Shown here in pieces: positions 1 to 64,000 of a stretch of 64,000 bases of DNA. Under the pieces are notes generated by a model. The model was not told where the DNA came from, made no database searches, and saw nothing but the letters and a program-made list of their open reading frames with translations. Source of the stretch: Actinomycetota bacterium (GTDB taxonomy: Bacteria; Actinomycetota; Geothermincolia; Geothermincolales; RBG-13-55-18); NCBI GenBank assembly GCA_014360685.1, contig JACIXB010000011.1, positions 259,261-323,260 of the forward strand, in the 5' to 3' direction. How positions within the stretch are numbered: the first letter of the stretch is position 1; each line of letters starts with the position of its first letter. Made by a program: the position numbers and the translations under genes.

Positions 1-24
1 GGCCGCAAGAGGACCGTGTTCTAG
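1..24 (+). CDS. 3' end of an upstream gene (partial)
   Basis: The first 24 bases read as a C-terminal tail GRKRTVF followed by TAG. The next gene's ribosome binding site begins only a few bases later, which suggests that an upstream gene is co-transcribed with the ferredoxin. Seven residues are too few to name a product, and the call rests only on position and the open frame. Confidence 0.35.
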   Translation, partial: GRKRTVF

Positions 25-39
25 GAAGGAGGATGCGTC

Positions 40-372
40 ATGTTCTACCTCGCCATCAAGGAAATCCTTACCATTCCCACCTACAACGACCCGGGGACCT
101 GCCGGGCGGGTCGGGTGGTCATCGACCATGAGCGGTGCAACGGCTGCGGCGATTGCGCCCTCATATGTCCCGGCGCCTGCCTTTACGTGGCCGGGGTGGG
201 CAAGGACCGCAAGGCCTACATGATCGACAAGGCGGTGCCGGATTGCATGTCCTGCAACGACTGCGCGGCCATCTGCAAGCGGGGAGCCATACGTGCGGAG
301 CACGGCTACGACTTCGGCGGCTTCTACAAGGCCCTCCACCGCGCGGAGATGGTCCCCCCCAGGAATTTTTAA
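40..372 (+). CDS. Ferredoxin-like protein with two [4Fe-4S] motifs
   Basis: A small cytoplasmic electron carrier of 110 residues. Two cysteine clusters of the form CxxCxxCxxxC are visible, CNGCGDC..C at residues 33-43 and CMSCNDC..C at 69-79, the pattern of bacterial 2[4Fe-4S] ferredoxins. A 30-residue N-terminal segment and a 30-residue C-terminal tail make it longer than a minimal ferredoxin, so it may be a subunit of a redox enzyme encoded upstream. A GGAAGGAGG ribosome binding site lies just before the ATG. The TAA stop is also the first three bases of a 28-bp dispersed repeat. A CoA-ligase-like gene follows about 220 bp downstream. Family assignment is firm; the redox partner is unknown. 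Confidence 0.85.
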   Translation: MFYLAIKEILTIPTYNDPGTCRAGRVVIDHERCNGCGDCALICPGACLYVAGVGKDRKAYMIDKAVPDCMSCNDCAAICKRGAIRAEHGYDFGGFYKALHRAEMVPPRNF

Positions 373-400
373 GGGGTCAGGTCTTGAAATTTGATACCCC
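373..400 (+). repeat. REP-like dispersed element, copy 1
   Basis: A 28-bp element that begins GGGGTCAGG and ends GATACCCC, so that the two ends are inverted (GGGGT/ACCCC). The same sequence is found at 56064-56091 and, on the other strand with a few changes, at 43403-43430. Here the preceding TAA at 370-372 is both the ferredoxin stop codon and part of the shared sequence. Similar motifs are found beside REP-associated tyrosine transposases in many bacteria, but no transposase is seen here. Confidence 0.75.
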
Positions 401-595
401 TTGGGGTATGGGTTCGCCGATGAGGGACATGGGGACGCATGTTGGAGGCGGCGGCGGAGACCCATGGTGTCGAGGGCCATCCCGCCGGCGGTCACTCAAA
501 GGTCATTCCGTCGTGTCCGTGGTCATCCGGTCGGAGGTGTGAGCCAGCCACGTAGTTCGACTTGGCGAGTGTTTTTTCGAGGAGGGAGGAAGGAG

Positions 596-1951
596 ATGGA
601 AGAGGAACGTCCCTACTGGAACATGGAGATGGAGCCCATCCTCAACACGCCCCAGATGAGGGAGATCCAGCTGGCCAAGCTGAGGAAGCTCCTGCAGCGG
701 CTATACGACAACGCGCCCTTCTACACCCGGCAGTTCGACGAGCTGGGGATCAAGCCGGAGAAGATCAAGAGCTTCGAGGATTTCTCCCGCGCCGTTCCCC
801 TCTTCGACAAGGAGAGACTGCGGGCCATGGTGGTGGAGTTCGGCGGAGATATCCTCAAGGTCATCGACCAGATCATCCCCGTCTCCGTGGACGACCTCAT
901 GATCATGGCCACCACCACGGGCACCACCGGCGTCCCCACCCCCTACCCCATGACCCAGCGCGACATGGAGGAGGTGTGGGGAGAAGCCATGGTGCGCGGG
1001 GCCTGGCGGGCAGGCGTGCGCTCCCGGGACCGGGTGCTCTTCTGCTTCGCCCTGTCCATGGTCATCGCCGGCATCCCCACCATGATGGGCATGCGCAAGC
1101 TGGGGGCCATGGCCATCCCCGTGGGGGCGGAGGCGGGCACCGACCGCATCCTCCTCATGCAGACCCTCTTCCGGGGCACGGTCTACTCCGGGACCCCCTC
1201 CCTGGCCGAGTACCTCATCGAGAAGTGCGGGGAGCAGGGGCGGGACCCCAAGGACCTGGGCTTCCGCCTGCTCATGTGCGGAGGGGAGCCGGGGGCGGGG
1301 ATCCCCGAGGTGCGGGAGAGGCTGGAGTCGGCCTACGGCTGCCGGATCTTCGACGCCGGGGCGGGTTTCGGCTTCTCCTGCGACCACGAGGAGTACCAGG
1401 GCATGCACTGGACGGCCGACGACCTGGCCTACTACGAGCTGGTGGACCCGGAGACCAAGGAGCCGGTGCCCCTGGAGGACGGGGCGGAAGGGGAGGCCCT
1501 CTTCACGGTCATGGAGGGGGACGGCATGGCCTGGCTGCGCACCAGCCTGGGGGATATCCACCAGGTCTTCGTCTCCCCCTGCCCCTGCGGCCGGACCGGG
1601 TTCCGCTACAAGGTGGTGGGCCGCACCGACGACATGCTCAAGGTGAAGGGGGTCATCGTCTATCCCTCCATGGTGGAGGGGGTGGTCTCCTCCTTCGTGC
1701 CCCGGGTAACCGGCCAGTTCCGCATCGTGCTCACCGAGAAACCGCCCCGGGTGGTCCCGCCCCTGAAGATAAAGATCGAGAGGGGGGAGGATTTCCCCGC
1801 CGAGAAACTGCCGGAGCTGGAGGCGGAGATGAAGGAGGCCTTCCACGCCAAGGCCAAGTTCACCCCGGAGATCATCTGGGCGGAGCCCGGCGAGCTGGAG
1901 CGCTCCACCTACAAGGGCCAGGTCTTCGAGAGGCTCTACGAGGAGCGGTGA
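596..1951 (+). CDS. Phenylacetate-CoA ligase family (PaaK-like) AMP-forming acyl-CoA ligase
   Basis: Predicted to activate an aryl or other carboxylic acid to its CoA thioester with ATP, forming AMP and pyrophosphate, in the cytoplasm. The 451-residue product has the usual length of PaaK-type enzymes. It shows the serine/threonine-rich P-loop TTTGTTGVPTPY near residue 105, a central MCGGEPG segment, and the C-terminal hinge region with GRTDDMLKVKG near residue 345. CPCGRTG, just before the hinge, is typical of this family. The start at 596 follows GGAGGGAGGAAGGAG directly; the frame is open further upstream but without a better site. Proximity to a ferredoxin gene and two dehydrogenases suggests a role in aromatic or fatty acid metabolism. 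The substrate cannot be read from sequence. Confidence 0.88.
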   Translation: MEEERPYWNMEMEPILNTPQMREIQLAKLRKLLQRLYDNAPFYTRQFDELGIKPEKIKSFEDFSRAVPLFDKERLRAMVVEFGGDILKVIDQIIPVSVDDLMIMATTTGTTGVPTPYPMTQRDMEEVWGEAMVRGAWRAGVRSRDRVLFCFALSMVIAGIPTMMGMRKLGAMAIPVGAEAGTDRILLMQTLFRGTVYSGTPSLAEYLIEKCGEQGRDPKDLGFRLLMCGGEPGAGIPEVRERLESAYGCRIFDAGAGFGFSCDHEEYQGMHWTADDLAYYELVDPETKEPVPLEDGAEGEALFTVMEGDGMAWLRTSLGDIHQVFVSPCPCGRTGFRYKVVGRTDDMLKVKGVIVYPSMVEGVVSSFVPRVTGQFRIVLTEKPPRVVPPLKIKIERGEDFPAEKLPELEAEMKEAFHAKAKFTPEIIWAEPGELERSTYKGQVFERLYEER

Positions 1952-2305
1952 GGGTTTCACGGCGGCTTGGGGTCGCCGGCGGCCACCCGCCCGAGGGGTG
2001 CAGGAGAAAGGTAGAGCGAGGGTCTGGTCGAGGAGCGGGGTTCGTCGTGTGGCCACCCGCTGCAGTGGTCGCCCCGGCAGGATGTGATCGGTTTCGGAGG
2101 CCATGCGGGGTTTGTCATCGTGGGCCTAAGGGGAACACAGCCGGAACTGCGGGCGGGGATCGTTGAACGGCTTCCGGTGTGCATTCGGTGATTCAAACGG
2201 GAAGGGGGGGTTCACGTTAAGGCGCGTGGCACAAGGAGAGGACCAGGCCTTTCGTGAATGGAGGACACGATAAGGGAATTCCTTGTCCGGGAGAGGCGAG
2301 GGGGT
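1952..2305. other. Intergenic region, no gene seen
   Basis: About 350 bases between the ligase and the first dehydrogenase. No terminator or recognisable RNA is visible. The dehydrogenase frame is open back to an ATG at 2258, but the later ATG at 2306 fits the family start better. Confidence 0.5.
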
Positions 2306-3163
2306 ATGGAAATGTACAGGTTGGAGGGGAAGAGGGTGGTGATCACCGGGGCGGGATCCGGGCTGGGAAGGGCCCTTTCCCTGGCCCTCGCCGCCCGCGG
2401 GTGCCGCGTCGGCGCCGCGGACATCGAGGAGGGAAGGGCCCGGGAGACCCTGGAGATGGTGCGGGAGCGGGGCGGAGAAGGCGAGGCCTACCGCGTCGAC
2501 GTGAGCAAGCCCGGGGAAGTGGAGGCCATGGCCGAACACTTCTTCTCCTCCTGGGGCGGGGTGGACGTACTGGTGAACAACGCCGGGGTGGTGTCCGCCG
2601 GGTTCGTGGGGGACATCCCCATCGAGGACTGGGAATGGGTGTTCGGGGTCAATTTCTGGGGGGTTCTTTACGGTTGCCATTACTTCATACCCCGCATGAA
2701 GGCCCAGGGCGGGGGCTACATCGTGAACATTGCATCGGCGGCGGGACTCCTGACCCTCCTGGAGATGGGCCCCTACAACGCGACCAAGGCGGCGGTGATC
2801 GCCCTCTCCGAGACCCTGCGCAGCGAGCTGGCTCCCTTCGGGATCGGGGTGACCGCGGTGTGTCCCATGTTCTTTAACACCCGGCTCCTGGAGACCATGC
2901 GCTACACCGACGAGTTCGAGCGGGAGTTCGCCCACACCACTTTTCGTTATGCCCGCATGAGCGCCGATCAGGTGGCGGAGGCCGTGGTCCGCGCCGTGGA
3001 GCGCAGGAAGCTCTACGTCGTGCCGCAGTTCTCAGGCCGGTTCTTCTGGGCCCTGAAGCGCATGCGCCCCGGCCTCTACCACGGCGCCCTGGCTTTCTTC
3101 AACCGCGACGATGTCGGCCGCAGGATGCTCCTCTGGATGGCCAGGAAGGGCCTGATCCAGTGA
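2306..3163 (+). CDS. Short-chain dehydrogenase/reductase (SDR)
   Basis: NAD(P)-dependent oxidoreductase of the classical SDR family, 285 residues. The cofactor-binding motif TGAGSGLG lies near residues 13-20, NNAG near 90 and the catalytic YNATK near 158-162, with the upstream serine in IASAAG. The aspartate at the end of the second strand (AADIEEG) suggests a preference for NAD(H), which is inference. The start at 2306 follows GAGGCGAGGGGGT; an in-frame ATG at 2258 would add 16 residues without family support. A paralogous SDR lies 420 bp downstream on the same strand, and the two share most motifs (VEDxEW, YGCxxFxP). The substrate is unknown. Confidence 0.88.
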   Translation: MEMYRLEGKRVVITGAGSGLGRALSLALAARGCRVGAADIEEGRARETLEMVRERGGEGEAYRVDVSKPGEVEAMAEHFFSSWGGVDVLVNNAGVVSAGFVGDIPIEDWEWVFGVNFWGVLYGCHYFIPRMKAQGGGYIVNIASAAGLLTLLEMGPYNATKAAVIALSETLRSELAPFGIGVTAVCPMFFNTRLLETMRYTDEFEREFAHTTFRYARMSADQVAEAVVRAVERRKLYVVPQFSGRFFWALKRMRPGLYHGALAFFNRDDVGRRMLLWMARKGLIQ

Positions 3164-3585
3164 GATGGGACGCCTCACCCGGGAACCCGAGGATGGCCTG
3201 CTTGGGAGGGAGAGGGCTGCCCGTTCCTCCCGTGGCGCGGGCCTCTCAGGGAGGCGTGTCCTCCCGACGCCGCGATGCGGATGGCCATGGGGATACACCG
3301 GCCAATTCTCGTGGAGGCCGGCACCGGGGCGTGAAATATATTATCCGCCGGTAAGAAAGCCACGAGGCTAAAACGGCGCGCAAGGGCCTACCCGGAAGGC
3401 ATGGCGGTGGGAAGCGGGATTTTCCGGCTGTGGTGCGGGGCGGCCGCGGCTTAGCGGGTCCACTCCGCATCGCCGGGTATCAGCCCGGAGAGCGGTCCGG
3501 GGTTTGGTTGCCGTGGAGAAACGTGGAACGGGATCCGGGAGGGAACGAGGGCAAGGAAGAAGGGAGAAGCGAGGAGGTAAAGGAT
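3164..3585. other. Intergenic region with AT-rich patch
   Basis: About 420 bases between the two SDR genes. The only notable feature is an AT-rich patch near 3330-3345 (GAAATATATTATCC) that could be a promoter -10 for the second SDR gene. No gene or stable RNA is recognised. Confidence 0.4.
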
Positions 3586-4440
3586 ATGGCTGTCTCGCGT
3601 TTGCCGCACCGCAAAGGAATGGGCTGGTTCATGGATCGGACGGCCGTGGTCACCGGGGCCGCCTCCGGCCTGGGCCGGGGGATAGCCGTGGCCCTGGCCG
3701 AGGCGGGGTGCCACCTGGTGCTCGCGGACGTGGACGCGGAAGGGCTTGGCGCCGTGCGCACGGAGATCGAGGGAAAGGGCCGGGATTGCCTGGCGTTGGG
3801 GGTGGACGTTTCGGATCGCCGGGCGATGGAAGACCTTGCCCGGGAAGCGCTGGCCTGGAAGGGGGGCGTGGACGTCCTGGTGAACAACGCCGGGGTGGCC
3901 GTGGCCGGCGAGCTGGACGTCATACCGGTGGAGGACATCGAGTGGATAGTGGGCGTGAACCTCATGGGGGAGATCTACGGGTGCCGCTTCTTCCTGCCCC
4001 ACATGGTGGAGCGCGGGGAGGGGCACATCGTGAACATCGCCTCGGTGTCCGGTTTCGCCGCCCTACCCCTCCACGTGGCCTACACGGTTACCAAGTTCGG
4101 CGTCGTGGGCCTCTCGGAGATGCTGTGGGCGGAAGCGCGCAACCACGGGGTGGGGGTGACCTTGGTCTGCCCCGGGGCCTTGAGCACGGATATAGGTTTC
4201 AGGACCCGCAATCATTACCGCACGGAAAAGCAGCGGGAGAGCGAGGAGCGTTACGCGGCCATGCTCCGGGAAAAGGGGATGGACCCCGAAGTAGCCGGAA
4301 GGAAAATCGTGGAAGCGGTGAGCCAGGGCAAGTTCCTCGTCCTCCTGGGCAGGGAGGCCTACCTCCTCTACTACCTCAAACGCCTGGCACCCATGTTCTG
4401 CCTGCGCGTGGCCTCCCTGGTGGGACGCCGCCTAAACTAA
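3586..4440 (+). CDS. Short-chain dehydrogenase/reductase (SDR), second copy
   Basis: A classical SDR of 284 residues with TGAASGLGRG at the N-terminal Rossmann loop, NNAGVA in the central strand, and catalytic serine and YTVTK further on. The start at 3586 is set by GAGGAGGT eight bases upstream; the open frame further 5' is not SDR-like. It resembles the preceding SDR in length, motifs and the C-terminal segment, and the pair is probably a local duplication that has since diverged. The aspartate in ADVDAEG hints at NAD(H) use. Both genes follow the acyl-CoA ligase on the same strand, so a shared pathway is possible but not shown. Confidence 0.88.
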   Translation: MAVSRLPHRKGMGWFMDRTAVVTGAASGLGRGIAVALAEAGCHLVLADVDAEGLGAVRTEIEGKGRDCLALGVDVSDRRAMEDLAREALAWKGGVDVLVNNAGVAVAGELDVIPVEDIEWIVGVNLMGEIYGCRFFLPHMVERGEGHIVNIASVSGFAALPLHVAYTVTKFGVVGLSEMLWAEARNHGVGVTLVCPGALSTDIGFRTRNHYRTEKQRESEERYAAMLREKGMDPEVAGRKIVEAVSQGKFLVLLGREAYLLYYLKRLAPMFCLRVASLVGRRLN

Positions 4441-4609
4441 CGACCTCTTTCAGTCGATTGACATGAGAGGAATGGGGCTCCATACTTGACCGATGGTCCC
4501 GGCAAGCGGGAACCGGAGGCAGGGGTGAAGCCCCGCCTTGCTTTCCGGCCGCAATGCGGCACGGAAGGTTCTCCCCGCAACGACCGTGCGACGGCATTAG
4601 GGAGGCGAT

Positions 4610-6058
4610 TTGGAGGACGCCAGGAGAATCGCAAAAAACATCGTGGTGATCATGGGAGGGGGGACCTTCCGGGCGGTGCTCATGCCCCTCTTCACCGTGC
4701 TCGTCGCCCGCAAGCTGGGGACGGAGGGTTTCGGCGCCTATTCATTCGCCCTCTCCCTGGCCTACATCCTGCTCATCGTGGGGGAGATGGGCCTTCCCAA
4801 GCTGGTGGTCAGGGAGCTGGCCGCCGACCGGGACCAGGTGGCCCGCTTCGTGGGCGACCTTACGGTGCTGAGGCTGGTGACCGGGGTGGCGAGCGCGGGG
4901 ATAATCTATGCCATCGTCGCCTTCACCTCCCGTTCCTCCGACACCCGCCTCCCCCTCTTCCTCATCGGGCTCAGCTACGTGGTCTTCACCGGGTTGCGGC
5001 GTTTCTTCGACGCCGTCTTCCAGGCCTTCGAGGTCATGAAGTACCAAGCCCTTTCCGACCTGGTGGACATACTCCTGACCTTCGGCGTGGGCTCGGTCCT
5101 TCTCCTGCGGGGTTACGGCCTGGTGGGCATCTCCTACGCCCTGATGGTGGGGGCGGTGGTATCCATGGGGGTGGACTTCATGATCCTCACCCGCAGGCTG
5201 GCGCGGCCCGTCTTCACCCTGGACCTGGCCTTCTGGAAGAAGATGGTAGCAGGGGCCGTTCCCTTCGGTATCATCGGGCTGGTCACCTTCGTCTTCGGGT
5301 ATACCAACACCGTTTTGGTCTCCGCCTTCAAGGGTGACTACCAGGCCGGGCTCTTCAGCTCCGCCTACCGCATCATCTGGGCCATGGCCGTGGTCCCCGC
5401 AACTTGCATGACGGCCGTGTTCCCATATCTTTCCAGGACGGGACGGCAATCCGCCCACCGCAACCGGGAAGTGATACGGAGGGTGATCAAGTACCTGGCC
5501 TGCGTCAGCCTGCCCTTCTGCGGAATGCTGGGCCTCTTCGCCCCCCAGGTTATAAGGTCCGTTTACGGGGATTCCTATCTATCCGCCAGATCCGCCCTGT
5601 GGGTACTGGCGGCCATCCCCCTTTTCAGTTTCACCTATATCCCCCTCATCGATCTTTTGAACGCGCATTACAAGCAGAGGCTGAGCGTGGTGGCCATCCT
5701 CGCCTGCGCAGGGATAAACGTGGCCCTCTGCCTCGCCCTGGCACCGTGGTTGGGATTCATGGGAGCCGCGGTGAGCACCCTGGTGTCCGAGTCGTTCATG
5801 CTGGGGCTGACCTTGTTCTTCGCCTGGAGGCACATGCGCATCCATCCCCGCCTCCTGGGCAACTGGAAACCGGCCCTGGCCGCCGTGGCGGCATCCGCAC
5901 CCTGCCTGGCCCTGCGTTCCATCCTCCCCTTCTATTGGCTGGTGTCGGCGTACGTGCTTTCCTATCTGGGGGTCCTGTTCGCCCTGCGCACCTTCGACGC
6001 CGAGGACTGGAGGATATTCCGCTCCGTGCTCCCCCGGCGCGCCGCTCTCCGGGCGTGA
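4610..6058 (+). CDS. Polysaccharide/lipid flippase, MOP superfamily (Wzx/MATE-like)
   Basis: Integral membrane protein of 482 residues with about 12-14 hydrophobic helices spread evenly along its length and short basic loops. The N-terminus (AKNIVVIMGGGTFRAVLMP) and the pattern of helices fit the oligosaccharide flippase branch of the MOP exporters, which move lipid-linked sugars across the cytoplasmic membrane. The start is TTG at 4610 with AGGGAGGCGA just upstream; no ATG fits. No glycosyltransferases lie next to it, so the substrate is unknown. A 36-bp sequence that includes its stop codon is repeated about 70 bp downstream. Confidence 0.82.
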   Translation: MEDARRIAKNIVVIMGGGTFRAVLMPLFTVLVARKLGTEGFGAYSFALSLAYILLIVGEMGLPKLVVRELAADRDQVARFVGDLTVLRLVTGVASAGIIYAIVAFTSRSSDTRLPLFLIGLSYVVFTGLRRFFDAVFQAFEVMKYQALSDLVDILLTFGVGSVLLLRGYGLVGISYALMVGAVVSMGVDFMILTRRLARPVFTLDLAFWKKMVAGAVPFGIIGLVTFVFGYTNTVLVSAFKGDYQAGLFSSAYRIIWAMAVVPATCMTAVFPYLSRTGRQSAHRNREVIRRVIKYLACVSLPFCGMLGLFAPQVIRSVYGDSYLSARSALWVLAAIPLFSFTYIPLIDLLNAHYKQRLSVVAILACAGINVALCLALAPWLGFMGAAVSTLVSESFMLGLTLFFAWRHMRIHPRLLGNWKPALAAVAASAPCLALRSILPFYWLVSAYVLSYLGVLFALRTFDAEDWRIFRSVLPRRAALRA

Positions 6059-6153
6059 AACGAAAGACCGACTGCCGGCAGGATCCTGCTTGAAGAGGGT
6101 TCTCCTGGCAATAGCTTCCTCCGAGCGTGAAACGAAGTTCGGTTGCCGGCAGG
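6047..6153. repeat. Imperfect direct repeat pair at flippase 3' end
   Basis: Two copies of a roughly 35-bp sequence, 6047-6082 and 6119-6153, share CTCCGRGCGTGAAACGAA and TGCCGGCAGG with a few changes between. The first copy contains the last codons and the TGA stop of the flippase gene. The spacing is 72 bp. No function is evident. Confidence 0.7.
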
Positions 6154-6424
6154 GGGCATGGAGGGAAGACCCCGGGGCGCCCTTTCCGGTAGCGGGGCGG
6201 CGTGAGGTGCGGCGGGAGGCGGCCTCCGAGGGTTGATCGCCCGCCGCGTGCGCCGGTTCGGGGGGGTGGCAGGGTATGGAACCGTTACCAACGGCCTCGC
6301 CGCCTCCCTAACCGTGCCAATGGAGGATGGCGGAGTCCAGTTCCGGTGGGTTCGAGGCCGCGGCGGTCAGGCGGGCATTTCCGCCCCAAAGACCTCCTTC
6401 CCCATCCGGCTCCCTGGCGCGGCC
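6154..6424. other. Intergenic region between convergent genes
   Basis: About 270 bases between the flippase gene and the oppositely oriented zinc-ribbon gene. No gene, RNA or clear terminator is seen apart from the repeat at its left end. Confidence 0.4.
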
Positions 6425-7495
6425 CTACAGGGAGGTGGCCTCCAGCTCGAGCACCCCTTCCGGGCTGAGCTCCCAGTCGACCGAGGACCGGCGCCCGGTG
6501 ACGGTTTCCAGGTAACCCTGCAGGAGACCGACGAGCATGAGGTGTAGGGCCGCGTTTTCCACCCGCGCCCGGAGCCGGTTCCCCTCCAGGTCCAGGGCGC
6601 GCAGGTTGCCCAGGCCGCGCAGGGCCAGCAGCTTTCGAAACTGCTCCTCGCTCTCGATCTCCCGCGCATTGTAGAAGCCGGACTTAACGAAGCGCCTTTG
6701 GGCTTCCACGATGGTACGCGGTATATCCTCGCCCAGCTCTTTTTCCAGCTCGTCGAAGACCGCTTCCTGGTAGGCGGGCCCGAACATGGCCAGGCGCCTT
6801 CCGGTTGTGGTGTCGGTGATGGTCCCCTCCTCCAGGTTCCACTTGAGGGCGGAGAGTCCCGCCGGCCCTCCGCAGGTCGCGCACCTCTCCAGCCCCACTT
6901 CCCCCTCGAGGAGGGGGTATTCCCGGAGTTCCAACCTCCCCTGGAACTGGGGTGGGTGTTCCGCGGGAAAGGCGTTGATCTCCACCTCGCTTTCCGAGAG
7001 GAGCCGGTATTCCACGTCGTTGTCCCGGCGGGTTACCGCTTCCACCGCCCCGGCAAGGTCCCCGCACCACAGGGGCACCGAGTAGGGGTTTCTCACACGC
7101 TCCCTGAGGTAGTCCTCTTGGTCCTGCTCGTACCGCCAGCCCACCAACCGGACATCACCGTAGCCCATGAGGCGGGCGATGTTGTTGTTGGCCTGGATAA
7201 GGAGGTTCATGTCGAACTCTTTTCGGGACACCATGTCCTTTACTTCCTCGGGCACAAGGCGGTCGATGTATTCCCGCGTTGCCCTGCGCTTGGTCTCGAT
7301 GACGATGCGTTCGATGGGCAAACCTATGATCTCCTCGATACCTCGGAAAAGGTTATCCAGGTTGGCGCTCTCCACGAGCACCAAGCGGTGCCTACGGTCC
7401 CCGCTCTGCACTATCACCCCGTTGTCCATCCAGGTGTGGTTGTCCGTGAACTGTCGCGGCACCCCGCATTGCGGGCAGAATTCCGTGCCCTCCAT
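6425..7495 (-). CDS. Unrecognised two-module zinc-ribbon protein, paralogue A
   Basis: Function unknown. The 356-residue protein appears to be soluble and consists of two related halves. Each half starts with a CxxC pair (CPQCG at residues 7-10, CATCGG at 205-208), followed by a segment with a conserved run such as IEEIIGLPIERIVIETKRR (residues 53-71) or LEKELGEDIPRTIVEAQRR in the second half, then a short glycine-rich turn, then a stretch ending near VPLWCGDLAGAVEAV or HLMLVGLLQGYLETV. The last stretch resembles the end of V4R-type small-molecule-binding domains, although their usual cysteines are missing. The start at 7495 has GGGAGGAG upstream. A clear paralogue lies at 22626-23702. A role in binding a hydrophobic ligand or metal is only a guess. 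Confidence 0.75.
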   Translation of the reverse strand: MEGTEFCPQCGVPRQFTDNHTWMDNGVIVQSGDRRHRLVLVESANLDNLFRGIEEIIGLPIERIVIETKRRATREYIDRLVPEEVKDMVSRKEFDMNLLIQANNNIARLMGYGDVRLVGWRYEQDQEDYLRERVRNPYSVPLWCGDLAGAVEAVTRRDNDVEYRLLSESEVEINAFPAEHPPQFQGRLELREYPLLEGEVGLERCATCGGPAGLSALKWNLEEGTITDTTTGRRLAMFGPAYQEAVFDELEKELGEDIPRTIVEAQRRFVKSGFYNAREIESEEQFRKLLALRGLGNLRALDLEGNRLRARVENAALHLMLVGLLQGYLETVTGRRSSVDWELSPEGVLELEATSL

Positions 7496-8325
7496 CACTC
7501 CTCCCTTCGCCGTCACTCCGAATTCATGGGCCTCAGAATAGATAAAAGGGAAGATAAGTTATAATACTCCGCTGCTTGGTCGCCGCAGGATCGGAATCCA
7601 CACATGGAAATATTTGTCAACATGCACCGCTACCCATTCGCCTCGTGCCGACGGGCCATTACATCCTTTTATACCATAACCGATGGGTCCGTGGCGTCGA
7701 AGTGAAGCATGAAAAATGGCGGGGCACGTCGGATGTGAAAAAAGCAGGGTCCGGTTGAGGGAAGAGAGGCCGAGAGCCGCGGGAGGGTCGAGGATGCGGA
7801 TGACTCCAGTGCGGCGCGTGCGGAACGAGTCAGGGTTCGCGAGCCGGCTTTAGAACACGGCGCCGGTTTCGGTATCCCCGCCTTCCCCCTCCGCGTGGGA
7901 TGAAAACCCGGTTTCCCGGCTGCTCTCGGGTAGCGATTGGGGTGGGGATGAATTTCCGAGAAGAGCGCGGGTGAGCGGGACCCTGGTCCTTACGGGTAGC
8001 CTTGGGGGTAAAGGCGGCCGCATGGCGGTGTGACGACCGTCGGGGTTGTACCGGGGTCCGGCGGCCCGATGGGAAGGGCCGAAGGGGCAGGAGGAGCGCC
8101 AGATCTACGGTACTCGGATGTCATGAATCTGGTATAATATCCCCACCCTGGTTGCACGGCCGGTAACTTTGACGGGGCCCGTGGCGGCGGGAGGCCTCTC
8201 CCCCGGGATACCCGGCCCAAGAAAGCGGAGGCAGCGGGTCTCGCGAGGGTCATGTCCGGGAAGGACATCCCGGTCACGGGTGTTTCGAGGTAAGTGTCGG
8301 AGAAGAGGAAAGCGAGGTAAGGAAC
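7496..8325. other. Long intergenic region with a candidate thiolase promoter
   Basis: About 830 bases between divergent genes. An AT-rich patch at 7540-7566 probably holds the promoter of the leftward zinc-ribbon gene (TATTAT read on the minus strand). A TATAAT hexamer at 8133-8138 may serve the rightward thiolase gene. The open frames in between have no family likeness and are not called. Confidence 0.45.
8133..8138 (+). promoter_or_regulatory. Candidate -10 element for thiolase gene
   Basis: A perfect TATAAT in GC-rich surroundings, about 190 bases before the thiolase start. No good -35 is visible at 17 bp, so the call rests on the -10 alone. Confidence 0.4.
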
Positions 8326-9510
8326 ATGGCAGAACTCAAGGAAGCGGTCCTGGTGGACGGGGTGAGGACACCTAACTTCCGTGCCCACAAGGAAAAGGGT
8401 TGGGCCCGGCACCTGCGTCCGGACGAGCTGCTCACCTACGTGTACAAAGCGCTCTTCGAGCGCAACCCCCAGGTGAAGCCGGAGGACGTGGACGCCGTCT
8501 TTTGCGGCACGGCCAACCAGACCGGCATGCAGAACGACATCGCCCGCTTGGGGTGGCTGGCCTCCGGGCTGCCGGAGAGCGTGCCCACCAACGGCATCAA
8601 CCAGCAGTGCCCCTCGGGGATGTCGGCCATCGAGCACGCCTGCCGGGCCATCATGGCCGGGGAGGGAGAGATCTTCATCGCCTCCGGGGTGGAGGACATG
8701 ATGAACGTGCCCATGGCCGCGGGCATGGACATCCCGCCCCGTATCGCCCAGTACTACAACCCCATGGAGCTGCCCATGGGGGCCACGGCGGAGAAGATCG
8801 CCGAGGTGTACAACGTCTCCCGCGCCGACGCCGAGCTGATGGCCTACTGGAGCCACATCAAGGCCCGTGACGCCCGGGACGCCGGCAAGTTCAAGGACGA
8901 GATCGTCCCCATCCCCGCCCTGGACGAGAACGGCAATGAGTTCCTCTGCGACCGCGACCAGTGGATCCGGGACAACCCCAGCCTGGAGCAGATGGCCCAG
9001 ATGCAGCCGGCCTTCAAGCCCGACGGCATCGTGACCGCGGCCATAAGCTCCCCCCTGACCGTGGGAGCCTGCGCCGCCCTGTTCATGAGCCGGGAGAAGG
9101 CGGATGAGCTGGGGCTCTCCTACCACCTGCGTTACGGCGGCGGGTGCATGGCCGGTTGCGACCCCACCATCATGGGCATCGGGCCGGTATACGCGGTGCG
9201 GAAGCTCCTGGCCCGCAAGGGGCTCGCCATCGAGGATATCGAACTCTGGGAGCTCAACGAGGCCTTCGGGACCCAGGCCCTGGCGGTCATCCGCGAGCTG
9301 GGCATCGGGCACAATGCCCCCTTCGACAACATCAACGTGTGGGGCGGGGCGCTGGCCCTGGGCCATCCCCTGGGGGAGTCCGGGTGCCGCATCGTCATCA
9401 CCCTGAACAACATCATGAAGAAGGACTTCCCGGAGGCCAAGCGGGCCATCGCCACCCTCTGCGGCGGCTTCGGGAACGCCAACGCCACCCTCTGGGAGAA
9501 GGTTGAATAA
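8326..9510 (+). CDS. Thiolase (acetyl-CoA acetyltransferase family)
   Basis: Catalyses the reversible condensation or thiolytic cleavage of acyl-CoA. The 394-residue product has all expected active-site elements: the nucleophilic cysteine at residue 95 in NQQCPSGMSA, the NEAFGTQ motif, the catalytic histidine in GGALALGHPLGESG, and the second cysteine in CGGFGN near the C-terminus. A good ribosome binding site (GAGGTAAGG) precedes the ATG. The gene is alone on its strand and ends in a strong intrinsic terminator, so it is probably a single-gene transcript. Degradative and biosynthetic roles cannot be told apart. It is clearly distinct from the cysteine-less thiolase-fold protein at 45457-46638. 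Confidence 0.92.
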   Translation: MAELKEAVLVDGVRTPNFRAHKEKGWARHLRPDELLTYVYKALFERNPQVKPEDVDAVFCGTANQTGMQNDIARLGWLASGLPESVPTNGINQQCPSGMSAIEHACRAIMAGEGEIFIASGVEDMMNVPMAAGMDIPPRIAQYYNPMELPMGATAEKIAEVYNVSRADAELMAYWSHIKARDARDAGKFKDEIVPIPALDENGNEFLCDRDQWIRDNPSLEQMAQMQPAFKPDGIVTAAISSPLTVGACAALFMSREKADELGLSYHLRYGGGCMAGCDPTIMGIGPVYAVRKLLARKGLAIEDIELWELNEAFGTQALAVIRELGIGHNAPFDNINVWGGALALGHPLGESGCRIVITLNNIMKKDFPEAKRAIATLCGGFGNANATLWEKVE

Positions 9511-9530
9511 GCCCCAGGAGATAGAAGGGG

Positions 9531-9563
9531 AAAGGAGGCGCGGGGCCCCGCGCCTCCTTTTTT
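9531..9563 (+). terminator. Intrinsic terminator after thiolase gene
   Basis: A perfect 30-base palindrome at 9531-9560 (centre GGGGCCCC, arms GGAGGCGC/GCGCCTCC) followed by a run of T. It lies 20 bases after the thiolase stop. Confidence 0.92.
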
Positions 9564-9804
9564 AACCGTCACGTGGTGAGAAATCCGCTTCCCATGCCGC
9601 CCCGCCCGCCTGTGGGAGAGGTTGCGGGGTATCATCTTCGGGTTCCTGCGCGAGGTGAGCCGGACCGCCATCTTGGTGGGGGCATCGCGGCCGGTGGTCG
9701 GCCGTTCCAAAGACGCGCCACGTTGGGAGGGGGAAAGCTAAACCCCGTCGTTTACGGTCTCGATGATCCTTGTAGAATGTAATATCCGGCGAAAGGTATG
9801 CGAC

Positions 9805-10272
9805 ATGTTCGCTTTGGCGGTGGTTCTGTCGGCCTTGACCGTCGTCATCCTCGGCGTGGTTCTGGCCTGTCTTTGGGTGAAACGCTTGCGAGACCAGGCC
9901 CTCGCCGAACTGGCCCGGCGGACGGAGGGAGAAGAGGTATACGCATTAGAAGGCTGCAACTTCCTGGGCAAGCTCTCCGGGGGTTACGCCCAGATCAGGG
10001 GCAACGGGCTTTTGGCCTTGACGGACAGGGGCATACATTTCCGCATGCTCTTCCCGCGGAGGTGCCTCTTCATACCCTTGGGCTCGGTGACCGAGGTCTC
10101 CGATCCACGGTCCTTCCTGGGGAAGTGGAAGGGCAAGGAGCTGCTGCGCGTCGATTTCACGGACCAAGAGGGTAAGGCTGACGCCTGCGCTTGGTTGGTC
10201 CGCTCCCCTGCCTGGTGGTCGGGTAGCCTGCGATCCCTCCTCTCCGGAGAAGGACCTCCTCCCGCTCCGTGA
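9805..10272 (+). CDS. Membrane-anchored protein of unknown function
   Basis: A 155-residue protein with one N-terminal hydrophobic helix (FALAVVLSALTVVILGVVLACLW) followed by a basic patch and a soluble domain of about 120 residues, probably cytoplasmic. The soluble part contains short beta-like stretches (GLLALTDRGIHFRMLFP, CLFIPLGSVTEVSD) that recall bacterial PH-like domains such as bPH or GRAM, but the match is weak. The start at 9805 places the helix at the very N-terminus; an in-frame ATG at 9763 would overlap a possible -10 hexamer (TAGAAT at 9772) and lacks a ribosome binding site. Neighbours give no clue to function. Confidence 0.6.
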   Translation: MFALAVVLSALTVVILGVVLACLWVKRLRDQALAELARRTEGEEVYALEGCNFLGKLSGGYAQIRGNGLLALTDRGIHFRMLFPRRCLFIPLGSVTEVSDPRSFLGKWKGKELLRVDFTDQEGKADACAWLVRSPAWWSGSLRSLLSGEGPPPAP

Positions 10273-10598
10273 AAACCCGGGGATGTGGGGGCTGTGGATT
10301 ACATTACCCGGCCCGAGGAGAAAGAGGGTCAAGGCAGGCGATGATCCTGGAATGGAAGGCTCATGCGCCGCCCCTTTCCAGTCCGCTCGGTTACCTTTTC
10401 CCTTACGCGCGAAGCATTGTGTGCGATGAGGCTCGAAAACCCATTGTCGTGACCATGCCGTGCGGCCCGGGGTTTTCGGATCGGCTCACGCCGTGGTTGG
10501 GAGGCTCACCGGCATGCTTGGATCGCCTTGGCCGATGTCCGATCCCCTACGGATAAGCGCTGACCATGGGTACGGCCCACCCTCAGGGGGTAACCCAC
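10273..10598. other. Intergenic region between convergent genes
   Basis: About 325 bases with no recognisable gene, RNA or terminator. Confidence 0.4.
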
Positions 10599-11087
10599 TC
10601 ATCCTGCCCGGCACCGCACGAGATATTCCTCGGCTTCTCCGGAGCCCCTCCAACCCTCGCTCCTGACCTCCTTCACCTCCAGCTTCTTGTAGGTGAGGAA
10701 GAAATTCTCCACCTCAATCAGGATGTGGGGCGGCAGTTCGGAGATATCCCGGAATGGGGACCAGCGGGGGTCGTTCACCGGGACGGCCAGGATTTTGTTG
10801 TCGATGCCCTTCTCGTCAATCATGCACAACATCCCGATGGGCTTGGCCTCTATCAGGCATCCCGGGAAAGTTGGCTCGTCGATGAGTACCAGGATGTCCA
10901 CTTCGTCCCCGTCCTCGGCCAGGGTGCCTTCCATATACCCATAATCCGCGGGGTAGTGCACGGCGCTGAAGAGGACGCGGTCCAGCTTTATCCTGCCGCT
11001 CCGGCGGTCGTACTCATACTTGTTGCGCGATCCCTTGGGCACCTCCACGATAACTCTCACGACCTCCGGGAACTCTCTCTGGGACAA
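10599..11087 (-). CDS. ppa: Inorganic pyrophosphatase, family I
   Basis: Hydrolyses pyrophosphate to phosphate in the cytoplasm, pulling biosynthetic reactions forward. The 162-residue protein shows the family I signature: EVPKGSRNKYEYD near the N-terminus, HYPADYGYMEGT, and the metal-binding DGDEVDILVLID loop, with KAVPVND-like KILAVPVNDPRW further on. The length is normal. The start is TTG at 11087, with GGAGGTG eight bases before it on the coding strand. The gene stands alone, next to a decayed transporter gene. Confidence 0.95.
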   Translation of the reverse strand: MSQREFPEVVRVIVEVPKGSRNKYEYDRRSGRIKLDRVLFSAVHYPADYGYMEGTLAEDGDEVDILVLIDEPTFPGCLIEAKPIGMLCMIDEKGIDNKILAVPVNDPRWSPFRDISELPPHILIEVENFFLTYKKLEVKEVRSEGWRGSGEAEEYLVRCRAG

Positions 11088-11349
11088 TCCCGCTTCACCT
11101 CCCGTTTCCTCGCCGTTTTTACCTTCCTATCATACTCCTGGAACCGTTGGGCAGTCTTCGGGAGAGGGGTATCTCACATGGTTTCAAAGTAATTCGAGGA
11201 GGTGGTTTTTAAATCCTGGCATCCGTTTCTTGATATTCCCAGGAGCCGATTTCAGGTTCCCAAGTCCTGAAAGCCCGGCTTACGATTGCGCCGGTCTTAT
11301 CCCCTATCCCCGCGCTACCTGCCCCATCCCTGGACTCCCCGTCGCAAGG

Positions 11350-13865
11350 GATGACGGCTGTAGAATATATACGCTTGGTCACCTCGGCCTCCAGCACGTA
11401 AAGGCAGACGATAAGGAGCAGCACGGGGAAAAGGTAAGGGGGAGCCTCTGGAATCCGGAAACCTCGCCCGGTGGGGAGAAGGATGGGGAGAGCAAAGCCA
11501 TGGTCGCCAGGAGAGTGGCCGCAGCCGGAAATTTCCCCGGTCGACTGCGGAAAAAGGGCTTGTGGGTGCGCACCACCAGGATGATGAGGGGGGCGGAAAC
11601 CACGGATTCCACGAACCAGCCGGTGCGGAACTGGCGCACGTCGGCATGCAGGAGCCAGAGGAGGATGTCGAAATTCGGGTAGTCAAAGATGGAACCCAAA
11701 GGCCCGAAGACCAACATGAAGCGCCGTATGAACTTGATGTCCCCCCTGCGGGGCCATTCCACCAGCTCTTGGTCCACCTCGTCGGCGGCGATGCCCATCT
11801 CCGGGAAGTCGGCCAGGAAGTCGGTGAGCGATAACTGTCCGGACAGCATGTGAAGAAAGGGGAGGAAAAAGGAGGCTCCGGCCATGCTGAACATGTTTCC
11901 GAAGTTGGTGCTTGTGGGCATGAACGCGTACTTCAGGGTGTTGTCGAAGGTTTTCCTCCCCTCCACTACTCCTTGTACCAGGACATCCAGATCCTTTTCC
12001 AGGAGAACTATCTGCGCGCTTCCTTGGCCACATCCACCGCATCTTCCACCGAGATCCCCATATCCGCGGCATAGAGGGCGGGTGCGTCGTTTATTCCGTC
12101 GCCCATGAACCCCACCAAGTCTTCCGCCTACTTCAGGGCCTGGATTATGCGCTCCTTCTGGTTGGGCTCGATCTCGGCGAAGATGACTACCTCCTGCACC
12201 CGCTTCAACAGGTCCTCTTGGCTTATGCTGCTTATCTCAGATCCGGTGAGCAGCGCGATCACCTGGAGACCTATCTCCTCCGCCGTTCGCATGGCCACCT
12301 AGCGATTGTCCCCGGTGACCACTTTATTTTTTACGCCCAGTTGTTCCAGACGATGCATTGTTTCCCCGGACTCCCGGCTTGGGAGGGTCGAAAAAGGTCG
12401 GTAAACCCGCAAAGACCATACCCCACTCATCCTTTCGGGTTAGGGAATCTTTTCCTTCCGGGCGCCGGTAGGCCCACCCGAGCACCCGAAATCCCCTCCT
12501 GCTCTCTTCCCTGAATATGCGCTCGATGACCGGGGCCGCGGAGTCCAGGCTAACCACTTCCCCTCCGAGACTTCTGCCTGCGTGCAGACCTCCAGCACCT
12601 TGTCCAGCGCCCCCTTGGTGACCATCAGGCCCCCCTGTTTCCCGGCCACTAATATCGTTAGGCGCTTGCGGCCGAAGTCGTAGGGGATCTCGTCCAGCTT
12701 CCGGGATTCACCCACATCAAGGGCGCATTCCCGGCGGAGTGCTTCATCAATAGGGTTGGAGAACCCGGTTTCCGGGGCGGCGTTCAGGCATCCCAACTGC
12801 GTGACCCCTGGTGAATTAAGAACGTCAGGCACCGGCACCGAGGCCAAGTTCACCTCCCCCTGGGTGAGATGCCTGTCTTATCCGAGCAGAGGACGTTCAT
12901 GCTGCCGAAGTTCTCGATGGAGGCCGGGACCTTCACGATTACATGCTCCGGGCCATGCGCCTGTCGCCGTGGGAGATATTGGCGCTGATAATGGCGGGAA
13001 AAAGTTGGAGGTCAGGCCCACCGCCAGGGCCAGGGAGAAGGGGAGGGAATCCAGGATGGGTCGGTGGAAGGCCACATTAAGGGTGAAGATGAAGAGGACC
13101 AGCACCAGGGTGGCCTTCATGATGAGGTAGCCGGAGTGGCGGACCCCTCGTTCGAACTCCGTTTCCGCCGGCTTGAGGCGTAAGCGGTCGGAGGTCTTTC
13201 CGAACTTGGTGTCCCGGCGGGTGAGTGCAACCACCGCCCGGGTTTCTCCGCCGATCACCTGGGTGCCCACGAAAAGGGAGTTCTTGCGGTTCTTGAGCGG
13301 AGTGTCCGCCGGTATAGCGCTGGCTGTCTTTTTCGCCGGGAAGATCTCTCCGGTAAGTATTGCCTCGTCATCAAAGAGATCCGTGAATTCGAAGATTAGG
13401 CAACCGCCGGGCACAGAGGAACCGGCGGAGAGAAGCGCCACGCCGCCGGGTACCAGTTCCTCCACATCGATGTCCGCCGGTTTTCCGTCACGTAGAACGC
13501 GGGTCTTTGCCTTAAACAGGGAGAGCAACTTGGCCACCGCATCGGCGCCCCCCTTTCCTGCCAGAAGCCGAGCAAGCCGCTCACCGGGATGATGGAGAGG
13601 ATGATGATGCCGTCGGTAGGGTCGTGGAGGAAAAGGATACCGAGGCCGCAAAGGCCGGGATGAGGATGATGGGACTCGGGACTGGTTGAGTAGGAGGGAC
13701 AAGGTCCCCTTCTGTCGTGCTGGATCGAGTAGGTTGGGCCCCTCCTCCCTTAGTCGCGCCCTCGCTTCCTCGGAGCTCAAGCCCTGGACTGAGGAACCCA
13801 AGCGGCTTGGAACCTCCTTGAGAGATCGAGGCCAGAATTCGGTCACCGCTTCATAGGCCATTGGC
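11350..13865 (-). pseudogene. mgtA: Decayed MgtA-type magnesium-transporting P-type ATPase
   Basis: Read on the minus strand, the region encodes in order all parts of a type IIIB P-type ATPase, but broken. The N-terminal domain (GLSSEEARARLREEGPN), SGLLGFWQERGA, the actuator TGE motif (DEAILTGEIFP), the phosphorylation site DKTG at 12871-12882, the nucleotide-binding domain, [14 protein letters not shown], and the C-terminal membrane part (DFPEMGIA, FIRRFMLVFGPLGS, FRTGWFVES) are all visible. Frame changes occur after SGLLGFWQERG, near DKTG and near the C-terminus. In-frame TAG codons lie at 12299-12301 and 12129-12131. The number of lesions makes sequencing error an unlikely explanation. The intact protein would have imported magnesium. 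Confidence 0.9.
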
Positions 13866-14338
13866 TGATCTGCTTGCTTCTCCACACTCCATAAACCGGT
13901 ATCGTGGTTGAAAGGCAAAACCGGAACCCGGTTAGCCCCCCCGGCGCATATCCCCTGTGAAACAGCATCCATCATATCCCACCATGGCCTCTCTGGACGT
14001 GTGCTGAGCCGAGCCGCGGCTAGAACTCGCCCCTTTCCGCCTCCTCGTCGTAGATCATGGGAATGGCATCATCGGCGGGGAGGACCTCGCTTCTTCCATC
14101 TTCCGGGGAGATGGAAAGGTTTCGTCCAGGCACTCCCTTATTTTCTCCATTTTTCACCTTCTTTCCAGAGCCGGTGTGTTTCCGTTCCTTCATTGAACGG
14201 TCCGAGGTTTAAGGTCGGATTCATCGCGGTTTACGGTTTGATTAAAAGTGTTTGTTTTTACGGGGGGCGAATATATATTAGCGGGAGGGATCTTGAAGGG
14301 AAGGGTTCGGCGCCAGGCCCGGAGAGGGAGTGCCGGCC
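13866..14338. other. Divergent intergenic region upstream of the mgtA remnant
   Basis: It holds a small decayed gene (14020-14150, minus strand) and an AT-rich stretch at 14215-14285 (GTTTACGGTTTGATTAAAAG, then ATATATATTAGC) that probably contains the promoter of the response-regulator gene. No other feature is seen. Confidence 0.4.
14020..14150 (-). pseudogene. Small frameshifted gene of about 43 codons
   Basis: A short coding segment begins with ATG at 14148-14150, preceded by AAGGTG on the coding strand, and reads MEKIRECLDETFPSP. After a one-base shift the next frame continues into DDAIPMIYDEEAERGEF before a TAG at 14020-14022. The total of 131 bases is not a multiple of three. Acidic composition and a good start suggest a former small protein, decayed like the adjacent mgtA. 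No family is recognised. Confidence 0.35.
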
Positions 14339-15037
14339 GTGAAGAGGATACTCATCATTGAGGACGAGAGGCCGCTGGCGGAAGCGGTGGGTTTCAGCCT
14401 GGAGAGAGAGGGTTTCCAGGTGGATATAGCCCTGGACGGGGAGAGCGGCTGGAGGAAGTGCCGGGAGGGCGGCTACGACCTGGTCCTCCTGGACCTCATG
14501 CTCCCGGGGATGGACGGCATGGAGATATGCCGCAGGCTGCGCCGGGAGAGCGACGTCCCGGTGATCATGCTCACGGCCAAGGACTCCGAGGTGGATAAGG
14601 TCCTGGGGCTGGAGATGGGCGCCGACGACTACGTGACCAAGCCCTTCAACATGCGGGAGCTCACGGCCCGGGTGAAGGCCGTCCTGCGCCGCTGGGCGGG
14701 AGAGAGGCAGGAAAAGGGCGACCGCCTGCTGCGGGCCGGGGACATCGAGCTGGACCGGGAGAGGCACGAGGTACGGGTGGGCGGTAGGGTGGTGGAGATG
14801 CCCCTCATGGAGTACCGGCTCCTGGAGCTCTTCCTGCGCCATCCGGGGAAGGCGCTTCCCCGTGAGTACCTGATCAGCCAGGTATGGGAAGGTGACTATT
14901 TCGGCCAGAGCAAGACCCTGGAAGTGCACGTCAGGCGGCTCCGGGAGAAGATAGAGCCGGACCCTTCCCGGCCCTCCCGCATAGTGACCGTTCGCGGGGT
15001 GGGATACCGTTTCGAGGCGGGCGGGGATGGAAGTTGA
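14339..15037 (+). CDS. phoB: Response regulator, OmpR/PhoB family
   Basis: Cytoplasmic transcription factor of 232 residues with an N-terminal receiver domain (acidic pocket ED at 8-9, phosphoacceptor Asp52 in LVLLDLMLPGMDG, conserved Lys in VTKPF) and a C-terminal winged-helix DNA-binding domain (EYLISQVWEGDYFGQSKTLEVHVRRLREKIE). The GTG at 14339 is preferred because GGAGAGGGAG lies eight bases upstream; a GTG at 14330 overlaps this site. It overlaps the sensor kinase gene by four bases. The pst-phoU operon starts 2.3 kb downstream, so it is probably the phosphate regulator, but this link is positional. Confidence 0.9.
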   Translation: MKRILIIEDERPLAEAVGFSLEREGFQVDIALDGESGWRKCREGGYDLVLLDLMLPGMDGMEICRRLRRESDVPVIMLTAKDSEVDKVLGLEMGADDYVTKPFNMRELTARVKAVLRRWAGERQEKGDRLLRAGDIELDRERHEVRVGGRVVEMPLMEYRLLELFLRHPGKALPREYLISQVWEGDYFGQSKTLEVHVRRLREKIEPDPSRPSRIVTVRGVGYRFEAGGDGS

Positions 15038-16812
15038 AGAGCCTGAAGCGCATCCTGATCGCCCGCTACACTCTCCTGGTCGCCGCGGTCCTCGTTCTCC
15101 TCTCCCTGCTGGTGATCATTCCGGTCAGGAACTACACCCTTTCCAGGGAGAAGAAAGACCTGGAGGACCAGGCCCGTCTTTTCGCCGGCCAGGCGTCGCG
15201 CTTTTTCGGCGGGGAGATGACCGCCGAGGAAGTGGATCTCTTCCTCGAGGAGCTGGCCGGCGAGCTTCCCATAAGGCTCACGGTCATCGACGACCAGGGC
15301 AGGGTGCTGGGAGACTCGGAGTTTCCCGCCGAGGAGATGGAGAACCACGCGGGCCGTCCGGAGGTGGCGGCCGCCCTGCGCGGGGAGGTCTCCTCTTCCA
15401 GCCGCGAATCGCGCACCCTGGGGAAGAAGTTCATCTACGCCGCGGCGCCCATCGAGTCGGACGGGGAGATCCTCGGCGTGGCGCGCGTCTCCGTGCAGGA
15501 AGAGGACGTCATGCCGGTCATCCTGAACCTCTGGTGGATAATCCTGGCCGCCTTCGGGCTTCTCCTGCTGGTCATCGTGGGAACCAGCCTGTGGACGGAG
15601 AGGACGGTGGTGGGCGCCCTGGGCGGCCTCTGCGAGGGGGTCTCCTCGGTCGCCGCCGGAAATCTGGAGAAGAAGGTGGCCGCCCCCGGGATCGCGGATT
15701 TCGCCCTGCTGGCGGAGAGCTTCAACGCCATGGCCGGCGAGGTGAGGCGGCGCATGGAGGAACTGGACTCGGAGAGGAAAAAGTTGGAAGCGATACTGGG
15801 GAACGTCTCCTCCGGGGTCCTGGTGGTGGACGCCGAGAACCGCGTGCTTCTCCTCAACCCCGCCGCGGAGGCGGTTCTCGGCGTGGGGGCGGCTGATGCC
15901 GTGGGGCGGCGCCTCATCGAGGTCTTTCCCGACACCGAGCTCGAGGGCGCGGTGATCCTGGCCGGGAAGGGCGAGGTGGTGGAAAAGGAGTTGGAGCTGT
16001 TCTATCCCCGGCGCATGACCTTGCGCCTGAAATCCCTTCCCGTGAGGACGGCGGACGGCCGGGTAGAGGCCACGGTGAGCACCCTGGAGGACATAACCCC
16101 CCTCAAGCGCGTGGACCGCATCCGGCAGGATTTCGTGGCCAACGTCTCCCACGAGCTGCGTACCCCGGTGGCCACCGTGCGCGCCCTCACCGAGTCCCTC
16201 CTGGGAGGGGCGCTGGAGAGCCGGGAGACGGCGGAGCGGTTTCTCCGGGACCTGGACCGGGAAACGGCCAGGCTCTCCCAGCTGGTCGAGGACCTGCTCG
16301 CCCTGAGCCGGCTGGAAGCCGGGGAGACGGTCCTGCGGGTGGAGGAGTTCTCCCTGCGTAGCGTGGTGGAGGACCGCCTGGAGCGGAAGTCCAAGTTGGC
16401 CGCCAAGTACGGGGTGCATCTGGACTCGGACGTGGATTCCGGGATCACCGTGGAGGCGGATAAGGGTCTGTTGGCCACCCTCCTGGACAATCTCCTGGAC
16501 AACGCCATCAAGTACAACCGGCCGGGAGGTCGCGTGGTGGTCTCCGCCCGCCGCGAGGGCGAGGACTTACTCATCGAAGTCCGGGACACAGGGGTGGGTA
16601 TCCCCAGGGAGGAACTGCCCCGCATCTTCGAGAGGTTCTACCGCGTGGACCGGGCGCGCTCCCGCGAGACGGGAGGGACGGGTTTGGGGCTTTCCATCGT
16701 CAAGCACATCGCCGAGCTCCACGGAGGATGGGTGAACGTGGAGTCCGAGGTCGGGGCAGGGTCCGCCTTTTTCGTCCGCATACCCCGCGTGCCGCGGCGC
16801 GGCGTTGAATGA
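15034..16812 (+). CDS. phoR: Membrane sensor histidine kinase (PhoR-like)
   Basis: A 592-residue sensor that would phosphorylate the preceding regulator. One transmembrane helix lies at about residues 11-30 and another at about 165-187, enclosing an extracytoplasmic domain of about 130 residues. HAMP (about 188-240), PAS (about 250-350), HisKA with FVANVSHELRTP (His near 374) and HATPase_c with NLLDNAIKYN, DTGVGIP and GGTGLGLSIVKH follow. This order matches PhoR-type kinases. The start is TTG at 15034, four bases inside the regulator gene, so translation is coupled. The phosphate role is inferred from the neighbouring pst genes. Confidence 0.9.
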   Translation: MKSLKRILIARYTLLVAAVLVLLSLLVIIPVRNYTLSREKKDLEDQARLFAGQASRFFGGEMTAEEVDLFLEELAGELPIRLTVIDDQGRVLGDSEFPAEEMENHAGRPEVAAALRGEVSSSSRESRTLGKKFIYAAAPIESDGEILGVARVSVQEEDVMPVILNLWWIILAAFGLLLLVIVGTSLWTERTVVGALGGLCEGVSSVAAGNLEKKVAAPGIADFALLAESFNAMAGEVRRRMEELDSERKKLEAILGNVSSGVLVVDAENRVLLLNPAAEAVLGVGAADAVGRRLIEVFPDTELEGAVILAGKGEVVEKELELFYPRRMTLRLKSLPVRTADGRVEATVSTLEDITPLKRVDRIRQDFVANVSHELRTPVATVRALTESLLGGALESRETAERFLRDLDRETARLSQLVEDLLALSRLEAGETVLRVEEFSLRSVVEDRLERKSKLAAKYGVHLDSDVDSGITVEADKGLLATLLDNLLDNAIKYNRPGGRVVVSARREGEDLLIEVRDTGVGIPREELPRIFERFYRVDRARSRETGGTGLGLSIVKHIAELHGGWVNVESEVGAGSAFFVRIPRVPRRGVE

Positions 16813-16848
16813 GGCGGCCGCAGGAAGCCCGCGCGGTCTCACCCGAGA

Positions 16849-16947
16849 CTATGTAAAACCCGACGCCGTAACCTGAAACGGGGCCCGGTACCCCCGCAGC
16901 GCGCCCCTGGCTTTGTCGGAGGCTGTACAAAACCCGATGCCATAACC
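16849..16947. repeat. Imperfect 25-bp direct repeat pair
   Basis: The copies at 16849-16873 and 16923-16947 share AAAACCCGA and TAACC with five mismatches overall, and are 74 bp apart. No function is known; it may be a remnant of a duplication. Confidence 0.55.
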
Positions 16948-17193
16948 CCGGAGTGGGAAGGTTGAGATTACCATGGTTGACAACCCCTTTTCCCCTCCGC
17001 AAGGGGGCGCCCCGAACCTTCCTTTCTCCTTTAGGCCGTGCCGCGGACCGGTGCAGCGACAACCCGCGTGACCGTCCATGCGTCGGAGATGATGGAAACG
17101 GCGTTAACCTTTGACCTGATAGCTCCGGGTGCACGGCTTTTCGGATCCCGACGGGAAAACGCGGTGTGCCGATGCCGCAAGGCAACCAACCCC

Positions 17194-17210
17194 TTAAACC
17201 GGATTTAAAC
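17194..17210 (+). promoter_or_regulatory. Candidate Pho-box direct repeat upstream of pstS
   Basis: Two TTAAAC hexamers start at 17194 and 17205, 11 bp apart, about 175 bases before pstS. PhoP/PhoB-type regulators bind direct repeats with 11-bp spacing, so this is a plausible operator. Only two clear repeats are visible and the hexamer is a loose match. Confidence 0.35.
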
Positions 17211-17385
17211 TCTTGGTATCCAAGAATTTACCGTTTATCAAGCCGTATTTAAGGGGCGGCATCTCAAATAGGGAGTGGGACGGGTAAGTCGAGAGGAGTT
17301 CCTCCTGCGTCACGGACGCGCGTAGGGGAATCAGTTCATGCCGGGAAAAGGAATGCCCGGCGGGAAGTCGAGGAGGAGGTAGGTA

Positions 17386-18234
17386 ATGACAGGCAGGAAG
17401 ACCGTTTTCGCCGTAGTGGCCGTGGCCGTGCTTATCGTCCTGGCGGCGGGATGCGGCGGAGGGGGAGGGGGTGCCGTGGAGGAGGAGAAACCCAAGCTTT
17501 CCGGCACCTTGAACCTCTCCGGATCCACCACCGTGCTTCCCATCGCCCAGGAAGCGGCGGAGATGTTCATGGACGAGAATCCCGGGGTCACGGTCAACGT
17601 GCAGGGAGGGGGATCCAGCGTGGGCATCTCCAACGTGGCCGAGGGAGTGGTGGACATAGGTGATGCCTCCCGCGACCTCAAGGAAGAGGAGAAGAACCTG
17701 GGGCTGGTGGACCACAAGATAGCCCTCGACGTCATCGCGGTCATAGCGCACAAGGACGTCCCGGTGGAAAATCTAACCAAAGACCAGGTCAAGGCCATCT
17801 TCACGGGGAAGATGACCAACTGGAAGGAAGTGGGCGGTCCGGACCAGGCCATCAGGGTGGTGATACGCGACGAGGCCTCCGGGACCCGCGAGATGTTCGA
17901 CGAGAAGGCCCTGGGCAAGGAGAAGCCGGTGGCCGGAGCCATCGAGTGCAACAGCAACGGTATCGTGCGCCAGACGGTTTCCTCCACGCCCTATTCCATC
18001 GGCTATATCTCCCTGGGCTACCTGGACAACTCGGTGAAGGCCCTGAAGTACGAGGGCGTGACCGCCGACAAGGAGAACGCGGTGAACAAGACCTACCCAC
18101 TGTCACGGTACCTGCACATGTTCACCAAGGGGGAGGCCACCGGCCTGGCCAAGGCCTTCATCGACTTCGTCCTCTCGGAGCGTTTCCAGAACGAGGTGGT
18201 GGCCAGGGAATACATACCCATGACCCAGATCTGA
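17386..18234 (+). CDS. pstS: Phosphate ABC transporter substrate-binding lipoprotein PstS
   Basis: High-affinity phosphate-binding protein anchored outside the membrane, 282 residues. The N-terminus is a lipoprotein signal (TGRKTVFAVVAVAVLIVLAAGC, lipobox LAAGC, mature Cys at 24) followed by a glycine run. The body shows family landmarks: GSTTVLPIAQ, QGGGSSVGI, IGDASRDLK, IFTGKMTNWKEVGG and RDEASGTRE. The ribosome binding site is GAGGAGGTAGG. It is the first gene of pstSCAB-phoU and probably the most highly expressed. The stop codon overlaps a possible pstC ATG. Confidence 0.95.
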   Translation: MTGRKTVFAVVAVAVLIVLAAGCGGGGGGAVEEEKPKLSGTLNLSGSTTVLPIAQEAAEMFMDENPGVTVNVQGGGSSVGISNVAEGVVDIGDASRDLKEEEKNLGLVDHKIALDVIAVIAHKDVPVENLTKDQVKAIFTGKMTNWKEVGGPDQAIRVVIRDEASGTREMFDEKALGKEKPVAGAIECNSNGIVRQTVSSTPYSIGYISLGYLDNSVKALKYEGVTADKENAVNKTYPLSRYLHMFTKGEATGLAKAFIDFVLSERFQNEVVAREYIPMTQI

Positions 18235-18326
18235 TGCGGGTCCTGGTATGCGGCGGGCGCGCAGTTGGTAAGTCCGGCGCGCCCGTCACGCCGCCGAAAG
18301 GGATAGGAGCCGGGAGGGAATTCGCA

Positions 18327-19193
18327 TTGTCCTCCATAAGCAGGGAATGGCTGATCAAGAGAATCCTCCTGGTGGCGGCCATGGTAGTGGTCCTGGGCCT
18401 GGCCATGGTGGTCTATTTCATGGCCAAGGAATCCCTTCCGGCCTTCAGGGAGGCCGGGCCGGCCAACCTCTTCTCCGCCACCTGGAGCCCCCGGGATGGG
18501 CGTTACGGGATGCTGGTCTTTCTGGTCGGGACGCTGACCACCGCCGCCGGGGGGCTGCTCCTGGGCACCCCCCTAGCCCTGAGCTTGGCCCTTTTCCTCA
18601 CCCAGGTCGCCCCCCGGCGTTCCCGGGCCCTCTTCTCCCGCGGCGTGGAGATCCTGGCCGGCATACCCTCCATAGTACTGGGATGGCTGGGGTTCACCAT
18701 GCTCGTGCCCTGGATCAGGAAGCTCTCCGGTAGCTCGGGGAGCGGCATCCTGGCCGCTTCCATAATCCTGGCCGTCATGGTCATACCCACCATCACCGCC
18801 ATCTCCAAGGATGCCCTGGAGGCCGTTCCAGCCTCCTACGCCCAGGCCTCCCTGGCCGTGGGGGCCACCCGGTGGCAGACGACCTGGAGGGTTCTCCTGC
18901 CCGCCGCCAGGCCGGGCATCCTGGCCGCGGTGATCCTGGGGTTGGGAAGGGCCGTGGGGGAGACCATGGCCGTGGCCATGGTCATCGGTCCCGCCTCTGT
19001 CTTCCCCACCTCGCTCACCACCCCCACCCATACCCTTACCACGAAGATACTCATGGAGATGGGGGAATCGACCGGGGTACAGCGCTCCTCGCTTTTCGCC
19101 ATGGGGTTGGTGCTGCTTCTGCTGGCCATGGCCCTGGTGCTCCTGGTGCGCCGGGTATCCGGGGGGCCTTTTAAGTACGGGGTGGTGGAATGA
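18327..19193 (+). CDS. pstC: Phosphate ABC transporter permease PstC
   Basis: Integral membrane permease of 288 residues with about six helices. The cytoplasmic EAA loop reads SYAQASLAVGATRWQTTWRVLLPAARPGIL, and GRAVGETMAVAMV lies near the C-terminal side, both typical of PstC. The TTG start at 18327 has GGGAGGGA eight bases upstream; an alternative ATG at 18234, overlapping the pstS stop, would add 31 residues without a ribosome binding site. Its end overlaps the pstA start by four bases (ATGA). Confidence 0.92.
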   Translation: MSSISREWLIKRILLVAAMVVVLGLAMVVYFMAKESLPAFREAGPANLFSATWSPRDGRYGMLVFLVGTLTTAAGGLLLGTPLALSLALFLTQVAPRRSRALFSRGVEILAGIPSIVLGWLGFTMLVPWIRKLSGSSGSGILAASIILAVMVIPTITAISKDALEAVPASYAQASLAVGATRWQTTWRVLLPAARPGILAAVILGLGRAVGETMAVAMVIGPASVFPTSLTTPTHTLTTKILMEMGESTGVQRSSLFAMGLVLLLLAMALVLLVRRVSGGPFKYGVVE

Positions 19194-20299
19194 ACGCCGG
19201 GACGGCGGGGAATGGCCCGCGTCACACGGTCCTCCGGAGACCGGGTGCGCGGGACGGGGGTTTTGGGGAGGGCGACGAGGCGTTGAGGGTCATGGAGAGG
19301 GCGGCCGGAGTGGATGAGGGAAAGGCCGGCTTGACCGAGGGGAGCGCCGGGCAGGGAGAAAAGCCGGCGCAGCGGCCCGGGGTGAAGCCCCTTTACCTGG
19401 GGAGGAAGGATCGAATCGCGGAGGCGGCGGAGAAGGCGGCCAGGAGGGCCTTTCTCGCCGACCGCGTGGCCAGGTTGGGCATCTGGTCGCTTTCCGCGTT
19501 GGCTCTCTCGGTGGTGGCCCTGGTCATAGGGGTTATCCTCTGGAACGGGCTGGGCACGGCGCTTTCCCCCTCCTTCCTTTTCGGCAAACCGGAGGCCATG
19601 CGGGAAGGAGGGGGCATCTGGCCCATGGTGGTCTCCTCGTTTTACCTGGCCGCCCTCACCCTCCTCATGGTCATCCCCCTCGGCGTGGGGGCGGCCGTCT
19701 ACATGTCCGAATTCGCGGGGGAAGGCCGGCTGACCCGCCTGGTGCGGTTCGGGGCCGATTCCCTATCCGCGGTGCCCTCGGTGGTCTTCGGCATCTTCGG
19801 AATGGTGGTCTTCGTCATCTACCTGGACCTGGGCTATTCCCTTCTGGCCGGGGCGCTCACGCTGACCCTCCTGAACCTGCCCACGGTGATGCGTTCCGCG
19901 GAGGAGGCCGTAAGGAGCGTCCCGGTGTCTTACCGGGAAGCGGCCCTGGCCCTGGGCTGCACGAGGTGGGAGACGGTCAAGAGAGCGGTGCTGCCCGTGG
20001 CCATGCCCGGCATCACCACCGGGGCCATCCTCTGCGTGGGCCGGATCGTGGGGGAAAGCGCGGCGGTCATCTACACCGTGGGGCTCTTCGTACGCAAGGT
20101 ACCCTGGTCTCCCTTGAGACCGGCTGCGCCCATGGCTGCCAATATCTGGCACATGTACACCGAGGGGGCGCTGGTTCCGGACTGGTTCAGGGTGGCCAGC
20201 GGGGAGGCGGCCTTTCTCCTCCTCCTGGTCCTCACCCTCAACCTGGCGGCCAGGTGGGTGGCGGGCGCGGTGAGGAAGAGAATGGGTTATCGCGTTTGA
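19190..20299 (+). CDS. pstA: Phosphate ABC transporter permease PstA
   Basis: Permease partner of PstC, 369 residues. The C-terminal 275 residues hold six helices and the EAA loop (SYREAALALGCTRWETVKRAVLPVAMPGI), with GRIVGESAAVIY as in PstA. The first 95 residues are a hydrophilic, charged and glycine-rich extension rarely seen in PstA, which is usually about 280-300 residues; an internal start is possible but no stronger site stands out. ATG at 19190 overlaps pstC by four bases. The last 20 codons and the stop lie inside a 103-bp sequence that occurs three times in tandem, ending in the pstB start region. Confidence 0.92.
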   Translation: MNAGTAGNGPRHTVLRRPGARDGGFGEGDEALRVMERAAGVDEGKAGLTEGSAGQGEKPAQRPGVKPLYLGRKDRIAEAAEKAARRAFLADRVARLGIWSLSALALSVVALVIGVILWNGLGTALSPSFLFGKPEAMREGGGIWPMVVSSFYLAALTLLMVIPLGVGAAVYMSEFAGEGRLTRLVRFGADSLSAVPSVVFGIFGMVVFVIYLDLGYSLLAGALTLTLLNLPTVMRSAEEAVRSVPVSYREAALALGCTRWETVKRAVLPVAMPGITTGAILCVGRIVGESAAVIYTVGLFVRKVPWSPLRPAAPMAANIWHMYTEGALVPDWFRVASGEAAFLLLLVLTLNLAARWVAGAVRKRMGYRV

Positions 20300-20546
20300 G
20301 GTGATGTCCATGTCGGTCATCTCGTTCGTGTCGGGCAAGGTCAACCTGGCGGCCAGGTGGGTGGCGGGCGCGGTGAGGAAGAGAATGGGTTATCGCGTTT
20401 GAGGTGATGTCCATGTCGGTCATCTCGTTCGTGTCGGGCAAGGTCAACCTGGCGGCCAGGTGGGTGGCGGGCGCGGTGAGGAAGAGAATGGGTTATCGCG
20501 TTTGAGGTGATGTCCATGTCGGTCATCTCGTTCGTGTCGGGCAAGG
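20238..20546 (+). repeat. 103-bp tandem triplication across the pstA/pstB junction
   Basis: Three exact-looking copies start at 20238, 20341 and 20444. Each contains the last 20 codons of pstA, its TGA stop, GAGGTG, and the first 13 or so codons of pstB (ATGTCCATG at 20304, 20407 and 20510). Only copy 1 is joined to pstA and only copy 3 to pstB. In copies 1 and 2 the pstB start opens a 32-codon chimeric frame that ends in the pstA-derived TGA of the next copy. The repeat therefore leaves both full proteins intact. Confidence 0.95.
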
Positions 20547-21412
20547 TCAGGGGACGGCGACCGGGTTCCGTGGGGGCCGAGGGCGCCGCCCCCTCGCAGA
20601 ACAAGCGGGCAGGCGCGGAAAGCGAGGCCATTCCGGGCGAGGGCGCCAAATTCCGCTTGCGGGACGTGAGCCTCCGTTACGGGAACCGTCCGGTACTGGA
20701 AGGTATTACCATGGACATACCGGAGCGCAGGATCACGGCGGTGATCGGGCCTTCCGGCTGCGGGAAATCCTCCTTTCTCCGTTGCCTGAACCGCATGAAC
20801 GACCTGGTGGAGGGGTGCAGGCTGGAGGGGCTGGTCCTGCTGGACGGGGAGGATATCTACGCTCGCGAATACGACGTGACGGCGCTGCGAAGGAGGGTGG
20901 GGATGGTCTTTCAGAGGCCCAACCCCTTCCCCAAGACGGTATACGAGAACGTGGCCTTCGGACCGCGGATCTTCGGGATAAAGGATCGTGAAACCCTGGA
21001 CGGGATCGTGGAATTGAGCCTCAAGAGGGCGGCCTTGTGGGAGGAGGTCAAGGACAAGCTGAGGGAACCCGCCTTGGCCCTTTCCGGCGGGCAACAGCAG
21101 CGGCTGTGCATCGCGCGGGTTCTGGCGGTGGAACCGGAGGTCATCCTCCTCGACGAGCCGTGCTCGGCGCTCGACCCCATAGCCACCCAGCGCATTGAGG
21201 ACCTCCTCGCGGAGTTGAAGGAGAATTACACCATCGTCATCGTGACCCACAATATGCAACAGGCGGCCAGGGTGAGTGATTACACGGCCTTTTTCCTCAT
21301 CGAATCCCAGGGTGAACCGGGAAGGCTGGTGGAGTTCGGGGACACGGCCACCATCTTCACCGCTCCCGCCGACCCGAGGACGGAGAGGTATATAACGGGA
21401 AGGTTCGGTTGA
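20510..21412 (+). CDS. pstB: Phosphate ABC transporter ATP-binding protein PstB
   Basis: Cytoplasmic ATPase that powers the PstCA channel, 300 residues. Walker A is GPSGCGKSS, the ABC signature [15 protein letters not shown], Walker [14 protein letters not shown], and the H-loop [13 protein letters not shown]. The ABC domain proper begins near residue 45 ([16 protein letters not shown]); the first 45 residues are an extension, and its opening codons come from the third copy of the 103-bp repeat. GTG at 20507 and ATG at 20516 are other possible starts. GAGGTG precedes the start in each repeat copy. Confidence 0.94.
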
Positions 21413-21555
21413 GTGGGGCGTTTTCAAGGTTCCAGGAGGCGAAGGCGGAGCCGGCGCCATCCCTGCCGAAGGGGGGTCGCCTCGCGTGCCAAGGACCTTG
21501 CATATGCCGGTGATGGGCGGGATGGGCAAGCGGGGAAGGGGGGAGGACTTGCGTC

Positions 21556-22254
21556 ATGGGACAGGAGGATGACCGGGGCATGGAAAACGGTAGGCAGACG
21601 CCGGAAGGAGGAAGGGTTTTGGAGGCCAGGAAGGATTTCCACCACAGGCTGGATGATCTCTACCAGGAGATCCTGCGCATGGGGAGCGATCTCCTGCACA
21701 CCATAGAGAAGACGCGCCTGTGCTTCATGGCGCTCGATCGGGCGGCCGCGGAGCAGATCATCGCCGGGGACGACCACTTCGACGCTTACCGCAACCGGCT
21801 GGAGGGGGAAGGGCTGGAGCTCCTCGCCCTGCAGGCCCCGGTGGCCGTCGACCTGCGCCTCATAATCGTCATCATGCGCATGGCCCAGAAGTTCGAGCGC
21901 ATGGCCGACCTCTGCGAGGACATAGCGGTGGCGGTGAAGAACATCCACGCCGACCACGTGCGTTCATGGATGAGGGAGGCCATAGACGAGATGGCCCGCA
22001 GGGCCATTCGGCTCGTAGAGCGGGCCCTGGCCTGTTTCAAGGAGCGCGACGTGGAGATGGCCAGGCAGCTGGACGCCATGGACGACCCCGTGGACCAGCT
22101 TTACCGAGGCTTTTTCAAGGAGTTCGACCGGGGGAGGGAGGAGGAAATCGAGGTGGTCATACGGGTGATCATGATCGCCCGCTTCTTCGAGCGCATAGCC
22201 GACCACGCCGTGGATATAGGGGAGAACGTCCTTTTCCTGGTGGAGGGTTCCTGA
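21556..22254 (+). CDS. phoU: Phosphate signalling protein PhoU
   Basis: Links the Pst transporter to the PhoR-type sensor and dampens the response when phosphate is plentiful. The 232-residue product is all alpha with two three-helix-bundle repeats; each carries the metal-binding acidic pattern (MRMAQKFERMADLCEDIA in the first half, ARFFERIADHAVDIGENV in the second). The ATG at 21556 has GGGGGAGG about ten bases upstream; an ATG at 21580 is also possible. It closes the pst operon, 143 bases after pstB. Confidence 0.93.
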   Translation: MGQEDDRGMENGRQTPEGGRVLEARKDFHHRLDDLYQEILRMGSDLLHTIEKTRLCFMALDRAAAEQIIAGDDHFDAYRNRLEGEGLELLALQAPVAVDLRLIIVIMRMAQKFERMADLCEDIAVAVKNIHADHVRSWMREAIDEMARRAIRLVERALACFKERDVEMARQLDAMDDPVDQLYRGFFKEFDRGREEEIEVVIRVIMIARFFERIADHAVDIGENVLFLVEGS

Positions 22255-22625
22255 AGCCACGCAAAGCGCTTGAATCGCGACCGGGTATTGCCCGGGATGG
22301 CGTCACCTCCCGGTAGAGGGGTCCCGAAGGAGCTCCCGGAGATCCCACGATACTACATGCGTCGAGGGCCTCGAGTCCCCTACGCCTGCTCATCAGCACT
22401 CCGCTCCCGCCTGGGCTTTGAACGGCCCTACGGGGCCGCCACGCGCCTCTCCTTGCTTGCGCCGTTCATTACCGGCAAATATAATTACCCCGCCGCCGCT
22501 TGGAACGAATGGAGAGGCACCGCGGATATCGGCTCGCCGGGGATCGGTTTTCAAAATTGCGCTTACCGGGAGCGGTCTTCCCGTTTCCGGGAGGAAGGGC
22601 GGGACCGGCGAGGAGGAGAAGGAAT
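22255..22625. other. Intergenic region, no gene seen
   Basis: About 370 bases between phoU and the next gene. An AT-rich patch near 22475-22490 (CAAATATAATTACC) may hold a promoter -10 (TATAAT at 22479) for the zinc-ribbon gene. No terminator is clear. Confidence 0.4.
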
Positions 22626-23702
22626 ATGCCGGATATGGAGACCTGTCCCCAGTGCGGGCTGCCCCTGTACATGAGCAGCCAACATGCCTGGTTGCCCAAC
22701 GGCGTCATCCAGGCCCGGCGGGAGAGCCGCCAGCGCCTGGTCCTCTTCGAATGCGGGAACCTCGATCCCCTCTTCGCCGGGATCTCGGAGCTGATCGGGG
22801 TCCCCATAGAGAGGCTGGTCATCGACGCTTCCCGGAGGTCCACGCGCGATTACATGCGGCACGTGGTCCCGGACGACGTGAAGGAAATGATCAGGAACCG
22901 GGAACTTGACCTCAAGCCGGTGTTCGACTCCACCTTTCTCATCTGGAGGGCCATGGGTTACGGGAAATTGAGCGTGGAGACGGTGAAGTTCGAGGGGAAA
23001 AGCGATGATTTCATCACCGTCCTGGCGGAAAGACCCTACTCCGTGCCCTTGGGGGTAGGCAATTTCGCCGGTTCCTTGGAGGCCATCCTGGAGAGGGAAC
23101 CGGGCGTGGAGTACCGGGAGGCCGGCCCCAGGATTTACCGCATAACCGTCCGCGAGTCGGAGAATCCGTCCGAGTTGAGGTCCCGTTTGCGCTGGAAGGG
23201 ATACGGGTTGGAATACAAGCAGGGCGACCTGGAATGGGAGCGGTGCCCGTCCTGCGACGCCCCCCTGGCGCTCCGGGAATTCAGGTGGGATCCGGACAGC
23301 GGTTCCATCCGCAGCACGCTGACCGGGCGCAGGATGGTCATGACCGGCCCTTCCATGATCGACCCCATCTTCGATGAGCTGGAGGAGGAACTGGGGGAGG
23401 CCATACCCCGCGTGGTGGTGGAAGCACAGAAACGGTTCGTTAAGTCGGGGTTTTTCGCCGTGAAGGAAGTGGTAAGCGAGGAGAACATGCGGGAGAAGCT
23501 GGCCGTGCGGGGCCTGGGGTACCTCCGGTACCTGAGGATGGGCAGGAAGGGCGTCCAGCTGAAGATGGAGAACGTGGCCCTTCCCCTGATGGGGGTGGGC
23601 TTGGCCCAGGGCCTCTTCGAGAAGGCCTTCCAGGTGGAAAGCGAAGCGGAATGGGAGTTCACCGGCGACGGGGACCTGCTGGTAAAGGTGACGCCCCGTT
23701 GA
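22626..23702 (+). CDS. Unrecognised two-module zinc-ribbon protein, paralogue B
   Basis: Function unknown; clearly related over its whole length to the protein at 6425-7495. The 358 residues form two halves. CPQCG at 7-10 and CPSCDAP at 207-210 start each half. LIGVPIERLVIDASRR in the first corresponds to LGEAIPRVVVEAQKR in the second. RPYSVPLGVGNFAGSLEAI corresponds to NVALPLMGVGLAQGLFEKA. The module end resembles V4R domains but lacks their cysteines. The start at 22626 is set by GAGGAGGAGAAGG. It lies between phoU and gltX with its own likely promoter, so neighbours do not explain its role. Confidence 0.75.
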   Translation: MPDMETCPQCGLPLYMSSQHAWLPNGVIQARRESRQRLVLFECGNLDPLFAGISELIGVPIERLVIDASRRSTRDYMRHVVPDDVKEMIRNRELDLKPVFDSTFLIWRAMGYGKLSVETVKFEGKSDDFITVLAERPYSVPLGVGNFAGSLEAILEREPGVEYREAGPRIYRITVRESENPSELRSRLRWKGYGLEYKQGDLEWERCPSCDAPLALREFRWDPDSGSIRSTLTGRRMVMTGPSMIDPIFDELEEELGEAIPRVVVEAQKRFVKSGFFAVKEVVSEENMREKLAVRGLGYLRYLRMGRKGVQLKMENVALPLMGVGLAQGLFEKAFQVESEAEWEFTGDGDLLVKVTPR

Positions 23703-23928
23703 CCTCCGGCCTGGGCTCGGCGTTCGGCTGATCCCGCGGGGGGATGGAAGGACCGGAGGCCGTTGCCGGCTCGGCGGGATAAGCCCCCGCATCCGGCGAA
23801 GGGCCTTGATTGCCCGGAACGTACCCTCCCCGGCAAGCACGGCGAGTCGCCGCGGAGCAAGGGCCGGGGCCGAAAAGAGGAGGAGCTCCTGCCTCTCCGG
23901 GGGGCGGGAAAGAGGAGGCAATGGGACC

Positions 23929-25350
23929 ATGGTCAGGGTGAGGTTCGCTCCCTCGCCGACGGGCCACCTGCACCTGGGGTCGGCGAGGACGGCGCTTTTC
24001 AACTGGCTTTTCGCCCGGGGGCAGGGCGGGACTTTCATCCTGCGCATCGAGGACACCGACCCCGAAAGGTCCAGCCGCTCCATGGAGGAATCCATCCTCC
24101 GGGACCTTAAGTGGCTGGGGCTGGACTGGGACGAGGGCCCCGACGTGGGCGGGCCGCATGCCCCCTACCGGCAGAGCGAAAGGGGGGAGGTCTACCGGGA
24201 GCACGCGCGGCTGCTGGTGGAGAAGGGGCTGGCCTACCCCTGTTTCTGCACCCCGGAGCAGCTGGAGGAGAAGAAACGTCGCGCTCTGGCCGAGGGCCGG
24301 TCTCCCCTCTACGACGGGAGCTGCCGGGACCTCTCTCCCGGGGAGATCCGGAGAAGGGAAGCGGGAGGGGAGAGGCCCGCCCTGCGGTTCAGGGTGCCGG
24401 AGAGGGAGATAGCCTTCCAGGACCTTGTGCACGGGCTGGTGCGTTTTCCGGTGGGTTCGGTGGGCGATTTCATCATCCTGCGCTCCGACGGGCGAGCCGG
24501 ATTTCATTTTTCAGTGGTGGTGGACGACGCGACGATGGGTATAACCCACGTCATCAGGGGCGAAGACCATCTCACCAACACCGCCCGCCACCTGCTTCTC
24601 TTCGAGGCGCTGGGGTACCCGGCGCCCATGTACCTGCACCACTCGCTGCTGCTGGGCCCCGACGGTGGAAAGATGAGCAAGCGCCACGGGGCCACCGCGG
24701 TACGGGAGTACCGGGAGATGGGCTACCTGCCCCAGGCCCTGGCCAATTACCTGGCCCTCCTCTCCTGGTCACCCCCGGAGGGAAGGGAGGTGCTGGACCT
24801 CGGGGAGCTGGTGGAGCTTTTCGACATCGGCGACCTCTCGCGGAGCCCCGCCGTCTTCGACCGGGAGCGCCTGGACTGGTTGAACGGGAAGCACCTTCGC
24901 CGCATGCCCCTGGAGGAACTGGTGAGGGTGGCCGGGCCTTTCGCCCCCCGCTGGTCGGGACATCCCCTCTTCCCGGTGATGGTGGAATCCGTATTGGATA
25001 ATATTACCAACTTGGGTGAGCTGCCCGGCTGCCTGGAGGCCTACGGAGAGCCCGTGGAACCGGAGGAGCGCGCCGCGGAGTGGCTGCGGGGAGAGGTGGC
25101 GGCCAAAGTGCTGGAAAAGGCGGCGCAGCTCTTGCGGGAACATGACATACGGAGCCTGGAGGACGCCCAGGAAGCGGTGGCCCGGCTCCGCCGCGCCTTC
25201 GCCGGGCACGACCTCAAGCCCAAGGAGATCCTCATGCCCTTGCGGGTGGCCCTCACCGGAAGGGACCGTGGGCCCGCCCTCCACTACCTCATCTACGTGC
25301 TCGGCAGGGAGGAATGCCTGCGAAGGCTCCGACTCGAGCGTGGGGCCTGA
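23929..25350 (+). CDS. gltX: Glutamyl-tRNA synthetase
   Basis: Charges tRNA-Glu (and in many bacteria tRNA-Gln) with glutamate. The 473-residue class I enzyme has the HIGH-type motif PSPTGHLHLGSART at the N-terminus and the KMSKS-type loop GGKMSKRHGA near residue 245. A cysteine-containing insert (CFCTPEQLEEKKR) lies in between, followed by the helical anticodon-binding C-terminus. The start at 23929 has AGGAGG ten bases upstream; the frame is open further back but has no family likeness. It heads the conserved gltX-cysE-cysS series. Confidence 0.95.
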   Translation: MVRVRFAPSPTGHLHLGSARTALFNWLFARGQGGTFILRIEDTDPERSSRSMEESILRDLKWLGLDWDEGPDVGGPHAPYRQSERGEVYREHARLLVEKGLAYPCFCTPEQLEEKKRRALAEGRSPLYDGSCRDLSPGEIRRREAGGERPALRFRVPEREIAFQDLVHGLVRFPVGSVGDFIILRSDGRAGFHFSVVVDDATMGITHVIRGEDHLTNTARHLLLFEALGYPAPMYLHHSLLLGPDGGKMSKRHGATAVREYREMGYLPQALANYLALLSWSPPEGREVLDLGELVELFDIGDLSRSPAVFDRERLDWLNGKHLRRMPLEELVRVAGPFAPRWSGHPLFPVMVESVLDNITNLGELPGCLEAYGEPVEPEERAAEWLRGEVAAKVLEKAAQLLREHDIRSLEDAQEAVARLRRAFAGHDLKPKEILMPLRVALTGRDRGPALHYLIYVLGREECLRRLRLERGA

Positions 25351-25390
25351 TGTTTTATGACCCCCAGGAGTATAGGGATGATCCCGGAGG

Positions 25391-25664
25391 AGATCGCTTC
25401 GTCGCTCCGCTCCTCGCGATGACGGAGTAAGGCTCCTCGCGATGACGGTTTAAGGGCCGCTCCTGGCGATGACGAAAAAAGGGTCCTCGCGGTGACATTC
25501 CCTTTCCGGAGGAGATGGCTTCGCTTCGCTCGCCATGACGTTTGCCCGGGTTGCATCATGGCTAGGAGGCGCGCCATTACCTTTTATCCGTCATTGCTAG
25601 GAGGCGCGCCGTTCCCTTTTATACGTCATTGCGAGGAGGCGCTCATGCGCCGACGAAGCAATCT
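25391..25664. repeat. Inverted-repeat element, non-coding, MITE-like
   Basis: The left end (25391-25423) reads AGATCGCTTCGTCGC and CTCCTCGCGATGAC; the right end (25625-25664) reads GTCATTGCGAGGAG and CGACGAAGCAATCT, its inverted counterpart. In between, the CTCCTCGCGATGAC core recurs with changes three or four times in one direction and TCATTGCTAGGAGGCGCGCC twice in the other. Elements of this GTCATTGCGAGGAG type are widespread, dispersed and non-coding in many bacteria. No transposase is present. Confidence 0.75.
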
Positions 25665-25804
25665 CGACCGGAGACGGAACCGCACCCTCGCCCCCGGATC
25701 AACCCCGCCTCGGTGACCCCAAGCGATCGGTCACTTTCCGGGTGGCGCCGGAAATCTCCCGGTCAATGCCGTTCTGACGACGCCCCTTGGCCATCCACAA
25801 CCCT

Positions 25805-25810
25805 TATAAT
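25805..25810 (+). promoter_or_regulatory. Candidate -10 element for cysE
   Basis: TATAAT at 25805-25810, 31 bases before the cysE ATG and 20 before its ribosome binding site. No strong -35 is seen. Confidence 0.5.
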
Positions 25811-25841
25811 ATTCAATACGCCGGCGGGAAGGAGGAGAAGC

Positions 25842-26642
25842 ATGCTGCGGGAGATACTGGAAAACATCAAGGCGGACATCCGGGCGGCGCGGGAACGGGA
25901 TCCGGCCGCGCGCAGCACGCTGGAGATAATCCTGGCCTATCCGGGCATCCACGCCCTGTGGATACACCGGGTAGCCCACTGGCTGTGGAGCCGCGATGTT
26001 CCCCTGGTCCCCCGGCTCATATCCCATCTCAACCGCTGGCTGACGGGAATAGAGATACATCCCGGGGCGAAGATAGGAAAAGGGGTGTTCATCGATCACG
26101 GCATGGGGGTGGTCATCGGGGAGACCACGGAGATCGGAGACAACGTGACCCTGTACCAGGGGGTCACCTTGGGCGGCACCGGGAAGGAGAAGGGAAAGCG
26201 CCACCCCACGGTGGGCAGGAACGTGGTCATCGCCGCGGGGGCCAAGGTTCTGGGGCCCATAACCATCGGCGACGATTCCAAGGTGGGGGCGGGAGCGGTG
26301 GTCATAAGGGACGTCCCTCCCCGCTGCACGGTGGTGGGCGTTCCCGGAAAGGTGGTGGTGCGCGAGGGCGAGCCGGTGATCGACCTCCACCATGAGGCCA
26401 TACCCGACCCGGTGATGGACCGCATCGAGGCGTTGGACACCCTCATCCGCAGCTTGGAGGACAGGCTGGAGAAGACCCACCGCAAGCTGGCAGCCGCCGA
26501 GGAAAAGCTGCGTCGCGCGGACAGGGAGCTGAGGCTGGTGGAGGAGAAGTTGGGCTTGTCCGGTGATGCCCTCGACGATCGAACTCGGAGCCAGGGGAGC
26601 CCAACCAAGGATGAGCGCGGGGATGCCGGGAGAGCGGATTAG
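25842..26642 (+). CDS. cysE: Serine O-acetyltransferase
   Basis: Transfers acetyl from acetyl-CoA to serine, the first step of cysteine synthesis. The 266-residue product has the N-terminal helical part and left-handed beta-helix of CysE, with the signature [20 protein letters not shown] and the loop [18 protein letters not shown]. After the catalytic domain (about residue 180) comes a long charged heptad-like helix (about 185-240, [18 protein letters not shown] onward) that predicts a coiled coil, an unusual extension. The start at 25842 follows GGAAGGAGGAG. cysS follows 161 bp downstream, so cysteine supply and its tRNA charging are encoded side by side. Confidence 0.93.
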
Positions 26643-26803
26643 CAGGCTTCGGGCTTTTTCCGGGCCTTTAGGTCGGTTGCCGGCGCGGTGAGGCCGTGCG
26701 CTCGCGGTTGAACCAAGATCCGCCGTCCGGGCGATCCGCTGGTCCCGAGATGCAGGGGCGATAAAGGAAGATAAGGAAAAGGCAGGAGAGGGGAGAGACG
26801 AGC

Positions 26804-28312
26804 ATGTCCCTCAAGGTCTACAACACCATGTCCCGAAGGAAGGAGGAATTCGTCCCCCGCGAGGAGGGCAAGGTGTCCATGTACGTGTGTGGGCCCACGG
26901 TGTACAACTATATCCACGTGGGCAACGGGAGGGCCTACCTGGTCTTCGACGTCATCCGGCGTTACCTCAAGCACAAGGGGTACGAGGTGTATTGCGTCCA
27001 GAACTTCACCGACGTGGACGACAAGATCATCGCCCGGGCCAGGGAGGAGGGAAAAGCTCCCGAGGAGGTGGCCCGTTTCTACGAACAGGCCTTCGTGGAG
27101 GACATGCGGGACCTCGGCGTCATGCCGCCCGACGTGGCGCCTCGGGCCACGGAGACCATACCCCGCATGCTGGAGATGATCCAGGGCCTGGTGGACAAGG
27201 GCTACGCATACGTGGTGGATGGGGACGTTTTCTTCAGCGTGGAGAAGTTTCCCGGATACGGGAAACTTTCCCGCAGGACCCTGGAGGAGATGCGAGCGGG
27301 TGAGCGGGTGGAGGTGGACGAGCGCAAGCGCCACCCCATGGACTTCGCCCTCTGGAAATCGGCCAAGCCGGGGGAACCGGCCTGGGATTCCCCCTGGGGG
27401 AAGGGGCGGCCCGGTTGGCACATAGAATGCTCGGCCATGTCCCTCCATTACCTGGGCATGGGGTTCGACATCCACGGGGGCGGGCAGGACCTCATCTTCC
27501 CACACCACGAGAACGAGATAGCCCAGTCCGAGGCCTACACCGGGCAGGAGCCCTTCGTCCGTTACTGGATACACAACGGCTTCGTCAACATCCGCGAGGA
27601 GAAGATGTCCAAGTCCTTGGGGAATATCATCCTGGTACGGGAGTTACTGAAGAAATACCCCGCGGACGTGGTGCGCATGCTCACCCTCCAGACCCACTAT
27701 CGCAGCCCCATCGATTTCGGGCCCGAGGCCCTGGAGGAGGCGCAGCGCGCCTACCAGAGGCTGGAGAACTGCCTCTTCGCCCTGGACAGCTTCCTGGCCA
27801 AGCCGCCCTCCCGCGTAGCTCCCGTGCGCACCCAGAGGGAGGTGGAGCTCTCCGATTCCTTTTTCGACTTCGAGCGGCGCTTCGAGGAGGCCATGGACGA
27901 CGACTTCAACACCGCAAGGGCCATGGGGGTCATCTTCGAGCTGGTGAAGGAGCTCAATGCCTACCTGGCCGAACAAGAAAGATTTCCCACCCCGGCCGCT
28001 CCCATCATCGCCGGCCTGGGCCGGGACCTCCTGCTCAGGCTGTGCCGGGTGCTGGGCCTCTTCCAGCCTCCGGAGGAGGTGGGGGAGGAGCGCCGCCCGG
28101 AGGAGGAAGGAAAGGAACGGGCGGCCGTGGGGCTGCCCGGACCCGAGGAGCTGATTGAGCTTTTACTGGAGGTCAGAGCCATGGCCCGCAGAAAAAAGGA
28201 ATACGAGACCGCCGACTTCATACGCTCCCGCCTGGGGGAGATGGGCATCCGCGTGGACGACCTTCGCGAGGGCCAGCGCTGGAAGTACGTGGGGAGGCGG
28301 GAAGGGGATTGA
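26804..28312 (+). CDS. cysS: Cysteinyl-tRNA synthetase
   Basis: Charges tRNA-Cys. The 502-residue class I enzyme shows the zinc-ligand cysteine in CGPTVYNYIHVGNGRAY (HVGN is the HIGH motif), a second set of zinc ligands in WHIECSAMS and HHENEIAQSE, and the KMSKS loop EEKMSKSLGN. The C-terminal helical domain and the end EGQRWKYVG are typical. A GGAGAGGGGAGAG site precedes the ATG. Its last four bases overlap the start of the rRNA methyltransferase gene. No T-box leader is seen upstream. Confidence 0.95.
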   Translation: MSLKVYNTMSRRKEEFVPREEGKVSMYVCGPTVYNYIHVGNGRAYLVFDVIRRYLKHKGYEVYCVQNFTDVDDKIIARAREEGKAPEEVARFYEQAFVEDMRDLGVMPPDVAPRATETIPRMLEMIQGLVDKGYAYVVDGDVFFSVEKFPGYGKLSRRTLEEMRAGERVEVDERKRHPMDFALWKSAKPGEPAWDSPWGKGRPGWHIECSAMSLHYLGMGFDIHGGGQDLIFPHHENEIAQSEAYTGQEPFVRYWIHNGFVNIREEKMSKSLGNIILVRELLKKYPADVVRMLTLQTHYRSPIDFGPEALEEAQRAYQRLENCLFALDSFLAKPPSRVAPVRTQREVELSDSFFDFERRFEEAMDDDFNTARAMGVIFELVKELNAYLAEQERFPTPAAPIIAGLGRDLLLRLCRVLGLFQPPEEVGEERRPEEEGKERAAVGLPGPEELIELLLEVRAMARRKKEYETADFIRSRLGEMGIRVDDLREGQRWKYVGRREGD

Positions 28313-29049
28313 GGTACGAGCAGGTGGAGGGGAGGAGGGCGGTCCTGGAGGCCCTGCGCGGTAACCGGACCGGCTTCGAGCTCATCCTGGCGGAGGGATT
28401 GCGGCCGGCGGAGGTACTGGAAGAGATTACCGCACTGGCGCGTCGGAGGAAGGTGCCGGTCACCGTCCTCCCCCGGCGCGAGGTGGACCGCCTGGCGGTG
28501 TCCGAGAACCACCAGGGCGTCATCCTCCGCGTGGAGCCCTACCGCTACGCCACCTTCAGGCAGGTTCTTCGGGCCCTGGAGGAGAAGGAAGAGCCCCTGG
28601 TGGTGCTCCTGGACGGGATTACCGACCCCCGCAACCTGGGGAGCATCGCCCGCACCTGCGAGGCCGGGGGGGTGGACGCCCTGGTGCTGCCGCGCAGCCG
28701 GTCGGCGCCGGTCACCCCCGTGGTTTTCCATGCCTCAGCGGGGGCGGTGGAGAACCTGCCCGTGGCCACGGTGCCCAACCTGGTGAGCGTGATGCGGGAG
28801 CTGAAAAAGCTGGGGATATGGGTGGTGGGAGCCGATTCCCGGGCCCGGGAGTCCTGTTTCCGGACCGACCTGACCGGGCCGCTGGCGGTGGTCCTGGGCT
28901 CCGAGGGTGAGGGCCTCCATCGGTTGGTGAGGGAGAACTGCGATATCCTGGTCAAGATCCCCATGTTGGGGAAGGTGGGTTCGCTCAACGTCTCGGTGGC
29001 GGCAGGGATCATCCTTTACGAGGTCCTCCGCCAGAGGGGCGCGGTGTGA
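28309..29049 (+). CDS. rlmB: 23S rRNA 2'-O-ribose methyltransferase, TrmH/SpoU family
   Basis: Predicted to methylate a guanosine 2'-hydroxyl in 23S rRNA using S-adenosylmethionine. The 246-residue protein has an N-terminal substrate-binding domain (VEGRRAVLEALRGN) and the knotted SPOUT domain with motifs DGITDPRNLGSIARTCEAGG, VLGSEGEGLHRL and KVGSLNVSVAAGIILYE. The start is TTG at 28309, overlapping the cysS stop. Its position after cysS matches the cysS-rlmB-yacP order of many Gram-positive bacteria, with the mrnC gene that often lies between them missing here. Confidence 0.92.
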   Translation: MRYEQVEGRRAVLEALRGNRTGFELILAEGLRPAEVLEEITALARRRKVPVTVLPRREVDRLAVSENHQGVILRVEPYRYATFRQVLRALEEKEEPLVVLLDGITDPRNLGSIARTCEAGGVDALVLPRSRSAPVTPVVFHASAGAVENLPVATVPNLVSVMRELKKLGIWVVGADSRARESCFRTDLTGPLAVVLGSEGEGLHRLVRENCDILVKIPMLGKVGSLNVSVAAGIILYEVLRQRGAV

Positions 29050-29125
29050 GGCGGGAGGTGCGCGAGGAGGGCGAGCCGGGCGGGCCGGCCGGGATAAAGG
29101 TCATTTCCGGAGGTAGGTGAGGGTC

Positions 29126-29635
29126 ATGAGCACCCTGCTGGTGGACGGTTACAACCTCATCCATTCTCACCCCGTGCTCTCCCGACTGGTACGGAGCGAT
29201 ATGGAGTCGGCCCGCGAGGGGCTTCTGCGGGAGCTTCTGCCCCTGGCCTCGCCCGCCTATTTCCGAGCCGTCCTGGTGGTCTTCGACGCCGCCGGGTGGG
29301 GAGGCGCGGAGCCGGTGCTCGAGGACCGCGGGGGCCTTGTGGCAATATTTACCAAGAAGCGCCAGAGCGCCGATTCCTTCATCGAGGCCGTGGTCCGGGT
29401 GATGGTCTCCAGGGAGGAGGTACTGGTGGCCACCTCGGACCGCGCCCTGCGCCGCATGGTGGAGGGGTACGGGGCGGGTGGCGTGGACGGAGAGGCGCTT
29501 TTGGAGATGGCCAGGGAGGCGAGAAAGGAAACCCGATTGGAGATGGAAAAGCTGGCCGGAAAGCGAAAAGTGCCCCTCGAGGAACGCGTGAGCCCCGAGG
29601 TACGCCGCCTCCTGGACCGCATGCGCTACATGTGA
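29126..29635 (+). CDS. NYN-domain ribonuclease-like protein (YacP family)
   Basis: A 169-residue protein of the YacP (DUF901) branch of PIN-like NYN nucleases. It begins with the acidic motif LLVDGYNLIHSHP, has a central VVFDAAGWGG, and VATSDRALRRMV towards the end, which together supply the conserved aspartates. An RNA cleavage role is known or inferred for relatives. The ATG at 29126 fits GGAGG twelve bases upstream better than the GTG at 29117. It follows rlmB as in many Gram-positive genomes. Confidence 0.88.
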   Translation: MSTLLVDGYNLIHSHPVLSRLVRSDMESAREGLLRELLPLASPAYFRAVLVVFDAAGWGGAEPVLEDRGGLVAIFTKKRQSADSFIEAVVRVMVSREEVLVATSDRALRRMVEGYGAGGVDGEALLEMAREARKETRLEMEKLAGKRKVPLEERVSPEVRRLLDRMRYM

Positions 29636-29831
29636 CGTACCGAATCGGTTCGCATCCGGGAAAACGGTTCGCGTGACGGCGCTGGCGGGATGTCGTTTCG
29701 GGCGGGCGGCGGGTTAACCCGCTGGGCCTTGCGCCCGGGAAAGGAAAACGGCGTATGGTGAGTGCGGTAGGTCGGGAAGCGCATCACGTGCAAGGGTGAG
29801 CAATCACGTGCAAGGGTGAGCACATAAGAAT

Positions 29832-29906
29832 TGGAGCCGGTGAGAGGAATCGAACCTCCAACCAACCGCTTACAAGGCGGACGCTCTACCATTGAGCTAC
29901 ACCGGC
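29832..29906 (-). tRNA. tRNA-Thr (anticodon UGU)
   Basis: Read on the minus strand it folds as a full cloverleaf: acceptor GCCGGTG/CACCGGC, D arm GCTC...GAGC, anticodon stem CCGCC/GGCGG-type with loop CTTGTAA (anticodon TGT), and T arm GGAGG-TTCGATT-CCTC. CCA is encoded at the 3' end (29832-29834). Confidence 0.96.
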
Positions 29907-30029
29907 CCACCGGAAAGATTATACCAGGGAAACCGCAGGGCGGTGCCCGTCGGAACCCTGAGGTGCCTGCTGAAACGCGTTGTCCCCGATGATATCCCCG
30001 GGGGAAGCGGTGTTCGCCCCATCCGCCTG

Positions 30030-30035
30030 TATAAT
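30030..30035 (+). promoter_or_regulatory. Candidate -10 element for DMT transporter gene
   Basis: TATAAT 27 bases before the proposed ATT start at 30062, with GGAGGAGGTG in between. No clear -35. Confidence 0.5.
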
Positions 30036-30061
30036 GTGAAAAAACGGGAGGAGGTGGGAAC

Positions 30062-31003
30062 ATTCTAATCCTGGCCGTACTCCTGGCCCTGGCGGCCACC
30101 ACCATGATCAACTACAGCGGGTACATGCAGAAGCGGGAGCTGGACAAGCTGCCCCTCATCGGATCCCAGAAACCGCTGCAGACGGTCAAGGCTTTCCTCA
30201 GCTGCCGTCCCTGGCTGGAGGCCCAGGGGCTGCAGTTCGCCGGGACCTTCGTCAAGGGAATCGCCGTGGGCCTGGCCCCCCTGTCCGTGGTGCAGCCCAT
30301 CAACACCGCCGGGATCGCCGTGCTGGCCGTGCTGGCCATCACCAAGCTGGGGGAGCGTCCCTCCATCTCCGACTGGCTGGGCATAGGCACCATCGTGGTG
30401 GGGCTTTTCATGCTGGGGAGGAGCCTTGTCGGGGTGGCCTCCAAGGCCTTCAGCTACAACCCCTTCGTCCTGTGGTTCTTTGTGGTCTTCTTCTTCGTGG
30501 TAGCCGGGGTGTCCCTTTACCACGGGATAACCAAGAAGGGCGAACAGGCCCCCAACCTCATCGCCGTGGCCTCCGGCGTTCTCGTCGGTCTCACCGCCGT
30601 TCTCATCAAGTTGGCCTGGAACGATTTCGGCAGTCGATTCTGGCTGCACGGTTTCCGGCATGCCCTGGCCTCGCCCTATATCTGGCTGGTCTTCTTCCTT
30701 CCTTTCGTGACCCTGGTCCTGGACCAGACGGCCATGCAGAGGGGTAAGGCCATCGTGGTGGTGCCCATTACCACCGGCATGTCCAACCTCATCCCCATCA
30801 TCATCGGGATCGTGGCCATGCACGAACCCATGCCCTCCACCCCGGGGATGTTCCTTCTCCGGCTGGGGTCCTTCGTCTTCATTATAGGGGGCGCGGTCAT
30901 CCTCTCCCTGCGCAAGCAGGAGGGCACGCAGGCGCAGCCCGGCCAAGGGAGCGGGCGCCGAAGTGTACCCCGCCCGGAAAGGGGAAGGGTTCCCGCCTCC
31001 TGA
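30062..31003 (+). CDS. DMT-superfamily membrane transporter, probable ATT start
   Basis: Integral membrane protein of about 313 residues with nine or ten helices, resembling EamA/NIPA-type members of the drug/metabolite transporter superfamily (AVGLAPLSVVQPINTAGIAVLAVLAI; DQTAMQRGKAIVVVPITTGMSNLIPI). The first ATG in frame is at 30104 and lacks a ribosome binding site. A perfect GGAGGAGGTG sits eight bases before an in-frame ATT at 30062, and the extra residues (LILAVLLALAATT) complete the first helix. No ATG, GTG or TTG occurs between the last upstream stop (30032) and 30104. ATT, or a nearby CTG (30071), is therefore the likely start. The substrate is unknown. Confidence 0.78.
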   Translation: MLILAVLLALAATTMINYSGYMQKRELDKLPLIGSQKPLQTVKAFLSCRPWLEAQGLQFAGTFVKGIAVGLAPLSVVQPINTAGIAVLAVLAITKLGERPSISDWLGIGTIVVGLFMLGRSLVGVASKAFSYNPFVLWFFVVFFFVVAGVSLYHGITKKGEQAPNLIAVASGVLVGLTAVLIKLAWNDFGSRFWLHGFRHALASPYIWLVFFLPFVTLVLDQTAMQRGKAIVVVPITTGMSNLIPIIIGIVAMHEPMPSTPGMFLLRLGSFVFIIGGAVILSLRKQEGTQAQPGQGSGRRSVPRPERGRVPAS

Positions 31004-31173
31004 GCGGGAACGGGAAGAGGCCCTTTCCTGTCCCAGGTGGGCCGGCCGGCCATTTATCGCCCGGCTGGATCACCGCGCCAAGGGCCCGTAGAGGACCGGC
31101 CACCCCGCCGTTGGGGGAGCGGGAGAACCGGGGGATGGGGAACGGCGGTTGAGGGACCACGGGAAGACAGCGG

Positions 31174-33573
31174 TCAAGCCGCCCCCGGCTTTCCCCGCTT
31201 CCTCTCCATCCAGTTGGCGTACCAGGCCAGGATGGATGGCAGGACCAGCAGGGCGGCCAGCAGGGCGAAGGTCAGGGAAAGGGCGGTGATGCCCCCGAAG
31301 CGTCTCAACGGCGTGATGTCGCTTATGGCGATAATGGCGAAGGCTCCCGCCGTGGTCACCGCCGCGGATACCAGGGCCCTGCCGACGTGACCCACCGTGT
31401 TCCGTACGGCCTGGTCCACGTCCGCCCCTCCGTGCCATTCCTCCCGGAAGCGGTGGGTGACGTGGATGCCGAAATCGATCCCCGCCCCGATGACCAGGGA
31501 GGAGATCATCACGGTCATGAAGTCCAGGGACCACCCCAACACCACCAGGGCCGCGATCTCCAGGGCGATTCCCAGGAAGACCACGCTGGTGGCCGCCAGG
31601 CCCAGGAGCACGGACCTGAAGACCAGGATGACGATGAGGGCGCAGAGGAGCAACGCCGCCCCCGAGGTCTTGAGCTGGGTGGGGACGATGGAGGCCAGCA
31701 GGTCGCTCATGAGAACGGGCAGGCCGCTGTAGGTCATTTCCAGCCCGGGATTCTCCGCGGTGATCCGCTTTCCCGCGTCCCGCATTATTTTAGCAATATT
31801 TTCCATATCATTCTGGGAACCCCGGGAAATGCGCACGCTGATCATGGCCGTCCGTCCGTCTTCGCTGATGAGGCGCATGCTGGACCCGCCCCCGTTTCCT
31901 CGCAACTTCATGAGCAGGGAGATCACCTCCTGCTTGCTGCCGGGGATGATCCCCTGGTTGGCCTTGAGCACTATGTCGGCTATGCTGGTGACCCCTTTGC
32001 GGTCGATGAGCGGGTCGCCGTGCTCGTCCAGCAGCCCGGTGGAGGATATCTCCTCCTCGTAGCGGAGCATGGCCTCGAGGTTCGCCGGCTCCAGGATGTC
32101 CCCCTTGACCAGGGCGAAGCCGATGTTCTGGCCGCCGAAGTAATCGTTGATGACCTCCATGGCCTTCATGGAAGGGGTGTCGGCCTTCATCATCTTGGAG
32201 AGGTCCGCCTCGGTGGAGACTCTCGTGGCCAGCACCCCGCAGGCGATGAGGAGGAGCAAGGTGACCACGCCCACCGCCGCCCGGTGATGCTCGGAGAGGA
32301 CGGCTATCCCGGCCAGGGTACGGTCCAACCACGTCTCGCCGGAGCGTTCCGCTCGCCTGCGGTTCTTACGCTCCCACCTCTCCTGGGCCTTGGGGCGGCG
32401 GTCGCGCAGCACGATGGTCGCCGGGAGCAGGGTTACGGAAAGGAGGAAGCTGATGAGAACGCCGGCCACGCAGAGAATGCCGAACTGCACGATGGTGGGC
32501 ATGTTGGAGATGGAGAAGGAGGCGAAGCCGAAGGCGGTGGTGGCCGCGGTGAGGAAAACGGCCACCCCGGTGGTCACCACCGAGTTAGTGGAGGATACAT
32601 AGGGGTCGTTGCCCTTGCGCCTCTCCTCGTAGTAGCGGGACATGACGTGGATGGCGTAGGCGATGTCTATCCCCAGCATCAGGGGCATGATGGCCATGCT
32701 CTGGTAGGAGAAGGGGAAGCGGATCCACCCGGAGAGCCCCATAACCCAGATTATGGTCACTATGATGACCATGATGGTGAGCAACACGTCGGAGACGCGG
32801 CGGAAGGTCAGGAACAGGACCAGCAGTATGAAGACCAGGGCTATGCCGAAGAGCAGCCTGGTTTCCCTCATGGTCTGCTGGTTGGCGTCCCGGCTGAGGG
32901 AGGCGTTACCGCTCAGGTAAACGGTTATGTCCGGGAGGTTCCCGAAGTATTCCCGGGTGTATTTCTCGAAGGGGTCCACCAGCTTGATCTGCTCCATGGT
33001 GTCCCTTCCGGGGTTGATGCGGGCGGTGATGAGCAACCCCCTCCCGTCCTGGGAGATGCCCTGGATGCCGGCGCCGGGCATGCCCAGGGCCTTGGCCCTC
33101 TCCACGGCGGCGGCGATGTTCAACTCGACCTGCGCCCTCAGCTCCTCGTCGCCCAGGTCATCCACTTTTTCCGGGAGCAGCTGGTCGGTGGGCTGGGGAC
33201 CGGACTGGGTTTGGATATAGTAGGTCATCTCGTCCAGGGGTGTGATGACGTCGGTGACGAAGGTCTCCCAGACATCGGGTTTGTTCTGCAGGAAGGACTC
33301 GTAACCGAGCACCGCGCGCAGGACCGTGGGCTCCAGCGTCTCTCCCTCCAGCATCACCTGCTCCTCGTTGGTGCCCCCGAAGATCTCCTCCACCTCGTTG
33401 TAAGCCTTGACCGACTCCAGCTTCTTGGGGAGCATAGCCTTGTAGCTGTACTCGGACTTTATGAGGCCCATGCCCGCGATGGCCACGGCGGTGAGCGCCA
33501 GGATGACCAGGATGACCAGGACGGGCCTCTTCTCGCTCTGGGTGGCCAAACCCCGAAAGACCTTCTCCACCAT
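31174..33573 (-). CDS. MMPL/RND-family exporter
   Basis: A 799-residue membrane protein with the twelve-helix RND plan in two halves: helix 1, a large extracytoplasmic loop, helices 2-6, then the same again. Each half carries the conserved acidic signature in its central helix, GIDIAYAIHVMSRYYEERRKG near residue 295 and GAGIDFGIHVTHRFREEW near 700. It lacks the multidrug AcrB length and fits the MMPL/HpnN group, which moves lipids or hydrophobic compounds with the proton gradient. A MarR-type regulator gene lies immediately upstream on the same strand, suggesting substrate-responsive control. Confidence 0.88.
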   Translation of the reverse strand: MVEKVFRGLATQSEKRPVLVILVILALTAVAIAGMGLIKSEYSYKAMLPKKLESVKAYNEVEEIFGGTNEEQVMLEGETLEPTVLRAVLGYESFLQNKPDVWETFVTDVITPLDEMTYYIQTQSGPQPTDQLLPEKVDDLGDEELRAQVELNIAAAVERAKALGMPGAGIQGISQDGRGLLITARINPGRDTMEQIKLVDPFEKYTREYFGNLPDITVYLSGNASLSRDANQQTMRETRLLFGIALVFILLVLFLTFRRVSDVLLTIMVIIVTIIWVMGLSGWIRFPFSYQSMAIMPLMLGIDIAYAIHVMSRYYEERRKGNDPYVSSTNSVVTTGVAVFLTAATTAFGFASFSISNMPTIVQFGILCVAGVLISFLLSVTLLPATIVLRDRRPKAQERWERKNRRRAERSGETWLDRTLAGIAVLSEHHRAAVGVVTLLLLIACGVLATRVSTEADLSKMMKADTPSMKAMEVINDYFGGQNIGFALVKGDILEPANLEAMLRYEEEISSTGLLDEHGDPLIDRKGVTSIADIVLKANQGIIPGSKQEVISLLMKLRGNGGGSSMRLISEDGRTAMISVRISRGSQNDMENIAKIMRDAGKRITAENPGLEMTYSGLPVLMSDLLASIVPTQLKTSGAALLLCALIVILVFRSVLLGLAATSVVFLGIALEIAALVVLGWSLDFMTVMISSLVIGAGIDFGIHVTHRFREEWHGGADVDQAVRNTVGHVGRALVSAAVTTAGAFAIIAISDITPLRRFGGITALSLTFALLAALLVLPSILAWYANWMERKRGKPGAA

Positions 33574-33767
33574 CTTTCCCGCCTTTCCTTACCAGCCTTT
33601 CCTATCTTTTGCGCATCATTCTATGCCCATTCACACGGCCGTTATCCGCTCTCGCTCACGGGGTTCGAACCCCTTAAACCGCCGTCGCGCCGTTCTAACT
33701 GCTTCACGATCGCCATCCGGTCTTTGCTCGCGGCCAAGGCGGTGGATGCATGACTCTTTTCTTTACC

Positions 33768-34211
33768 TCACCTCGTGCTCTCCAGGTGGTCCCTTATCCT
33801 CGTGAAGAGATCGTGTAGCTCGCGCCTTTCCCGGGCGGGTATGCCGCGCAGGACGGCCTTCATCTCCTCCACCCGCTCCCGTTCCAGCCGGGAGGCCAGT
33901 CTTTTTCCCCGCTGGCTGAGGGAGAGGAGCACTACCCGCCGGTCTTCGGGCAGCCGGGTCCGGGCCACGAGGCCCTTTTTCAGCAACCGGTCGGCCATGC
34001 GGGTTATGACCCCCTGGGTGACGCAGAGGTTCCGGGCGATATCCCCGGTTCTCATGGGCCCCCGGCGGTTCAGAAGGAGGAGCAGGATCACCTGGGGGAC
34101 GGTCAGGTCTTCCACGACCCTCCACCGCCGCTCATCGCGAAGGCGGGAGTTCACCTGGATCATCATGTCCAGGAGCTCCCGGCTCAGTCGGTCCAGTTCC
34201 CTCGATTTCAT
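33768..34211 (-). CDS. MarR-family transcriptional regulator
   Basis: Winged-helix repressor of 147 residues. The core shows LTVPQVILLLLLNRRGPMRTGDIARNLCVTQGVITRMADRLLKKGLVARTR with the DRR-type wing (PEDRRVVLLSL), flanked by dimerisation helices. The gene precedes the MMPL exporter by 194 bases on the same strand and probably controls it and itself. An inverted repeat TTAAC-N8-GTTAA lies six bases upstream of the start codon. No strong ribosome binding site is seen between operator and start. Confidence 0.9.
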   Translation of the reverse strand: MKSRELDRLSRELLDMMIQVNSRLRDERRWRVVEDLTVPQVILLLLLNRRGPMRTGDIARNLCVTQGVITRMADRLLKKGLVARTRLPEDRRVVLLSLSQRGKRLASRLERERVEEMKAVLRGIPARERRELHDLFTRIRDHLESTR

Positions 34212-34216
34212 TTTAC

Positions 34217-34234
34217 TTAACTAAGTTTTGTTAA
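34217..34234 (-). promoter_or_regulatory. Candidate MarR operator
   Basis: Inverted repeat TTAAC-N8-GTTAA just upstream of the marR start codon and downstream of its likely promoter. MarR proteins typically bind such 16-20-bp palindromes in their own promoter region. Confidence 0.45.
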
Positions 34235-34252
34235 AAGCAAATATTAGCTTAG

Positions 34253-34281
34253 ACAATATTATAATTTATCTCGGTTGTCAA
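34253..34281 (-). promoter_or_regulatory. Candidate sigma70-type promoter for marR
   Basis: On the minus strand TTGACA (34276-34281) is followed after 17 bases by TATTGT (34253-34258). A TATAAT also occurs between them but at too short a spacing. The AT-rich context stands out from the surroundings. Confidence 0.5.
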
Positions 34282-34472
34282 CCTCCGTCTCAGCGTTGGA
34301 GAGGGCAGGCTGGACACTTGAGAGATCACCCCTTTCTTCACCCGGGTTTAACTTGTTTTGGAAGGATGACAGGGCGGTCTCTCGCTCTTTTTCACCCCCC
34401 AAGGCACCTACCGGAACGTCATACCATCCTTCGTCGACGCCGTTGGCCGCCGGGATTCCTACCCTGAAGCGG

Positions 34473-35570
34473 ATGGCTTATGATGTGCTCATGGGAAGAG
34501 GAGGCACGGCGGAGACGGTGGTGGTGGCCATGAGCGGTGGAGTGGATTCCTCCGCCGCGGCGGCCACCCTGGCGGAGCAGGGATACCGGGTCATCGGGGT
34601 GACCTTCCTCCTGGGAGGGGGGGCGGAGGAATCCCCATCGGATGCGCGTTACCATTACCTGGAAACGGCCAGACGAATGGCCGATGCCCTGGGCCTGGAA
34701 CACCGTGTCCTGGACCTTAGGGAGGAGTTCCGCTCCCGCGTGATCCAGCCCTTCATCTCCGAGTACCTGCGGGGCCGCACGCCCAACCCCTGCGTGGAGT
34801 GCAACCGGTGGGTGAAGTTCCCCGCCTTGCTGCGGGTGGCCGATGAGGCGGGGTCGGAGAAGACGGCCACCGGGCATTACGCCCGGGTGAGGAAGAACCC
34901 CGACGGCACCTTTTCCCTCCTCAGGGGGAGGGACGCCGCCAAGGACCAGTCCTACGTGCTCTACCGCCTGGGCCAGGAGGAGCTCCGGCGCTGCCTTTTC
35001 CCCAACGGGGTAAGGAGCAAGGAGGAGGCCAGGGCTTTCCTGGCATCCCGGGGGATCCCGGTGGAAGAGGTGCGGGAGAGCCAGGATATATGTTTTCTCG
35101 CCGGGTGGAACTACCGCGACTTCCTGGCCCTCCACTGCCCGGAATGCCTGAAACCCGGGCCCATCCTGGGCACCGGAGGCGAGGTGCTCGGGGAGCACGA
35201 GGGCATCGCCTTCTATACCGTGGGACAGCGGCGGGGCTTGGGGGTTTCCCGGTCCCGGCCCCTCTACGTGGTGAGGCTGGAGCCGGAGCGCGGCGCGGTG
35301 GTGCTGGGGGAGAGGGAGGAAGTGCCCGGGACATGGCTGGAGGCGGAGCAGGCCGTTTGGGTGAGGGGGGAACCGCCGGCGGAGGAATTCCAGGCCACGG
35401 CCATGGCCAGGTACAACACCCCTCCCGTGCCCTGCCGGGTGAGGGTAGCGGGGGAAACCTTCACCCTGGTCTTCGACTCCCGGGTGTGGGCCCTCACGCC
35501 CGGGCAGCACGCCGTCATCTACCGGGGCGACGAGGTGCTGGGAGGGGGAGTCATCGCCAGGGTCGGGTGA
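34473..35570 (+). CDS. mnmA: tRNA-specific 2-thiouridylase MnmA
   Basis: Thiolates U34 of Lys, Glu and Gln tRNAs using ATP and a sulfur relay. The 365-residue product has the PP-loop SGGVDSSAAAATL, the catalytic cysteine pair in NPCVECN and SQDICFLAG, and the C-terminal beta-barrel with GQRRGLGVS and PGQHAVIY. The ATG at 34473 has only a weak ribosome binding site; the frame is open upstream to 34275 but that part has no family likeness. A later start at 34491 is possible. Confidence 0.93.
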   Translation: MAYDVLMGRGGTAETVVVAMSGGVDSSAAAATLAEQGYRVIGVTFLLGGGAEESPSDARYHYLETARRMADALGLEHRVLDLREEFRSRVIQPFISEYLRGRTPNPCVECNRWVKFPALLRVADEAGSEKTATGHYARVRKNPDGTFSLLRGRDAAKDQSYVLYRLGQEELRRCLFPNGVRSKEEARAFLASRGIPVEEVRESQDICFLAGWNYRDFLALHCPECLKPGPILGTGGEVLGEHEGIAFYTVGQRRGLGVSRSRPLYVVRLEPERGAVVLGEREEVPGTWLEAEQAVWVRGEPPAEEFQATAMARYNTPPVPCRVRVAGETFTLVFDSRVWALTPGQHAVIYRGDEVLGGGVIARVG

Positions 35571-35619
35571 CGCCGGCTCTGGCGACCGGAGTCCGCGCGC
35601 CTGTCCGCGCCGTCCACCC

Positions 35620-36402
35620 TCAGCCTTCTCCGCCCGCATGGCCGTACTTGGCCATGAGGTCCACGAAGGGGAGACGGTAATCGAGGAAGGTGGGAATGGG
35701 ATAGCGTATGCCCCTTCGGCTGGTGGCTTCCAGCCCCTCCTCCACCCGGTCGGCCCAGGAGGCCGGGAAGCAGAAGAGCAGTTCGTCGTCCTGGGTGGCG
35801 GCGAAGACCCGGTCGCCGTTGCCCGGTAGGGCCACCCGGGGCTGGTCCTCCAGTAAGGTGCGCACCAGCCCCTCGTTGCAGGAGCCGCCGATGCCGCCGA
35901 AACCCGCCGCCACCCTCTCTCCGGTCCACCTGCTCACCGCCTGGACCAGGCGCATGACCTGGGCGGGGTTGCCGAAAACCATCACCAGGTGGGGCTCGAC
36001 CCGTGTGCGGGCGAGCGGCGAGAGGACCAGGCGTTCGAACCTTCCCCTCTCCAGGCGGGCCATCCCCCTCGCCTTGCGTCGGGCGGATTCCTCGTCCCGG
36101 GCGTAGTTCATGGCCAGGAGGAAGGCGGGAAGGAAGTCCAGCCCCTCCCCTTCGTCCCAGCCCAGGGCGGAGATGGCCAGGGGGCAGGTGGACTGGTCGC
36201 GGTCAAAGCACATGGTGAGGCCGCGCCGACGGGTGAAGGTGATGCCCTGGCACAAGGCCATGGGTTCACCGGCCTCCTGCACGGGAAGCCGTGCCTTTTC
36301 CGGGACTTCCTCGCCCTTCTCCAGGAGGCGCACCGCCACCGGGAAGGTAGAGATCCTCAGGAACTCCTCGAGCCTCGACCCGAGCTTGCGCCATCTTTCC
36401 AT
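35620..36402 (-). CDS. DUF169-family protein
   Basis: A 260-residue cytoplasmic protein of the DUF169 (COG2043) family, function not established. Typical features are the N-terminal PVAVRLL segment, a mid-region ALCQGITF and conserved cysteines (TMCFDRDQSTCPLA, GGSCNEG), and a late DELLFCFPASWAD. Such proteins often sit beside methanogenesis or one-carbon and corrinoid genes, but here the neighbours are thiM and mnmA. The ATG follows GGGAGGGAGAAG on the coding strand. The family call is by recall of its characteristic pattern. Confidence 0.75.
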   Translation of the reverse strand: MERWRKLGSRLEEFLRISTFPVAVRLLEKGEEVPEKARLPVQEAGEPMALCQGITFTRRRGLTMCFDRDQSTCPLAISALGWDEGEGLDFLPAFLLAMNYARDEESARRKARGMARLERGRFERLVLSPLARTRVEPHLVMVFGNPAQVMRLVQAVSRWTGERVAAGFGGIGGSCNEGLVRTLLEDQPRVALPGNGDRVFAATQDDELLFCFPASWADRVEEGLEATSRRGIRYPIPTFLDYRLPFVDLMAKYGHAGGEG

Positions 36403-36456
36403 CTTCTCCCTCCCACAAGCGGTCCTTGCCCCGGCCTCGCTCCACGGGCCACGCGT

Positions 36457-37266
36457 TCAGGAAACGCGCAGGCCTTCCAGGTCCAGGCCGGTGCTGAGCC
36501 CGTAAAGGGCGTTGTACAGCTCCACGTGGAAGGAACCGGGCCTGTCGCCGGAGGCCTCCGCGGCCCTCTCTCCCGCCAGCCCGAAGAGGGCCAGCGCCGC
36601 CGTTGCGGCCTCCAGGTAGGGTTCCCCCGAGGCAACGAGGACGGCCACGGCCGTGGTGGCCATGCATCCCGTCCCGGTCACCGTGCCCAGCAGGGGATGG
36701 CCGTTTTCCACGTGCAGGACGTGTGATCCGTCGCTTACAGCGTCCACCTTCCCGGTGACGGCGGCCACGCATCCCAGCCGGGTGGCCGCCTTCCGGGCCA
36801 CGTTCACCGCGTCGTCCCCGGCGGAGATGGACTCCACGCCCCGGATCTCCGCCTCTATGCCCGCCAGGACGGCCATCTCCGCCGCGTTCCCCCTCACCAC
36901 CGCGAAACGGACTTCCTCCGCCAGCTTTTGGGCCAGGCGCGTGCGGTAGGAGGTGGCTCCCACACCCACCGGGTCGAAGACCACCGGGACGCCGGCGCGA
37001 TTGGCGGCCCGGCCCGCCGCCAGCATGGCCTTCTCCAATTCCGGATAGGGGGTGCCCATGTTGATGACCAGCGCCCCGGCCTGGGAGGCCATCTCCTCCA
37101 CTTCCTCAACGGCGTGTGCCATCACCGGAAGTGCTCCCAGGCACAAGGTCACGTTGGCCGTCTCGTTCTTGACCACGAAATTGGTGATGTGGTGGATGAG
37201 CGGCTTATGGGCGGCGACCCACCGCATCCTTTCTTCCAGGAAACCCCGCCAGTCGAAACCTCCCAT
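36457..37266 (-). CDS. thiM: Hydroxyethylthiazole kinase
   Basis: Phosphorylates 4-methyl-5-(2-hydroxyethyl)thiazole, salvaging the thiazole half of thiamine. The 269-residue ribokinase-fold protein has HHITNFVVKNETAN near the N-terminus, VFDPVGVGATSYR, VRGNAAEM, and the nucleotide-site GTVTGTGCMATTAVA. The start at 37266 follows a GGAG-type site. No other thiamine gene is near, and no TPP riboswitch could be recognised upstream. Confidence 0.93.
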   Translation of the reverse strand: MGGFDWRGFLEERMRWVAAHKPLIHHITNFVVKNETANVTLCLGALPVMAHAVEEVEEMASQAGALVINMGTPYPELEKAMLAAGRAANRAGVPVVFDPVGVGATSYRTRLAQKLAEEVRFAVVRGNAAEMAVLAGIEAEIRGVESISAGDDAVNVARKAATRLGCVAAVTGKVDAVSDGSHVLHVENGHPLLGTVTGTGCMATTAVAVLVASGEPYLEAATAALALFGLAGERAAEASGDRPGSFHVELYNALYGLSTGLDLEGLRVS

Positions 37267-37655
37267 CTGCGCTCCTTTCTCCCCGTGCCGCTTCGGGAGT
37301 CGAACGTACCCGGTTGAGCACGGTGCCCGAGCTCGCGCCTGCACCTTCTTTGCCGGTTCGGCCCCGGTTTTCCCGGGGGTCACCTCCCCCCGAGACCCCA
37401 GGTCTTGACGGCCCGGCTTGAGACGGCCTTCCCATTATATATCCGCGGTTTCAGCCCGGCATCTCCCACCACTCGCACGTGGGGTGCGTTACCTCGGCCC
37501 CTACTCCTTTCCGCCGGATCAGGTACATGGAAAAAGTTGTCTTGTGCGGATGGCGCGGTTCGATTTGACCGTTCGAGCGGCCTGGACAAGGCCTGGGTCC
37601 GCCGGCCGCTTTTTCTCCCCTTGCCCTGAAGGCGGGCCCGGCATGTTCATGGCCT
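37267..37655. other. Intergenic region, no gene seen
   Basis: About 390 bases between thiM and the methyltransferase gene, both leftward. An AT-rich patch at 37433-37443 (TTATATATCC) may be part of the thiM promoter. The conserved TPP-aptamer sequences were looked for and not found. Confidence 0.4.
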
Positions 37656-38366
37656 TCAACCCCTTTTCACCCCGGTTATTATCCGGTATCCGTATTCCCG
37701 CGGCGGGACCGGCAGGACCTCCAAGCGGTCCAGGCCGGCTTCCCGGAAGGCCTTCCTCCATGTGCGGTCGGTGGTGAAATACTCCCCTTCCTCCTTGAGC
37801 ACCGCGGGGAGGTCGCCGAGGTGCAGCAGCATGGTCCGGTAGGCGCCGTGCTCCAGGTCGTAGAGGGATTTGCCCACCATCTTGTGGATGATGTCCCGGC
37901 AGCGCTCCGGGTCCTCGGGAGGGCCGTCCACGTCGCAGAACATGTCCGCGTAGACCAGCCTCCCCCCCGGCGCCAGGACGCGGGATATCTCCCGGGCGCA
38001 GGCCTGCCTCTCCGGCGGGGGCACGTGGTGCAGGGCCAGGTTGGAGAACACGGCGTGTACGTGAGCGTCGGGAAGGGGTATGCGGACGGCGGTCCCCCGC
38101 AGGATGCGAATGCCTTCCTCCCCCTGGAAACGACGCTCGCAGCGTCGCAGCATCTTCTCCGAGGGATCGACCCCGTAGAGGTCCGCCGTGGGGAAGGCCT
38201 CCGCCAGGAGGGAGAGGAGGGTTCCCACCCCGCAGCCCAGGTCCAGCGCCCGCTTCCCGGAGAGATCGCCGGCCAGCCTAAGCATCATGTCCAGAGCATC
38301 CCGGTACATGGGATCCCGGTCGAAAAGGCCCTCGTAATCCCCCTCGAACTGGTCCCAGAAGCCCAA
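37656..38366 (-). CDS. Class I SAM-dependent methyltransferase
   Basis: A 236-residue cytoplasmic methyltransferase. Motif I reads ALDLGCGVGTLLSLL, the acidic motif II end is GVDPSEKML, and AVFSNLALHHV is motif IV, followed by RVLAPGGRLVYADMF, as in the ubiquinone/small-molecule group. The substrate is unknown. The start is TTG at 38366 with AAGGAGG on the coding strand. It precedes thiM but is too far from it to be clearly in the same operon. Confidence 0.82.
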   Translation of the reverse strand: MGFWDQFEGDYEGLFDRDPMYRDALDMMLRLAGDLSGKRALDLGCGVGTLLSLLAEAFPTADLYGVDPSEKMLRRCERRFQGEEGIRILRGTAVRIPLPDAHVHAVFSNLALHHVPPPERQACAREISRVLAPGGRLVYADMFCDVDGPPEDPERCRDIIHKMVGKSLYDLEHGAYRTMLLHLGDLPAVLKEEGEYFTTDRTWRKAFREAGLDRLEVLPVPPREYGYRIITGVKRG

Positions 38367-38780
38367 CCGACCTCCTTTACCATTTTCCGTCGTTACTGGT
38401 GATTATTCCCATCTGGGACGAGGACGATTCATTCCTGTAGGGCTGGCTTCGGCCACCGCTCTCCATTAAACAAGTCGGGGCGCCTTATAAAAACCGCCTC
38501 GGGCCGGGAAGACGGCGAAAACACCCGAGTCTTTCGAGCCGGTTCCCTGGCGACGAGCCCGCCATAAATACAGGTTCAGCCTGTCCTCTTGGAAGGGACC
38601 AGCTATCTTACCTCCACCGCGGTCGCCGGGTATTCCGACCCAATGCCGTTTCCGGCCGTCTCCAAACCCATGGCACCAAACTCCGGGAGCACCTTTCTAA
38701 ATCGCATTGACCTATAAGGATTGACGCGGCCTCGCTCTTAGCGGCGCCGAATCCACGGTATTCCTTTCCGAAATAGGGGC
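38367..38780. other. Intergenic region, no gene seen
   Basis: About 410 bases. AT-rich spots near 38395-38410 and 38695-38715 are the only notable features. Short open frames have no recognisable product. Confidence 0.4.
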
Positions 38781-40433
38781 TCACTCCTCCCGGTAGGCGC
38801 GGGAGAGCTCCACCACCCGGCGGTAGCCCTCGACCTGGCGCTTCCTCTCCTCCTCGTCCCACCCCAGCTCCCGTCCCAGGAGTTCGGCGACCCTTTGCGC
38901 GCAACCCAGGCCCTGCTCGGGGTCCTCGTAAAAGATGAGGCTCCGGCGCACCATGAAGTCCTCCAGGTTGACCACCATCTCCTCGCGGGCGGAGTAGACC
39001 ACCTGGGCCTCGATGTAGGGGATACCCTCGCCCAGCCTGCGGGAAAGGGAGGGGTCCTCGGCCATGAGGCCCAGCACCCTCAGGGCCCCCGTTCCCAGGA
39101 GCTGGAGGCGGTGGATGACGTCATCGTCCAGCCGCACTTCCCTGGCAAGCCTTTCCAGGCGCCTGCGGAAGTCCCTGCCGTCCTTTCCGAATACGGGAGC
39201 GTTGCGGGTGGTACACCCGGGAATGCCCCGCATGCCGTGCTTCTCCTCCAGCCGGCGCACGGCGAGGTCCACCAGCTCCTCGGCCATGGAGCGGGCGGTG
39301 GTCAGCTTCCCGCCGGCGATGGAGAGCAACCCGGAGTGGCTCTCGTAGATGGAGTGTTCCCTGGACACCTGCGATTCCTTGACATCCTTCCCCCCTCCCT
39401 CCAGGACCAGTGGACGCAGGCCGGCGTAGGTGCTGAGCACGTCGGAGTAGTCCAGGCGGGCGCGGGGGAGGGCGCGGTTGGCGGCCTCCAGTATGTAATC
39501 CACGTCCTCCCGCGTGGCGCGGACCTGGTCGTAATCCCCCTCGTAATCGGTGTCCGTGGTCCCGATGAGGGCGAAGTTCCGCCAGGGGACCACGAAGAGC
39601 ATGCGCTGGTCCCGGGGGGAGAGGATGGGCATGGCGTTGTAGGCTTTGACCCTTTCCCAGGGGACGATCACGTGCGACCCCTTGGTGGGGCGCAGCTTGG
39701 GGGCCGCCTCGGGTTCGTCCAGGCGGCACACGAAATCCGTCCACGGCCCGGTGCAGTTGAGGACCGCCCGGGCCTCGATATCCAGCTCCCGCCCCCCTAC
39801 CTCGTCGCGGGCCCGGACGCCGCACACTTTTCCGTTGCGGCGGAGGAAATCGGTAACCCGGACGTAGCTGAGACAGCACGCCCCTTCCAGGCGGGCGGAC
39901 TGGACGTGGGAGAGGGTGAGACGCGCGTCGTCGGTGGCGCAGTCGTAGAACTGCCCGCCTCCCTTGAGGCGCTCCCGGTCCAGTTCCGGCTCCACCTCCA
40001 GGATGCGCCTGGACCCGTGGAGCTGGTGGTTCTGCACGTTGCGGAAGAGGGCCAGGATGTCATAGAGCCACAGTCCCATGGCGATCACGAACAGGGGATT
40101 CTTGTCCCCCTTGTAGACAGGGAAGATGAAGGATTGAGGCCACACCACGTGGGGGGCGTTGAGGAGGAGGCGCCTCCTCTCCCGGCAGGCCTCGAAGACC
40201 AGCTTGAAATCGAAAAGTTCCAGGTAACGCAGACCCCCGTGGACCAGCTTGGAGGAACGGGAACTGGTGCCGAAGGCCCAGTCCCTCTTTTCCACCAACA
40301 CGGTGGAGAGGCCCCTGCGTGCCGCGTCGCGGGCCACGCAGGCGCCGGTGATGCCTCCCCCGATGACCAGGACGTCGAATACTTGCCCTGCGGCCCTCTT
40401 GAGATCCTCTTCCCGTTGCTGCCTCGAGAACAT
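38781..40433 (-). CDS. glpD: FAD-dependent glycerol-3-phosphate dehydrogenase
   Basis: Oxidises sn-glycerol 3-phosphate to dihydroxyacetone phosphate, passing electrons to quinone or another acceptor at the membrane. The 550-residue protein has the FAD dinucleotide fold VIGGGITGACVARDAARRG, the family SSRSSKLVHGGLRYLE, and a C-terminal helical cap domain (from about residue 385) as in GlpD/GlpA. No C-terminal [2Fe-2S] domain is seen. The start at 40433 follows GGGAAGGAGAGGG; an upstream ATG at 40481 is less likely. No glycerol kinase or facilitator lies nearby. Confidence 0.92.
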   Translation of the reverse strand: MFSRQQREEDLKRAAGQVFDVLVIGGGITGACVARDAARRGLSTVLVEKRDWAFGTSSRSSKLVHGGLRYLELFDFKLVFEACRERRRLLLNAPHVVWPQSFIFPVYKGDKNPLFVIAMGLWLYDILALFRNVQNHQLHGSRRILEVEPELDRERLKGGGQFYDCATDDARLTLSHVQSARLEGACCLSYVRVTDFLRRNGKVCGVRARDEVGGRELDIEARAVLNCTGPWTDFVCRLDEPEAAPKLRPTKGSHVIVPWERVKAYNAMPILSPRDQRMLFVVPWRNFALIGTTDTDYEGDYDQVRATREDVDYILEAANRALPRARLDYSDVLSTYAGLRPLVLEGGGKDVKESQVSREHSIYESHSGLLSIAGGKLTTARSMAEELVDLAVRRLEEKHGMRGIPGCTTRNAPVFGKDGRDFRRRLERLAREVRLDDDVIHRLQLLGTGALRVLGLMAEDPSLSRRLGEGIPYIEAQVVYSAREEMVVNLEDFMVRRSLIFYEDPEQGLGCAQRVAELLGRELGWDEEERKRQVEGYRRVVELSRAYREE

Positions 40434-40935
40434 CTTCCCTCTCCTTCCCGCCTCTTTCCTCCAGGATACATGATAGACCATGCGGGTCGGCGAATCCCGG
40501 GACTCGCCCGTGCCGGTTCCTCGGCGATGGGCGTGGACGGTGAGCCGACGGGCCCACCCGGCGCGGGATGCGAGGCTCGTGCGGTCCGGGACCCGTTTCC
40601 GGCGCTCTTCAAGGAAAATGTCCGTTCCCCGTGATAAGTTATAATATTAATTTAAATGGCGACCGGTTTCGAAGATCGAAATACTGGGCCCGGGATTCGA
40701 GATCCATCACCACCTCGACCAGGAGTTTCAAACGCACCAGGAGATACCCAGGAGATACCATCCTATCCGGGAACCTCGCCGGACCATCCAGGCGGGAGAC
40801 CGCTGGTAGGCCCGGCCGGCGCAAGAAGGAGGAAGGATCGCGGGGCGTGATGTTCCGACCCGGATATGCGGTTCGGTTTTGCGGGCCGGTCATCCAGGCG
40901 GGTCCCGGGATAGGCGCGGGGACGGAGGGGAGAGG
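40434..40935. other. Divergent intergenic region
   Basis: About 500 bases between the leftward dehydrogenase and rightward kinase genes. A strong AT-rich patch at 40632-40655 contains TATAAT (40640-40645), probably the kinase promoter. A short repeated phrase CCAGGAGATACC is found twice near 40737-40760. No gene is recognised. Confidence 0.45.
40640..40645 (+). promoter_or_regulatory. Candidate -10 element upstream of GAF kinase
   Basis: TATAAT in an AT-rich patch, nearly 300 bases before the proposed kinase start. No obvious -35; the leader would be long. Confidence 0.35.
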
Positions 40936-42246
40936 TTGCGCCAACAGGTGATCCAGGAGATAGCCCGCTCCGTGGTCTCGGCGGGCGGCGTGGAGAACAT
41001 CATCCGCTCCCTGGTGGAAGCCACCGCCAGGGGGGCGGGGGCCAAGGGTTGCACGCTCTTCACCCTCCGGGAGGGGGACGGCGAGTTGGTCCCGCGGATG
41101 AGCTGCGGAGTGCGGGAGGCCTACCTGCAGAAAGGCCAAATCATCGCCGACCATGCCCTGCGCCAGGTGCTCAAGGGCAATCCACTCTTCGTATGGGACG
41201 CGCCCGGGGACCCGCGCATCGTCCGCCGGGATGAGCTGGGGCGGGAGGGGATCTCCTCCATCGTCTTCCTTCCCTTCCGCGACCGCCGGGGAGTGCGTGG
41301 TTTGATGCGCCTGTACTTCGGGGAGCCGCGGAAATTCAACCGCGAGGACCTGGATTTCCTCAATGCCGTTGCCGAGCTCTGCGGGACCATCCTGGAGATG
41401 GCGGAAGAACGGGAACTGATGGCCAGGGACGCGGAGGAGGCGCGCCGTTCCCTGCTGCGCATGCAGGACGAGAGGCGGCACTTCCTGAGCTTTCTTTCCA
41501 TGGTCACCCACGACCTCAAGTCCCCACTGGTGGCGGTCCAGGGATACCTGAAGATGCTTTTGCGCAAGGCTTCCGACCGCCTCGACGAGCGCATGTTGCA
41601 GGGGATAAGGCGCAGCATCCAGCGCATCGACGCCATGATGGAACTGATAAGCGACCTCCTGGAGCTGTCACGCCTGGAGAGCGGACAGGTGCTGGCGGAG
41701 CTCAAGGAGGTTTCCTGGGAGGAGGTGCTCTCCGCGGCGGTGGAGATGGCCCACGAGCTGGCCGACCCCAGGGGCATCCACGTGATCTCCGAGATCCAGC
41801 ATCCCCTGCCGGAGGTCTTCGCCTCGGACATCCGCCTCCAGCAGCTCATCCTCAACTTGGTCTCCAACTCCGTGCGCTTCACGCCGCGGGGCGGTCGCAT
41901 AACCATCCGCGCCCGCCGCGAGAACGACATGGTCACCGTCAGCGTGGAGGACGACGGGACTGGCATCGAGCCCGAGAAATTGCCTCACATCTTCGAGGAG
42001 TTCTTCAAGGGCGATCCCGAGTCCACGGAGGGGACCGGGCTGGGGCTTTCTATTTGCAAGCGCATCGTGGACATGCACCACGGCGAGATTTGGGCGGAGA
42101 GCCCGGTTCGCGAGACGGGAAGAGGTACGCGGGTGACCTTCACCATCCCCGTGGGAGTGACCTGTGAACTGGGGGACCGCTGGAAGATGGACGAGGCGGA
42201 GATGGGGATCGCGGCCAGGCACGGGACGGGGATGCGGGACTTGTGA
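40936..42246 (+). CDS. Soluble GAF-domain histidine kinase
   Basis: A 436-residue cytoplasmic kinase without membrane helices. A GAF-like sensory domain fills about residues 1-160 (GCTLFTLREGDGELV ... GLMRLYF). A helical linker leads to the HisKA box FLSMVTHDLKSPLVAV with the phospho-histidine near residue 195, and HATPase_c with NLVSNSVRFTPRGG, DDGTGI and GTGLGLSICKRIV. The start is TTG at 40936 behind GGAGGGGAGAGG; the frame is open to an ATG at 40879 that lacks a site. A single-domain receiver gene follows 400 bases downstream and may be its partner. The signal is unknown. Confidence 0.88.
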   Translation: MRQQVIQEIARSVVSAGGVENIIRSLVEATARGAGAKGCTLFTLREGDGELVPRMSCGVREAYLQKGQIIADHALRQVLKGNPLFVWDAPGDPRIVRRDELGREGISSIVFLPFRDRRGVRGLMRLYFGEPRKFNREDLDFLNAVAELCGTILEMAEERELMARDAEEARRSLLRMQDERRHFLSFLSMVTHDLKSPLVAVQGYLKMLLRKASDRLDERMLQGIRRSIQRIDAMMELISDLLELSRLESGQVLAELKEVSWEEVLSAAVEMAHELADPRGIHVISEIQHPLPEVFASDIRLQQLILNLVSNSVRFTPRGGRITIRARRENDMVTVSVEDDGTGIEPEKLPHIFEEFFKGDPESTEGTGLGLSICKRIVDMHHGEIWAESPVRETGRGTRVTFTIPVGVTCELGDRWKMDEAEMGIAARHGTGMRDL

Positions 42247-42643
42247 GGGATGTCCTGAAGTGGAGGCCGTGCCGGCCGGAAAGAGGGAGATCGCGCCGCT
42301 TTCCGGAGAGGGTCCGGTCGGGGCTGGGGCTCGAGAAGCGTGGTTGAAGTCGATGGGTGTCCTGCTCCCGTTCCCGGTACCTTAACCCGTGTCCCCATAA
42401 GCAAGGGGATCAGCGAGGCTAAGTTTGCTATCATCGACGAGGAAAAAGGAAGGTCGGCGAAGGGAAAGGAAGGAGCTATCTCGCGTACCGGCAAGCGCGG
42501 AGGATGGTCAAGGGTGATGTGGGGTTCCACGTTTGCGGGAATTGAAGGGGTCGGCATGTTCCCCCACGCGAGTACGTCCTTCCCCATCTCGGGCCGTGTA
42601 TGAGATCAGGCTAGGGGCACGCGGCTTTGGACGGAGGTGTGCG
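42247..42643. other. Intergenic region, no gene seen
   Basis: About 400 bases between kinase and receiver genes, on the same strand. An open frame runs into the receiver gene from 42533 but has no start signal. Nothing else is recognised. Confidence 0.4.
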
Positions 42644-43036
42644 ATGCAGAAGAAGATACTGCTGGCGGACGACGATCCGGACGTCGTGGAAGTGGTGTCC
42701 ATGCTCCTGGAGGACGAGGGATACGAGGTGGTCACGGCCAAGGACGGCGCCGAGGCCCTGGAGAAGATCAAGCTGGAGAACCCCGATCTCATCATCCTCG
42801 ACCTCCTCATGCCCCACGTGGACGGTTTCGCCGTCTTCGACATGTTGCGGGATCCCCGCTACGAGCGCTGGTCCAGGATCCCCGTGGTCATCCTCACCTC
42901 GGTGCGGGAGGAGGTGAGTAACCGGCGCTACGAGCTGGAGACGGGACGCAAGATGGATTACGCCGCCTACCTGGAGAAGCCCGCAGACCCCGACCAGCTT
43001 CTGGAAACTGTTTCCAGGTTAGTCTCCCGGGAATGA
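42644..43036 (+). CDS. Single-domain response regulator (CheY-like)
   Basis: A 130-residue receiver with no output domain. The acidic pocket is DDD at 9-11, the phosphoacceptor Asp53 in LIILDLLMPHVDG, with the conserved threonine in VILTSV and lysine in LEKPADP. A 15-residue insertion between strand 4 and the lysine (REEVSNRRYELETGRKMDY) is longer than in CheY. ATG at 42644 follows GGAGGT. It lies downstream of the GAF kinase and may relay its signal to a protein partner. Confidence 0.9.
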   Translation: MQKKILLADDDPDVVEVVSMLLEDEGYEVVTAKDGAEALEKIKLENPDLIILDLLMPHVDGFAVFDMLRDPRYERWSRIPVVILTSVREEVSNRRYELETGRKMDYAAYLEKPADPDQLLETVSRLVSRE

Positions 43037-43429
43037 GGCTCGGGCTGCCCGGCGGAAAGGCAGGCGATGGATAAAGCCACGGAGCACGGACCCCCTCCGC
43101 GCTCGAGGCCGCTGCCTGTTTATTCCAGGAAGACAAACCCCATGCCGGAAACGAGCACCGCGAGGGGTGGGGATCGTCCATTGTACAGGCCGTGAGGGTC
43201 GATCATCGCCAGGGCCTGCCCTCACCGTGTATCGGGCAGGTGAGGGATCCTCGATAGAAGGCTGTTGGGCACGGACCCCCTCCGCGCTCGGGGCCGCTGC
43301 CGTGGTTTTCCCGGTAGAAAGAGCCGGGTGGGCGTGCGAAGCCGGCAAAGGGTCAACGGGGTGAGCTCACTGACCCGGGGACCCGGGTCCTAAACCCCCC
43401 CTGGGTATCAAAATTCAAGGCCTGACCCC
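43037..43429. other. Intergenic region with repeats between convergent genes
   Basis: About 390 bases that hold the 33-bp direct repeat and, at the right edge, the REP-like element. No gene is recognised. Confidence 0.5.
43084..43301. repeat. 33-bp direct repeat pair
   Basis: 43084-43116 and 43269-43301 share a 33-bp sequence (GCACGGACCCCCTCCGCGCT... onward) with one difference, 185 bp apart. Weaker similarity continues on the right for another 20 bp. The region lacks genes. Confidence 0.75.
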
Positions 43430-43430
43430 T
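43403..43430 (-). repeat. REP-like dispersed element, copy 2
   Basis: On the minus strand the sequence runs GGGGTCAGGCCTTGAATTTT and then GATACCC, matching copies at 373-400 and 56064-56091 with a few changes. Its first bases overlap the TAA stop (43430-43432) of the flavoenzyme gene, just as copy 1 adjoins the ferredoxin stop. Confidence 0.7.
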
Positions 43431-44836
43431 TACTCGAGGCCTTCGGCGTCGCAGGTGCACACTCTTCCCAGCACCTTGGCTTCCGCGAGGTTCCCGGCCA
43501 CGATGGGTATGTCCACCGGCCGGCTGAAGGGCGGGGCGTAGGCCAGGTCCAGGGAGGAGAGGTCGCCGGCCGTCAGGCCCCCCGCCAGGGACATGGAAAA
43601 TACATCCAGGCGCTTGTCGACCTGGGCCGCGTAATCGCCCACCACCTGGGCTCCCAGCACCCGTCCTGTCCCCTTCTCCACCGTCACCCGGGCTATGAGG
43701 TGGGGGAGATCCCTTGTGTAATAGCCTGGAAGCACCGTGTCCTCCAGGGTGACGGATTCCGCTTCCCATCCCGCCTCTCGGGCTTCCACGGCGCTCAGGC
43801 CGGTCTTGCCGGCGGCCATGTCGAAGCACTTGAGGATGAAGGTGCCCAGCACCCCCGGGAAGGAAGCCTCGTTCCCCGCCGCCGTCTCCCCGGCCACCCG
43901 CCCCTGCTTGCGGGCGGTGGAGCCGAGGGGTATCCAGCCCTCCTTCCCGGTGACCCGGTGGAAGGTGGTGGCGCAGTCCCCGCAGGCCAGGACGTCGGGG
44001 GCGCTGGTGCGCATGCCCGCGTCCACCCTTATCGCCCCCCGCGCTCCCAACTCGATCCCCGCCTGGCGGGCCAGGTCGCTCACGGGACGGATACCGATGG
44101 AAAGGAGCACCAGCTCGGCCTCCAGCGCTCCCCCACTGGTGGCCACCCGGCGCACCCTGCCGTTGCCGCCTCCTTCCAGGCCCTCCACTTTCTCCCCCAG
44201 GTGGAGGCGCACTCCGTTCTTCTCCAGGTGCTCGCCGAGCTTCCCGGCCAGGTCGGCGTCCAGGGGAGGAAGGACGTGGTCCATCAATTCCACCAGGTGG
44301 ACCTCCATCCCCAGGCGCCGCAGGGCCTCGCACATCTCCAGGCCGATGGCCCCGCCGCCCACGATGACCGCCCGGTGCGGCGCCTGCAGGTCGATGAAGG
44401 ATTTCATCTCCAGGGCCTGGGTCAGAGTGCGGAGGACGAAGACCCCCTCCAGGTCGCGCCCGGGAATGGGAGGGACCACGGGGGCGGCGCCGGTGGCCAG
44501 AATGAGCACGTCGTACTCGATGGAGAGCTCGCTCACCCCCTCCAGGTCCACCACCCGCAAGAGCTTGTTGGCGGTGTCGATGGAGTTCACGCGGTGGCGG
44601 AGGAAGACGCGGATCCCCTGCCTTTTCAGGAACTCGTCCGGGGTGCGGGCCAGGAGTCTTCGCCAGTTGGGGGAATGTCCCCCTATGAAGTAGGGTAGCC
44701 CGCATCCGGCATAGGAGATGAACTCGTCCTGGTCGTAGATCTCGATCTCCGCGTCCGGGCAGCAGCGCCGGGCCTTGGAGGCCGCGGTGGCCCCTCCGGC
44801 CACTCCACCGATGACCACTATCCTCCTATCGGCCAT
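43430..44836 (-). CDS. CoA-disulfide reductase/NADH oxidase-type flavoenzyme
   Basis: A 468-residue FAD and NAD(P)H-dependent enzyme of the CoA-disulfide reductase and polysulfide reductase group. It has the N-terminal FAD motif VIGGVAGGATAASKARR, the single redox cysteine at position 45 in SYAGCGLPYF, the NAD(P)H-binding VIVGGGAIGLEMCEALRRLG, and the second FAD motif APDVLACGDCAT. A C-terminal dimerisation domain (YTRDLPHLIARVTVEKGTGRVLGAQVVG) follows. No rhodanese domain is present. It could reduce CoA disulfide, polysulfide or oxygen. The stop codon lies at the edge of a REP-like element. Confidence 0.85.
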   Translation of the reverse strand: MADRRIVVIGGVAGGATAASKARRCCPDAEIEIYDQDEFISYAGCGLPYFIGGHSPNWRRLLARTPDEFLKRQGIRVFLRHRVNSIDTANKLLRVVDLEGVSELSIEYDVLILATGAAPVVPPIPGRDLEGVFVLRTLTQALEMKSFIDLQAPHRAVIVGGGAIGLEMCEALRRLGMEVHLVELMDHVLPPLDADLAGKLGEHLEKNGVRLHLGEKVEGLEGGGNGRVRRVATSGGALEAELVLLSIGIRPVSDLARQAGIELGARGAIRVDAGMRTSAPDVLACGDCATTFHRVTGKEGWIPLGSTARKQGRVAGETAAGNEASFPGVLGTFILKCFDMAAGKTGLSAVEAREAGWEAESVTLEDTVLPGYYTRDLPHLIARVTVEKGTGRVLGAQVVGDYAAQVDKRLDVFSMSLAGGLTAGDLSSLDLAYAPPFSRPVDIPIVAGNLAEAKVLGRVCTCDAEGLE

Positions 44837-45456
44837 TCTCCATCACTCCCTCCGCACTTTGATTTTCCCGCCGGGGACCATCCTTCGCCGGGCGATTGTC
44901 CTTGGCGGGATAACCTTGCCCGCGTGCCGCCGATACCATACTTATTTATACCGGAAATCATTCGGGACATGTCCCACACGCCGTCGGGGACCATCCTTTA
45001 CAGGAACGGACCCCCTTTTCCCCACGGCGTATCGCCGGCCAGTGCCCGGGGCGGGCGAAGGAGAGCCCTCCCGCTCGGGAGCGGGTCCCTTTCCGCGGCC
45101 CCTCATTAAGCACGCTGATCAACCCCGGCTTGGCGCAGGCACTCTTATCATTCCCAACCGCAAACGACCTTAAGCGCGGCCGCCCGCCCCGGCCGGGCTC
45201 CCCACGCCGGCGATGACCCGGGAGACGATCCCCTGCTTAAGAAACCTGTCCCGGGCTCCCCGCGTTTTGGTTGATCCGGAAGGCGGCTGACCGTGCTGGT
45301 AAGGACTATCCCAAGCTCCCTTGGTTGTGCTGATCCACTCGCCCATAGCTTGTGATTTTGTCCGCCCGGGTATAATCGTTGTGGGACGGCGGAACGGCGC
45401 CCGGATGCGATCTTTGCTCGAAGGTGCGCCTAAATCGGGTGAAGAAAGGAACCGGG
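44837..45456. other. Divergent intergenic region
   Basis: About 620 bases. A TATAAT at 45371-45376 probably drives the thiolase-fold gene. An AT-rich spot near 44938-44952 (ATACTTATTTATACC) may hold the flavoenzyme promoter. No gene is recognised. Confidence 0.45.
45371..45376 (+). promoter_or_regulatory. Candidate -10 element for thiolase-fold gene
   Basis: TATAAT 81 bases before the proposed GTG start at 45457. The upstream CTTGTG is at best a weak -35. Confidence 0.45.
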
Positions 45457-46638
45457 GTGAAAGAGGTCTACATCGCCGGGGTGGCCATGGCCGACGTGGG
45501 AAGGCACGTCCTGGACCCCCACGAGCTGGGGGCGAGGGTCTGCGCCGAGGCCCTCCGGGATGCCGGGCTCTTTCCCCGCGAGGTGGAGGGCATCGCCACC
45601 ACCCCCCACGGTTACATGGCCGATTTCCGGCGCTTCCCCAGCCAGAGGATGGCCGAATACCTGGGCATCGCCGCCGGTTTCATGATGGACGTGGACAGCG
45701 GGGGCAACTCCAGCAGCGCCGCCGTGCAGGCCGCCTGCGACCGCATCCGCCTGGGGAGGATACGTTCCTGCCTGGTCTTCGCCGCCCAGAAAGAGATCCC
45801 CAAGAAGGAGGTCCAGAAGGACGTGGTAGGGCACTTCCACCTCATCAAGGCCGCCAACTCCCTGTACGACTCCTACCAGGCGGCCTACGGGGTGATAAGC
45901 CCGCTCCCTTTCTACGCCATGGCCGTGCAGAGGTACATGCATAAGTACGGTGTAACACCGGAGGACGTGGCCCGGGTGGCGGTCCTGTTGAGGGAACACG
46001 CCCTGCGGCATCCCCAGGCCGCCTACCGGGAACCGCTGACGGTGGAGGAGGTCCTCTCCAGCCCCCTGGTCTCGCCGCCCATCCACCGGCTGGAGAGCTC
46101 GGAGATGCACGACGGGGCGGCGGCGGTTGTGCTGGTGTCGGAGGAACTGGTGAAGGACCGCTCCCGGGCCGTGCGGGTGGCGGCTGTCGCCGAGGCCCAC
46201 GACCCCACCAACTTCGTGCCCTACCGCGGGGAGATAGACGAGTTCCCCTGCGTGGAGAGGGCGGCCGACGCCGCCCTCGCCGAAAGCGGCTACCGGGTGG
46301 AGGACGTGGACGTGGCCGAGGTCTACGGGGCCTTCGCCGGGCTGGAGCTCATCATGTACGAGAGGCTGGGGTTTTTCCCCCGGGGTGAAGCGCCGACCGC
46401 GGTGAGGGAGGGAAGGACCACCCACGGGGGCGAGGTGCTCCTCAACCCCAGCGGCGGGCGGCTGTCCCTGGGCCATCCCGCTTACGTGACCCCCTTGCTG
46501 GAGATCACCGAGGTCGTCCGCCAGCTCCGGGGCGAGGCCGGGGAACGTCAGCGTCCCGGGGCCGCGGTGGGGCTGGTGCACACGGAACAAGGTTTCATCA
46601 ACGGCTCCATCGTAATGGTGCTGGACCGGGTAGCATGA
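45457..46638 (+). CDS. Thiolase-fold protein (lipid-transfer/Ltp2-like), no active-site Cys
   Basis: A 393-residue thiolase-superfamily protein of the SCP-x/lipid-transfer type. The segment where thiolases carry the nucleophilic cysteine reads VDSGGNSSSAAVQAA, so that residue is missing. The second motif survives as NPSGGRLSLGHPAYVTP, and the C-terminal end (EVVRQLRGEAGERQ) is typical of the group. Relatives paired with DUF35 proteins include the steroid side-chain aldolase Ltp2, which works without this cysteine. A DUF35 gene follows here. A retro-aldol or lipid-CoA role is therefore inferred. GTG at 45457 follows AAAGGA; a GTG at 45439 is an alternative. Confidence 0.8.
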   Translation: MKEVYIAGVAMADVGRHVLDPHELGARVCAEALRDAGLFPREVEGIATTPHGYMADFRRFPSQRMAEYLGIAAGFMMDVDSGGNSSSAAVQAACDRIRLGRIRSCLVFAAQKEIPKKEVQKDVVGHFHLIKAANSLYDSYQAAYGVISPLPFYAMAVQRYMHKYGVTPEDVARVAVLLREHALRHPQAAYREPLTVEEVLSSPLVSPPIHRLESSEMHDGAAAVVLVSEELVKDRSRAVRVAAVAEAHDPTNFVPYRGEIDEFPCVERAADAALAESGYRVEDVDVAEVYGAFAGLELIMYERLGFFPRGEAPTAVREGRTTHGGEVLLNPSGGRLSLGHPAYVTPLLEITEVVRQLRGEAGERQRPGAAVGLVHTEQGFINGSIVMVLDRVA

Positions 46639-46804
46639 AATCCCGGGATCCGGAGGCCGAGAAGCGTAGGCCTCCGGGATCAGGTGCGGGGTACGGAGAG
46701 TTTGCGCGCCTGTGCAGCGGGCGAGGGGGACGTTCGAGACCCCGGCATCGCGTGAGGAATCCGGGGCGGTAAGAACGGCCGGAGCATGGCGGGAGGTAAT
46801 TAAT

Positions 46805-47197
46805 TTGGACACCAGGCCTTACATGCAGGACCGGGCCGCGGAGGAGTTCTTCTCCCGGCTGGCGGAGGGCAAGTTCCAGAGCACCCGCTGTGCCGCCTGC
46901 GGGGCGGCGCACTATCCGCCGCGGGTGGTGTGCCCGGAGTGTTTGGGGGAGGACCTGGAATGGTTCGACCTCCCCCGGGAAGGGACGCTCCTGGCCTTCA
47001 CTTGGCAGGAGGCGGCCATGCGCTGCCGCAAGCCGGACGTCCTGGGGCTGGTGGAGCTGGAAGGAATCGGCAACGTCTTCACCCGCATCGACGCGGCTTA
47101 CGAGGACCTGCGCATCGGGCAACGGGTGATCTTCGACGCCTGGACCTCCCCCGACGGCCTCGTCCTCCACCAGTTCCGCCCCCTGGAAGGAGGTTAG
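46805..47197 (+). CDS. DUF35 zinc-ribbon/OB-fold protein
   Basis: A 130-residue partner of thiolase-fold enzymes. The N-terminal rubredoxin-like ribbon has CAACG and CPECL eleven residues apart, followed by an OB-fold (GTLLAFTWQE ... VLGLVELEGIGNVFTRI). In known pairs the DUF35 subunit binds acyl-CoA or holds the thiolase-type enzyme in an active complex. The start is TTG at 46805 with GGGAGGT eight bases upstream. The gap from the preceding gene is 166 bases. The last 46 bases of the coding region are copied again 142 bp downstream. Confidence 0.88.
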   Translation: MDTRPYMQDRAAEEFFSRLAEGKFQSTRCAACGAAHYPPRVVCPECLGEDLEWFDLPREGTLLAFTWQEAAMRCRKPDVLGLVELEGIGNVFTRIDAAYEDLRIGQRVIFDAWTSPDGLVLHQFRPLEGG

Positions 47198-47324
47198 GCC
47201 CGGCCAACCGGGGGACTCGCAGGCGATGGCACGATGAGCCGTATGTTTTTCCGCACGCGGTCGGAGGACGATCACCACCGCCTGGACCTCCCCCGACGGC
47301 CTCGTCCTCCACCAGTTCCGCCCC
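47137..47324. repeat. 46-bp duplication of the DUF35 gene end
   Basis: 47137-47182, within the last codons of the DUF35 gene, is repeated exactly at 47279-47324. The second copy is not joined to a gene and ends just before a sequence GTCGAGGTGAGC instead of the native end. It looks like a local duplication or a remnant of a second DUF35 gene. Confidence 0.85.
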
Positions 47325-47486
47325 GTCGAGGTGAGCTGAACGGCCGCCTACTGATGATGTCTCCACCCTCAGGCGGGACTCCGTTGGTTCCGCCCCGCCG
47401 AGGACGGGCGGAAGGGAATGGTCTCAACAAGACCGAGTGGGGCTGGAACTGCATGAAATCGCGTGATTTGGTGAAGGTGCAGGAAT

Positions 47487-47741
47487 TCAATAATCCTCGA
47501 AGCGCTCATACTCCACCCCTTTTGATTCCAGGATTCGTCGCAGAAGGTCGCTCTCCGAGGCCAGGTGACGCAGGCAGACCCCGCAGTCGGAGCTCAGGTG
47601 GCGAGGGATGGGTATAAGCTTTACCTTAAGTCCCTCCTCCCCGGCCACCTTCTCCGCCCTGATGGCGTAATGGGTGGAGTAGAAAAGGGCCACCCGGGTC
47701 GGTTCGCCTCCGAAGAGATCCCTTTCCCTGGTTTTTCTCAC
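47487..47741 (-). CDS. DUF3343 (putative Se/S carrier-like) protein
   Basis: An 84-residue protein with the DUF3343 pattern: an N-terminal VALFYSTHYAIRAEKVAGEEG, then KLIPIPRHLSSDCGVCLRH with a CxxC-like pair. DUF3343 proteins are thought to carry or hand over selenium or sulfur, and often lie with YedE and TusA-like (YedF) genes, as here. The start is at 47741. The leftward cluster yedE-tusA-DUF3343 has gaps of about 60 and 290 bases. Confidence 0.8.
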   Translation of the reverse strand: MRKTRERDLFGGEPTRVALFYSTHYAIRAEKVAGEEGLKVKLIPIPRHLSSDCGVCLRHLASESDLLRRILESKGVEYERFEDY

Positions 47742-48033
47742 AACCTGCTCCTTACGCGTGAGGGCCTTCCTTTCCAGTCAACCCCGCTCCTCGAAAGAAA
47801 ATTGCCCGAGGATCCATTCGGTTTGGTTGGTGAAGAATGCCCCGAGAATCCCCGCCTCCCTTCCGGGAATCGTGCATAGCCGGTTCGAAGAGCTCAGAAG
47901 ACACCTCAGAGATCATCTGAGCGCGTCGCTTCCGGCCGTGGCCCGGTTTAATCCAAGTCCATTCCGTTGAACACGGTTTGCCTTGAGAAGCCTCGTCTCG
48001 GTTTTCTCCCCTCGGTAAGCGATCGAGGAGGGG

Positions 48034-48252
48034 TTATTTCCTGGTAATGGTCAGGATGAACTCCTCGTTCTCCGTTTCCCGTACCTCCACGGAGCACCCT
48101 TCCCTTTGCGCCAGGCGGGACACGTTGTCCCTGGCCGTTCCCGTGTCCACCAGCACCTCGATCTTCCCGCCGCTGGGAAGAATTTCCAGGTGCTTACGGG
48201 TCTCCACCACCGGGAGGGGGCAGGAGAGGCCCCGGCAGTCTATACGCTCCAT
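48034..48252 (-). CDS. TusA-family sulfur carrier (YedF-like)
   Basis: A 72-residue protein of the TusA/SirA fold. The conserved CPxP motif appears as CRGLSCPLPVVETRK, where the second cysteine is the persulfide or selenosulfide carrier. The middle GKIEVLVDTGTARDNVSRLAQREG is typical. Between yedE and a DUF3343 gene it is more likely the YedF-type partner in selenium or sulfur delivery than a tRNA thiolation TusA. A GGAGGTGATGG site precedes the start. Confidence 0.9.
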   Translation of the reverse strand: MERIDCRGLSCPLPVVETRKHLEILPSGGKIEVLVDTGTARDNVSRLAQREGCSVEVRETENEEFILTITRK

Positions 48253-48309
48253 CCACCATCACCTCCGCACGACCCCGCACGGTCGATAAAACTCACCGCT
48301 CGTATCCGC

Positions 48310-49413
48310 TCAGGCCCTGGAAGTGGCCGTACCGCGCATGGTCAACCCGATGACCACGCAGAAGACCAGGCCCACGATTATGGCCGCCGGACCCCATCCC
48401 CAGTTGGCCGGGTTGTTGGGATAGGGGGTGCCGGCGGTTGTGAAGTTATGGGCGAAGGCCGCCCCCACGATCATTCCCAGGACGAACACCGCGGAGTCAC
48501 CGTCGCCTTCCCCGGAGAGGAAAAGCTGGCGGCCGGGACACCCTCCGGCCAGGGCGAAACAGAGGCCGGCCAGCAGCATGCCCCCGAAGTTCAAGAGCTG
48601 GTTGGTGTGAGCCACGGGTTGCCCGGCGAATCCCCAGTGCGCCTGGCCGTAGATGAGGTTCATGATGAAAGCCCCGGCCAGCAGGGCCACCACCCCGCTC
48701 ATGAGGTGGAAGTCCCTCATGAGGATGACGTCCCGGATGGCGCCCATGGTGCAGAACCTGGTTCTCTGGGCGATGAAGCCGATGACCACGGCGATGCCCA
48801 GGGCCACCAGGTAGTTGGCATGCTGGGAGCCCGGACCCTCGGCGCTGAAGAAGGGAGCGCCCGAGGAGAGGACCGGCTTGATGATGAGGAGTAAAAGCAA
48901 GCCGAACATAATGAGGGGCATCACCGCTCCCACCGCCGGGCCGGCCTTCCGGCTGCGGCCCAGGTTGTAACCGCGCTTGATGAAGAGGACTCCCAGGGCC
49001 ACCCCGCTGGCCAGGCCCACCAGGGCCAGGATGGCGTTGCCGTCACCCCCCGCCAGGCGGAGGAGGGCCCTCCACGGGCATCCCAGGAATACCAGGGCCC
49101 CCACCATGGCGAAGAAGCCGAGCATGAAGCGGATGATGGGCGCGGAGCCCGCCCGGGCCCGGTATTCGCGGAAGAGGAAGGCGGCGATCATGGCCCCGAA
49201 GACGAAGCCGATTATCTCGGGACGGATATACTGCACCGGCGCGGCGCGGTGGAGCCCGAGGGAACCCGCAATGTCCCGTTCGAAGCAGGCCACGCAGATG
49301 CCCATGTTCTTGGGGTTGCCCAGCTTCTGCAGGGTGGAGGCCAGGATGCCGATGGAAAGCCCCACGGAGACCATGCCCCAACGCGATTGGAAGAACTTGT
49401 TTACCCGTTCCAT
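48310..49413 (-). CDS. yedE: YedE-family (YeeE/YedE) selenium/sulfur transporter
   Basis: Integral membrane protein of 367 residues with about ten helices. It has two half-similar parts with conserved cysteines: NMGICVACFERD and FLGCPWRALLRLAGGDGN in the first, TRFCTMGAIRDVILM and GGCPGRQLFLSGEGDGDS in the second. This is the pattern of the YeeE/YedE family, including thiosulfate importers and the YedE member linked to selenium use. With TusA-like and DUF3343 genes downstream, a selenium-related role is favoured. The start at 49413 follows GGGGGGTGAA; ten further residues are possible from 49440. Confidence 0.88.
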   Translation of the reverse strand: MERVNKFFQSRWGMVSVGLSIGILASTLQKLGNPKNMGICVACFERDIAGSLGLHRAAPVQYIRPEIIGFVFGAMIAAFLFREYRARAGSAPIIRFMLGFFAMVGALVFLGCPWRALLRLAGGDGNAILALVGLASGVALGVLFIKRGYNLGRSRKAGPAVGAVMPLIMFGLLLLLIIKPVLSSGAPFFSAEGPGSQHANYLVALGIAVVIGFIAQRTRFCTMGAIRDVILMRDFHLMSGVVALLAGAFIMNLIYGQAHWGFAGQPVAHTNQLLNFGGMLLAGLCFALAGGCPGRQLFLSGEGDGDSAVFVLGMIVGAAFAHNFTTAGTPYPNNPANWGWGPAAIIVGLVFCVVIGLTMRGTATSRA

Positions 49414-50318
49414 TTTCACCCCCCAGGTCCGGATCCTCACCCCGGCGTCGGCGGCGGTATGTCCCGAAAATCGCAGCTCATGGAAGAAAGCGCGGATGAT
49501 GCGCGAGCAACGACGGAAGACGGCCCCTGTTTTTCCGCGATATCGGATACATCACTCCTCAGTTACATCACTTCCTCAAATATTAATTTTATTTATAATA
49601 ATGATAAATTTTTAAAATGAATAGCATTTTTTACCGTCGGCGTCAAGGCGCAAAAAGAGGGTGGGACTCGAAGCTCCCGGTTTGCAGAAGTTATGCCGGG
49701 TTACCGCGTGTCGTGCCGGAAAAAAACTTGACAAAACGAAAAACGTTGTGGTTTCTTCATATAAAGACCTAGGAGAGTGGATTATATTGATCGTATCTTA
49801 GGGCTCGACTGCGGGCCCGAGGGAAGTTTTGTCTTCTCTTCGTATTTCATTTCAAGGCGCGCCGATGGAAGTACGGACGAGGCTTGGAAGGCGCAAAAAC
49901 CGGTTCATAAAAGGGAGTTAGAATTTTTAACTGAATTGGTAAAAATTGGCAATTAAAACTTGGATCGGAAGAAGGGAGGGCTTCGCATAAAGTCGTTCGG
50001 GTAAGGCTGACGCGGTGAGAGGCGAACCCGTAACGAGGACACGGAAAAGCAAGCGGCTCCGCTCGGCGCAGGGCGGAAACAGGGAAGGTACGAAGCCCGG
50101 CAAGAGGAAAATCGGATGGAAAGCGTGCATTCCCGCACGGAGCGGGTTCATGGGTTGGTTTATATGCCCGGGGAGAGGCGGGTGACGGTTTACCGCCGTG
50201 CGATCTCAGGAACCCCCCACTTTCCTAGGTCGGCCCACCCTCTCCGGGCATTTTTTCATAAATGATGGGTTATTCCCTTGCCGTTGAGAGAAGGAGTAGT
50301 TCAGGAGGTGAAAGGTTA
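49414..50318. other. Long AT-richer intergenic region with hydrogenase leader
   Basis: About 900 bases between divergent genes, notably less GC-rich than the rest. 49560-49620 is very AT-rich and probably holds the yedE promoter. TTGACA at 49728-49733 is a good -35 for rightward transcription, but its -10 at 17 bp is poor; TATAAA at 49760 is too far. The right end holds the foldable leader RNA (50164-50256). No protein gene is recognised; a cis-acting or small RNA is possible. Confidence 0.55.
50164..50256 (+). ncRNA. Structured leader RNA with terminator-like stem upstream of hydrogenase
   Basis: ATGCCCGG (50164-50171) pairs with CCGGGCAT (50244-50251), and AGAG (50174-50177) with CTCT (50240-50243), enclosing two smaller hairpins: GGCGG/CCGCC (50177-50181 with 50193-50197) and AGGAA/TTCCT (50208-50212 with 50222-50226). 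A run of six T follows the closing stem directly. The whole lies 63 bases upstream of the hydrogenase start. The form suggests a riboswitch, attenuator or small RNA with intrinsic terminator; no known class was recognised. Confidence 0.55.
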
Positions 50319-51431
50319 GTGGAAAGAAAGGGTGTGACCAGGCGCCAGTTCCTCAAGTACGCCGGCGCCACCGCGGCTCTTCTCGGGTTGAGCGAGTCCC
50401 TCATCCCGCAGATCGCCCATGCCCTGGAGGAGCTTTCCTCCGGCAAGCCGCCGGTGCTCTGGATCCAGGGGCAGAACTGCACGGGATGCTCCGTCTCGTT
50501 CCTGAACACCAATTACCCCATGGCCGCGGAGATCGTGCTGGACAAGCTCTCCGTGCGCTACCATCCCACGGTGATGGCCGCGGCGGGGGACAAAGCCTTC
50601 GGCGTGCTGGAGGAGACGGCCAAGGAGCTGGCCGGCAAGTACGTGCTGGTGGTGGAGGGGCCGGTGCCCACCGCGGAGGGCGGAGAGTACTGTACCTTCG
50701 GCCTGGAGAAGGAGACGGCTTCATTCAACGGTTATCAGCGCCGCAAGGACAAGCCCATGACCGCCTGGATGGAGGAGCTGGTCCCCGGGGCGGCGGCGGT
50801 GGTGGCCTTGGGCAACTGCGCCTCTTTCGGCGGCATCCCCGCGGCCAACGCCTCGGTGACTGGGACCAAGCCGGTGCAGGAGATCGTCAAGGAGATCGCC
50901 AAGGACAAGCCGGTGATCAACATCGGCGGCTGCCCCGCCCATCCCGACTGGTTCGTGGGCACGGTCCTGGATTATCTCATCAACAAGAGGGTGCCCGATC
51001 TGGACAGGCACAACCGGCCCAAGATGTTCTTCGGAAAGCTCATCCACGAGAACTGCGAGCGGCGGGCGGCCTTCGACGCCGGCCTTTTCCTGGAGGACTG
51101 GAACGACGACAACCCGGATATGAAGCTCTGCCTCTTCAAGCTGGGCTGCAAGGGCCCGGTTACCTACGCCGACTGCCCCACCCGGCGCTGGAACTCCGGG
51201 GTCAACTGGTGCGTGGGGGCCAACGCTCCCTGCCACGGGTGCGCGGAGCCGGCCTTCTACAAGGACCTCTCCCCTCTCTACGAGCCCCTACCGGAGGTCC
51301 ATTTCGCCGGCCTCACCCCCATGGTGGATACCCTGGGATGGATCGGAGCGGCGGCCACCGCCGCGGGCATCGGGGCTCATTACCTGTACAAGCAACTGGG
51401 AAAGAAGGAGCCCGAGGGAGGTGAGTCCTGA
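50319..51431 (+). CDS. hyaA: NiFe hydrogenase small subunit, Tat-exported, group-1-type
   Basis: Carries the iron-sulfur relay of a membrane-bound uptake hydrogenase facing outside. The 370-residue protein begins with a twin-arginine signal (TRRQFLKYAGATAALLGL, RR at 8-9). Proximal-cluster cysteines are in NCTGCS (54 and 57), GNCASFGG and GGCPAHPDW. Medial and distal ligands lie in HENCERR, CLFKLGCKGP, NWCVG and CHGCAEP. A hydrophobic stretch near residues 340-360 (GWIGAAATAAGIGAHYLY) anchors the C-terminus. The GTG start at 50319 follows AGGAGGTGAAAGG. It opens a tightly packed operon with large subunit, membrane protein, rnfC and rnfD. Confidence 0.95.
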   Translation: MERKGVTRRQFLKYAGATAALLGLSESLIPQIAHALEELSSGKPPVLWIQGQNCTGCSVSFLNTNYPMAAEIVLDKLSVRYHPTVMAAAGDKAFGVLEETAKELAGKYVLVVEGPVPTAEGGEYCTFGLEKETASFNGYQRRKDKPMTAWMEELVPGAAAVVALGNCASFGGIPAANASVTGTKPVQEIVKEIAKDKPVINIGGCPAHPDWFVGTVLDYLINKRVPDLDRHNRPKMFFGKLIHENCERRAAFDAGLFLEDWNDDNPDMKLCLFKLGCKGPVTYADCPTRRWNSGVNWCVGANAPCHGCAEPAFYKDLSPLYEPLPEVHFAGLTPMVDTLGWIGAAATAAGIGAHYLYKQLGKKEPEGGES

Positions 51432-53026
51432 TGGCCCAACTCATCAGCATAGACCCGGTAACCCGCATCGAGGGTCACCTCCGTATCGACGTGGAGGTGG
51501 AGAACGGCGTGGTCAAGGACGCCTGGTCCTCGGGGACCATGTTCCGCGGCATCGAGATGCTCCTCAAGGGCAAGCACCCCTTCGACGCCCAGCAGGTGAC
51601 GGAGCGCATCTGCGGCGTGTGCCCCCTGGTGCACGGGACCGCCGCCTCCTACAACCTGGACGACGCCCTGGGCGTGGATCTCCCGGACAATGCCCGCATC
51701 ATCCGCAACCTGTGCCTGGGCGCCAACTTCATCCAGTCCCACATCCTGCACTTCTACCACCTGGCCGCCCTGGACTACGTGGACGTCACCGCGGTGGCCA
51801 AGTACGCCGGGAACGATCCCGCCCTGGCGGCCCTGCGGGACAAGGTAGCGGTCCTGGCCAAGGCGGGGGACGTCTACCCCTTCCTGCCCCGCTACGAGTC
51901 CGACGACTACGTAAGCGACCCCGAGCTGGCGGCCGTCCTGGTGAGCCATTACGTGCAGGCCCTGGAGATGCGCAAGAAGGCCCAGGAGATGCTGTCCATC
52001 TTCTACGGCCGCATGCCCAGCTTCGTGGGGACGGTGCCCGGCGGGGTGACCGTGCATCCCACGGTCTCCAATATCGCCGCCTTCCGGGCCCGCCTCGACG
52101 AGCTGCGGGTGTGGATCGACAACGTATACGTCCAGGACATCCTCACCGTGGCCGGTGTATCCGCCTACGCCCCCTTCCTCACCGCGGGGGATTCCGGCGG
52201 CAACTACCTGGCCTACGGCGGGTTCGACCAGGACTCCAAGGGCGCGGAGAAGTTCCTGCCCCGGGGTTACATCACCGGGAACAACGTGGCCGCCGTCGGG
52301 GAGTTCGATGAAGCCAAGCTCACCGAGTCGGTAAAGCACTCCTGGTACAAGGACGAGTGCGAGTGGCTGCATCCCAAGGAGGGGAAGACCGAACCCGACG
52401 TGCACAAGGAGGGAGCCTACTCCTTCCTCAAGGCCCCGCGTTACGACGGGAAGCCCATGGAGGTGGGCCCCATGGCCCGCATGCTGGTGCTGGCCGGACT
52501 GGAGCTGGGGGGCAAGAGGAAGGAGAAGAAGCTCATGCCTCTCATCGAGAAGCTCGGACTGGCCTCCGCCGTGGACGCCTGTGTGCAGGCCGGCAAGTTC
52601 GGCATCCTGCCGCGACATGCCATGCGCGCCCTGGAGTGCAAGCTCCTGGCCGACGAGATGGACAAGTGGCTGGACGAGCTCAAGCCGGGCGAGAAGATAT
52701 GGGACAAGAAGGACATCCCGGGAGAGTCCTACGGCCGGGGCCTGGTGGAAGGGCCGCGGGGCGCCCTGGGGCACTGGATCCACATAAAGGGTAAGGTCAT
52801 CGAGAACTACCAGTGCATCGTGCCCACCACCTGGAACGCGGCTCCGCGGGATAAGAACGGCAACCGGGGTCCCATCGAGACCGCGCTCGTCGGATTGCCG
52901 GTCCCCGACCCGGAGAACCCCATCAACGTGGTGCGCTGCGTGAGGTCCTTCGACCCCTGCCTGGCCTGCGCCATCCATGTCATCCACCCCGAGCACAACG
53001 GCGTCAAGGAATTCCGCGTGGTCTGA
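51431..53026 (+). CDS. hyaB: NiFe hydrogenase large subunit
   Basis: Holds the NiFe(CN)2CO site that splits hydrogen. The 531-residue product has both nickel-ligand motifs: RICGVCPLVHG (Cys61, Cys64) and DPCLACAIH (Cys510, Cys513, His516). A 15-residue tail after His516 is the expected peptide removed by the maturation protease encoded at 56363. SIDPVTRIEGHLRI at the N-terminus is typical. It overlaps the small subunit gene by one base (TGATG), so they are translationally coupled. The protein has no signal of its own and would be co-exported with the small subunit. Confidence 0.96.
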   Translation: MAQLISIDPVTRIEGHLRIDVEVENGVVKDAWSSGTMFRGIEMLLKGKHPFDAQQVTERICGVCPLVHGTAASYNLDDALGVDLPDNARIIRNLCLGANFIQSHILHFYHLAALDYVDVTAVAKYAGNDPALAALRDKVAVLAKAGDVYPFLPRYESDDYVSDPELAAVLVSHYVQALEMRKKAQEMLSIFYGRMPSFVGTVPGGVTVHPTVSNIAAFRARLDELRVWIDNVYVQDILTVAGVSAYAPFLTAGDSGGNYLAYGGFDQDSKGAEKFLPRGYITGNNVAAVGEFDEAKLTESVKHSWYKDECEWLHPKEGKTEPDVHKEGAYSFLKAPRYDGKPMEVGPMARMLVLAGLELGGKRKEKKLMPLIEKLGLASAVDACVQAGKFGILPRHAMRALECKLLADEMDKWLDELKPGEKIWDKKDIPGESYGRGLVEGPRGALGHWIHIKGKVIENYQCIVPTTWNAAPRDKNGNRGPIETALVGLPVPDPENPINVVRCVRSFDPCLACAIHVIHPEHNGVKEFRVV

Positions 53027-53042
53027 GGAAGGGGGGGTACCC

Positions 53043-53543
53043 ATGAAGGAGAAGATCAAGGTACCCGGCCCGGCGAAGGCCATGTACGCCGTCTATCTAA
53101 GCGCGCTGGCGGTGTCCGTCTACGTCGGGTTCAACAACTTCCACCCCTTCCTCTCCGGGTGGAGGTATCCCTGGCAGATGAGCATCGCCAAGAACCTGGG
53201 GCTGGCCTCCATATGGGTAGTGGCCCTCACCGCCGGGGTGTATCTCTATTACAGCACCCTGGGCCGGCCCAAGGGATGGAACGAGCCGTTGGGGATCTTC
53301 CGCGCCGTGCTGGCCCTCCTGGCCATCTGGTACTTCCTAGTGAGCTTCGCCGTTTATGACCCCAACGGCTGGCTGCGCGGCCTGGTGGACGGGTTGGGCG
53401 GGATCGCCGGCACCTGGAAGGTGTACTCCGTGTTCCTGTGGATAGTGCTCCTCCTGAACGTCATCTACGTGTACGCCCGCTGGGCCAAGTCGGAGCGCTT
53501 CCCCCGCCTGCGGGCGGCTGGCGGCGGAGAGGGGGTGAAGTGA
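53043..53543 (+). CDS. Four-helix membrane protein of the hydrogenase operon
   Basis: A 166-residue integral membrane protein with four clear helices, at about residues 13-30, 50-68, 86-105 and 128-148. In classical uptake hydrogenases this position is filled by a cytochrome b with several haem-ligating histidines in its helices. Here only one histidine is present (NNFHPF), in a loop, so bis-histidine haem binding is not possible. It may instead anchor the hydrogenase or join it to the RnfC/RnfD module. ATG at 53043 is 16 bases after the large subunit stop; its stop overlaps the rnfC start. I do not recognise its family. Confidence 0.82.
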   Translation: MKEKIKVPGPAKAMYAVYLSALAVSVYVGFNNFHPFLSGWRYPWQMSIAKNLGLASIWVVALTAGVYLYYSTLGRPKGWNEPLGIFRAVLALLAIWYFLVSFAVYDPNGWLRGLVDGLGGIAGTWKVYSVFLWIVLLLNVIYVYARWAKSERFPRLRAAGGGEGVK

Positions 53544-54868
53544 TGTCCGGGAAGGCCACCTACAAGACCTTCAAGGGAGGCATCCATCCCCCCTACCACA
53601 AGGAGTTGGCCTCGGGGAAGGCCATCCGCCCGGCGCCGGTGCCCGCGGAGGTGTTCATCCCCCTCCAGCAGCATATCGGCGCTCCCAACGAGCCCCTGGT
53701 CAACCCCGGGGACCGGGTGGAGCTGGGGCAGAAGATCGGGTCCAGCGAGGCCTTCGTCTCCGCTCCGGTGCACGCCTCGGTAGCGGGCACGGTGAAGGAG
53801 ATAGCCGAGGTCACTGGTTTCACCGGGGCCAAGGTGAAGTGCGTGGTGATCACCCCGGATGCGGAGCAGCCGGGGTTCGCCCGAAAGGACCGGGACATCA
53901 CCGCCCTCTCCGACCAGGAGGTCAGGGACATCGCCCGCGAGGCGGGCCTGGTGGGAATGGGGGGAGCCGCCTTCCCCACCCACGTCAAGCTAACCCCGCC
54001 CAAGGACAAGCCGGTGGACACGGTGATCATCAACGCCTGCGAGTGCGAGCCCTTCCTCACCTGCGACCACCGGGTCATGCTGGAGAGGCCCCATGACCTG
54101 GTGCAGGGGTTGAAGCTGCTCATGCGGGCGGTGAACGCCAAGCGGGGCATAATCGGCATCGAGGCCAACAAGATGGACGCCGTGGACGCCGTGCGCGGGG
54201 CGGCCAAGGGCGAAGCGGGCATCGAGGTGGACATCCTGGAGGTCAAGTACCCGGAGGGCGCGGAGAAGATGCTCATCTACGCCCTCACCGGCAGGAAGGT
54301 GCCCCCGGGTAAGCTCCCCTCCGAGGTGGGCTGCCTGGTCCAGAACGTGGGCACGGCGGTGGCCCTCTACGAGGCCTGCGCCTGGGGCAAGCCCCTCTAC
54401 GAACGGGTGCTCACCGTCACCGGGCAGGGGATCAAGGAGCCGGCCAACCTGCTGGCCCGGGTGGGGACGCCCATCTCCACCCTCATCGAGGCCTGCGGGG
54501 GCTTCGTCGGCCGGCCGGGGAAGGTGATCATGGGCGGCCCCATGACCGGTTGGGCCCAACCGGACACCTCGGCCCCGGTGGTCAAGGGGACCTCGGGCAT
54601 CGTGGTCCTCACCCCCGACCTGGTGGACGTGGGGACCGAGGAGGAGTGCGTGCGTTGCGGGAAGTGCGTGGACGTCTGCCCCATGTTCCTCCTCCCCAAC
54701 TTCATCGTCCAGGCGGTGAAGAAGGGACAGTGGGACCGGGCGGAGATGTGGGGGGCCCTGGACTGCTTCGAGTGCGGATGCTGCTCCTTCACCTGTCCCG
54801 CTTACATCCCGCACGTGGACTACGTGCGCAAGGCGAAGGCCGAGATCGCGGCCTTGAAGAGGAGATAG
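53543..54868 (+). CDS. rnfC: RnfC-like NADH/ferredoxin-linked electron transfer subunit
   Basis: A 441-residue cytoplasmic protein related to Rnf subunit C and to the Nqo1/NuoF flavoprotein core. FKGGIHPPYHKE starts it as in RnfC. AGLVGMGGAAFPTHVKL and NACECEPFLTCDHRVM form the FMN/NADH-binding part. A C-terminal ferredoxin domain has two four-cysteine clusters, ECVRCGKCVDVCP and CFECGCCSFTCP. It overlaps the previous gene by one base (TGATG). In a normal Rnf complex it accepts electrons from NADH or gives them up. Here it follows hydrogenase genes without RnfA, B, E or G. Confidence 0.92.
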   Translation: MSGKATYKTFKGGIHPPYHKELASGKAIRPAPVPAEVFIPLQQHIGAPNEPLVNPGDRVELGQKIGSSEAFVSAPVHASVAGTVKEIAEVTGFTGAKVKCVVITPDAEQPGFARKDRDITALSDQEVRDIAREAGLVGMGGAAFPTHVKLTPPKDKPVDTVIINACECEPFLTCDHRVMLERPHDLVQGLKLLMRAVNAKRGIIGIEANKMDAVDAVRGAAKGEAGIEVDILEVKYPEGAEKMLIYALTGRKVPPGKLPSEVGCLVQNVGTAVALYEACAWGKPLYERVLTVTGQGIKEPANLLARVGTPISTLIEACGGFVGRPGKVIMGGPMTGWAQPDTSAPVVKGTSGIVVLTPDLVDVGTEEECVRCGKCVDVCPMFLLPNFIVQAVKKGQWDRAEMWGALDCFECGCCSFTCPAYIPHVDYVRKAKAEIAALKRR

Positions 54869-54874
54869 GGGGTG

Positions 54875-56023
54875 ATGAAAGTGGCGGACAAGATGCTGGT
54901 CACCGTCTCTCCTCACCTGCACAAGAAGGACGAGACCATTCAGCGCGCCATGAAGGACGTGCTCATCGCGCTGACCCCGGCCGCGGTCTGGGCCCTGGTG
55001 GTCTTCGGGTTCAACGTGGTGTACATCCTGGCCGTGAGCTGCATAACCGCGGCCCTCTCCGAGGTGGTCATGCGCAAGATCATGAGGCGCAAGCCCACCC
55101 TCACGGATTACAGCGCCATGGTGACCGCGGTGCTCTTCGCCTTTCTCCTCCCGCCGACCACCCCGCTGTGGGTGGTGGCCATCGGGGCCTTCCTGGCGGT
55201 GGGAATCGGCAAGGAGCTCTTCGGGGGCTTGGGTAAGAACATCTTCAACCCGGCCATCTTCGCCCGGGTGTTGCTCTGGTTCTCGCCCCTGGCCGTGTAC
55301 ACCACCAAGTTCGTGAAGCCCTTCTTCTGGAAGGCTTCCGGGTTCTTCACCCCCATCGCCACCAGCATCAACGAGGGGGCGGTGGGCAGGGCGGTCTACA
55401 AGACCATGGCCGGAAACCCGGTGGCCGACCTGACCACAGCTGCGACTCCGCTTTCCCTGCTCAAGTCGGGGAAGTGGCTCCCGGACATGGTGGCCGGCCC
55501 CACCCCGGTGGGCGCCACCTGGTTGAACTCAGGAGGCAAGCCTTCCTTTTGGTCCCTTTTCATCGGGGCCAAGAGCGGGTGCATCGGAGAGGTGTGCATC
55601 CTGGCCCTGCTCATCGGGGCGGCTTATCTCCTCTGGCGCCGCACCATCGACTGGCGCATCCCGGTGGGGATTATCGGCACCTTCTTCCTGCTCACCCTGG
55701 TCACCTGGTACCACCCCATATACAACCTCTTCTCCGGGGGGTTGTTCCTGGGAGCCTTCTTCATGGCCACCGACTGGGTGACCAGCCCGGTGACCAGGCG
55801 GGGGAAGTGGATCTTCGCCGTGGGTATCGGGGCCACCGTGTTCATCATGCGGTTCTGGAGCCTGAGGCCGGAGGGCGTGGCCATAGCCATCTTCCTGTGG
55901 AACATCGGCACCCTGGTCATAGACCGCTACATCGCGGTGCCCAAGTTCGGGGAGGTGGGAGCCAAGGCCTTCAACCGGCTCCCCGTCCTGCCTGAACCGG
56001 CCCCGGAGCCGGTCAAGAAATAA
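54875..56023 (+). CDS. rnfD: RnfD-like membrane flavoprotein subunit
   Basis: Integral membrane protein of 382 residues with about nine helices, family RnfD/NqrB. The region DLTTAATPLSLLK near residue 190 matches the site at which RnfD/NqrB carry FMN covalently on a threonine (consensus S/T-[GA]-A-T). VSPHLHKKDETIQRAMKDVL at the N-terminus and GGLGKNIFNPAIFARVLL also fit. RnfD is part of the ion-pumping route in Rnf. It follows rnfC by six bases; GTG at 54872 is an alternative start. A strong terminator follows, closing the operon. Confidence 0.92.
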   Translation: MKVADKMLVTVSPHLHKKDETIQRAMKDVLIALTPAAVWALVVFGFNVVYILAVSCITAALSEVVMRKIMRRKPTLTDYSAMVTAVLFAFLLPPTTPLWVVAIGAFLAVGIGKELFGGLGKNIFNPAIFARVLLWFSPLAVYTTKFVKPFFWKASGFFTPIATSINEGAVGRAVYKTMAGNPVADLTTAATPLSLLKSGKWLPDMVAGPTPVGATWLNSGGKPSFWSLFIGAKSGCIGEVCILALLIGAAYLLWRRTIDWRIPVGIIGTFFLLTLVTWYHPIYNLFSGGLFLGAFFMATDWVTSPVTRRGKWIFAVGIGATVFIMRFWSLRPEGVAIAIFLWNIGTLVIDRYIAVPKFGEVGAKAFNRLPVLPEPAPEPVKK

Positions 56024-56060
56024 AAAAAGGAACCCCCGGTTCACCCGGGGGTTCTTTTTT
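56024..56060 (+). terminator. Intrinsic terminator of hydrogenase-rnf operon
   Basis: GAACCCCCG and CGGGGGTTC arms with a short loop, preceded by a run of A and followed by seven T, directly after the rnfD stop. The A and T runs extend the stem. Confidence 0.95.
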
Positions 56061-56362
56061 TATGGGGTCAGGTCTTGAAATTTGATACCCCGGTGGGTAT
56101 ATCCGGTCGGGTTTTATCCCGGCGAGGGCTGACGCTGGTCTGTCCGGAGCGGCTTACCCGCGGGCAGTCTACGGGCCCCGGGATTCGTGGTCCTGGGGGT
56201 TTCCATGCGGCTTGGCCAGCCCGGAAGGTAAGCGTTTGCAGGCGGATATGGATCGCGTTCCCGGCCGTGGAAGATCGTGCGATAACCCTTGGTGGGAAAA
56301 AATCGCCCCATTAGCCCTTCGACGGCCGGAAATCTACAATGGGATGGAATTTGGGAGGCGCC
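56061..56362. other. Intergenic region between rnfD terminator and hyaD
   Basis: About 300 bases holding the REP-like element copy. No clear promoter and no gene is seen. Confidence 0.4.
56064..56091 (+). repeat. REP-like dispersed element, copy 3
   Basis: Identical over 28 bp to 373-400 and related to 43403-43430. It lies just beyond the operon terminator. Here, unlike in the other two copies, it is not joined to a stop codon. Confidence 0.78.
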
Positions 56363-56842
56363 GTGTCTCGTTACGTGGTCATCGGGCTAGGTAATCTCCT
56401 TCACGGGGATGACGGCCTGGGCGTCCATGCCGTGCGGCGCCTCAGGGAGCTCAAGGAGGGGCTTCCCGCGGACGTGGAACTCTTGGAGGGCGGTGTCCTG
56501 GGATTGGACCTCCTCCCCTACCTGGAGGGGAAGGAGAAGGCGGTCTTCATCGACGCCGTGGACGCCGGCGAGGAGCCCGGGGCGGTGTTCCGCTTTTCTC
56601 CCCACGAGGTGCTCCGCGCCGGAACCCCGCCCCCCGTTTCCCTTCACGACCTGGGGCTCTACGAGCTGGTTGGCGCCGCTAAATTGCTGGAGCAGTGTCC
56701 CCGCGAGATAATAATCATCGCCGTGCAGGTCAAGAGCCTGGACCTGGGGGAAGGCCTTTCCGAGGAAGTGGAAGCGGCGCTGCCCGCCGTGTGCCGCCTG
56801 GTGGAGGAGGAGTTGAGGGGTGAGGCGCGGCCTCCCTCCTAA
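56363..56842 (+). CDS. hyaD: NiFe hydrogenase maturation protease (HyaD/HupD-like)
   Basis: Cuts the C-terminal tail of the large subunit once nickel is in place. The 159-residue protein has GLGNLLHGDDGLGVHAV near the N-terminus, FIDAVDAGEEPG, and SLHDLGL, which carry the three metal ligands (acidic, acidic, histidine) of this family. The GTG start at 56363 follows GGGAGGCG; an in-frame ATG at 56339 has no site. It lies 340 bases after rnfD and before hypF. Confidence 0.92.
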   Translation: MSRYVVIGLGNLLHGDDGLGVHAVRRLRELKEGLPADVELLEGGVLGLDLLPYLEGKEKAVFIDAVDAGEEPGAVFRFSPHEVLRAGTPPPVSLHDLGLYELVGAAKLLEQCPREIIIIAVQVKSLDLGEGLSEEVEAALPAVCRLVEEELRGEARPPS

Positions 56843-57030
56843 CGCATATCTTTATCGCCCCGCCTCCGACGGTTAACGAGAGCCGCGATTCCGGGAGGGT
56901 AAAACGGGTACCCGGAGCCGGATGCGGTGGGTGGGAAGGGGTCCCAGCCCGGGCTGATGCGGGAGGGGGATATCCCGCCTGCTGATACCCCGCCTGCCGT
57001 GGTGGTCCGGGCCACCCGGGGGTATGAGGA

Positions 57031-57130
57031 ACGGCGGTGGGATCGAATGGAAGGCGCGCCTCCCGGAGGCGTCCCAACCCCTGGAAAACCCGCTTGCGGA
57101 AAGGAAAACGGCGGTGGGATGGAATGGAAG
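57031..57130. repeat. 23-bp direct repeat duplicating the hypF start region
   Basis: ACGGCGGTGGGAT(C/G)GAATGG and AAG occur at 57031-57053 and 57108-57130 with one difference. The second copy contains the hypF ATG (57124); the first has an ATG at 57047 opening a 32-codon frame that ends just inside hypF in another frame. Confidence 0.7.
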
Positions 57131-59640
57131 ACGGCAGGGTGCTGAGCATCGAGGTGAGGGGGATCGTCCAGGGGGTAGGTTTCCGGCCCTTTATCTACCG
57201 GCTGGCCCGCGAGCACCGGCTGGCGGGATGGGTGGAGAACACCCCCGAGGGGGCACGGATCCTGGCCCGCGGCGGAAGCCGTGAACTGGAGGCCTTCTTG
57301 GAAGATATTACCAGGAAGGCGCCTCCCGCGGCGGTTATCGAGGAGGTGCGCACCGCGGAGGTGGAAGGACCGGGAGGCGCCGACCTCGCCGCCGGGGGAT
57401 TTCGCATCCGCGAGAGCTCCCGCGCGGGTGAGAAGACAGCCCTGGTATCCCCGGACCTGGCCACCTGTCCCGACTGCCGGCGGGAATTGTTCGACCCCCG
57501 GGACCGACGCTACCGCTACCCCTTCATCAACTGCACCAACTGCGGTCCCCGTTTCACCATCATCGCCGGCATCCCCTACGACCGCCCCCTGACCTCCATG
57601 GCCAAGTTCGCCATGTGTCCGGAATGCCAACGGGAGTACAACGACCCCGCCGACCGCCGCTACCATGCCCAGCCCAACGCCTGCCCGGCCTGCGGCCCCC
57701 GTCTCTGGCTGGAGGACGACAAGGGGGAGGTGGTTCCCGGCGACCCCGTCATCCAGGCGGCCCGTGCCCTGCGGGAGGGGAAGATAGTGGCCCTGAAGGG
57801 GCTGGGAGGTTTCCAGCTGGCCTGCGACGCCACCAGCGACGAGGCCGTAGACCGCCTGCGGGAGCGCAAGCGCCGCTACGCCAAGCCCCTGGCGGTCATG
57901 GTGGGAGGCCTGGAGGAAGCGGGGAAGTATTGCCGGGTGAGCGAGGAGGAGATGGAGCTCCTGGCCTCGCCTCGGGCCCCCATCGTGCTGCTCCCGGAGA
58001 AGGAGGACTCCCCTCTCTCGCGGCAGGTGGCGCCCGGCCTGAGGAACCAGGGCCTCTTCCTTCCCTACACCCCCATGCACCACCTCCTCCTGGCGGAGGC
58101 GGGAATCCCCCTGGTGATGACCAGCGGTAACGTGAGCGAGGAGCCCATCGCCAAGGAAAACGAGGAGGCGCGTCGCCGTCTGGCGGGGATCGCCGATTAC
58201 TTCCTTTTACACGACCGGGACATCCTGGTGAGATACGACGATTCGGTGACCTCCGTCCTCGAGGGGCGCGAATATATCCTGCGGCGGGCGCGCGGTTATG
58301 CCCCGTACCCGGTGGTCCTGGCCCGGGAAAGCCGGGTGGAGGTCCTCGCCGTGGGGGCGGAGCTCAAGAACACCTTCTGTTTCCTCCGCGGAAGGCACGC
58401 CTTTTTGAGCCAGCACATAGGGGACCTGGACAACGCGGAGACCCTGCGCCACTTCGAGGAGGCCTTGGAGTCCATGCGGTGCCTGTTCTCCCTTCGGCCG
58501 GAGGTGGTGGCCCACGACCTGCACCCGGATTACCTGTCCACCCAGCTGGCCGCGGATTTCGGCCTTCCCCGCGTTGCCGTGCAGCACCATCACGCCCACA
58601 TCGCGAGCTGCCTGGCGGACAACGGGGAGAGCGGCAGGGTGATCGGCGTATCCTGGGACGGCACGGGCTACGGCACGGACGGCACGGTGTGGGGCGGGGA
58701 GTTCCTCCTCTGTGACGAGGCGGATTTCGAGCGCGCCGGGCACCTTTACGCCGTCCCCATGCCCGGGGGGGAGGTCTGTGTCCGGGAACTGGACCGCATG
58801 GCCTTCGGGGTACTGTGGGAAGCCTGCGGCGGCGAGGAGGCGTCGGTTTTAGAAATATATTCCAGGACCTTCGCGGGGGCTGAGGCCGGCGATGAGGGCG
58901 GCACCGAGGGCGGCGGTTGGCGGCCCAGCGCCGCCTCTCCCCCGGGGGGGACGGTCCCCGATGGGGCTCGTCGCCGGGCGGCTACGGCCGCATCCCACGG
59001 GTCCCGGCCTGGGAACAACCGAGGGGCGGAGGCGGTGGGCCGGGATGCCGATCCCGTGAGGACGGATGGGGGAGACAGGGCCGCCGCCCTGGCGGCCATG
59101 GTCAGGGGAGGCTTCAACACGCCCCGCACCTCCAGCGCCGGACGCCTCTTCGATGCCGTGGCCGCCCTCCTGGGCTTGAGGACTCGCGCTTTCTACGAGG
59201 GCCAGGCGGCCTGCGAGCTGGAGGCCCTGGCCTCCACGGCGACCCCCTACCTGCGGGATAGGGCCTATCCAGTGGATATCCGGGAAGGAGAGCGCTCCCT
59301 GGTCTGGGATACCAGGTCCCTGGTCCTCGCCGTCCTGGAGGACATGCGCCGCGGCTCCGAACCGCCGGCCGTCGCCGCCCGGTTTCACGCCGCCCTGGCC
59401 AGGGGCATGGTGGAGGTGTGCCGCATCCTCAGGGAGGGATCGGGCATCACCCGGGTGGCCCTGAGCGGAGGCGTTTTCCAGAACCGCCTGCTCACCCCGC
59501 TGGCGGCGGAACTCCTCGAGGAAGAGAGCTTCCGGTGTCTGCTGCACCGCAGGGTGCCCTGCAACGACGGCGGCATCTCCCTGGGCCAGGCGGTGGCGGC
59601 GGCGCGGCGCCGGGAGAGATTGGAGGGCATGGATGATTAA
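57124..59640 (+). CDS. hypF: Carbamoyltransferase HypF
   Basis: Makes the cyanide ligands of the NiFe site from carbamoyl phosphate, with HypE. Domains in order: acylphosphatase (VRGIVQGVGFRPFIYRLA), two zinc-finger pairs (CPDCRREL...CTNCGPRF; CPECQREY...CPACGP), YrdC-like (KGLGGFQLACDAT) and the Kae1-like C-terminal part (HHHAHIASCLAD, VSWDGTGYGTDG, ALSGGVFQNRLL). At 838 residues it is longer than the usual 750-780, owing to a low-complexity insert of about 65 residues (roughly 585-650, rich in G, A, R, P). The start at 57124 could instead be GTG 57139. Confidence 0.95.
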   Translation: MEDGRVLSIEVRGIVQGVGFRPFIYRLAREHRLAGWVENTPEGARILARGGSRELEAFLEDITRKAPPAAVIEEVRTAEVEGPGGADLAAGGFRIRESSRAGEKTALVSPDLATCPDCRRELFDPRDRRYRYPFINCTNCGPRFTIIAGIPYDRPLTSMAKFAMCPECQREYNDPADRRYHAQPNACPACGPRLWLEDDKGEVVPGDPVIQAARALREGKIVALKGLGGFQLACDATSDEAVDRLRERKRRYAKPLAVMVGGLEEAGKYCRVSEEEMELLASPRAPIVLLPEKEDSPLSRQVAPGLRNQGLFLPYTPMHHLLLAEAGIPLVMTSGNVSEEPIAKENEEARRRLAGIADYFLLHDRDILVRYDDSVTSVLEGREYILRRARGYAPYPVVLARESRVEVLAVGAELKNTFCFLRGRHAFLSQHIGDLDNAETLRHFEEALESMRCLFSLRPEVVAHDLHPDYLSTQLAADFGLPRVAVQHHHAHIASCLADNGESGRVIGVSWDGTGYGTDGTVWGGEFLLCDEADFERAGHLYAVPMPGGEVCVRELDRMAFGVLWEACGGEEASVLEIYSRTFAGAEAGDEGGTEGGGWRPSAASPPGGTVPDGARRRAATAASHGSRPGNNRGAEAVGRDADPVRTDGGDRAAALAAMVRGGFNTPRTSSAGRLFDAVAALLGLRTRAFYEGQAACELEALASTATPYLRDRAYPVDIREGERSLVWDTRSLVLAVLEDMRRGSEPPAVAARFHAALARGMVEVCRILREGSGITRVALSGGVFQNRLLTPLAAELLEEESFRCLLHRRVPCNDGGISLGQAVAAARRRERLEGMDD

Positions 59641-60248
59641 CTCCGGGACGGCGGGGATGGCGGCCGCCCCCATGCTTGCGCCGCTTAGCGGGGGCGAGGG
59701 CGAGGATGCGGGGCGTGAGTCGGTACCACGCGGATAAGGGATGGAGGCACGTTGCGAGGGGACCGGTGGGGAAAAGCGGAAGAACGGTTATGGTTATAAT
59801 ATCTCCGTCACCTGCCGGACCTTTCCGGGACCATAGACGATAACGGCCGGTGCCGGGAACGGAAAGCCCTTTCGCCGGACGTTTTTCACGAAAGGAAAGC
59901 GAGCGGATCCGGGGACCCTCGCGGAACGGGGAGGAACCAGCCGATCCCAGGGAGGAGGACAACCCGGCCGAACCGTGACTCCGGCGGTGGTGAGACCCGG
60001 GAAACGTGTCGTGCGAGAGGGTTTGCGTTTGCTTGACTGCGATCGCCCCGTGACGGGACCGGCCCCTAACGGAGGCGGGGAATGGAGGCCGTCCCCCGGT
60101 GCGGCCATCCAATAAAGGTCGGTCATGGAAGGGACGGGGCTCTTGGACGGGTGGAGGTGGATTCATCCCGGTAGGTGGTGTACGCCTGCTTTGATGTGGA
60201 CCCGGGCAGGCGAACGAAGGGTCTTGAGCGACAACGGGAGGACGAAGG
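59641..60248. other. Intergenic region upstream of hypC
   Basis: About 610 bases. TATAAT at 59795-59800 may start a hypCDE transcript. No gene is recognised; hypA and hypB are not present here. Confidence 0.45.
59795..59800 (+). promoter_or_regulatory. Candidate -10 element for hypCDE
   Basis: TATAAT in an AT-rich patch about 450 bases before hypC. No -35 is clear, and the leader would be long. Confidence 0.35.
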
Positions 60249-60482
60249 ATGTGCCTGGCCATACCCGCTGAGGTTGTGGAGCTACGGGAAAACGAAACGG
60301 CGCTGGTGGAGATAGGCGGGGTCCGCAAGGTGGTGAGCCTCATGCTCATGGACGGCGTGGAGGCCGGAGATTACGTGCTGGTCCATGCCGGGTTCGCCAT
60401 CGAGAGGGTGGACCGCGAGGAGGCGGAGAGGACGCTGGCCGTCCTGGAGGAGGCCGCCGAGTACGGACCGCTGTATGAGTAG
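60249..60482 (+). CDS. hypC: Hydrogenase maturation chaperone HypC
   Basis: A 77-residue chaperone that holds the Fe(CN)2CO unit with HypD and brings it to the large subunit. It has the hallmark MCLAIPAEVVE, where Cys2 becomes N-terminal after methionine removal, and the later GDYVLVHAGFAIERVD with the conserved histidine. An ACGAAGG... site precedes the ATG. hypD follows 15 bases downstream. Confidence 0.96.
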   Translation: MCLAIPAEVVELRENETALVEIGGVRKVVSLMLMDGVEAGDYVLVHAGFAIERVDREEAERTLAVLEEAAEYGPLYE

Positions 60483-60497
60483 AGGAAAGAGGGCGGG

Positions 60498-61592
60498 TTG
60501 AGGTACCTGGACGAATACCGCTCCCCCGCGCTCCTGCGGGGCCAGCTCCGCGCCATAAGGGAGCTTTCCGCGAGCGCGGTCCTCATGGAGGTGTGCGGGA
60601 CCCACACCATGGCCATCTCCCGCTCCGGGCTGCGCCCCCTCCTGGCCCCCGAGGTGGACCTGGTCTCCGGCCCGGGTTGCCCGGTCTGCGTGACCTCGGA
60701 AAGGGACGTGGGGCGGGCCGTGGCCCTGGCCTCCCTGGAGGGGGTTACGCTGGCCACCTTCGGGGACATGGTTCGCGTCCCGGGCCCGCAGGGGACGCTC
60801 CTGGAAGCTTCTTCCAGGGGAGCCACGGTGAGGGTGGTGTACTCCCCGCTGGACGCCCTGGCCCTGGCCAGGGAGAACCCGGACCGCCGGGTGGTCTTTC
60901 TGGGGGTGGGCTTCGAGACCACCGCCCCCACGGTGGCCGCGGTCGTGCTGCGCGCCAGGGAAGAGGGGCTGAAGAATTTCTTCCTCCTCAGCCTGCACAA
61001 GCTCATCCCTCCCGCCCTGAGGGCCCTGGTCGATATGGAAGATTTCTCCATAGACGGGTTCCTCCTCCCCGGTCACGTCAGCGTGGTCCTGGGGACGGAG
61101 GCTTACGGTTTCCTGCCCCGGGAGCACGGCATCCCCTGCGTTGTCTCCGGCTTCGAGCCCGCGGACATCCTGCGCGCCGTGTACCTGCTTTTGCGCATGA
61201 AGGTGGAGGGGAAGCCGGAGGTGGTCAACGAGTACTCCCGGGCGGTGAGGCCGCAAGGAAACCGGAAGGCGCGGGAGACCATGTATCGCGTGTTCCGGGA
61301 GGCGGACGCGGAGTGGAGGGGGCTGGGGGTGATCCCGGGAAGCGGCCTGGAGCTCCGCGAGGAGTTCCGGGACCTGGACGCCGGGACCTGGGACCTGGAG
61401 GTTCCCGAGGTCGGCGAGAGAAGCGGTTGCCGGTGCGGGGAGATCCTGCGCGGAAGGATAAAGCCGCCGGAATGCCCTCTCTTCGCCCGGGCCTGCACCC
61501 CCGACTCCCCGTTCGGGCCCTGCATGGTCTCCAGCGAGGGGACCTGTGCCTCATATTTCCTGTACGAGGGAGGGGAAGGGAGCGGTGGCTGA
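60498..61592 (+). CDS. hypD: Hydrogenase maturation protein HypD
   Basis: Iron-sulfur scaffold for assembly of Fe(CN)2CO. The 364-residue protein has MEVCGTHTMAISRSGLR, GPGCPVCVTS, and the C-terminal cysteine region GCRCGEILRG...CPLFARACTP that carries the [4Fe-4S] ligands. The start is TTG at 60498, with GAGGAAAGAGGG upstream. It is co-transcribed with hypC; hypE follows after about 250 bases. Confidence 0.96.
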   Translation: MRYLDEYRSPALLRGQLRAIRELSASAVLMEVCGTHTMAISRSGLRPLLAPEVDLVSGPGCPVCVTSERDVGRAVALASLEGVTLATFGDMVRVPGPQGTLLEASSRGATVRVVYSPLDALALARENPDRRVVFLGVGFETTAPTVAAVVLRAREEGLKNFFLLSLHKLIPPALRALVDMEDFSIDGFLLPGHVSVVLGTEAYGFLPREHGIPCVVSGFEPADILRAVYLLLRMKVEGKPEVVNEYSRAVRPQGNRKARETMYRVFREADAEWRGLGVIPGSGLELREEFRDLDAGTWDLEVPEVGERSGCRCGEILRGRIKPPECPLFARACTPDSPFGPCMVSSEGTCASYFLYEGGEGSGG

Positions 61593-61839
61593 GGCGGCGG
61601 ACTCGGGCCGCGGCGAGGATGGATCCCACATCCGGACCTCATGGAGGGTGCGTCCTCCCACCTTCACCCGGGCGGACCGGAGAGGGGGTTCTCCCGGATC
61701 ATGATGGCGTGGAGTTGAGGGCCCCGGGGGTCGGCGGGACGCGGTGCCGCCGGAGGAAGACGCGATGCCACCGGGTATATGCGCGGATCCCGGCGGTCAC
61801 GGGAAACGGGAGCGGCCGACACGGCGGATAAGGACCGAT

Positions 61840-62859
61840 ATGGCGGATAAAGTGATCACCATGGCCCACGGCGCGGGGGGCTCCCGCATGCTGGACCTCC
61901 TGGAGGAGGTGGTCTATCCCGCCTTGGGAAGCAGCGCGTGCCCGGACGCCGAGGACGCCGCGGCGCTGGAGGTGCCCGGCGGCGAACCCGGCTTCCGGCT
62001 GGCCTGCACCACCGATTCCTTCGTGGTCAAGCCCCTCTTTTTCCCTGGGGGGGACATCGGGAAACTGGCGGTGTGCGGCACGGTGAACGACCTTTCCATG
62101 CGCGGGGCAAGGCCCCTATACCTGACCATGGGGCTCATCCTGGAGGAGGGCCTGTCCTTCCAGGTCCTGGAAGATATCCTCCGCTCCGCCGGCCGGTGGG
62201 CGGAGGAGGCCGGGGTGCGCTTGGTGGCCGGGGATACCAAGGTGGTGGAAAGGGGCGCCGCGGATGGCCTGTACATCAACACCTCCGGGGTGGGCCTCAT
62301 TCCGCCGGGAAGGGAGGTATCCATCCACGGGGCACGGCCCGGCGACGCGCTCCTTGTAAGCGGTTGCGTGGGCGATCACGAGACGGCCGTCCTCAGCCGG
62401 AGGGAAGGTTTCGATTTCAAGGTGGACGTGGAATCGGACTGCGCCCCCCTCAACGGGCTGGTGGAGGCCATGCTGGAGGCGGGAGAGGTGCACGCCTTGA
62501 GGGACCCCACCCGGGGAGGTCTGGCCGCCTCCCTCAAGGAGATGGCCTCCGCTTCCGGGGTGGCCCTGGAGGTGAGGGAGGAGCAGGTGCCGGTGCGGGA
62601 AGGGGTTCGTGCCTTCTGCGAGATGCTGGGGCTGGACCCCCTGCTCCTGGCCAACGAGGGCAAGCTGCTGGCCGCCGTCCCCGAGGAGTCCCTTCTCGCC
62701 ATCCTGGAGGCCGTGCGCTCCCACCCCCTGGGGAGGGAGGCCGCGGTGATCGGCCGCGTGGTGGAGGGGCGCCGGGGCGAGGTGGCCGTCCTCACCCCGC
62801 TGGGTTCCTCCCGCCTCCTGCGCATGCCCTCCGGCGAGCACTTCCCCCGCATCTGTTGA
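61840..62859 (+). CDS. hypE: Hydrogenase maturation protein HypE
   Basis: Dehydrates a carbamoyl group on its C-terminal cysteine to thiocyanate, the cyanide donor. The 339-residue AIR-synthase-fold protein starts with MAHGAGGSRMLDLL, has DSFVVKPLFFPGGDIGKLAV and VAGDTKVVERG, and ends in EHFPRIC, with the essential terminal cysteine. The ATG at 61840 is preferred; the open frame upstream is not HypE-like. Last gene of the maturation cluster. Confidence 0.96.
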   Translation: MADKVITMAHGAGGSRMLDLLEEVVYPALGSSACPDAEDAAALEVPGGEPGFRLACTTDSFVVKPLFFPGGDIGKLAVCGTVNDLSMRGARPLYLTMGLILEEGLSFQVLEDILRSAGRWAEEAGVRLVAGDTKVVERGAADGLYINTSGVGLIPPGREVSIHGARPGDALLVSGCVGDHETAVLSRREGFDFKVDVESDCAPLNGLVEAMLEAGEVHALRDPTRGGLAASLKEMASASGVALEVREEQVPVREGVRAFCEMLGLDPLLLANEGKLLAAVPEESLLAILEAVRSHPLGREAAVIGRVVEGRRGEVAVLTPLGSSRLLRMPSGEHFPRIC

Positions 62860-63234
62860 GGGCGGGACATGCGGGGGACGCTTGCCGATAAGGGACGCAT
62901 GCGGCGCCGCCGGGTGTAAAGGGGAGGGAGAGGAAAAAGTTACCCACCGGCATCCCCGGATCCGGGGAAGGTGAAGGGATGGTCGGCCTCGGGAGATGGA
63001 TTTCCGGTGTCCGCCCCTCACGCCGCACCCCCAACGACTGCCGTTTAATAAAGGCATCTCGCGGGTTTGGATCCGCCGATGGAGACCCTCCTCCCCTCAT
63101 GCCTGCCGCCTCCTTTTTCACGACTCATGTTGCCCTTTGACGTCTCCCGCCCTGGGGGACGCAGGCGTTCTTCCCTTCATCCAGGCCGGCCTCCAGGGCC
63201 GAATGGCCGCGGACGCCCCTCCGGGCCCGCCTCC
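62860..63234. other. Intergenic region between convergent genes
   Basis: About 375 bases between hypE and the VOC gene. No clear terminator or gene; a frame from the right runs through part of it (see the partial gene at the right end). Confidence 0.4.
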
Positions 63235-63675
63235 CTACTTGCCTTGGCCCTGCTCCCAGATCTTGATCCACTCCTCCTCGGGGAACTCCGCGAACTGGAT
63301 GAGGGTCCCCAGGGCCTCGCGGGGATGGAGGTAACACTCCTTCCACAGGGGGTTGGAGGTGTTGATGTCGAAGGGATTCAGGCCCTGCCCGCGCAGGTGC
63401 TCCACCGTGGCCTCCAGGTCGCTGACCTTGAAGGTCAGGTGGTGCAGCCCCTCCCCGCGCCGGGCGATGAAGCGGTTCACGAAGTTGTCGGGGTCCGAGG
63501 AATACACCAGTTCCAGCATGCTCCCCGAGCCCAGGAGGAAGGAGGTGAAGCGGAAGCCTCCCCACTCCATGTCCATGACCTCCCTGGCCCCCAGTACCCT
63601 GGTGAGGAAGGCGGCGGCCAGGTCCTTGTCCTTCACGGCGAAGGCCACGTGATCCAGTTTCTCCACCTTGTGCAT
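63235..63675 (-). CDS. VOC-family protein, methylmalonyl-CoA-epimerase-like
   Basis: A 146-residue protein with two beta-alpha-beta-beta-beta units of the glyoxalase/VOC fold. Metal ligands are visible in KLDHVAFAV (His), SMLELVYSS (Glu) and GEGLHHLTFKV (His). The segment SDPDNFVNRFIARRGEGLHH recalls methylmalonyl-CoA epimerases, which interconvert the two epimers of the CoA ester; other dioxygenase-like members remain possible. The start at 63675 follows GGAAAAGGAGGTCGG on the coding strand. Confidence 0.82.
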   Translation of the reverse strand: MHKVEKLDHVAFAVKDKDLAAAFLTRVLGAREVMDMEWGGFRFTSFLLGSGSMLELVYSSDPDNFVNRFIARRGEGLHHLTFKVSDLEATVEHLRGQGLNPFDINTSNPLWKECYLHPREALGTLIQFAEFPEEEWIKIWEQGQGK

Positions 63676-63699
63676 GACCGACCTCCTTTTCCTCTCCGC

Positions 63700-64000
63700 C
63701 ATCCGAACCCGGTTGGCTGTCGCCGCCCGGAAGCCCTTTCCGCGTCTTCACGAGGGCCTCGTTAAAGGCCTCGCAGGCCCTGCCGTTGAGATGGGAGTCC
63801 CGGGGTTCCAGGGCGTGTTCCGCCCGCAGGCTTCCATCCGGCGCGGCCGGCACCCCGTAGAGACCGAGCACCGCCACCCGACCGGGATGTCTCCGGGCCA
63901 GCCCCTCCATGAACCGGTTGTAACGGCGGTGGTTCCATGAGACGGCTCCATGATAACACGCGCCTTTCGGGGTTTCAGGCCAACCGGTATCGTGGAGGTG
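63700..64000 (-). CDS. C-terminal part of an unassigned protein, perhaps SGNH hydrolase (partial)
   Basis: The minus strand is open from the window edge. It reads SWNHRRYNRFMEGLARRHPG, then VAVLGLYGVPAAPDGSLRAE and DSHLNGRACEAFNEALV, with third codon positions mostly G or C, which marks a real coding frame. The DSHLNG segment could be the DxH/DxxH block of an SGNH-type hydrolase. The same frame does not stop before the VOC gene but runs on beneath it in another frame to 63125. The true end is therefore unclear: either a long overlap, or a frameshift near 63700. The left limit given here is approximate. Confidence 0.5.

Follow-up and report, generated by a model that had tools for sequence, protein, structure and literature searches.

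The protein encoded at positions 22626–23702 of the 64,000-nucleotide stretch of DNA analysed here (the window) is almost certainly a tandem duplication of a single module of about 160–180 residues, for which a fold can be predicted; the duplication arose once, and the resulting family is confined, within the sampled phylum, to one class, in which it has multiplied. We refer to this protein as paralogue B. Its reading frame starts with ATG, and a ribosome-binding site (GGAGGA, 22612–22617) is located 8 bp upstream. A second member, paralogue A, occupies an open reading frame on the minus strand (6425–7516) with a probable ATG start at 7495. The preliminary description of this DNA had attributed the same duplicated layout to both proteins; paralogue A does match paralogue B in layout and is 43% identical to it over its length. 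The features of the two genes are summarized in Table 1.

Table 1. Coordinates of paralogues A and B and of their parts in the window
Feature	Position	Strand	Basis
Paralogue A gene, architecture as in B	6425..7495	-	43% identity to B, full length
Paralogue A, N module	6950..7495	-	Alignments
Paralogue A, C module	6428..6901	-	Alignment
Paralogue B gene, double V4R-like protein	22626..23702	+	358 aa plus stop; homologues in own genome and class-wide; AlphaFold2 pLDDT 90.1
Paralogue B, N module, residues 1–182	22626..23171	+	Modelled alone, pLDDT 90.8; Foldseek PoxR/MopR/DmpR, E 1.7e-7
Paralogue B, N knuckle CPQCG, residues 7–11	22644..22658	+	C7 and C10 invariant (55 aligned members)
Paralogue B, GYG motif, residues 111–113	22956..22964	+	G111 and G113 invariant, 55/55; counterpart of GGWG of V4R proteins
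Paralogue B, GxxxG in last N-module helix, G145–G149	23058..23072	+	Conserved across N modules; matches helix-5 glycine pair of V4R/Bet3 (PMC2253512)
Paralogue B, linker, residues 183–200	23172..23225	+	pLDDT falls to 55–80 around residues 181–200
Paralogue B, C module, residues 201–358	23226..23699	+	Profile match with N module, 155 columns; secondary-structure order nearly equal
Paralogue B, C knuckle CPSCD, residues 207–211	23244..23258	+	C207 and C210 invariant, 55/55
Paralogue B, GLG motif, residues 296–298	23511..23519	+	Invariant; counterpart of residues 111–113
Paralogue B, GxxxG in last C-module helix, G325–G329	23598..23612	+	>90% conserved

The internal duplication of this gene, first proposed in the preliminary description, is borne out by BLASTP, profile alignment, shuffled controls and a tree of the modules. 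Residues 1–200 of paralogue B match residues 201–358 with E=1e-8 over 71 aa (BLASTP), and the motifs originally quoted are found at the residues assigned to them. Alignment of the halves across homologues had been suggested as a check; N-half and C-half profiles from 55 full-length homologues align along the entire module, over 155 columns (hhalign probability 99.3, P=1.6e-20); the score is 126.4, and none of 200 column shuffles exceeds 21.6. The second of the alignments proposed earlier, SVPLGVGNFAGSLEAI with ALPLMGVGLAQGLFEKA, agrees with the profile alignment, in which G145/G149 fall on G325/G329. When only N halves are used to build the profile, it recovers the C halves within the same reading frames of other genomes. 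Both knuckle cysteines, one tryptophan and the two glycines of the GxG motif are invariant in a joint alignment of 110 half-modules, in which an arginine, an RR pair, the GxxxG motif and a glutamate are strongly conserved. In the tree of half-modules, 55 N modules separate from 55 C modules with a support of 0.96; because the 110 modules part so cleanly, we conclude that the duplication was a single, early event that preceded the radiation of the family. The modules are in tandem in every full-length member seen. A search of seven genomes for single-module ancestors yielded no convincing candidate among the matches listed, the short frames there resembling contig ends or broken copies.

Each module carries one CxxC knuckle. 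The earlier suggestion of a zinc ribbon per module holds to this extent, but neither module contains a complete four-ligand ribbon. Of 178 unique full-length members, 176 have all four knuckle cysteines, and the other two each lack a single one. Zinc normally takes four ligands, for which the two cysteines of one module are insufficient; we therefore infer that the two knuckles share one C4 site, a link that would hold the modules to each other like a staple. Direct coupling analysis detected no inter-module signal above chance around the knuckles, where it has no power because these columns barely vary. The strongest of the 27,984 inter-module couplings, L40–M237, joins strand 37–42 to its duplicate and is stable in subsamples; it is a single pair, with neighbouring pairs on the same diagonal silent, and kinship of the sequences may contribute to it. 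The same strand is complete in the AlphaFold2 model of both modules and mostly lost when the N module is modelled in isolation. This difference, together with the L40–M237 coupling, suggests that the modules are tightly packed as a covalent pseudo-dimer.

The AlphaFold2 model of the two-module protein (55-row alignment) has a mean pLDDT of 90.1 and a pTM of 0.87, and the isolated N module was predicted with a pLDDT of 90.8. In each half the predicted order of elements is knuckle, strands, helices, two strands, the GxxxG helix and two strands, the halves being equal except for a helix (residues 83–90) that is present in the N half and absent from the C half. The top PDB matches of the N module in Foldseek are the phenol-sensor domains of PoxR, MopR and DmpR (E 1.7e-7, TM 0.63/0.60, 185 columns); these XylR_N+V4R sensor domains cover all 182 residues of the module. 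They are followed by H-NOX, MJ1460 (a V4R protein; 2oso), YslB and TRAPP subunits. The two-module model retrieves the same superfamily, with H-NOX ranking first. By prediction, each module thus consists of a CxxC knuckle followed by the alpha/beta fold of the XylR_N-V4R/H-NOX/TRAPP superfamily. V4R and H-NOX, two of the folds with which a structural comparison had been recommended, are among these matches; nothing listed as DcmR or MEDS turned up in the Pfam scan of paralogues A and B or in the two structure searches. Sequence searches of the PDB yielded no meaningful match, ferritin and rubrerythrin being at chance level with E values of about 0.1.

These predicted structures give good support to the reading of the modules as V4R-like at the level of fold; that reading does not extend to membership of the Pfam V4R family (PF02830). 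Paralogues A and B have no match to PF02830 at E up to 10, and PF02830 is not among the 25 most frequent Pfam families in 55 members; it does match other genes in 11 of 29 genomes of the class. Against genuine V4R proteins of the same class, the N-half profile scores 34.6 (shuffled maximum 23.8) and the C-half profile 29.1 (shuffled maximum 25.7) in hhalign; the alignments are collinear, end at the GxxxG helix and are weak, with probabilities of 50 (N) and 21 (C). Podar and colleagues described a glycine pair in helix 5 of V4R and Bet3 (PMC2253512). The two glycines of the last helix (helix 5) of our modules are present in 96 and 101 of the 110 modules, respectively; the glycine pair of V4R helix 2 is absent from the 110, in which the equivalent helix reads EAxRR. 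The V4R cysteines around the last helix and strand are likewise absent from the 178 members, in agreement with the preliminary description, and cysteine exceeds 30% only in the four knuckle columns. Considering the similar fold, the lack of a PF02830 match and the absence of both the V4R cysteines and the helix-2 pair, we call the modules V4R-like in fold and do not assign them to PF02830. Two adjacent genes for genuine V4R proteins (PF02830) occur outside the window (G000:C3:169763-169942 and 170561-170737). Such adjacent pairs are present in all four searched genomes of the genus, as separate genes in contrast to the fused modules of the duplicated family.

The family is present in all 31 genomes of the class (Ca. 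Solincola/Geothermincola), with 2–52 matches each, counts that may include broken or split copies, and in none of the 366 other Actinomycetota genomes searched. A further search with two peptide patterns, covering bacteria and archaea with one genome for each species, revealed no relatives elsewhere and excludes close relatives, not distant ones. Named relatives belong to Ca. Solincola, Ca. Geothermincola and further Actinomycetota MAGs; two genomes with loci of the family were deposited as Acidimicrobium ferrooxidans FI88_64_18 and Actinomycetes bacterium nzgw108. The source genome, which is 80% complete, contains 14 matching places, 12 of which are full length. Members of the family also occur in tandem or as broken copies. 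Truncated or broken copies are found in the same genome at L017:7849-8499 and L018:68-637, and copies split into two frames (L042:8754-9847 and L064:3713-4767) are likely to be pseudogenes or sequencing errors.

The tree contains orthologous groups that are common to several genera, and each group retains its own gene neighbours, from which we conclude that the copies are old and specialized. In each of the seven loci examined, gltX is downstream of the gene of the paralogue B group, with a second family copy in between in three, and phoU is on the other side of that gene in three of the seven. A thiolase gene and a flippase gene flank paralogue A; a third group has a gene for a B12-binding radical SAM protein on one side and a gene for a MazG-like protein on the other, and a fourth faces a gene for a LuxR-type response regulator. 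By plain counts, B12-radical SAM, GltX and LuxR regulators are the commonest neighbours, and each of them owes its frequency mainly to a single orthologous group. No partner gene or theme common to all groups was found among the neighbours scanned, which differ completely from group to group and name no ligand.

Further features were observed in the window. Between what are probably the pstA and pstB genes, a 103-bp unit is present as three identical copies in tandem (20238–20549), which may be a real repeat or an assembly artefact. Short imperfect repeats (CTCCTCGCGATGAC... and TCATGGCTAGGAGGCGCGCC...) with a REP-like look are clustered at 25384–25625, between gltX and a cysE-like gene. Translations read by eye indicate an apparent NiFe-hydrogenase cluster with maturation genes at 50262–62856, including a small subunit with a Tat signal, a large subunit with the motif RIEGHLR and Hyp-like proteins.

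The general view of V4R domains is that they bind hydrophobic ligands and signal in cis or in trans (PMC2253512). We propose a mechanism that, taken as a whole, we consider equally likely to be right or wrong: the two modules would pack as a covalent pseudo-dimer whose knuckles jointly bind one structural zinc (C4), and each module would accommodate a small ligand, probably hydrophobic, in the pocket used by the phenol sensors. Pfam scans detected no catalytic or output domain. Since the protein lacks a DNA-binding, ATPase or enzymatic domain, it would be a soluble receptor, carrier or adaptor that acts in trans, and the ligand or partner may be specific to each orthologous group. Extended to the class, this suggests, as a tentative picture in which we place less trust, a repertoire of receptors specific to the class, in which each genome would encode dozens of paralogous, intramolecular V4R-like pseudo-dimers clamped by zinc, each with its own small molecule and partner and with no fused output domain.

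The main rival explanation, which we regard as rather doubtful, dispenses with a regulatory ligand and treats the modules as a protein–protein scaffold like that of TRAPP Bet3/TPC6, the copies being adaptors with different partners. The structural matches include TPC6 and Bet3, which are dimers in their complexes, with TM values reaching 0.60 on the target, and, apart from the positions of the knuckle cysteines, arginine and glutamate, no histidine or typical catalytic residue reaches at least 50% conservation in the 110 modules, which is consistent with a scaffold. However, the N module most closely resembles phenol sensors whose structures contain a ligand, with an E-value about four orders of magnitude better than that of TRAPP, and no partner gene is conserved across the groups.

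DNA binding and haem binding are both less likely than a TRAPP-like scaffold. If the CxxC knuckles were zinc fingers acting on DNA or RNA, with the V4R-like parts sensing a ligand, the proteins would be nucleic-acid-binding regulators, as known V4R domains often are parts of transcription regulators. The knuckles do match Pfam zinc-ribbon and zinc-finger models weakly, but in paralogues A and B all of these matches are below the Pfam cut-offs and span the CxxC knuckle only; with just two cysteines per module and no conserved basic patch beside the knuckles, such a role is improbable. Still less probable is an H-NOX-like protein that carries or senses haem or a corrinoid, a reading to which the first rank of H-NOX structures for the two-module model and the B12-dependent radical SAM gene adjoining one orthologous group lend some weight. 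The latter link is confined to that group, the TM score to H-NOX is about 0.4, below that of PoxR/MopR for the N module, and no histidine column reaches 50% in the 110 modules, so that no conserved proximal haem ligand is present.

H-NOX proteins belong to the same fold superfamily (E about 3e-4), whereas the duplicated family lacks their conserved haem histidine and resembles them with a TM of only about 0.4. The TRAPP subunits Bet3 and TPC6/Trs33 also have the same fold (TM 0.5–0.6, E 1.5e-3); they are subunits of a eukaryotic tethering complex and work as dimers, which a tandem would mimic in one chain. V4R proteins (PF02830, COG1719; MJ1460, 2oso, E 6e-4) share with the family the fold, the order of motifs, including GxG before the sheet and GxxxG in the last helix, and a distant profile similarity, but not the tandem arrangement, and the family in turn has no PF02830 match, V4R cysteines or helix-2 glycine pair. 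With the sensors of PoxR, MopR and DmpR (XylR_N, PF06505, plus V4R, PF02830), the whole N module can be aligned at 11–14% identity, a likeness of fold only. Those proteins also contain an AAA+ sigma54-activator and an HTH domain; the duplicated protein has neither, as there is no Pfam match and its 358 residues are filled by the two modules, and it differs further in having two modules per chain, an N-terminal CxxC knuckle and no V4R cysteines. The fold itself has been described before; apparently unreported in the open-access literature are the arrangement in tandem, the CxxC knuckle, the lack of an output domain and the multiplication throughout the class.

The TRAPP vesicle-tethering subunits, which function as dimers, have been proposed to descend from V4R as their prokaryotic ancestor, and a bacterial lineage that fuses and multiplies V4R-like domains offers a natural experiment on how a fold gains partners and ligands. 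The family has no name in the curated libraries searched and, judging from copy number and genome size, would be the reason why roughly 1% of the genes in these uncultured bacteria are nameless. In 2008, a single archaeon with seven V4R proteins was described as having unusually many (PMC2253512), compared with up to about fifty two-module proteins per genome here.

Follow-up and report, generated by a model that had tools for sequence, protein, structure and literature searches.

The analysed window is a 64,000-nucleotide stretch of an Actinomycetota genome that holds, on its + strand, a compact operon of five genes (positions 50319–56023) encoding the small and large subunits of a [NiFe] hydrogenase, a membrane protein of 166 residues (TM166), RnfC, and RnfD (Table 1). 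The two hydrogenase genes overlap by 1 base, 16 bases separate the large-subunit gene from that of TM166, the latter overlaps the RnfC gene by 1 base, and 6 bases lie between the RnfC and RnfD genes. The first-pass annotation of this DNA had given this order, with its coordinates, overlaps, and gaps, and had placed a terminator at the end of the operon; reading frames and family matches confirmed the former, and the latter was recognized as a 10-pair intrinsic hairpin. An alternative GTG start for RnfD is present at 54872. Upstream, a structured leader was found by reading the leaders of relatives, and its 18-base core (CCCCACTTTCCTAGGTCG, 50215–50232) also precedes hydrogenase and formate dehydrogenase operons. 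In the consensus fold of 10 leader sequences, 5 of the 21 pairs have both partners replaced in one or more sequences, and the covariation term is just -0.08 kcal/mol. Downstream, a maturation block opens with a protease gene, which we take to be HyaD-like from its position and sequence, followed by presumed HypF, HypD, and HypE genes, named from the sequence without a family search; where a hydrogenase locus reaches far enough past RnfD, homologues of this block mostly follow.

Table 1. Positions of the operon and its flanking features in the window
Feature	Position	Strand	Basis and remarks
Conserved structured 5' leader (hairpin and T-run)	50164..50256	+	Leaders of relatives
Tat-exported [NiFe] hydrogenase small subunit, 370 aa	50319..51431	+	PF01058, PF14720, TAT_signal, TIGR00391
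[NiFe] hydrogenase large subunit, 531 aa	51431..53026	+	PF00374, NF033181
TM166, four-helix membrane protein, 166 aa	53043..53543	+	Reading frame; no conserved haem-ligand pair
RnfC, half-Rnf clade, 441 aa; FMN/NAD domain and two [4Fe-4S] clusters	53543..54868	+	TIGR01945, motif conservation, tree
RnfD, half-Rnf clade, 382 aa; Thr191, Asn125, Asp300	54875..56023	+	TIGR01946, solved RnfD alignments, conservation, tree
Intrinsic terminator hairpin, 10-pair, closing the operon	56030..56054	.	Sequence read
Hydrogenase maturation protease, presumed HyaD-like	56339..56842	+	Reading frame; opens maturation block
Maturation genes, presumed HypF (57037-59640), HypD (60498-61592), HypE (61744-62859)	57037..62859	+	Reading frames

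The small subunit matched TIGR00391 with 319 bits (cut-off 179.5), carries a Tat signal, and has the small subunits of periplasmic NiFe(Se) hydrogenases as its closest solved chains; its C-terminal segment is only weakly hydrophobic (0/30 above the Kyte-Doolittle threshold of 1.5). The large subunit (NF033181, 722 bits, cut-off 600) contains RICGVC and DPCLAC, so that both CxxC nickel motifs of group 1 [NiFe] hydrogenases are present. RnfC (TIGR01945, 537 bits, cut-off 246) keeps, as had been claimed, its FMN/NADH motif (GMGGAAFPTH) and two four-cysteine clusters, and all eight cluster cysteines occur in every related RnfC row that covers them. RnfD (TIGR01946, 279 bits, cut-off 207) likewise retains the covalent-FMN threonine, Thr191, within a DLTTAAT motif, while alignment to solved RnfD, with reference flavin residues taken from the available part of PMC11889175, assigned Asn125 and Asp300 to the riboflavin site. 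Each of these three residues is conserved in 43/43 RnfD proteins of this type. A Ser/Thr three residues ahead of the FMN threonine is part of the flavin-transferase motif, and it is missing in 10 of the 20 RnfD proteins associated with formate dehydrogenase (Gln in eight).

TM166 matched neither a Pfam nor an NCBIfam family at E<=0.001, and a lax Pfam scan of 14 family members returned only scattered weak matches. Its only histidine, His34, is kept in 22 of the 23 distinct family sequences (Arg in the other); the family has no second conserved histidine, although seven of the 23 contain further, scattered ones. In five aligned HyaC-type sequences, His22, His63, His184, and His198 of HyaC, presumably the haem ligands, are invariant, as is His125, and TM166 of the window lacks this set. 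The AlphaFold2 model (pLDDT 76.7) found its best PDB matches (Foldseek, VIA) in Escherichia coli HyaC, with an E value of 5.3e-3 (none below 0.001) and Z scores of 13.2 and 12.9; a designed bundle came next at 12.0, and hhalign gave a probability of 0.41%. The earlier inference from the single histidine, which excluded the usual di-haem cytochrome b, stands as far as haems are concerned, but in predicted fold the nearest match, by a narrow margin, is that very cytochrome. TM166 may be a haem-less relative of HyaC, for which the structural model is suggestive only.

The same genes occur across one Actinomycetota class, in Candidatus Solincola/Geothermincola and relatives, all named relatives being metagenome assemblies of uncultured organisms, with no studied strain among them. 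The hydrogenase adjoins RnfC and RnfD of this type in 23 of the 31 class genomes, and the TM166 gene was detected in 24, one of them doubtful, lying directly upstream of this RnfC in the other 23. RnfG, RnfE, RnfA, and RnfB were not found beside these RnfC genes within the distances searched, but do occur in the canonical operons. The first-pass annotation had called them missing, which is right for the operon but not for the genome: a complete rnfCDGEAB lies elsewhere (locus L013). Its RnfC and RnfD are only 48% and 38% identical to those of the window, and canonical-type RnfC (46–50% identical) was found in 26/31 class genomes. Phylogenetic analysis placed the additional, non-canonical RnfC and RnfD, hereafter half-Rnf, in one clade each, with support of 100/100 for RnfC (45 rows against 31 canonical) and 100/99 for RnfD (43 against 30), and neither fell inside ordinary Rnf among the canonical rows used. 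The hypothesis put forward with the first-pass annotation would have failed if a full rnf operon had encoded the same two proteins, or if these had fallen within ordinary Rnf with an adjacency seen only once; given the divergence of the paralogues, the separate clades, and the recurrent gene order, neither condition applied.

A twin operon, FdhA(Sec)-FdhB-RnfC-RnfD, is located about 60 kb away in the same genome. FdhA is a Tat-exported selenocysteine formate dehydrogenase (TIGR01553, 1080 bits, cut-off 814), and the in-frame TGA lies in an AR-I/L-U-H motif in 12 of 14 loci examined. FdhB is FdnH-like with a C-terminal membrane helix, though under the cut-off (TIGR01582, 203 bits against 335); RnfC begins right after it, with no cytochrome b gene (FdnI) between them. 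In two relatives, and partly seen in a third, the RnfC-RnfD module accompanies another molybdoenzyme. Both the twin and this third type of partner lay beyond what the first-pass annotation could see.

Judging from sequence, the operon joins an exported [NiFe] hydrogenase to the small TM166, in which no pair of haem ligands is conserved, to an RnfD with outer FMN and inner riboflavin sites, and to an RnfC with its clusters and an FMN/NAD site. In Rnf the cofactors form a chain that runs from the periplasmic FMN to NAD, according to the available parts of two studies (PMC11889175; PMC9588780). Our preferred reading, to which we assign a probability of roughly 0.7, is that the five gene products form one membrane complex. 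Half-Rnf, which corresponds to the RnfD-RnfC arm of the U-shaped path in Rnf, would serve as an electrogenic wire connecting H2 or formate on the extracytoplasmic side with NAD(H) in the cytoplasm, neither quinone nor ferredoxin being involved; its activity, its direction, and any coupling to ions are inferences. H2 would be split outside the cytoplasmic membrane, and electrons would exit via the iron-sulfur clusters of the small subunit, reach the FMN of RnfD at the place where RnfG docks in normal Rnf, through an inferred hydrogenase-RnfD contact, and cross via riboflavin to RnfC for NAD+ reduction inside. TM166 may hold the hydrogenase against RnfD, and the side of Rnf that deals with ferredoxin and ion pumping (RnfG, RnfA/E, and RnfB) would be dispensable. 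Because protons would be released outside while electrons move inside, H2 oxidation with NAD+ would build a membrane potential of two charges per H2, whereas H2 formation from NADH would consume it; the direction in the cell is probably set by H2 and formate levels. The same module would serve formate dehydrogenase and, in some relatives, the third molybdoenzyme. Points that weigh against this reading are the weak hydrophobicity of the small-subunit C terminus, the absence of the Ser/Thr from half of the formate-type RnfD proteins, and the occurrence in one genome (G002) of an RnfC-RnfD pair without a neighbouring hydrogenase.

The first-pass annotation had proposed that electrons from H2 oxidized outside enter an Rnf-like path toward NAD+, ferredoxin, or quinone. 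The path fits the genes, clades, and adjacency, and the acceptor can be narrowed: RnfC has an NAD site and not a ferredoxin site, which makes NAD the likely acceptor as far as sequence can tell. It is highly improbable that RnfD instead works like NqrB, passing H2 electrons to a membrane quinone with RnfC as a structural subunit like NqrA. Nqr binds quinone through NqrB, its RnfD homologue, but NqrA has lost its cofactors (PMC11889175, available part), while in RnfC the FMN/NAD motif and the two clusters persist. Neither MenD nor MqnC passed its cut-off in any of 30 class genomes (weaker matches in 29 and nine, respectively), which argues against a quinone acceptor; UbiA-type prenyltransferases pass in 24 of the 30, which leaves room for a quinone synthesized by some unknown pathway. 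Nor did any of the 30 contain the hydrogenase cytochrome b, Ni_hydr_CYTB (PF01292), over the cut-off; there was one weak match. Bacteria carrying half-Rnf are apparently quinone-free and acetogen-like, and the module would enable them to couple outside H2 or formate to inside NAD(H) with neither a hydrogenase cytochrome b nor any recognized route to quinone.

Half-Rnf could in addition be a Na+ pump, with RnfD moving Na+ during electron passage in a complex that is also an H2:NAD+ oxidoreductase, which we consider unlikely. The sodium path of Rnf is disputed, and the accessible portions of the two studies propose Na+ passage through RnfD near Asp248/Asn124, Asn90, and Glu185 (PMC9588780) or assign pumping to RnfA/E with no Na+ route in RnfD (PMC11889175). 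The Glu185 equivalent is present in 43/43 half-Rnf RnfD proteins, as are the riboflavin-site Asn and Asp (equivalents of Acetobacterium woodii Asn123/Asp249), but at the position of Asn90 42 of them have Leu, Ile, or Val and one has Thr, against Asn, Thr, or Cys in 26/30 canonical proteins, a difference counting as one evolutionary change, not 43. Since evolution removed RnfA/E here and kept RnfD, knowing whether or not half-Rnf pumps sodium would help settle the dispute. More doubtful is a hybrid that connects H2, ferredoxin, and NAD, the hydrogenase and its RnfC/RnfD borrowing the remaining subunits (RnfA, B, E, and G) of the canonical complex. The complete rnf operon of this genome and the canonical-type RnfC of most others would permit it, but 5/31 genomes, including one 99% complete (G014), keep the module without canonical-type RnfC at E<=1e-100 (RnfA/B/E/G were not covered there), and the four canonical operons whose context was viewed among the 26 genomes (G000, G002, G011, G022) all carry their own divergent RnfC and RnfD. 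Least credible is mere neighbourhood, in which RnfC/RnfD would be a separate enzyme that only shares the transcript and the hydrogenase would deliver its electrons to some unidentified acceptor, soluble or extracellular; a lone RnfC-RnfD pair without adjoining hydrogenase in G002 speaks for it, but exported oxidoreductases of three different kinds are accompanied by such a pair, RnfD sorts by partner within its clade, and the operon of the window has no cytochrome or other electron-carrier gene.

Half-Rnf seems to be half of a known respiratory ion pump fixed to outside hydrogen and formate enzymes in a group of uncultured bacteria. A broader proposal, only a little better than an even bet, is that it is a general plug-in. 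As an electrogenic and quinone-free wire it would make respiratory complexes coupled to NAD(H) out of different enzymes outside the membrane that work near -0.4 V: hydrogenase, formate dehydrogenase, and perhaps an oxidoreductase resembling thiosulfate reductase. The hydrogenase version would still carry, as a haem-less ghost, the cytochrome b of its ancestor. Acetogen-like bacteria would then have one more way of conserving energy chemiosmotically, and half-Rnf would be a natural Rnf without the RnfA/E pump. If the preferred reading is true, a respiratory complex from H2 and formate to NAD+ would need no quinone, cytochrome, or ferredoxin, which would account for the use of exported hydrogenases by bacteria in which no quinone route is known. 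It would also indicate that Rnf is divisible and its NAD-side arm reusable with new partners. Run in reverse, the complex would let the membrane potential drive the formation of H2 and formate from NADH, a long-standing problem in syntrophy.

Compared with the Rnf complex (RnfCDGEAB, ferredoxin:NAD+ oxidoreductase), half-Rnf has RnfC and RnfD that are homologous along their length and carry FMN, riboflavin, and [4Fe-4S] clusters at matching sites, but its operon has an exported hydrogenase or formate dehydrogenase in place of RnfG, A, E, and B. The Tat-exported subunits, the third gene for a four-helix membrane protein, and the later HyaD-like protease follow the E. coli order of group 1 [NiFe] hydrogenases (HyaABC/HupSLC type), whereas a di-haem cytochrome b and a known quinone route were not found and RnfC and RnfD are added. 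Similarly, the twin operon resembles formate dehydrogenase N (FdnGHI) in its selenocysteine FdnG-like and FdnH-like subunits, with RnfC-RnfD taking the place of the FdnI cytochrome b. Reuse of an RnfC relative as an NADH module is known from RnfC2 and PrdC, whose model matches RnfC of the window below the cut-off. In the heterotrimeric methylenetetrahydrofolate reductase MetVF-RnfC2, as described in the part of PMC9430772 available, RnfC2 comes without RnfD, whereas half-Rnf brings RnfD and its module therefore spans the membrane. Outside H2 oxidation is also coupled to inside reduction in Sporomusa ovata, where the same source describes a chain from H2 through cytochrome b and ubiquinone to methylene-THF reductase with scalar protons; half-Rnf would instead use the flavins and iron-sulfur clusters of RnfD and RnfC, leading to NAD+.

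RnfC-RnfD modules that lack RnfG, A, E and B and are tied to an exported oxidoreductase (half-Rnf) constitute a real, class-wide and modular hybrid system, the parts of which are known and the arrangement of which was not found described in the literature searched. The function of the half-Rnf operons is inferred from their conserved anatomy. In the window, the five genes and their spacing match the first-pass annotation when the reading frames are checked, and a strong terminator, as claimed there, was found 3′ of the operon, followed by genes for a HyaD-like protease and then Hyp maturation. Four of the five operon proteins score above the cut-offs of curated family models, while TM166, the 166-residue four-helix membrane protein, has no match among the models searched. 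The source genome, G000, is a 2.6-Mb draft, 80% complete, with the window on contig C3. At its nickel site, the window hydrogenase carries cysteine rather than selenocysteine. A YedE-family transporter gene lies beside the operon and fits the selenocysteine formate dehydrogenase of the same genome.

This formate dehydrogenase belongs to a twin operon (L012), in which RnfC and RnfD, 77% and about 40% identical to the window pair, lie 3′ of the Tat-exported FdnG-like enzyme and an FdnH-like subunit with a membrane helix at its C-terminus. No cytochrome b gene was found between the FdnH-like subunit and RnfC. An ApbE-like flavin transferase is encoded 3 kb past the twin operon (111 bits, below the model cut-off of 498). 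The first-pass annotation had noted the lack of RnfA, B, E and G from the window operon; a complete rnfCDGEAB was found elsewhere in the genome (L013, contig C8), and its RnfC and RnfD (48% and 38% identity) are different proteins. In two other genomes, the alpha subunits of formate-dehydrogenase type lack an in-frame TGA as far as they were read and are thus probably not selenocysteine enzymes.

Named GTDB species genomes were scanned with an alignment of the window and twin RnfC, giving 97 relatives, of which the best 80 loci were kept. Among these best 80 of 97, 27 loci with 64–91% identity belong to Actinomycetota (Candidatus Solincola, Ca. Geothermincola and relatives) and comprise 13 hydrogenase operons, 12 formate-dehydrogenase operons and two of a third type, both interrupted by contig ends. 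All 13 hydrogenase operons repeat the gene order of the window, the recurrence of which the first-pass annotation had left to be established. The other 53 are other RnfC of about 53% identity or less, and 52 of them have one or more of rnfG, E, A and B as neighbours; the exception, L082, ends shortly past RnfD. Distant half-Rnf of other phyla could be missed because the scan relied on two peptide patterns. Within the class, at least one half-Rnf-type RnfC (62–100% identical) was found in all 31 genomes, in some only as a contig-end fragment, and formate-type operons occur in at least 18 according to the RnfC tree. Canonical-type RnfC (46–50%) was detected in 26 of 31 and not, at E ≤ 1e-100, in G003, G004, G013, G014 and G016. 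TM166 is present in 24 of 31, doubtfully in one (G005, 63 residues within a long frame), and lies immediately 5′ of a half-Rnf-type RnfC in the remaining 23. In a draw of 396 genomes from the phylum, matches at E ≤ 1e-150 were confined to 29 class genomes, with none in the 365 genomes outside the class (up to four candidates scored per genome). The third type, found in G010, G020 (start missing) and G028 (in pieces on separate contigs), has the order FdhB-like subunit, RnfC, RnfD, Tat-exported molybdoenzyme and TorD-like chaperone; its enzyme is closest to thiosulfate reductase PhsA, below the cut-off (396 of 694 bits).

For the phylogenies, canonical sequences were thinned to 31 of 55 RnfC and 30 of 54 RnfD; RnfC shorter than 230 residues, RnfD shorter than 250 residues or below 60 bits, exact duplicates and sequences without a class label were excluded. 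The RnfC tree placed 45 half-Rnf sequences on one side of a branch (100/100) from 31 canonical sequences, four of which come from the class's own Rnf, and the RnfD tree likewise separated 43 half-Rnf from 30 canonical sequences (100/99). The separate clade for hydrogenase-adjacent RnfC and RnfD considered in the first-pass annotation is thus borne out for each protein, and is shared with the formate and third types. In the RnfD tree the three partner types separate cleanly into a hydrogenase-type group (20 sequences plus the lone pair of G002; 100/99), a formate-type group (20; 99/87) and a third-type group (2; 100/100). A single origin for each partner type agrees with RnfD but is contradicted by RnfC, in which the formate-type sequences are paraphyletic and the third-type sequences are nested among them. 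Since RnfC is not sorted by partner, gene conversion or swapping of RnfC among the operon types is likely, as judged from the sequences. Our reading is that RnfD may be adapted to the enzyme it touches, and RnfC may be an interchangeable NAD module. The third-type RnfC of G020 and the formate-type RnfC of G000 share 98% identity, the corresponding RnfD only 57%, and the G020 RnfC looks to have been swapped or homogenised by gene conversion.

The AlphaFold2 model of TM166 (alignment depth of 14 sequences) has four helices, with a pLDDT of 76.7 and a pTM of 0.69. In a Foldseek search of 350,542 PDB chains, the top three matches were E. coli hydrogenase-1 cytochrome b and the fourth was FdnI, with E-values of 5.3e-3 to 0.39 and none below 0.001. 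Structural realignment gave Z-scores of 13.2 and 12.9 for the hydrogenase-1 cytochrome b, compared with 12.0 for a designed bundle, 11.9 for cytochrome b6 and 11.3 for FdnI, and the tool itself warns that helical bundles can attain scores of this size. To regard TM166 as wholly novel would be too strong, as the predicted fold is closest to HyaC, the di-haem cytochrome b of E. coli hydrogenase. On the sequence side, the Pfam profile search revealed no significant kinship to HyaC, the PDB profile search revealed no significant kin (the rhodopsin matches were chance), and direct profile comparison with HyaC by hhalign was not significant (E 0.15, probability 0.41%). The register of that non-significant alignment sets TM166 Tyr15, Tyr128 and Tyr142 opposite HyaC His22, His184 and His198; two of these tyrosines are invariant in TM166 and Tyr128 is nearly so. 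Based on the modelled fold, this register and the position 3′ of the large subunit, descent of TM166 from HyaC with loss of haem is the preferred and somewhat probable explanation, though unproven.

The hydrogenase and formate-dehydrogenase operons share an 18-base element, with 23 copies (0–1 mismatch) spread over 12 of the 30 class genomes; its reversed-sequence control had no occurrence in the same 30. Eleven copies lie in hydrogenase-operon leaders and 11, in opposite orientation, directly at the formate-dehydrogenase start; one is elsewhere. All 12 genomes belong to the window's family, and the element was not found in G019 and G024 of that family or in 16 genomes outside it. Ten genomes carry both copies, and in all ten a contiguous stretch of 18–26 bases of the hydrogenase leader can base-pair, G-U pairs included, with the ribosome-binding region of the formate dehydrogenase operon. 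This suggests antisense cross-control or a shared DNA operator. The presence of the formate copy alone in G023, and of the hydrogenase copy alone in G021, favours an operator or an element that has a role of its own. Whichever the mode, the two operons look linked in regulation. The leader had no Rfam match at gathering score, only chance-level matches (E 1 and 4.2).

Coordinates of features in the window and in related loci
Feature	Location	Strand	Remark
YedE-family putative selenium transporter	window 48310-49440	minus	TIGR04112, 460 bits (cut-off 200); divergent from operon
Structured leader of hydrogenase operon	window 50164-50256, core 50215-50232		core is reverse complement of formate dehydrogenase ribosome-binding region
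RnfC of hydrogenase operon	window 53543-54868		two additional cysteines (residues 166, 174) within FMN domain
Formate-dehydrogenase copy of element (G000)	L012:5256-5274		
Remaining copy of element (G028, contig C14)	L219:1501-1518		downstream of third-type molybdoenzyme and chaperone; no long reading frame begins there
Lone hydrogenase-type RnfC-RnfD pair (G002)	L150:6990-9553	minus	no adjoining hydrogenase genes; RnfC on long branch
Third-type RnfC (G020)	L166:3842-4570		243-residue fragment; same contig as locus L042
Third-type RnfD (G020)	L166:2867-3838		
Formate-dehydrogenase-type alpha subunit (G022)	L149:5589 onward		
Formate-dehydrogenase-type alpha subunit (G006)	L151:5385 onward		

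Judged by gene content, members of the class appear to use the Wood-Ljungdahl pathway, in most cases to have Rnf, and to lack any known quinone route; among cytochromes, only Ni_hydr_CYTB was sought. All 30 class genomes have a protein that passes the CdhC (acetyl-CoA synthase) model, 26 of them strongly. Ni_hydr_CYTB, MqnC and MenD pass in none of the 30, with matches below cut-off in 1, 9 and 29, respectively; the weak MenD matches were taken, without a test, for other thiamine-diphosphate enzymes. NuoH-type proteins pass weakly in 8 of 30 and in none of 17 genomes of the window's order. A clean claim of no quinone is weakened by UbiA-family proteins, which exceed the cut-off in 24 of 30. 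Work from 2021 on the actinobacterial Wood-Ljungdahl pathway is reportedly relevant. Group 1 hydrogenases are described in related actinobacterial clades in the part of PMC7325909 available, which contained no link of RnfC-RnfD to hydrogenases. The "rnfCD" of PMC5736913 and PMC6349859 refers, as far as their accessible text goes, to rnfCDGEAB; by their visible portions, PMC12174285 is an Rnf/Nqr review and PMC6895022 concerns Thermacetogenium phaeum. Operons that combine a hydrogenase or a formate dehydrogenase with only RnfC and RnfD were not described in the titles and abstract openings searched, a set that excluded preprints and the majority of subscription papers; the titles and openings retrieved by taxon name contained nothing on the half-Rnf system.

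The potentials of H2, formate and NAD are −414, −432 and −320 mV, and electron transfer from H2 or formate to NAD would leave about 0.1 V over. With the electron donor on the outer side and NAD on the inner, each H2 would move two charges across the membrane; a membrane potential of roughly 0.1 V would thus be held in balance by the reaction. NADH formation would conserve energy when H2 is plentiful, and the membrane potential could drive the formation of H2 or formate from NADH when H2 is low. The same scheme would accommodate thiosulfate (−402 mV), provided that the third enzyme belongs to the PhsA type.

Two additional cysteines occur in the window RnfC. Cys166 is present in 19 of 21 hydrogenase-type, 19 of 20 formate-type and 1 of 31 canonical sequences, and Cys174 in all 41 hydrogenase- and formate-type sequences versus 6 of 31 canonical ones.

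According to the accessible part of PMC11889175, the Rnf of Acetobacterium woodii, of which the structure is solved, has a U-shaped electron path from ferredoxin through RnfB, RnfA/E, RnfG (outside), RnfD and RnfC to NAD; RnfD holds FMN at Thr156 on the outer side and riboflavin at Asn123 and Asp249 on the inner side, and RnfC holds two clusters and FMN before NAD. A comparable route, together with proposed Na+-carrying residues within RnfD, appears in the available text of PMC9588780. Of these proposed residues, half-Rnf RnfD retains Glu185 and the two riboflavin residues; at the position of Asn90, 42 of 43 have an aliphatic residue, and 26 of the 30 canonical RnfD carry Asn, Thr or Cys instead. 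The Ser/Thr three residues ahead of the FMN threonine is absent from 10 of 20 formate-type, 4 of 20 hydrogenase-type and 5 of 30 canonical RnfD. The riboflavin residue pair and the FMN threonine are invariant in 43 of 43 half-Rnf RnfD, and all eight cluster cysteines are kept in each half-Rnf RnfC covering them; at these residues, the arm of the U formed by RnfD and RnfC is thus intact. At the head of this arm, the exported dehydrogenase occupies the place that RnfG holds in the known Rnf.
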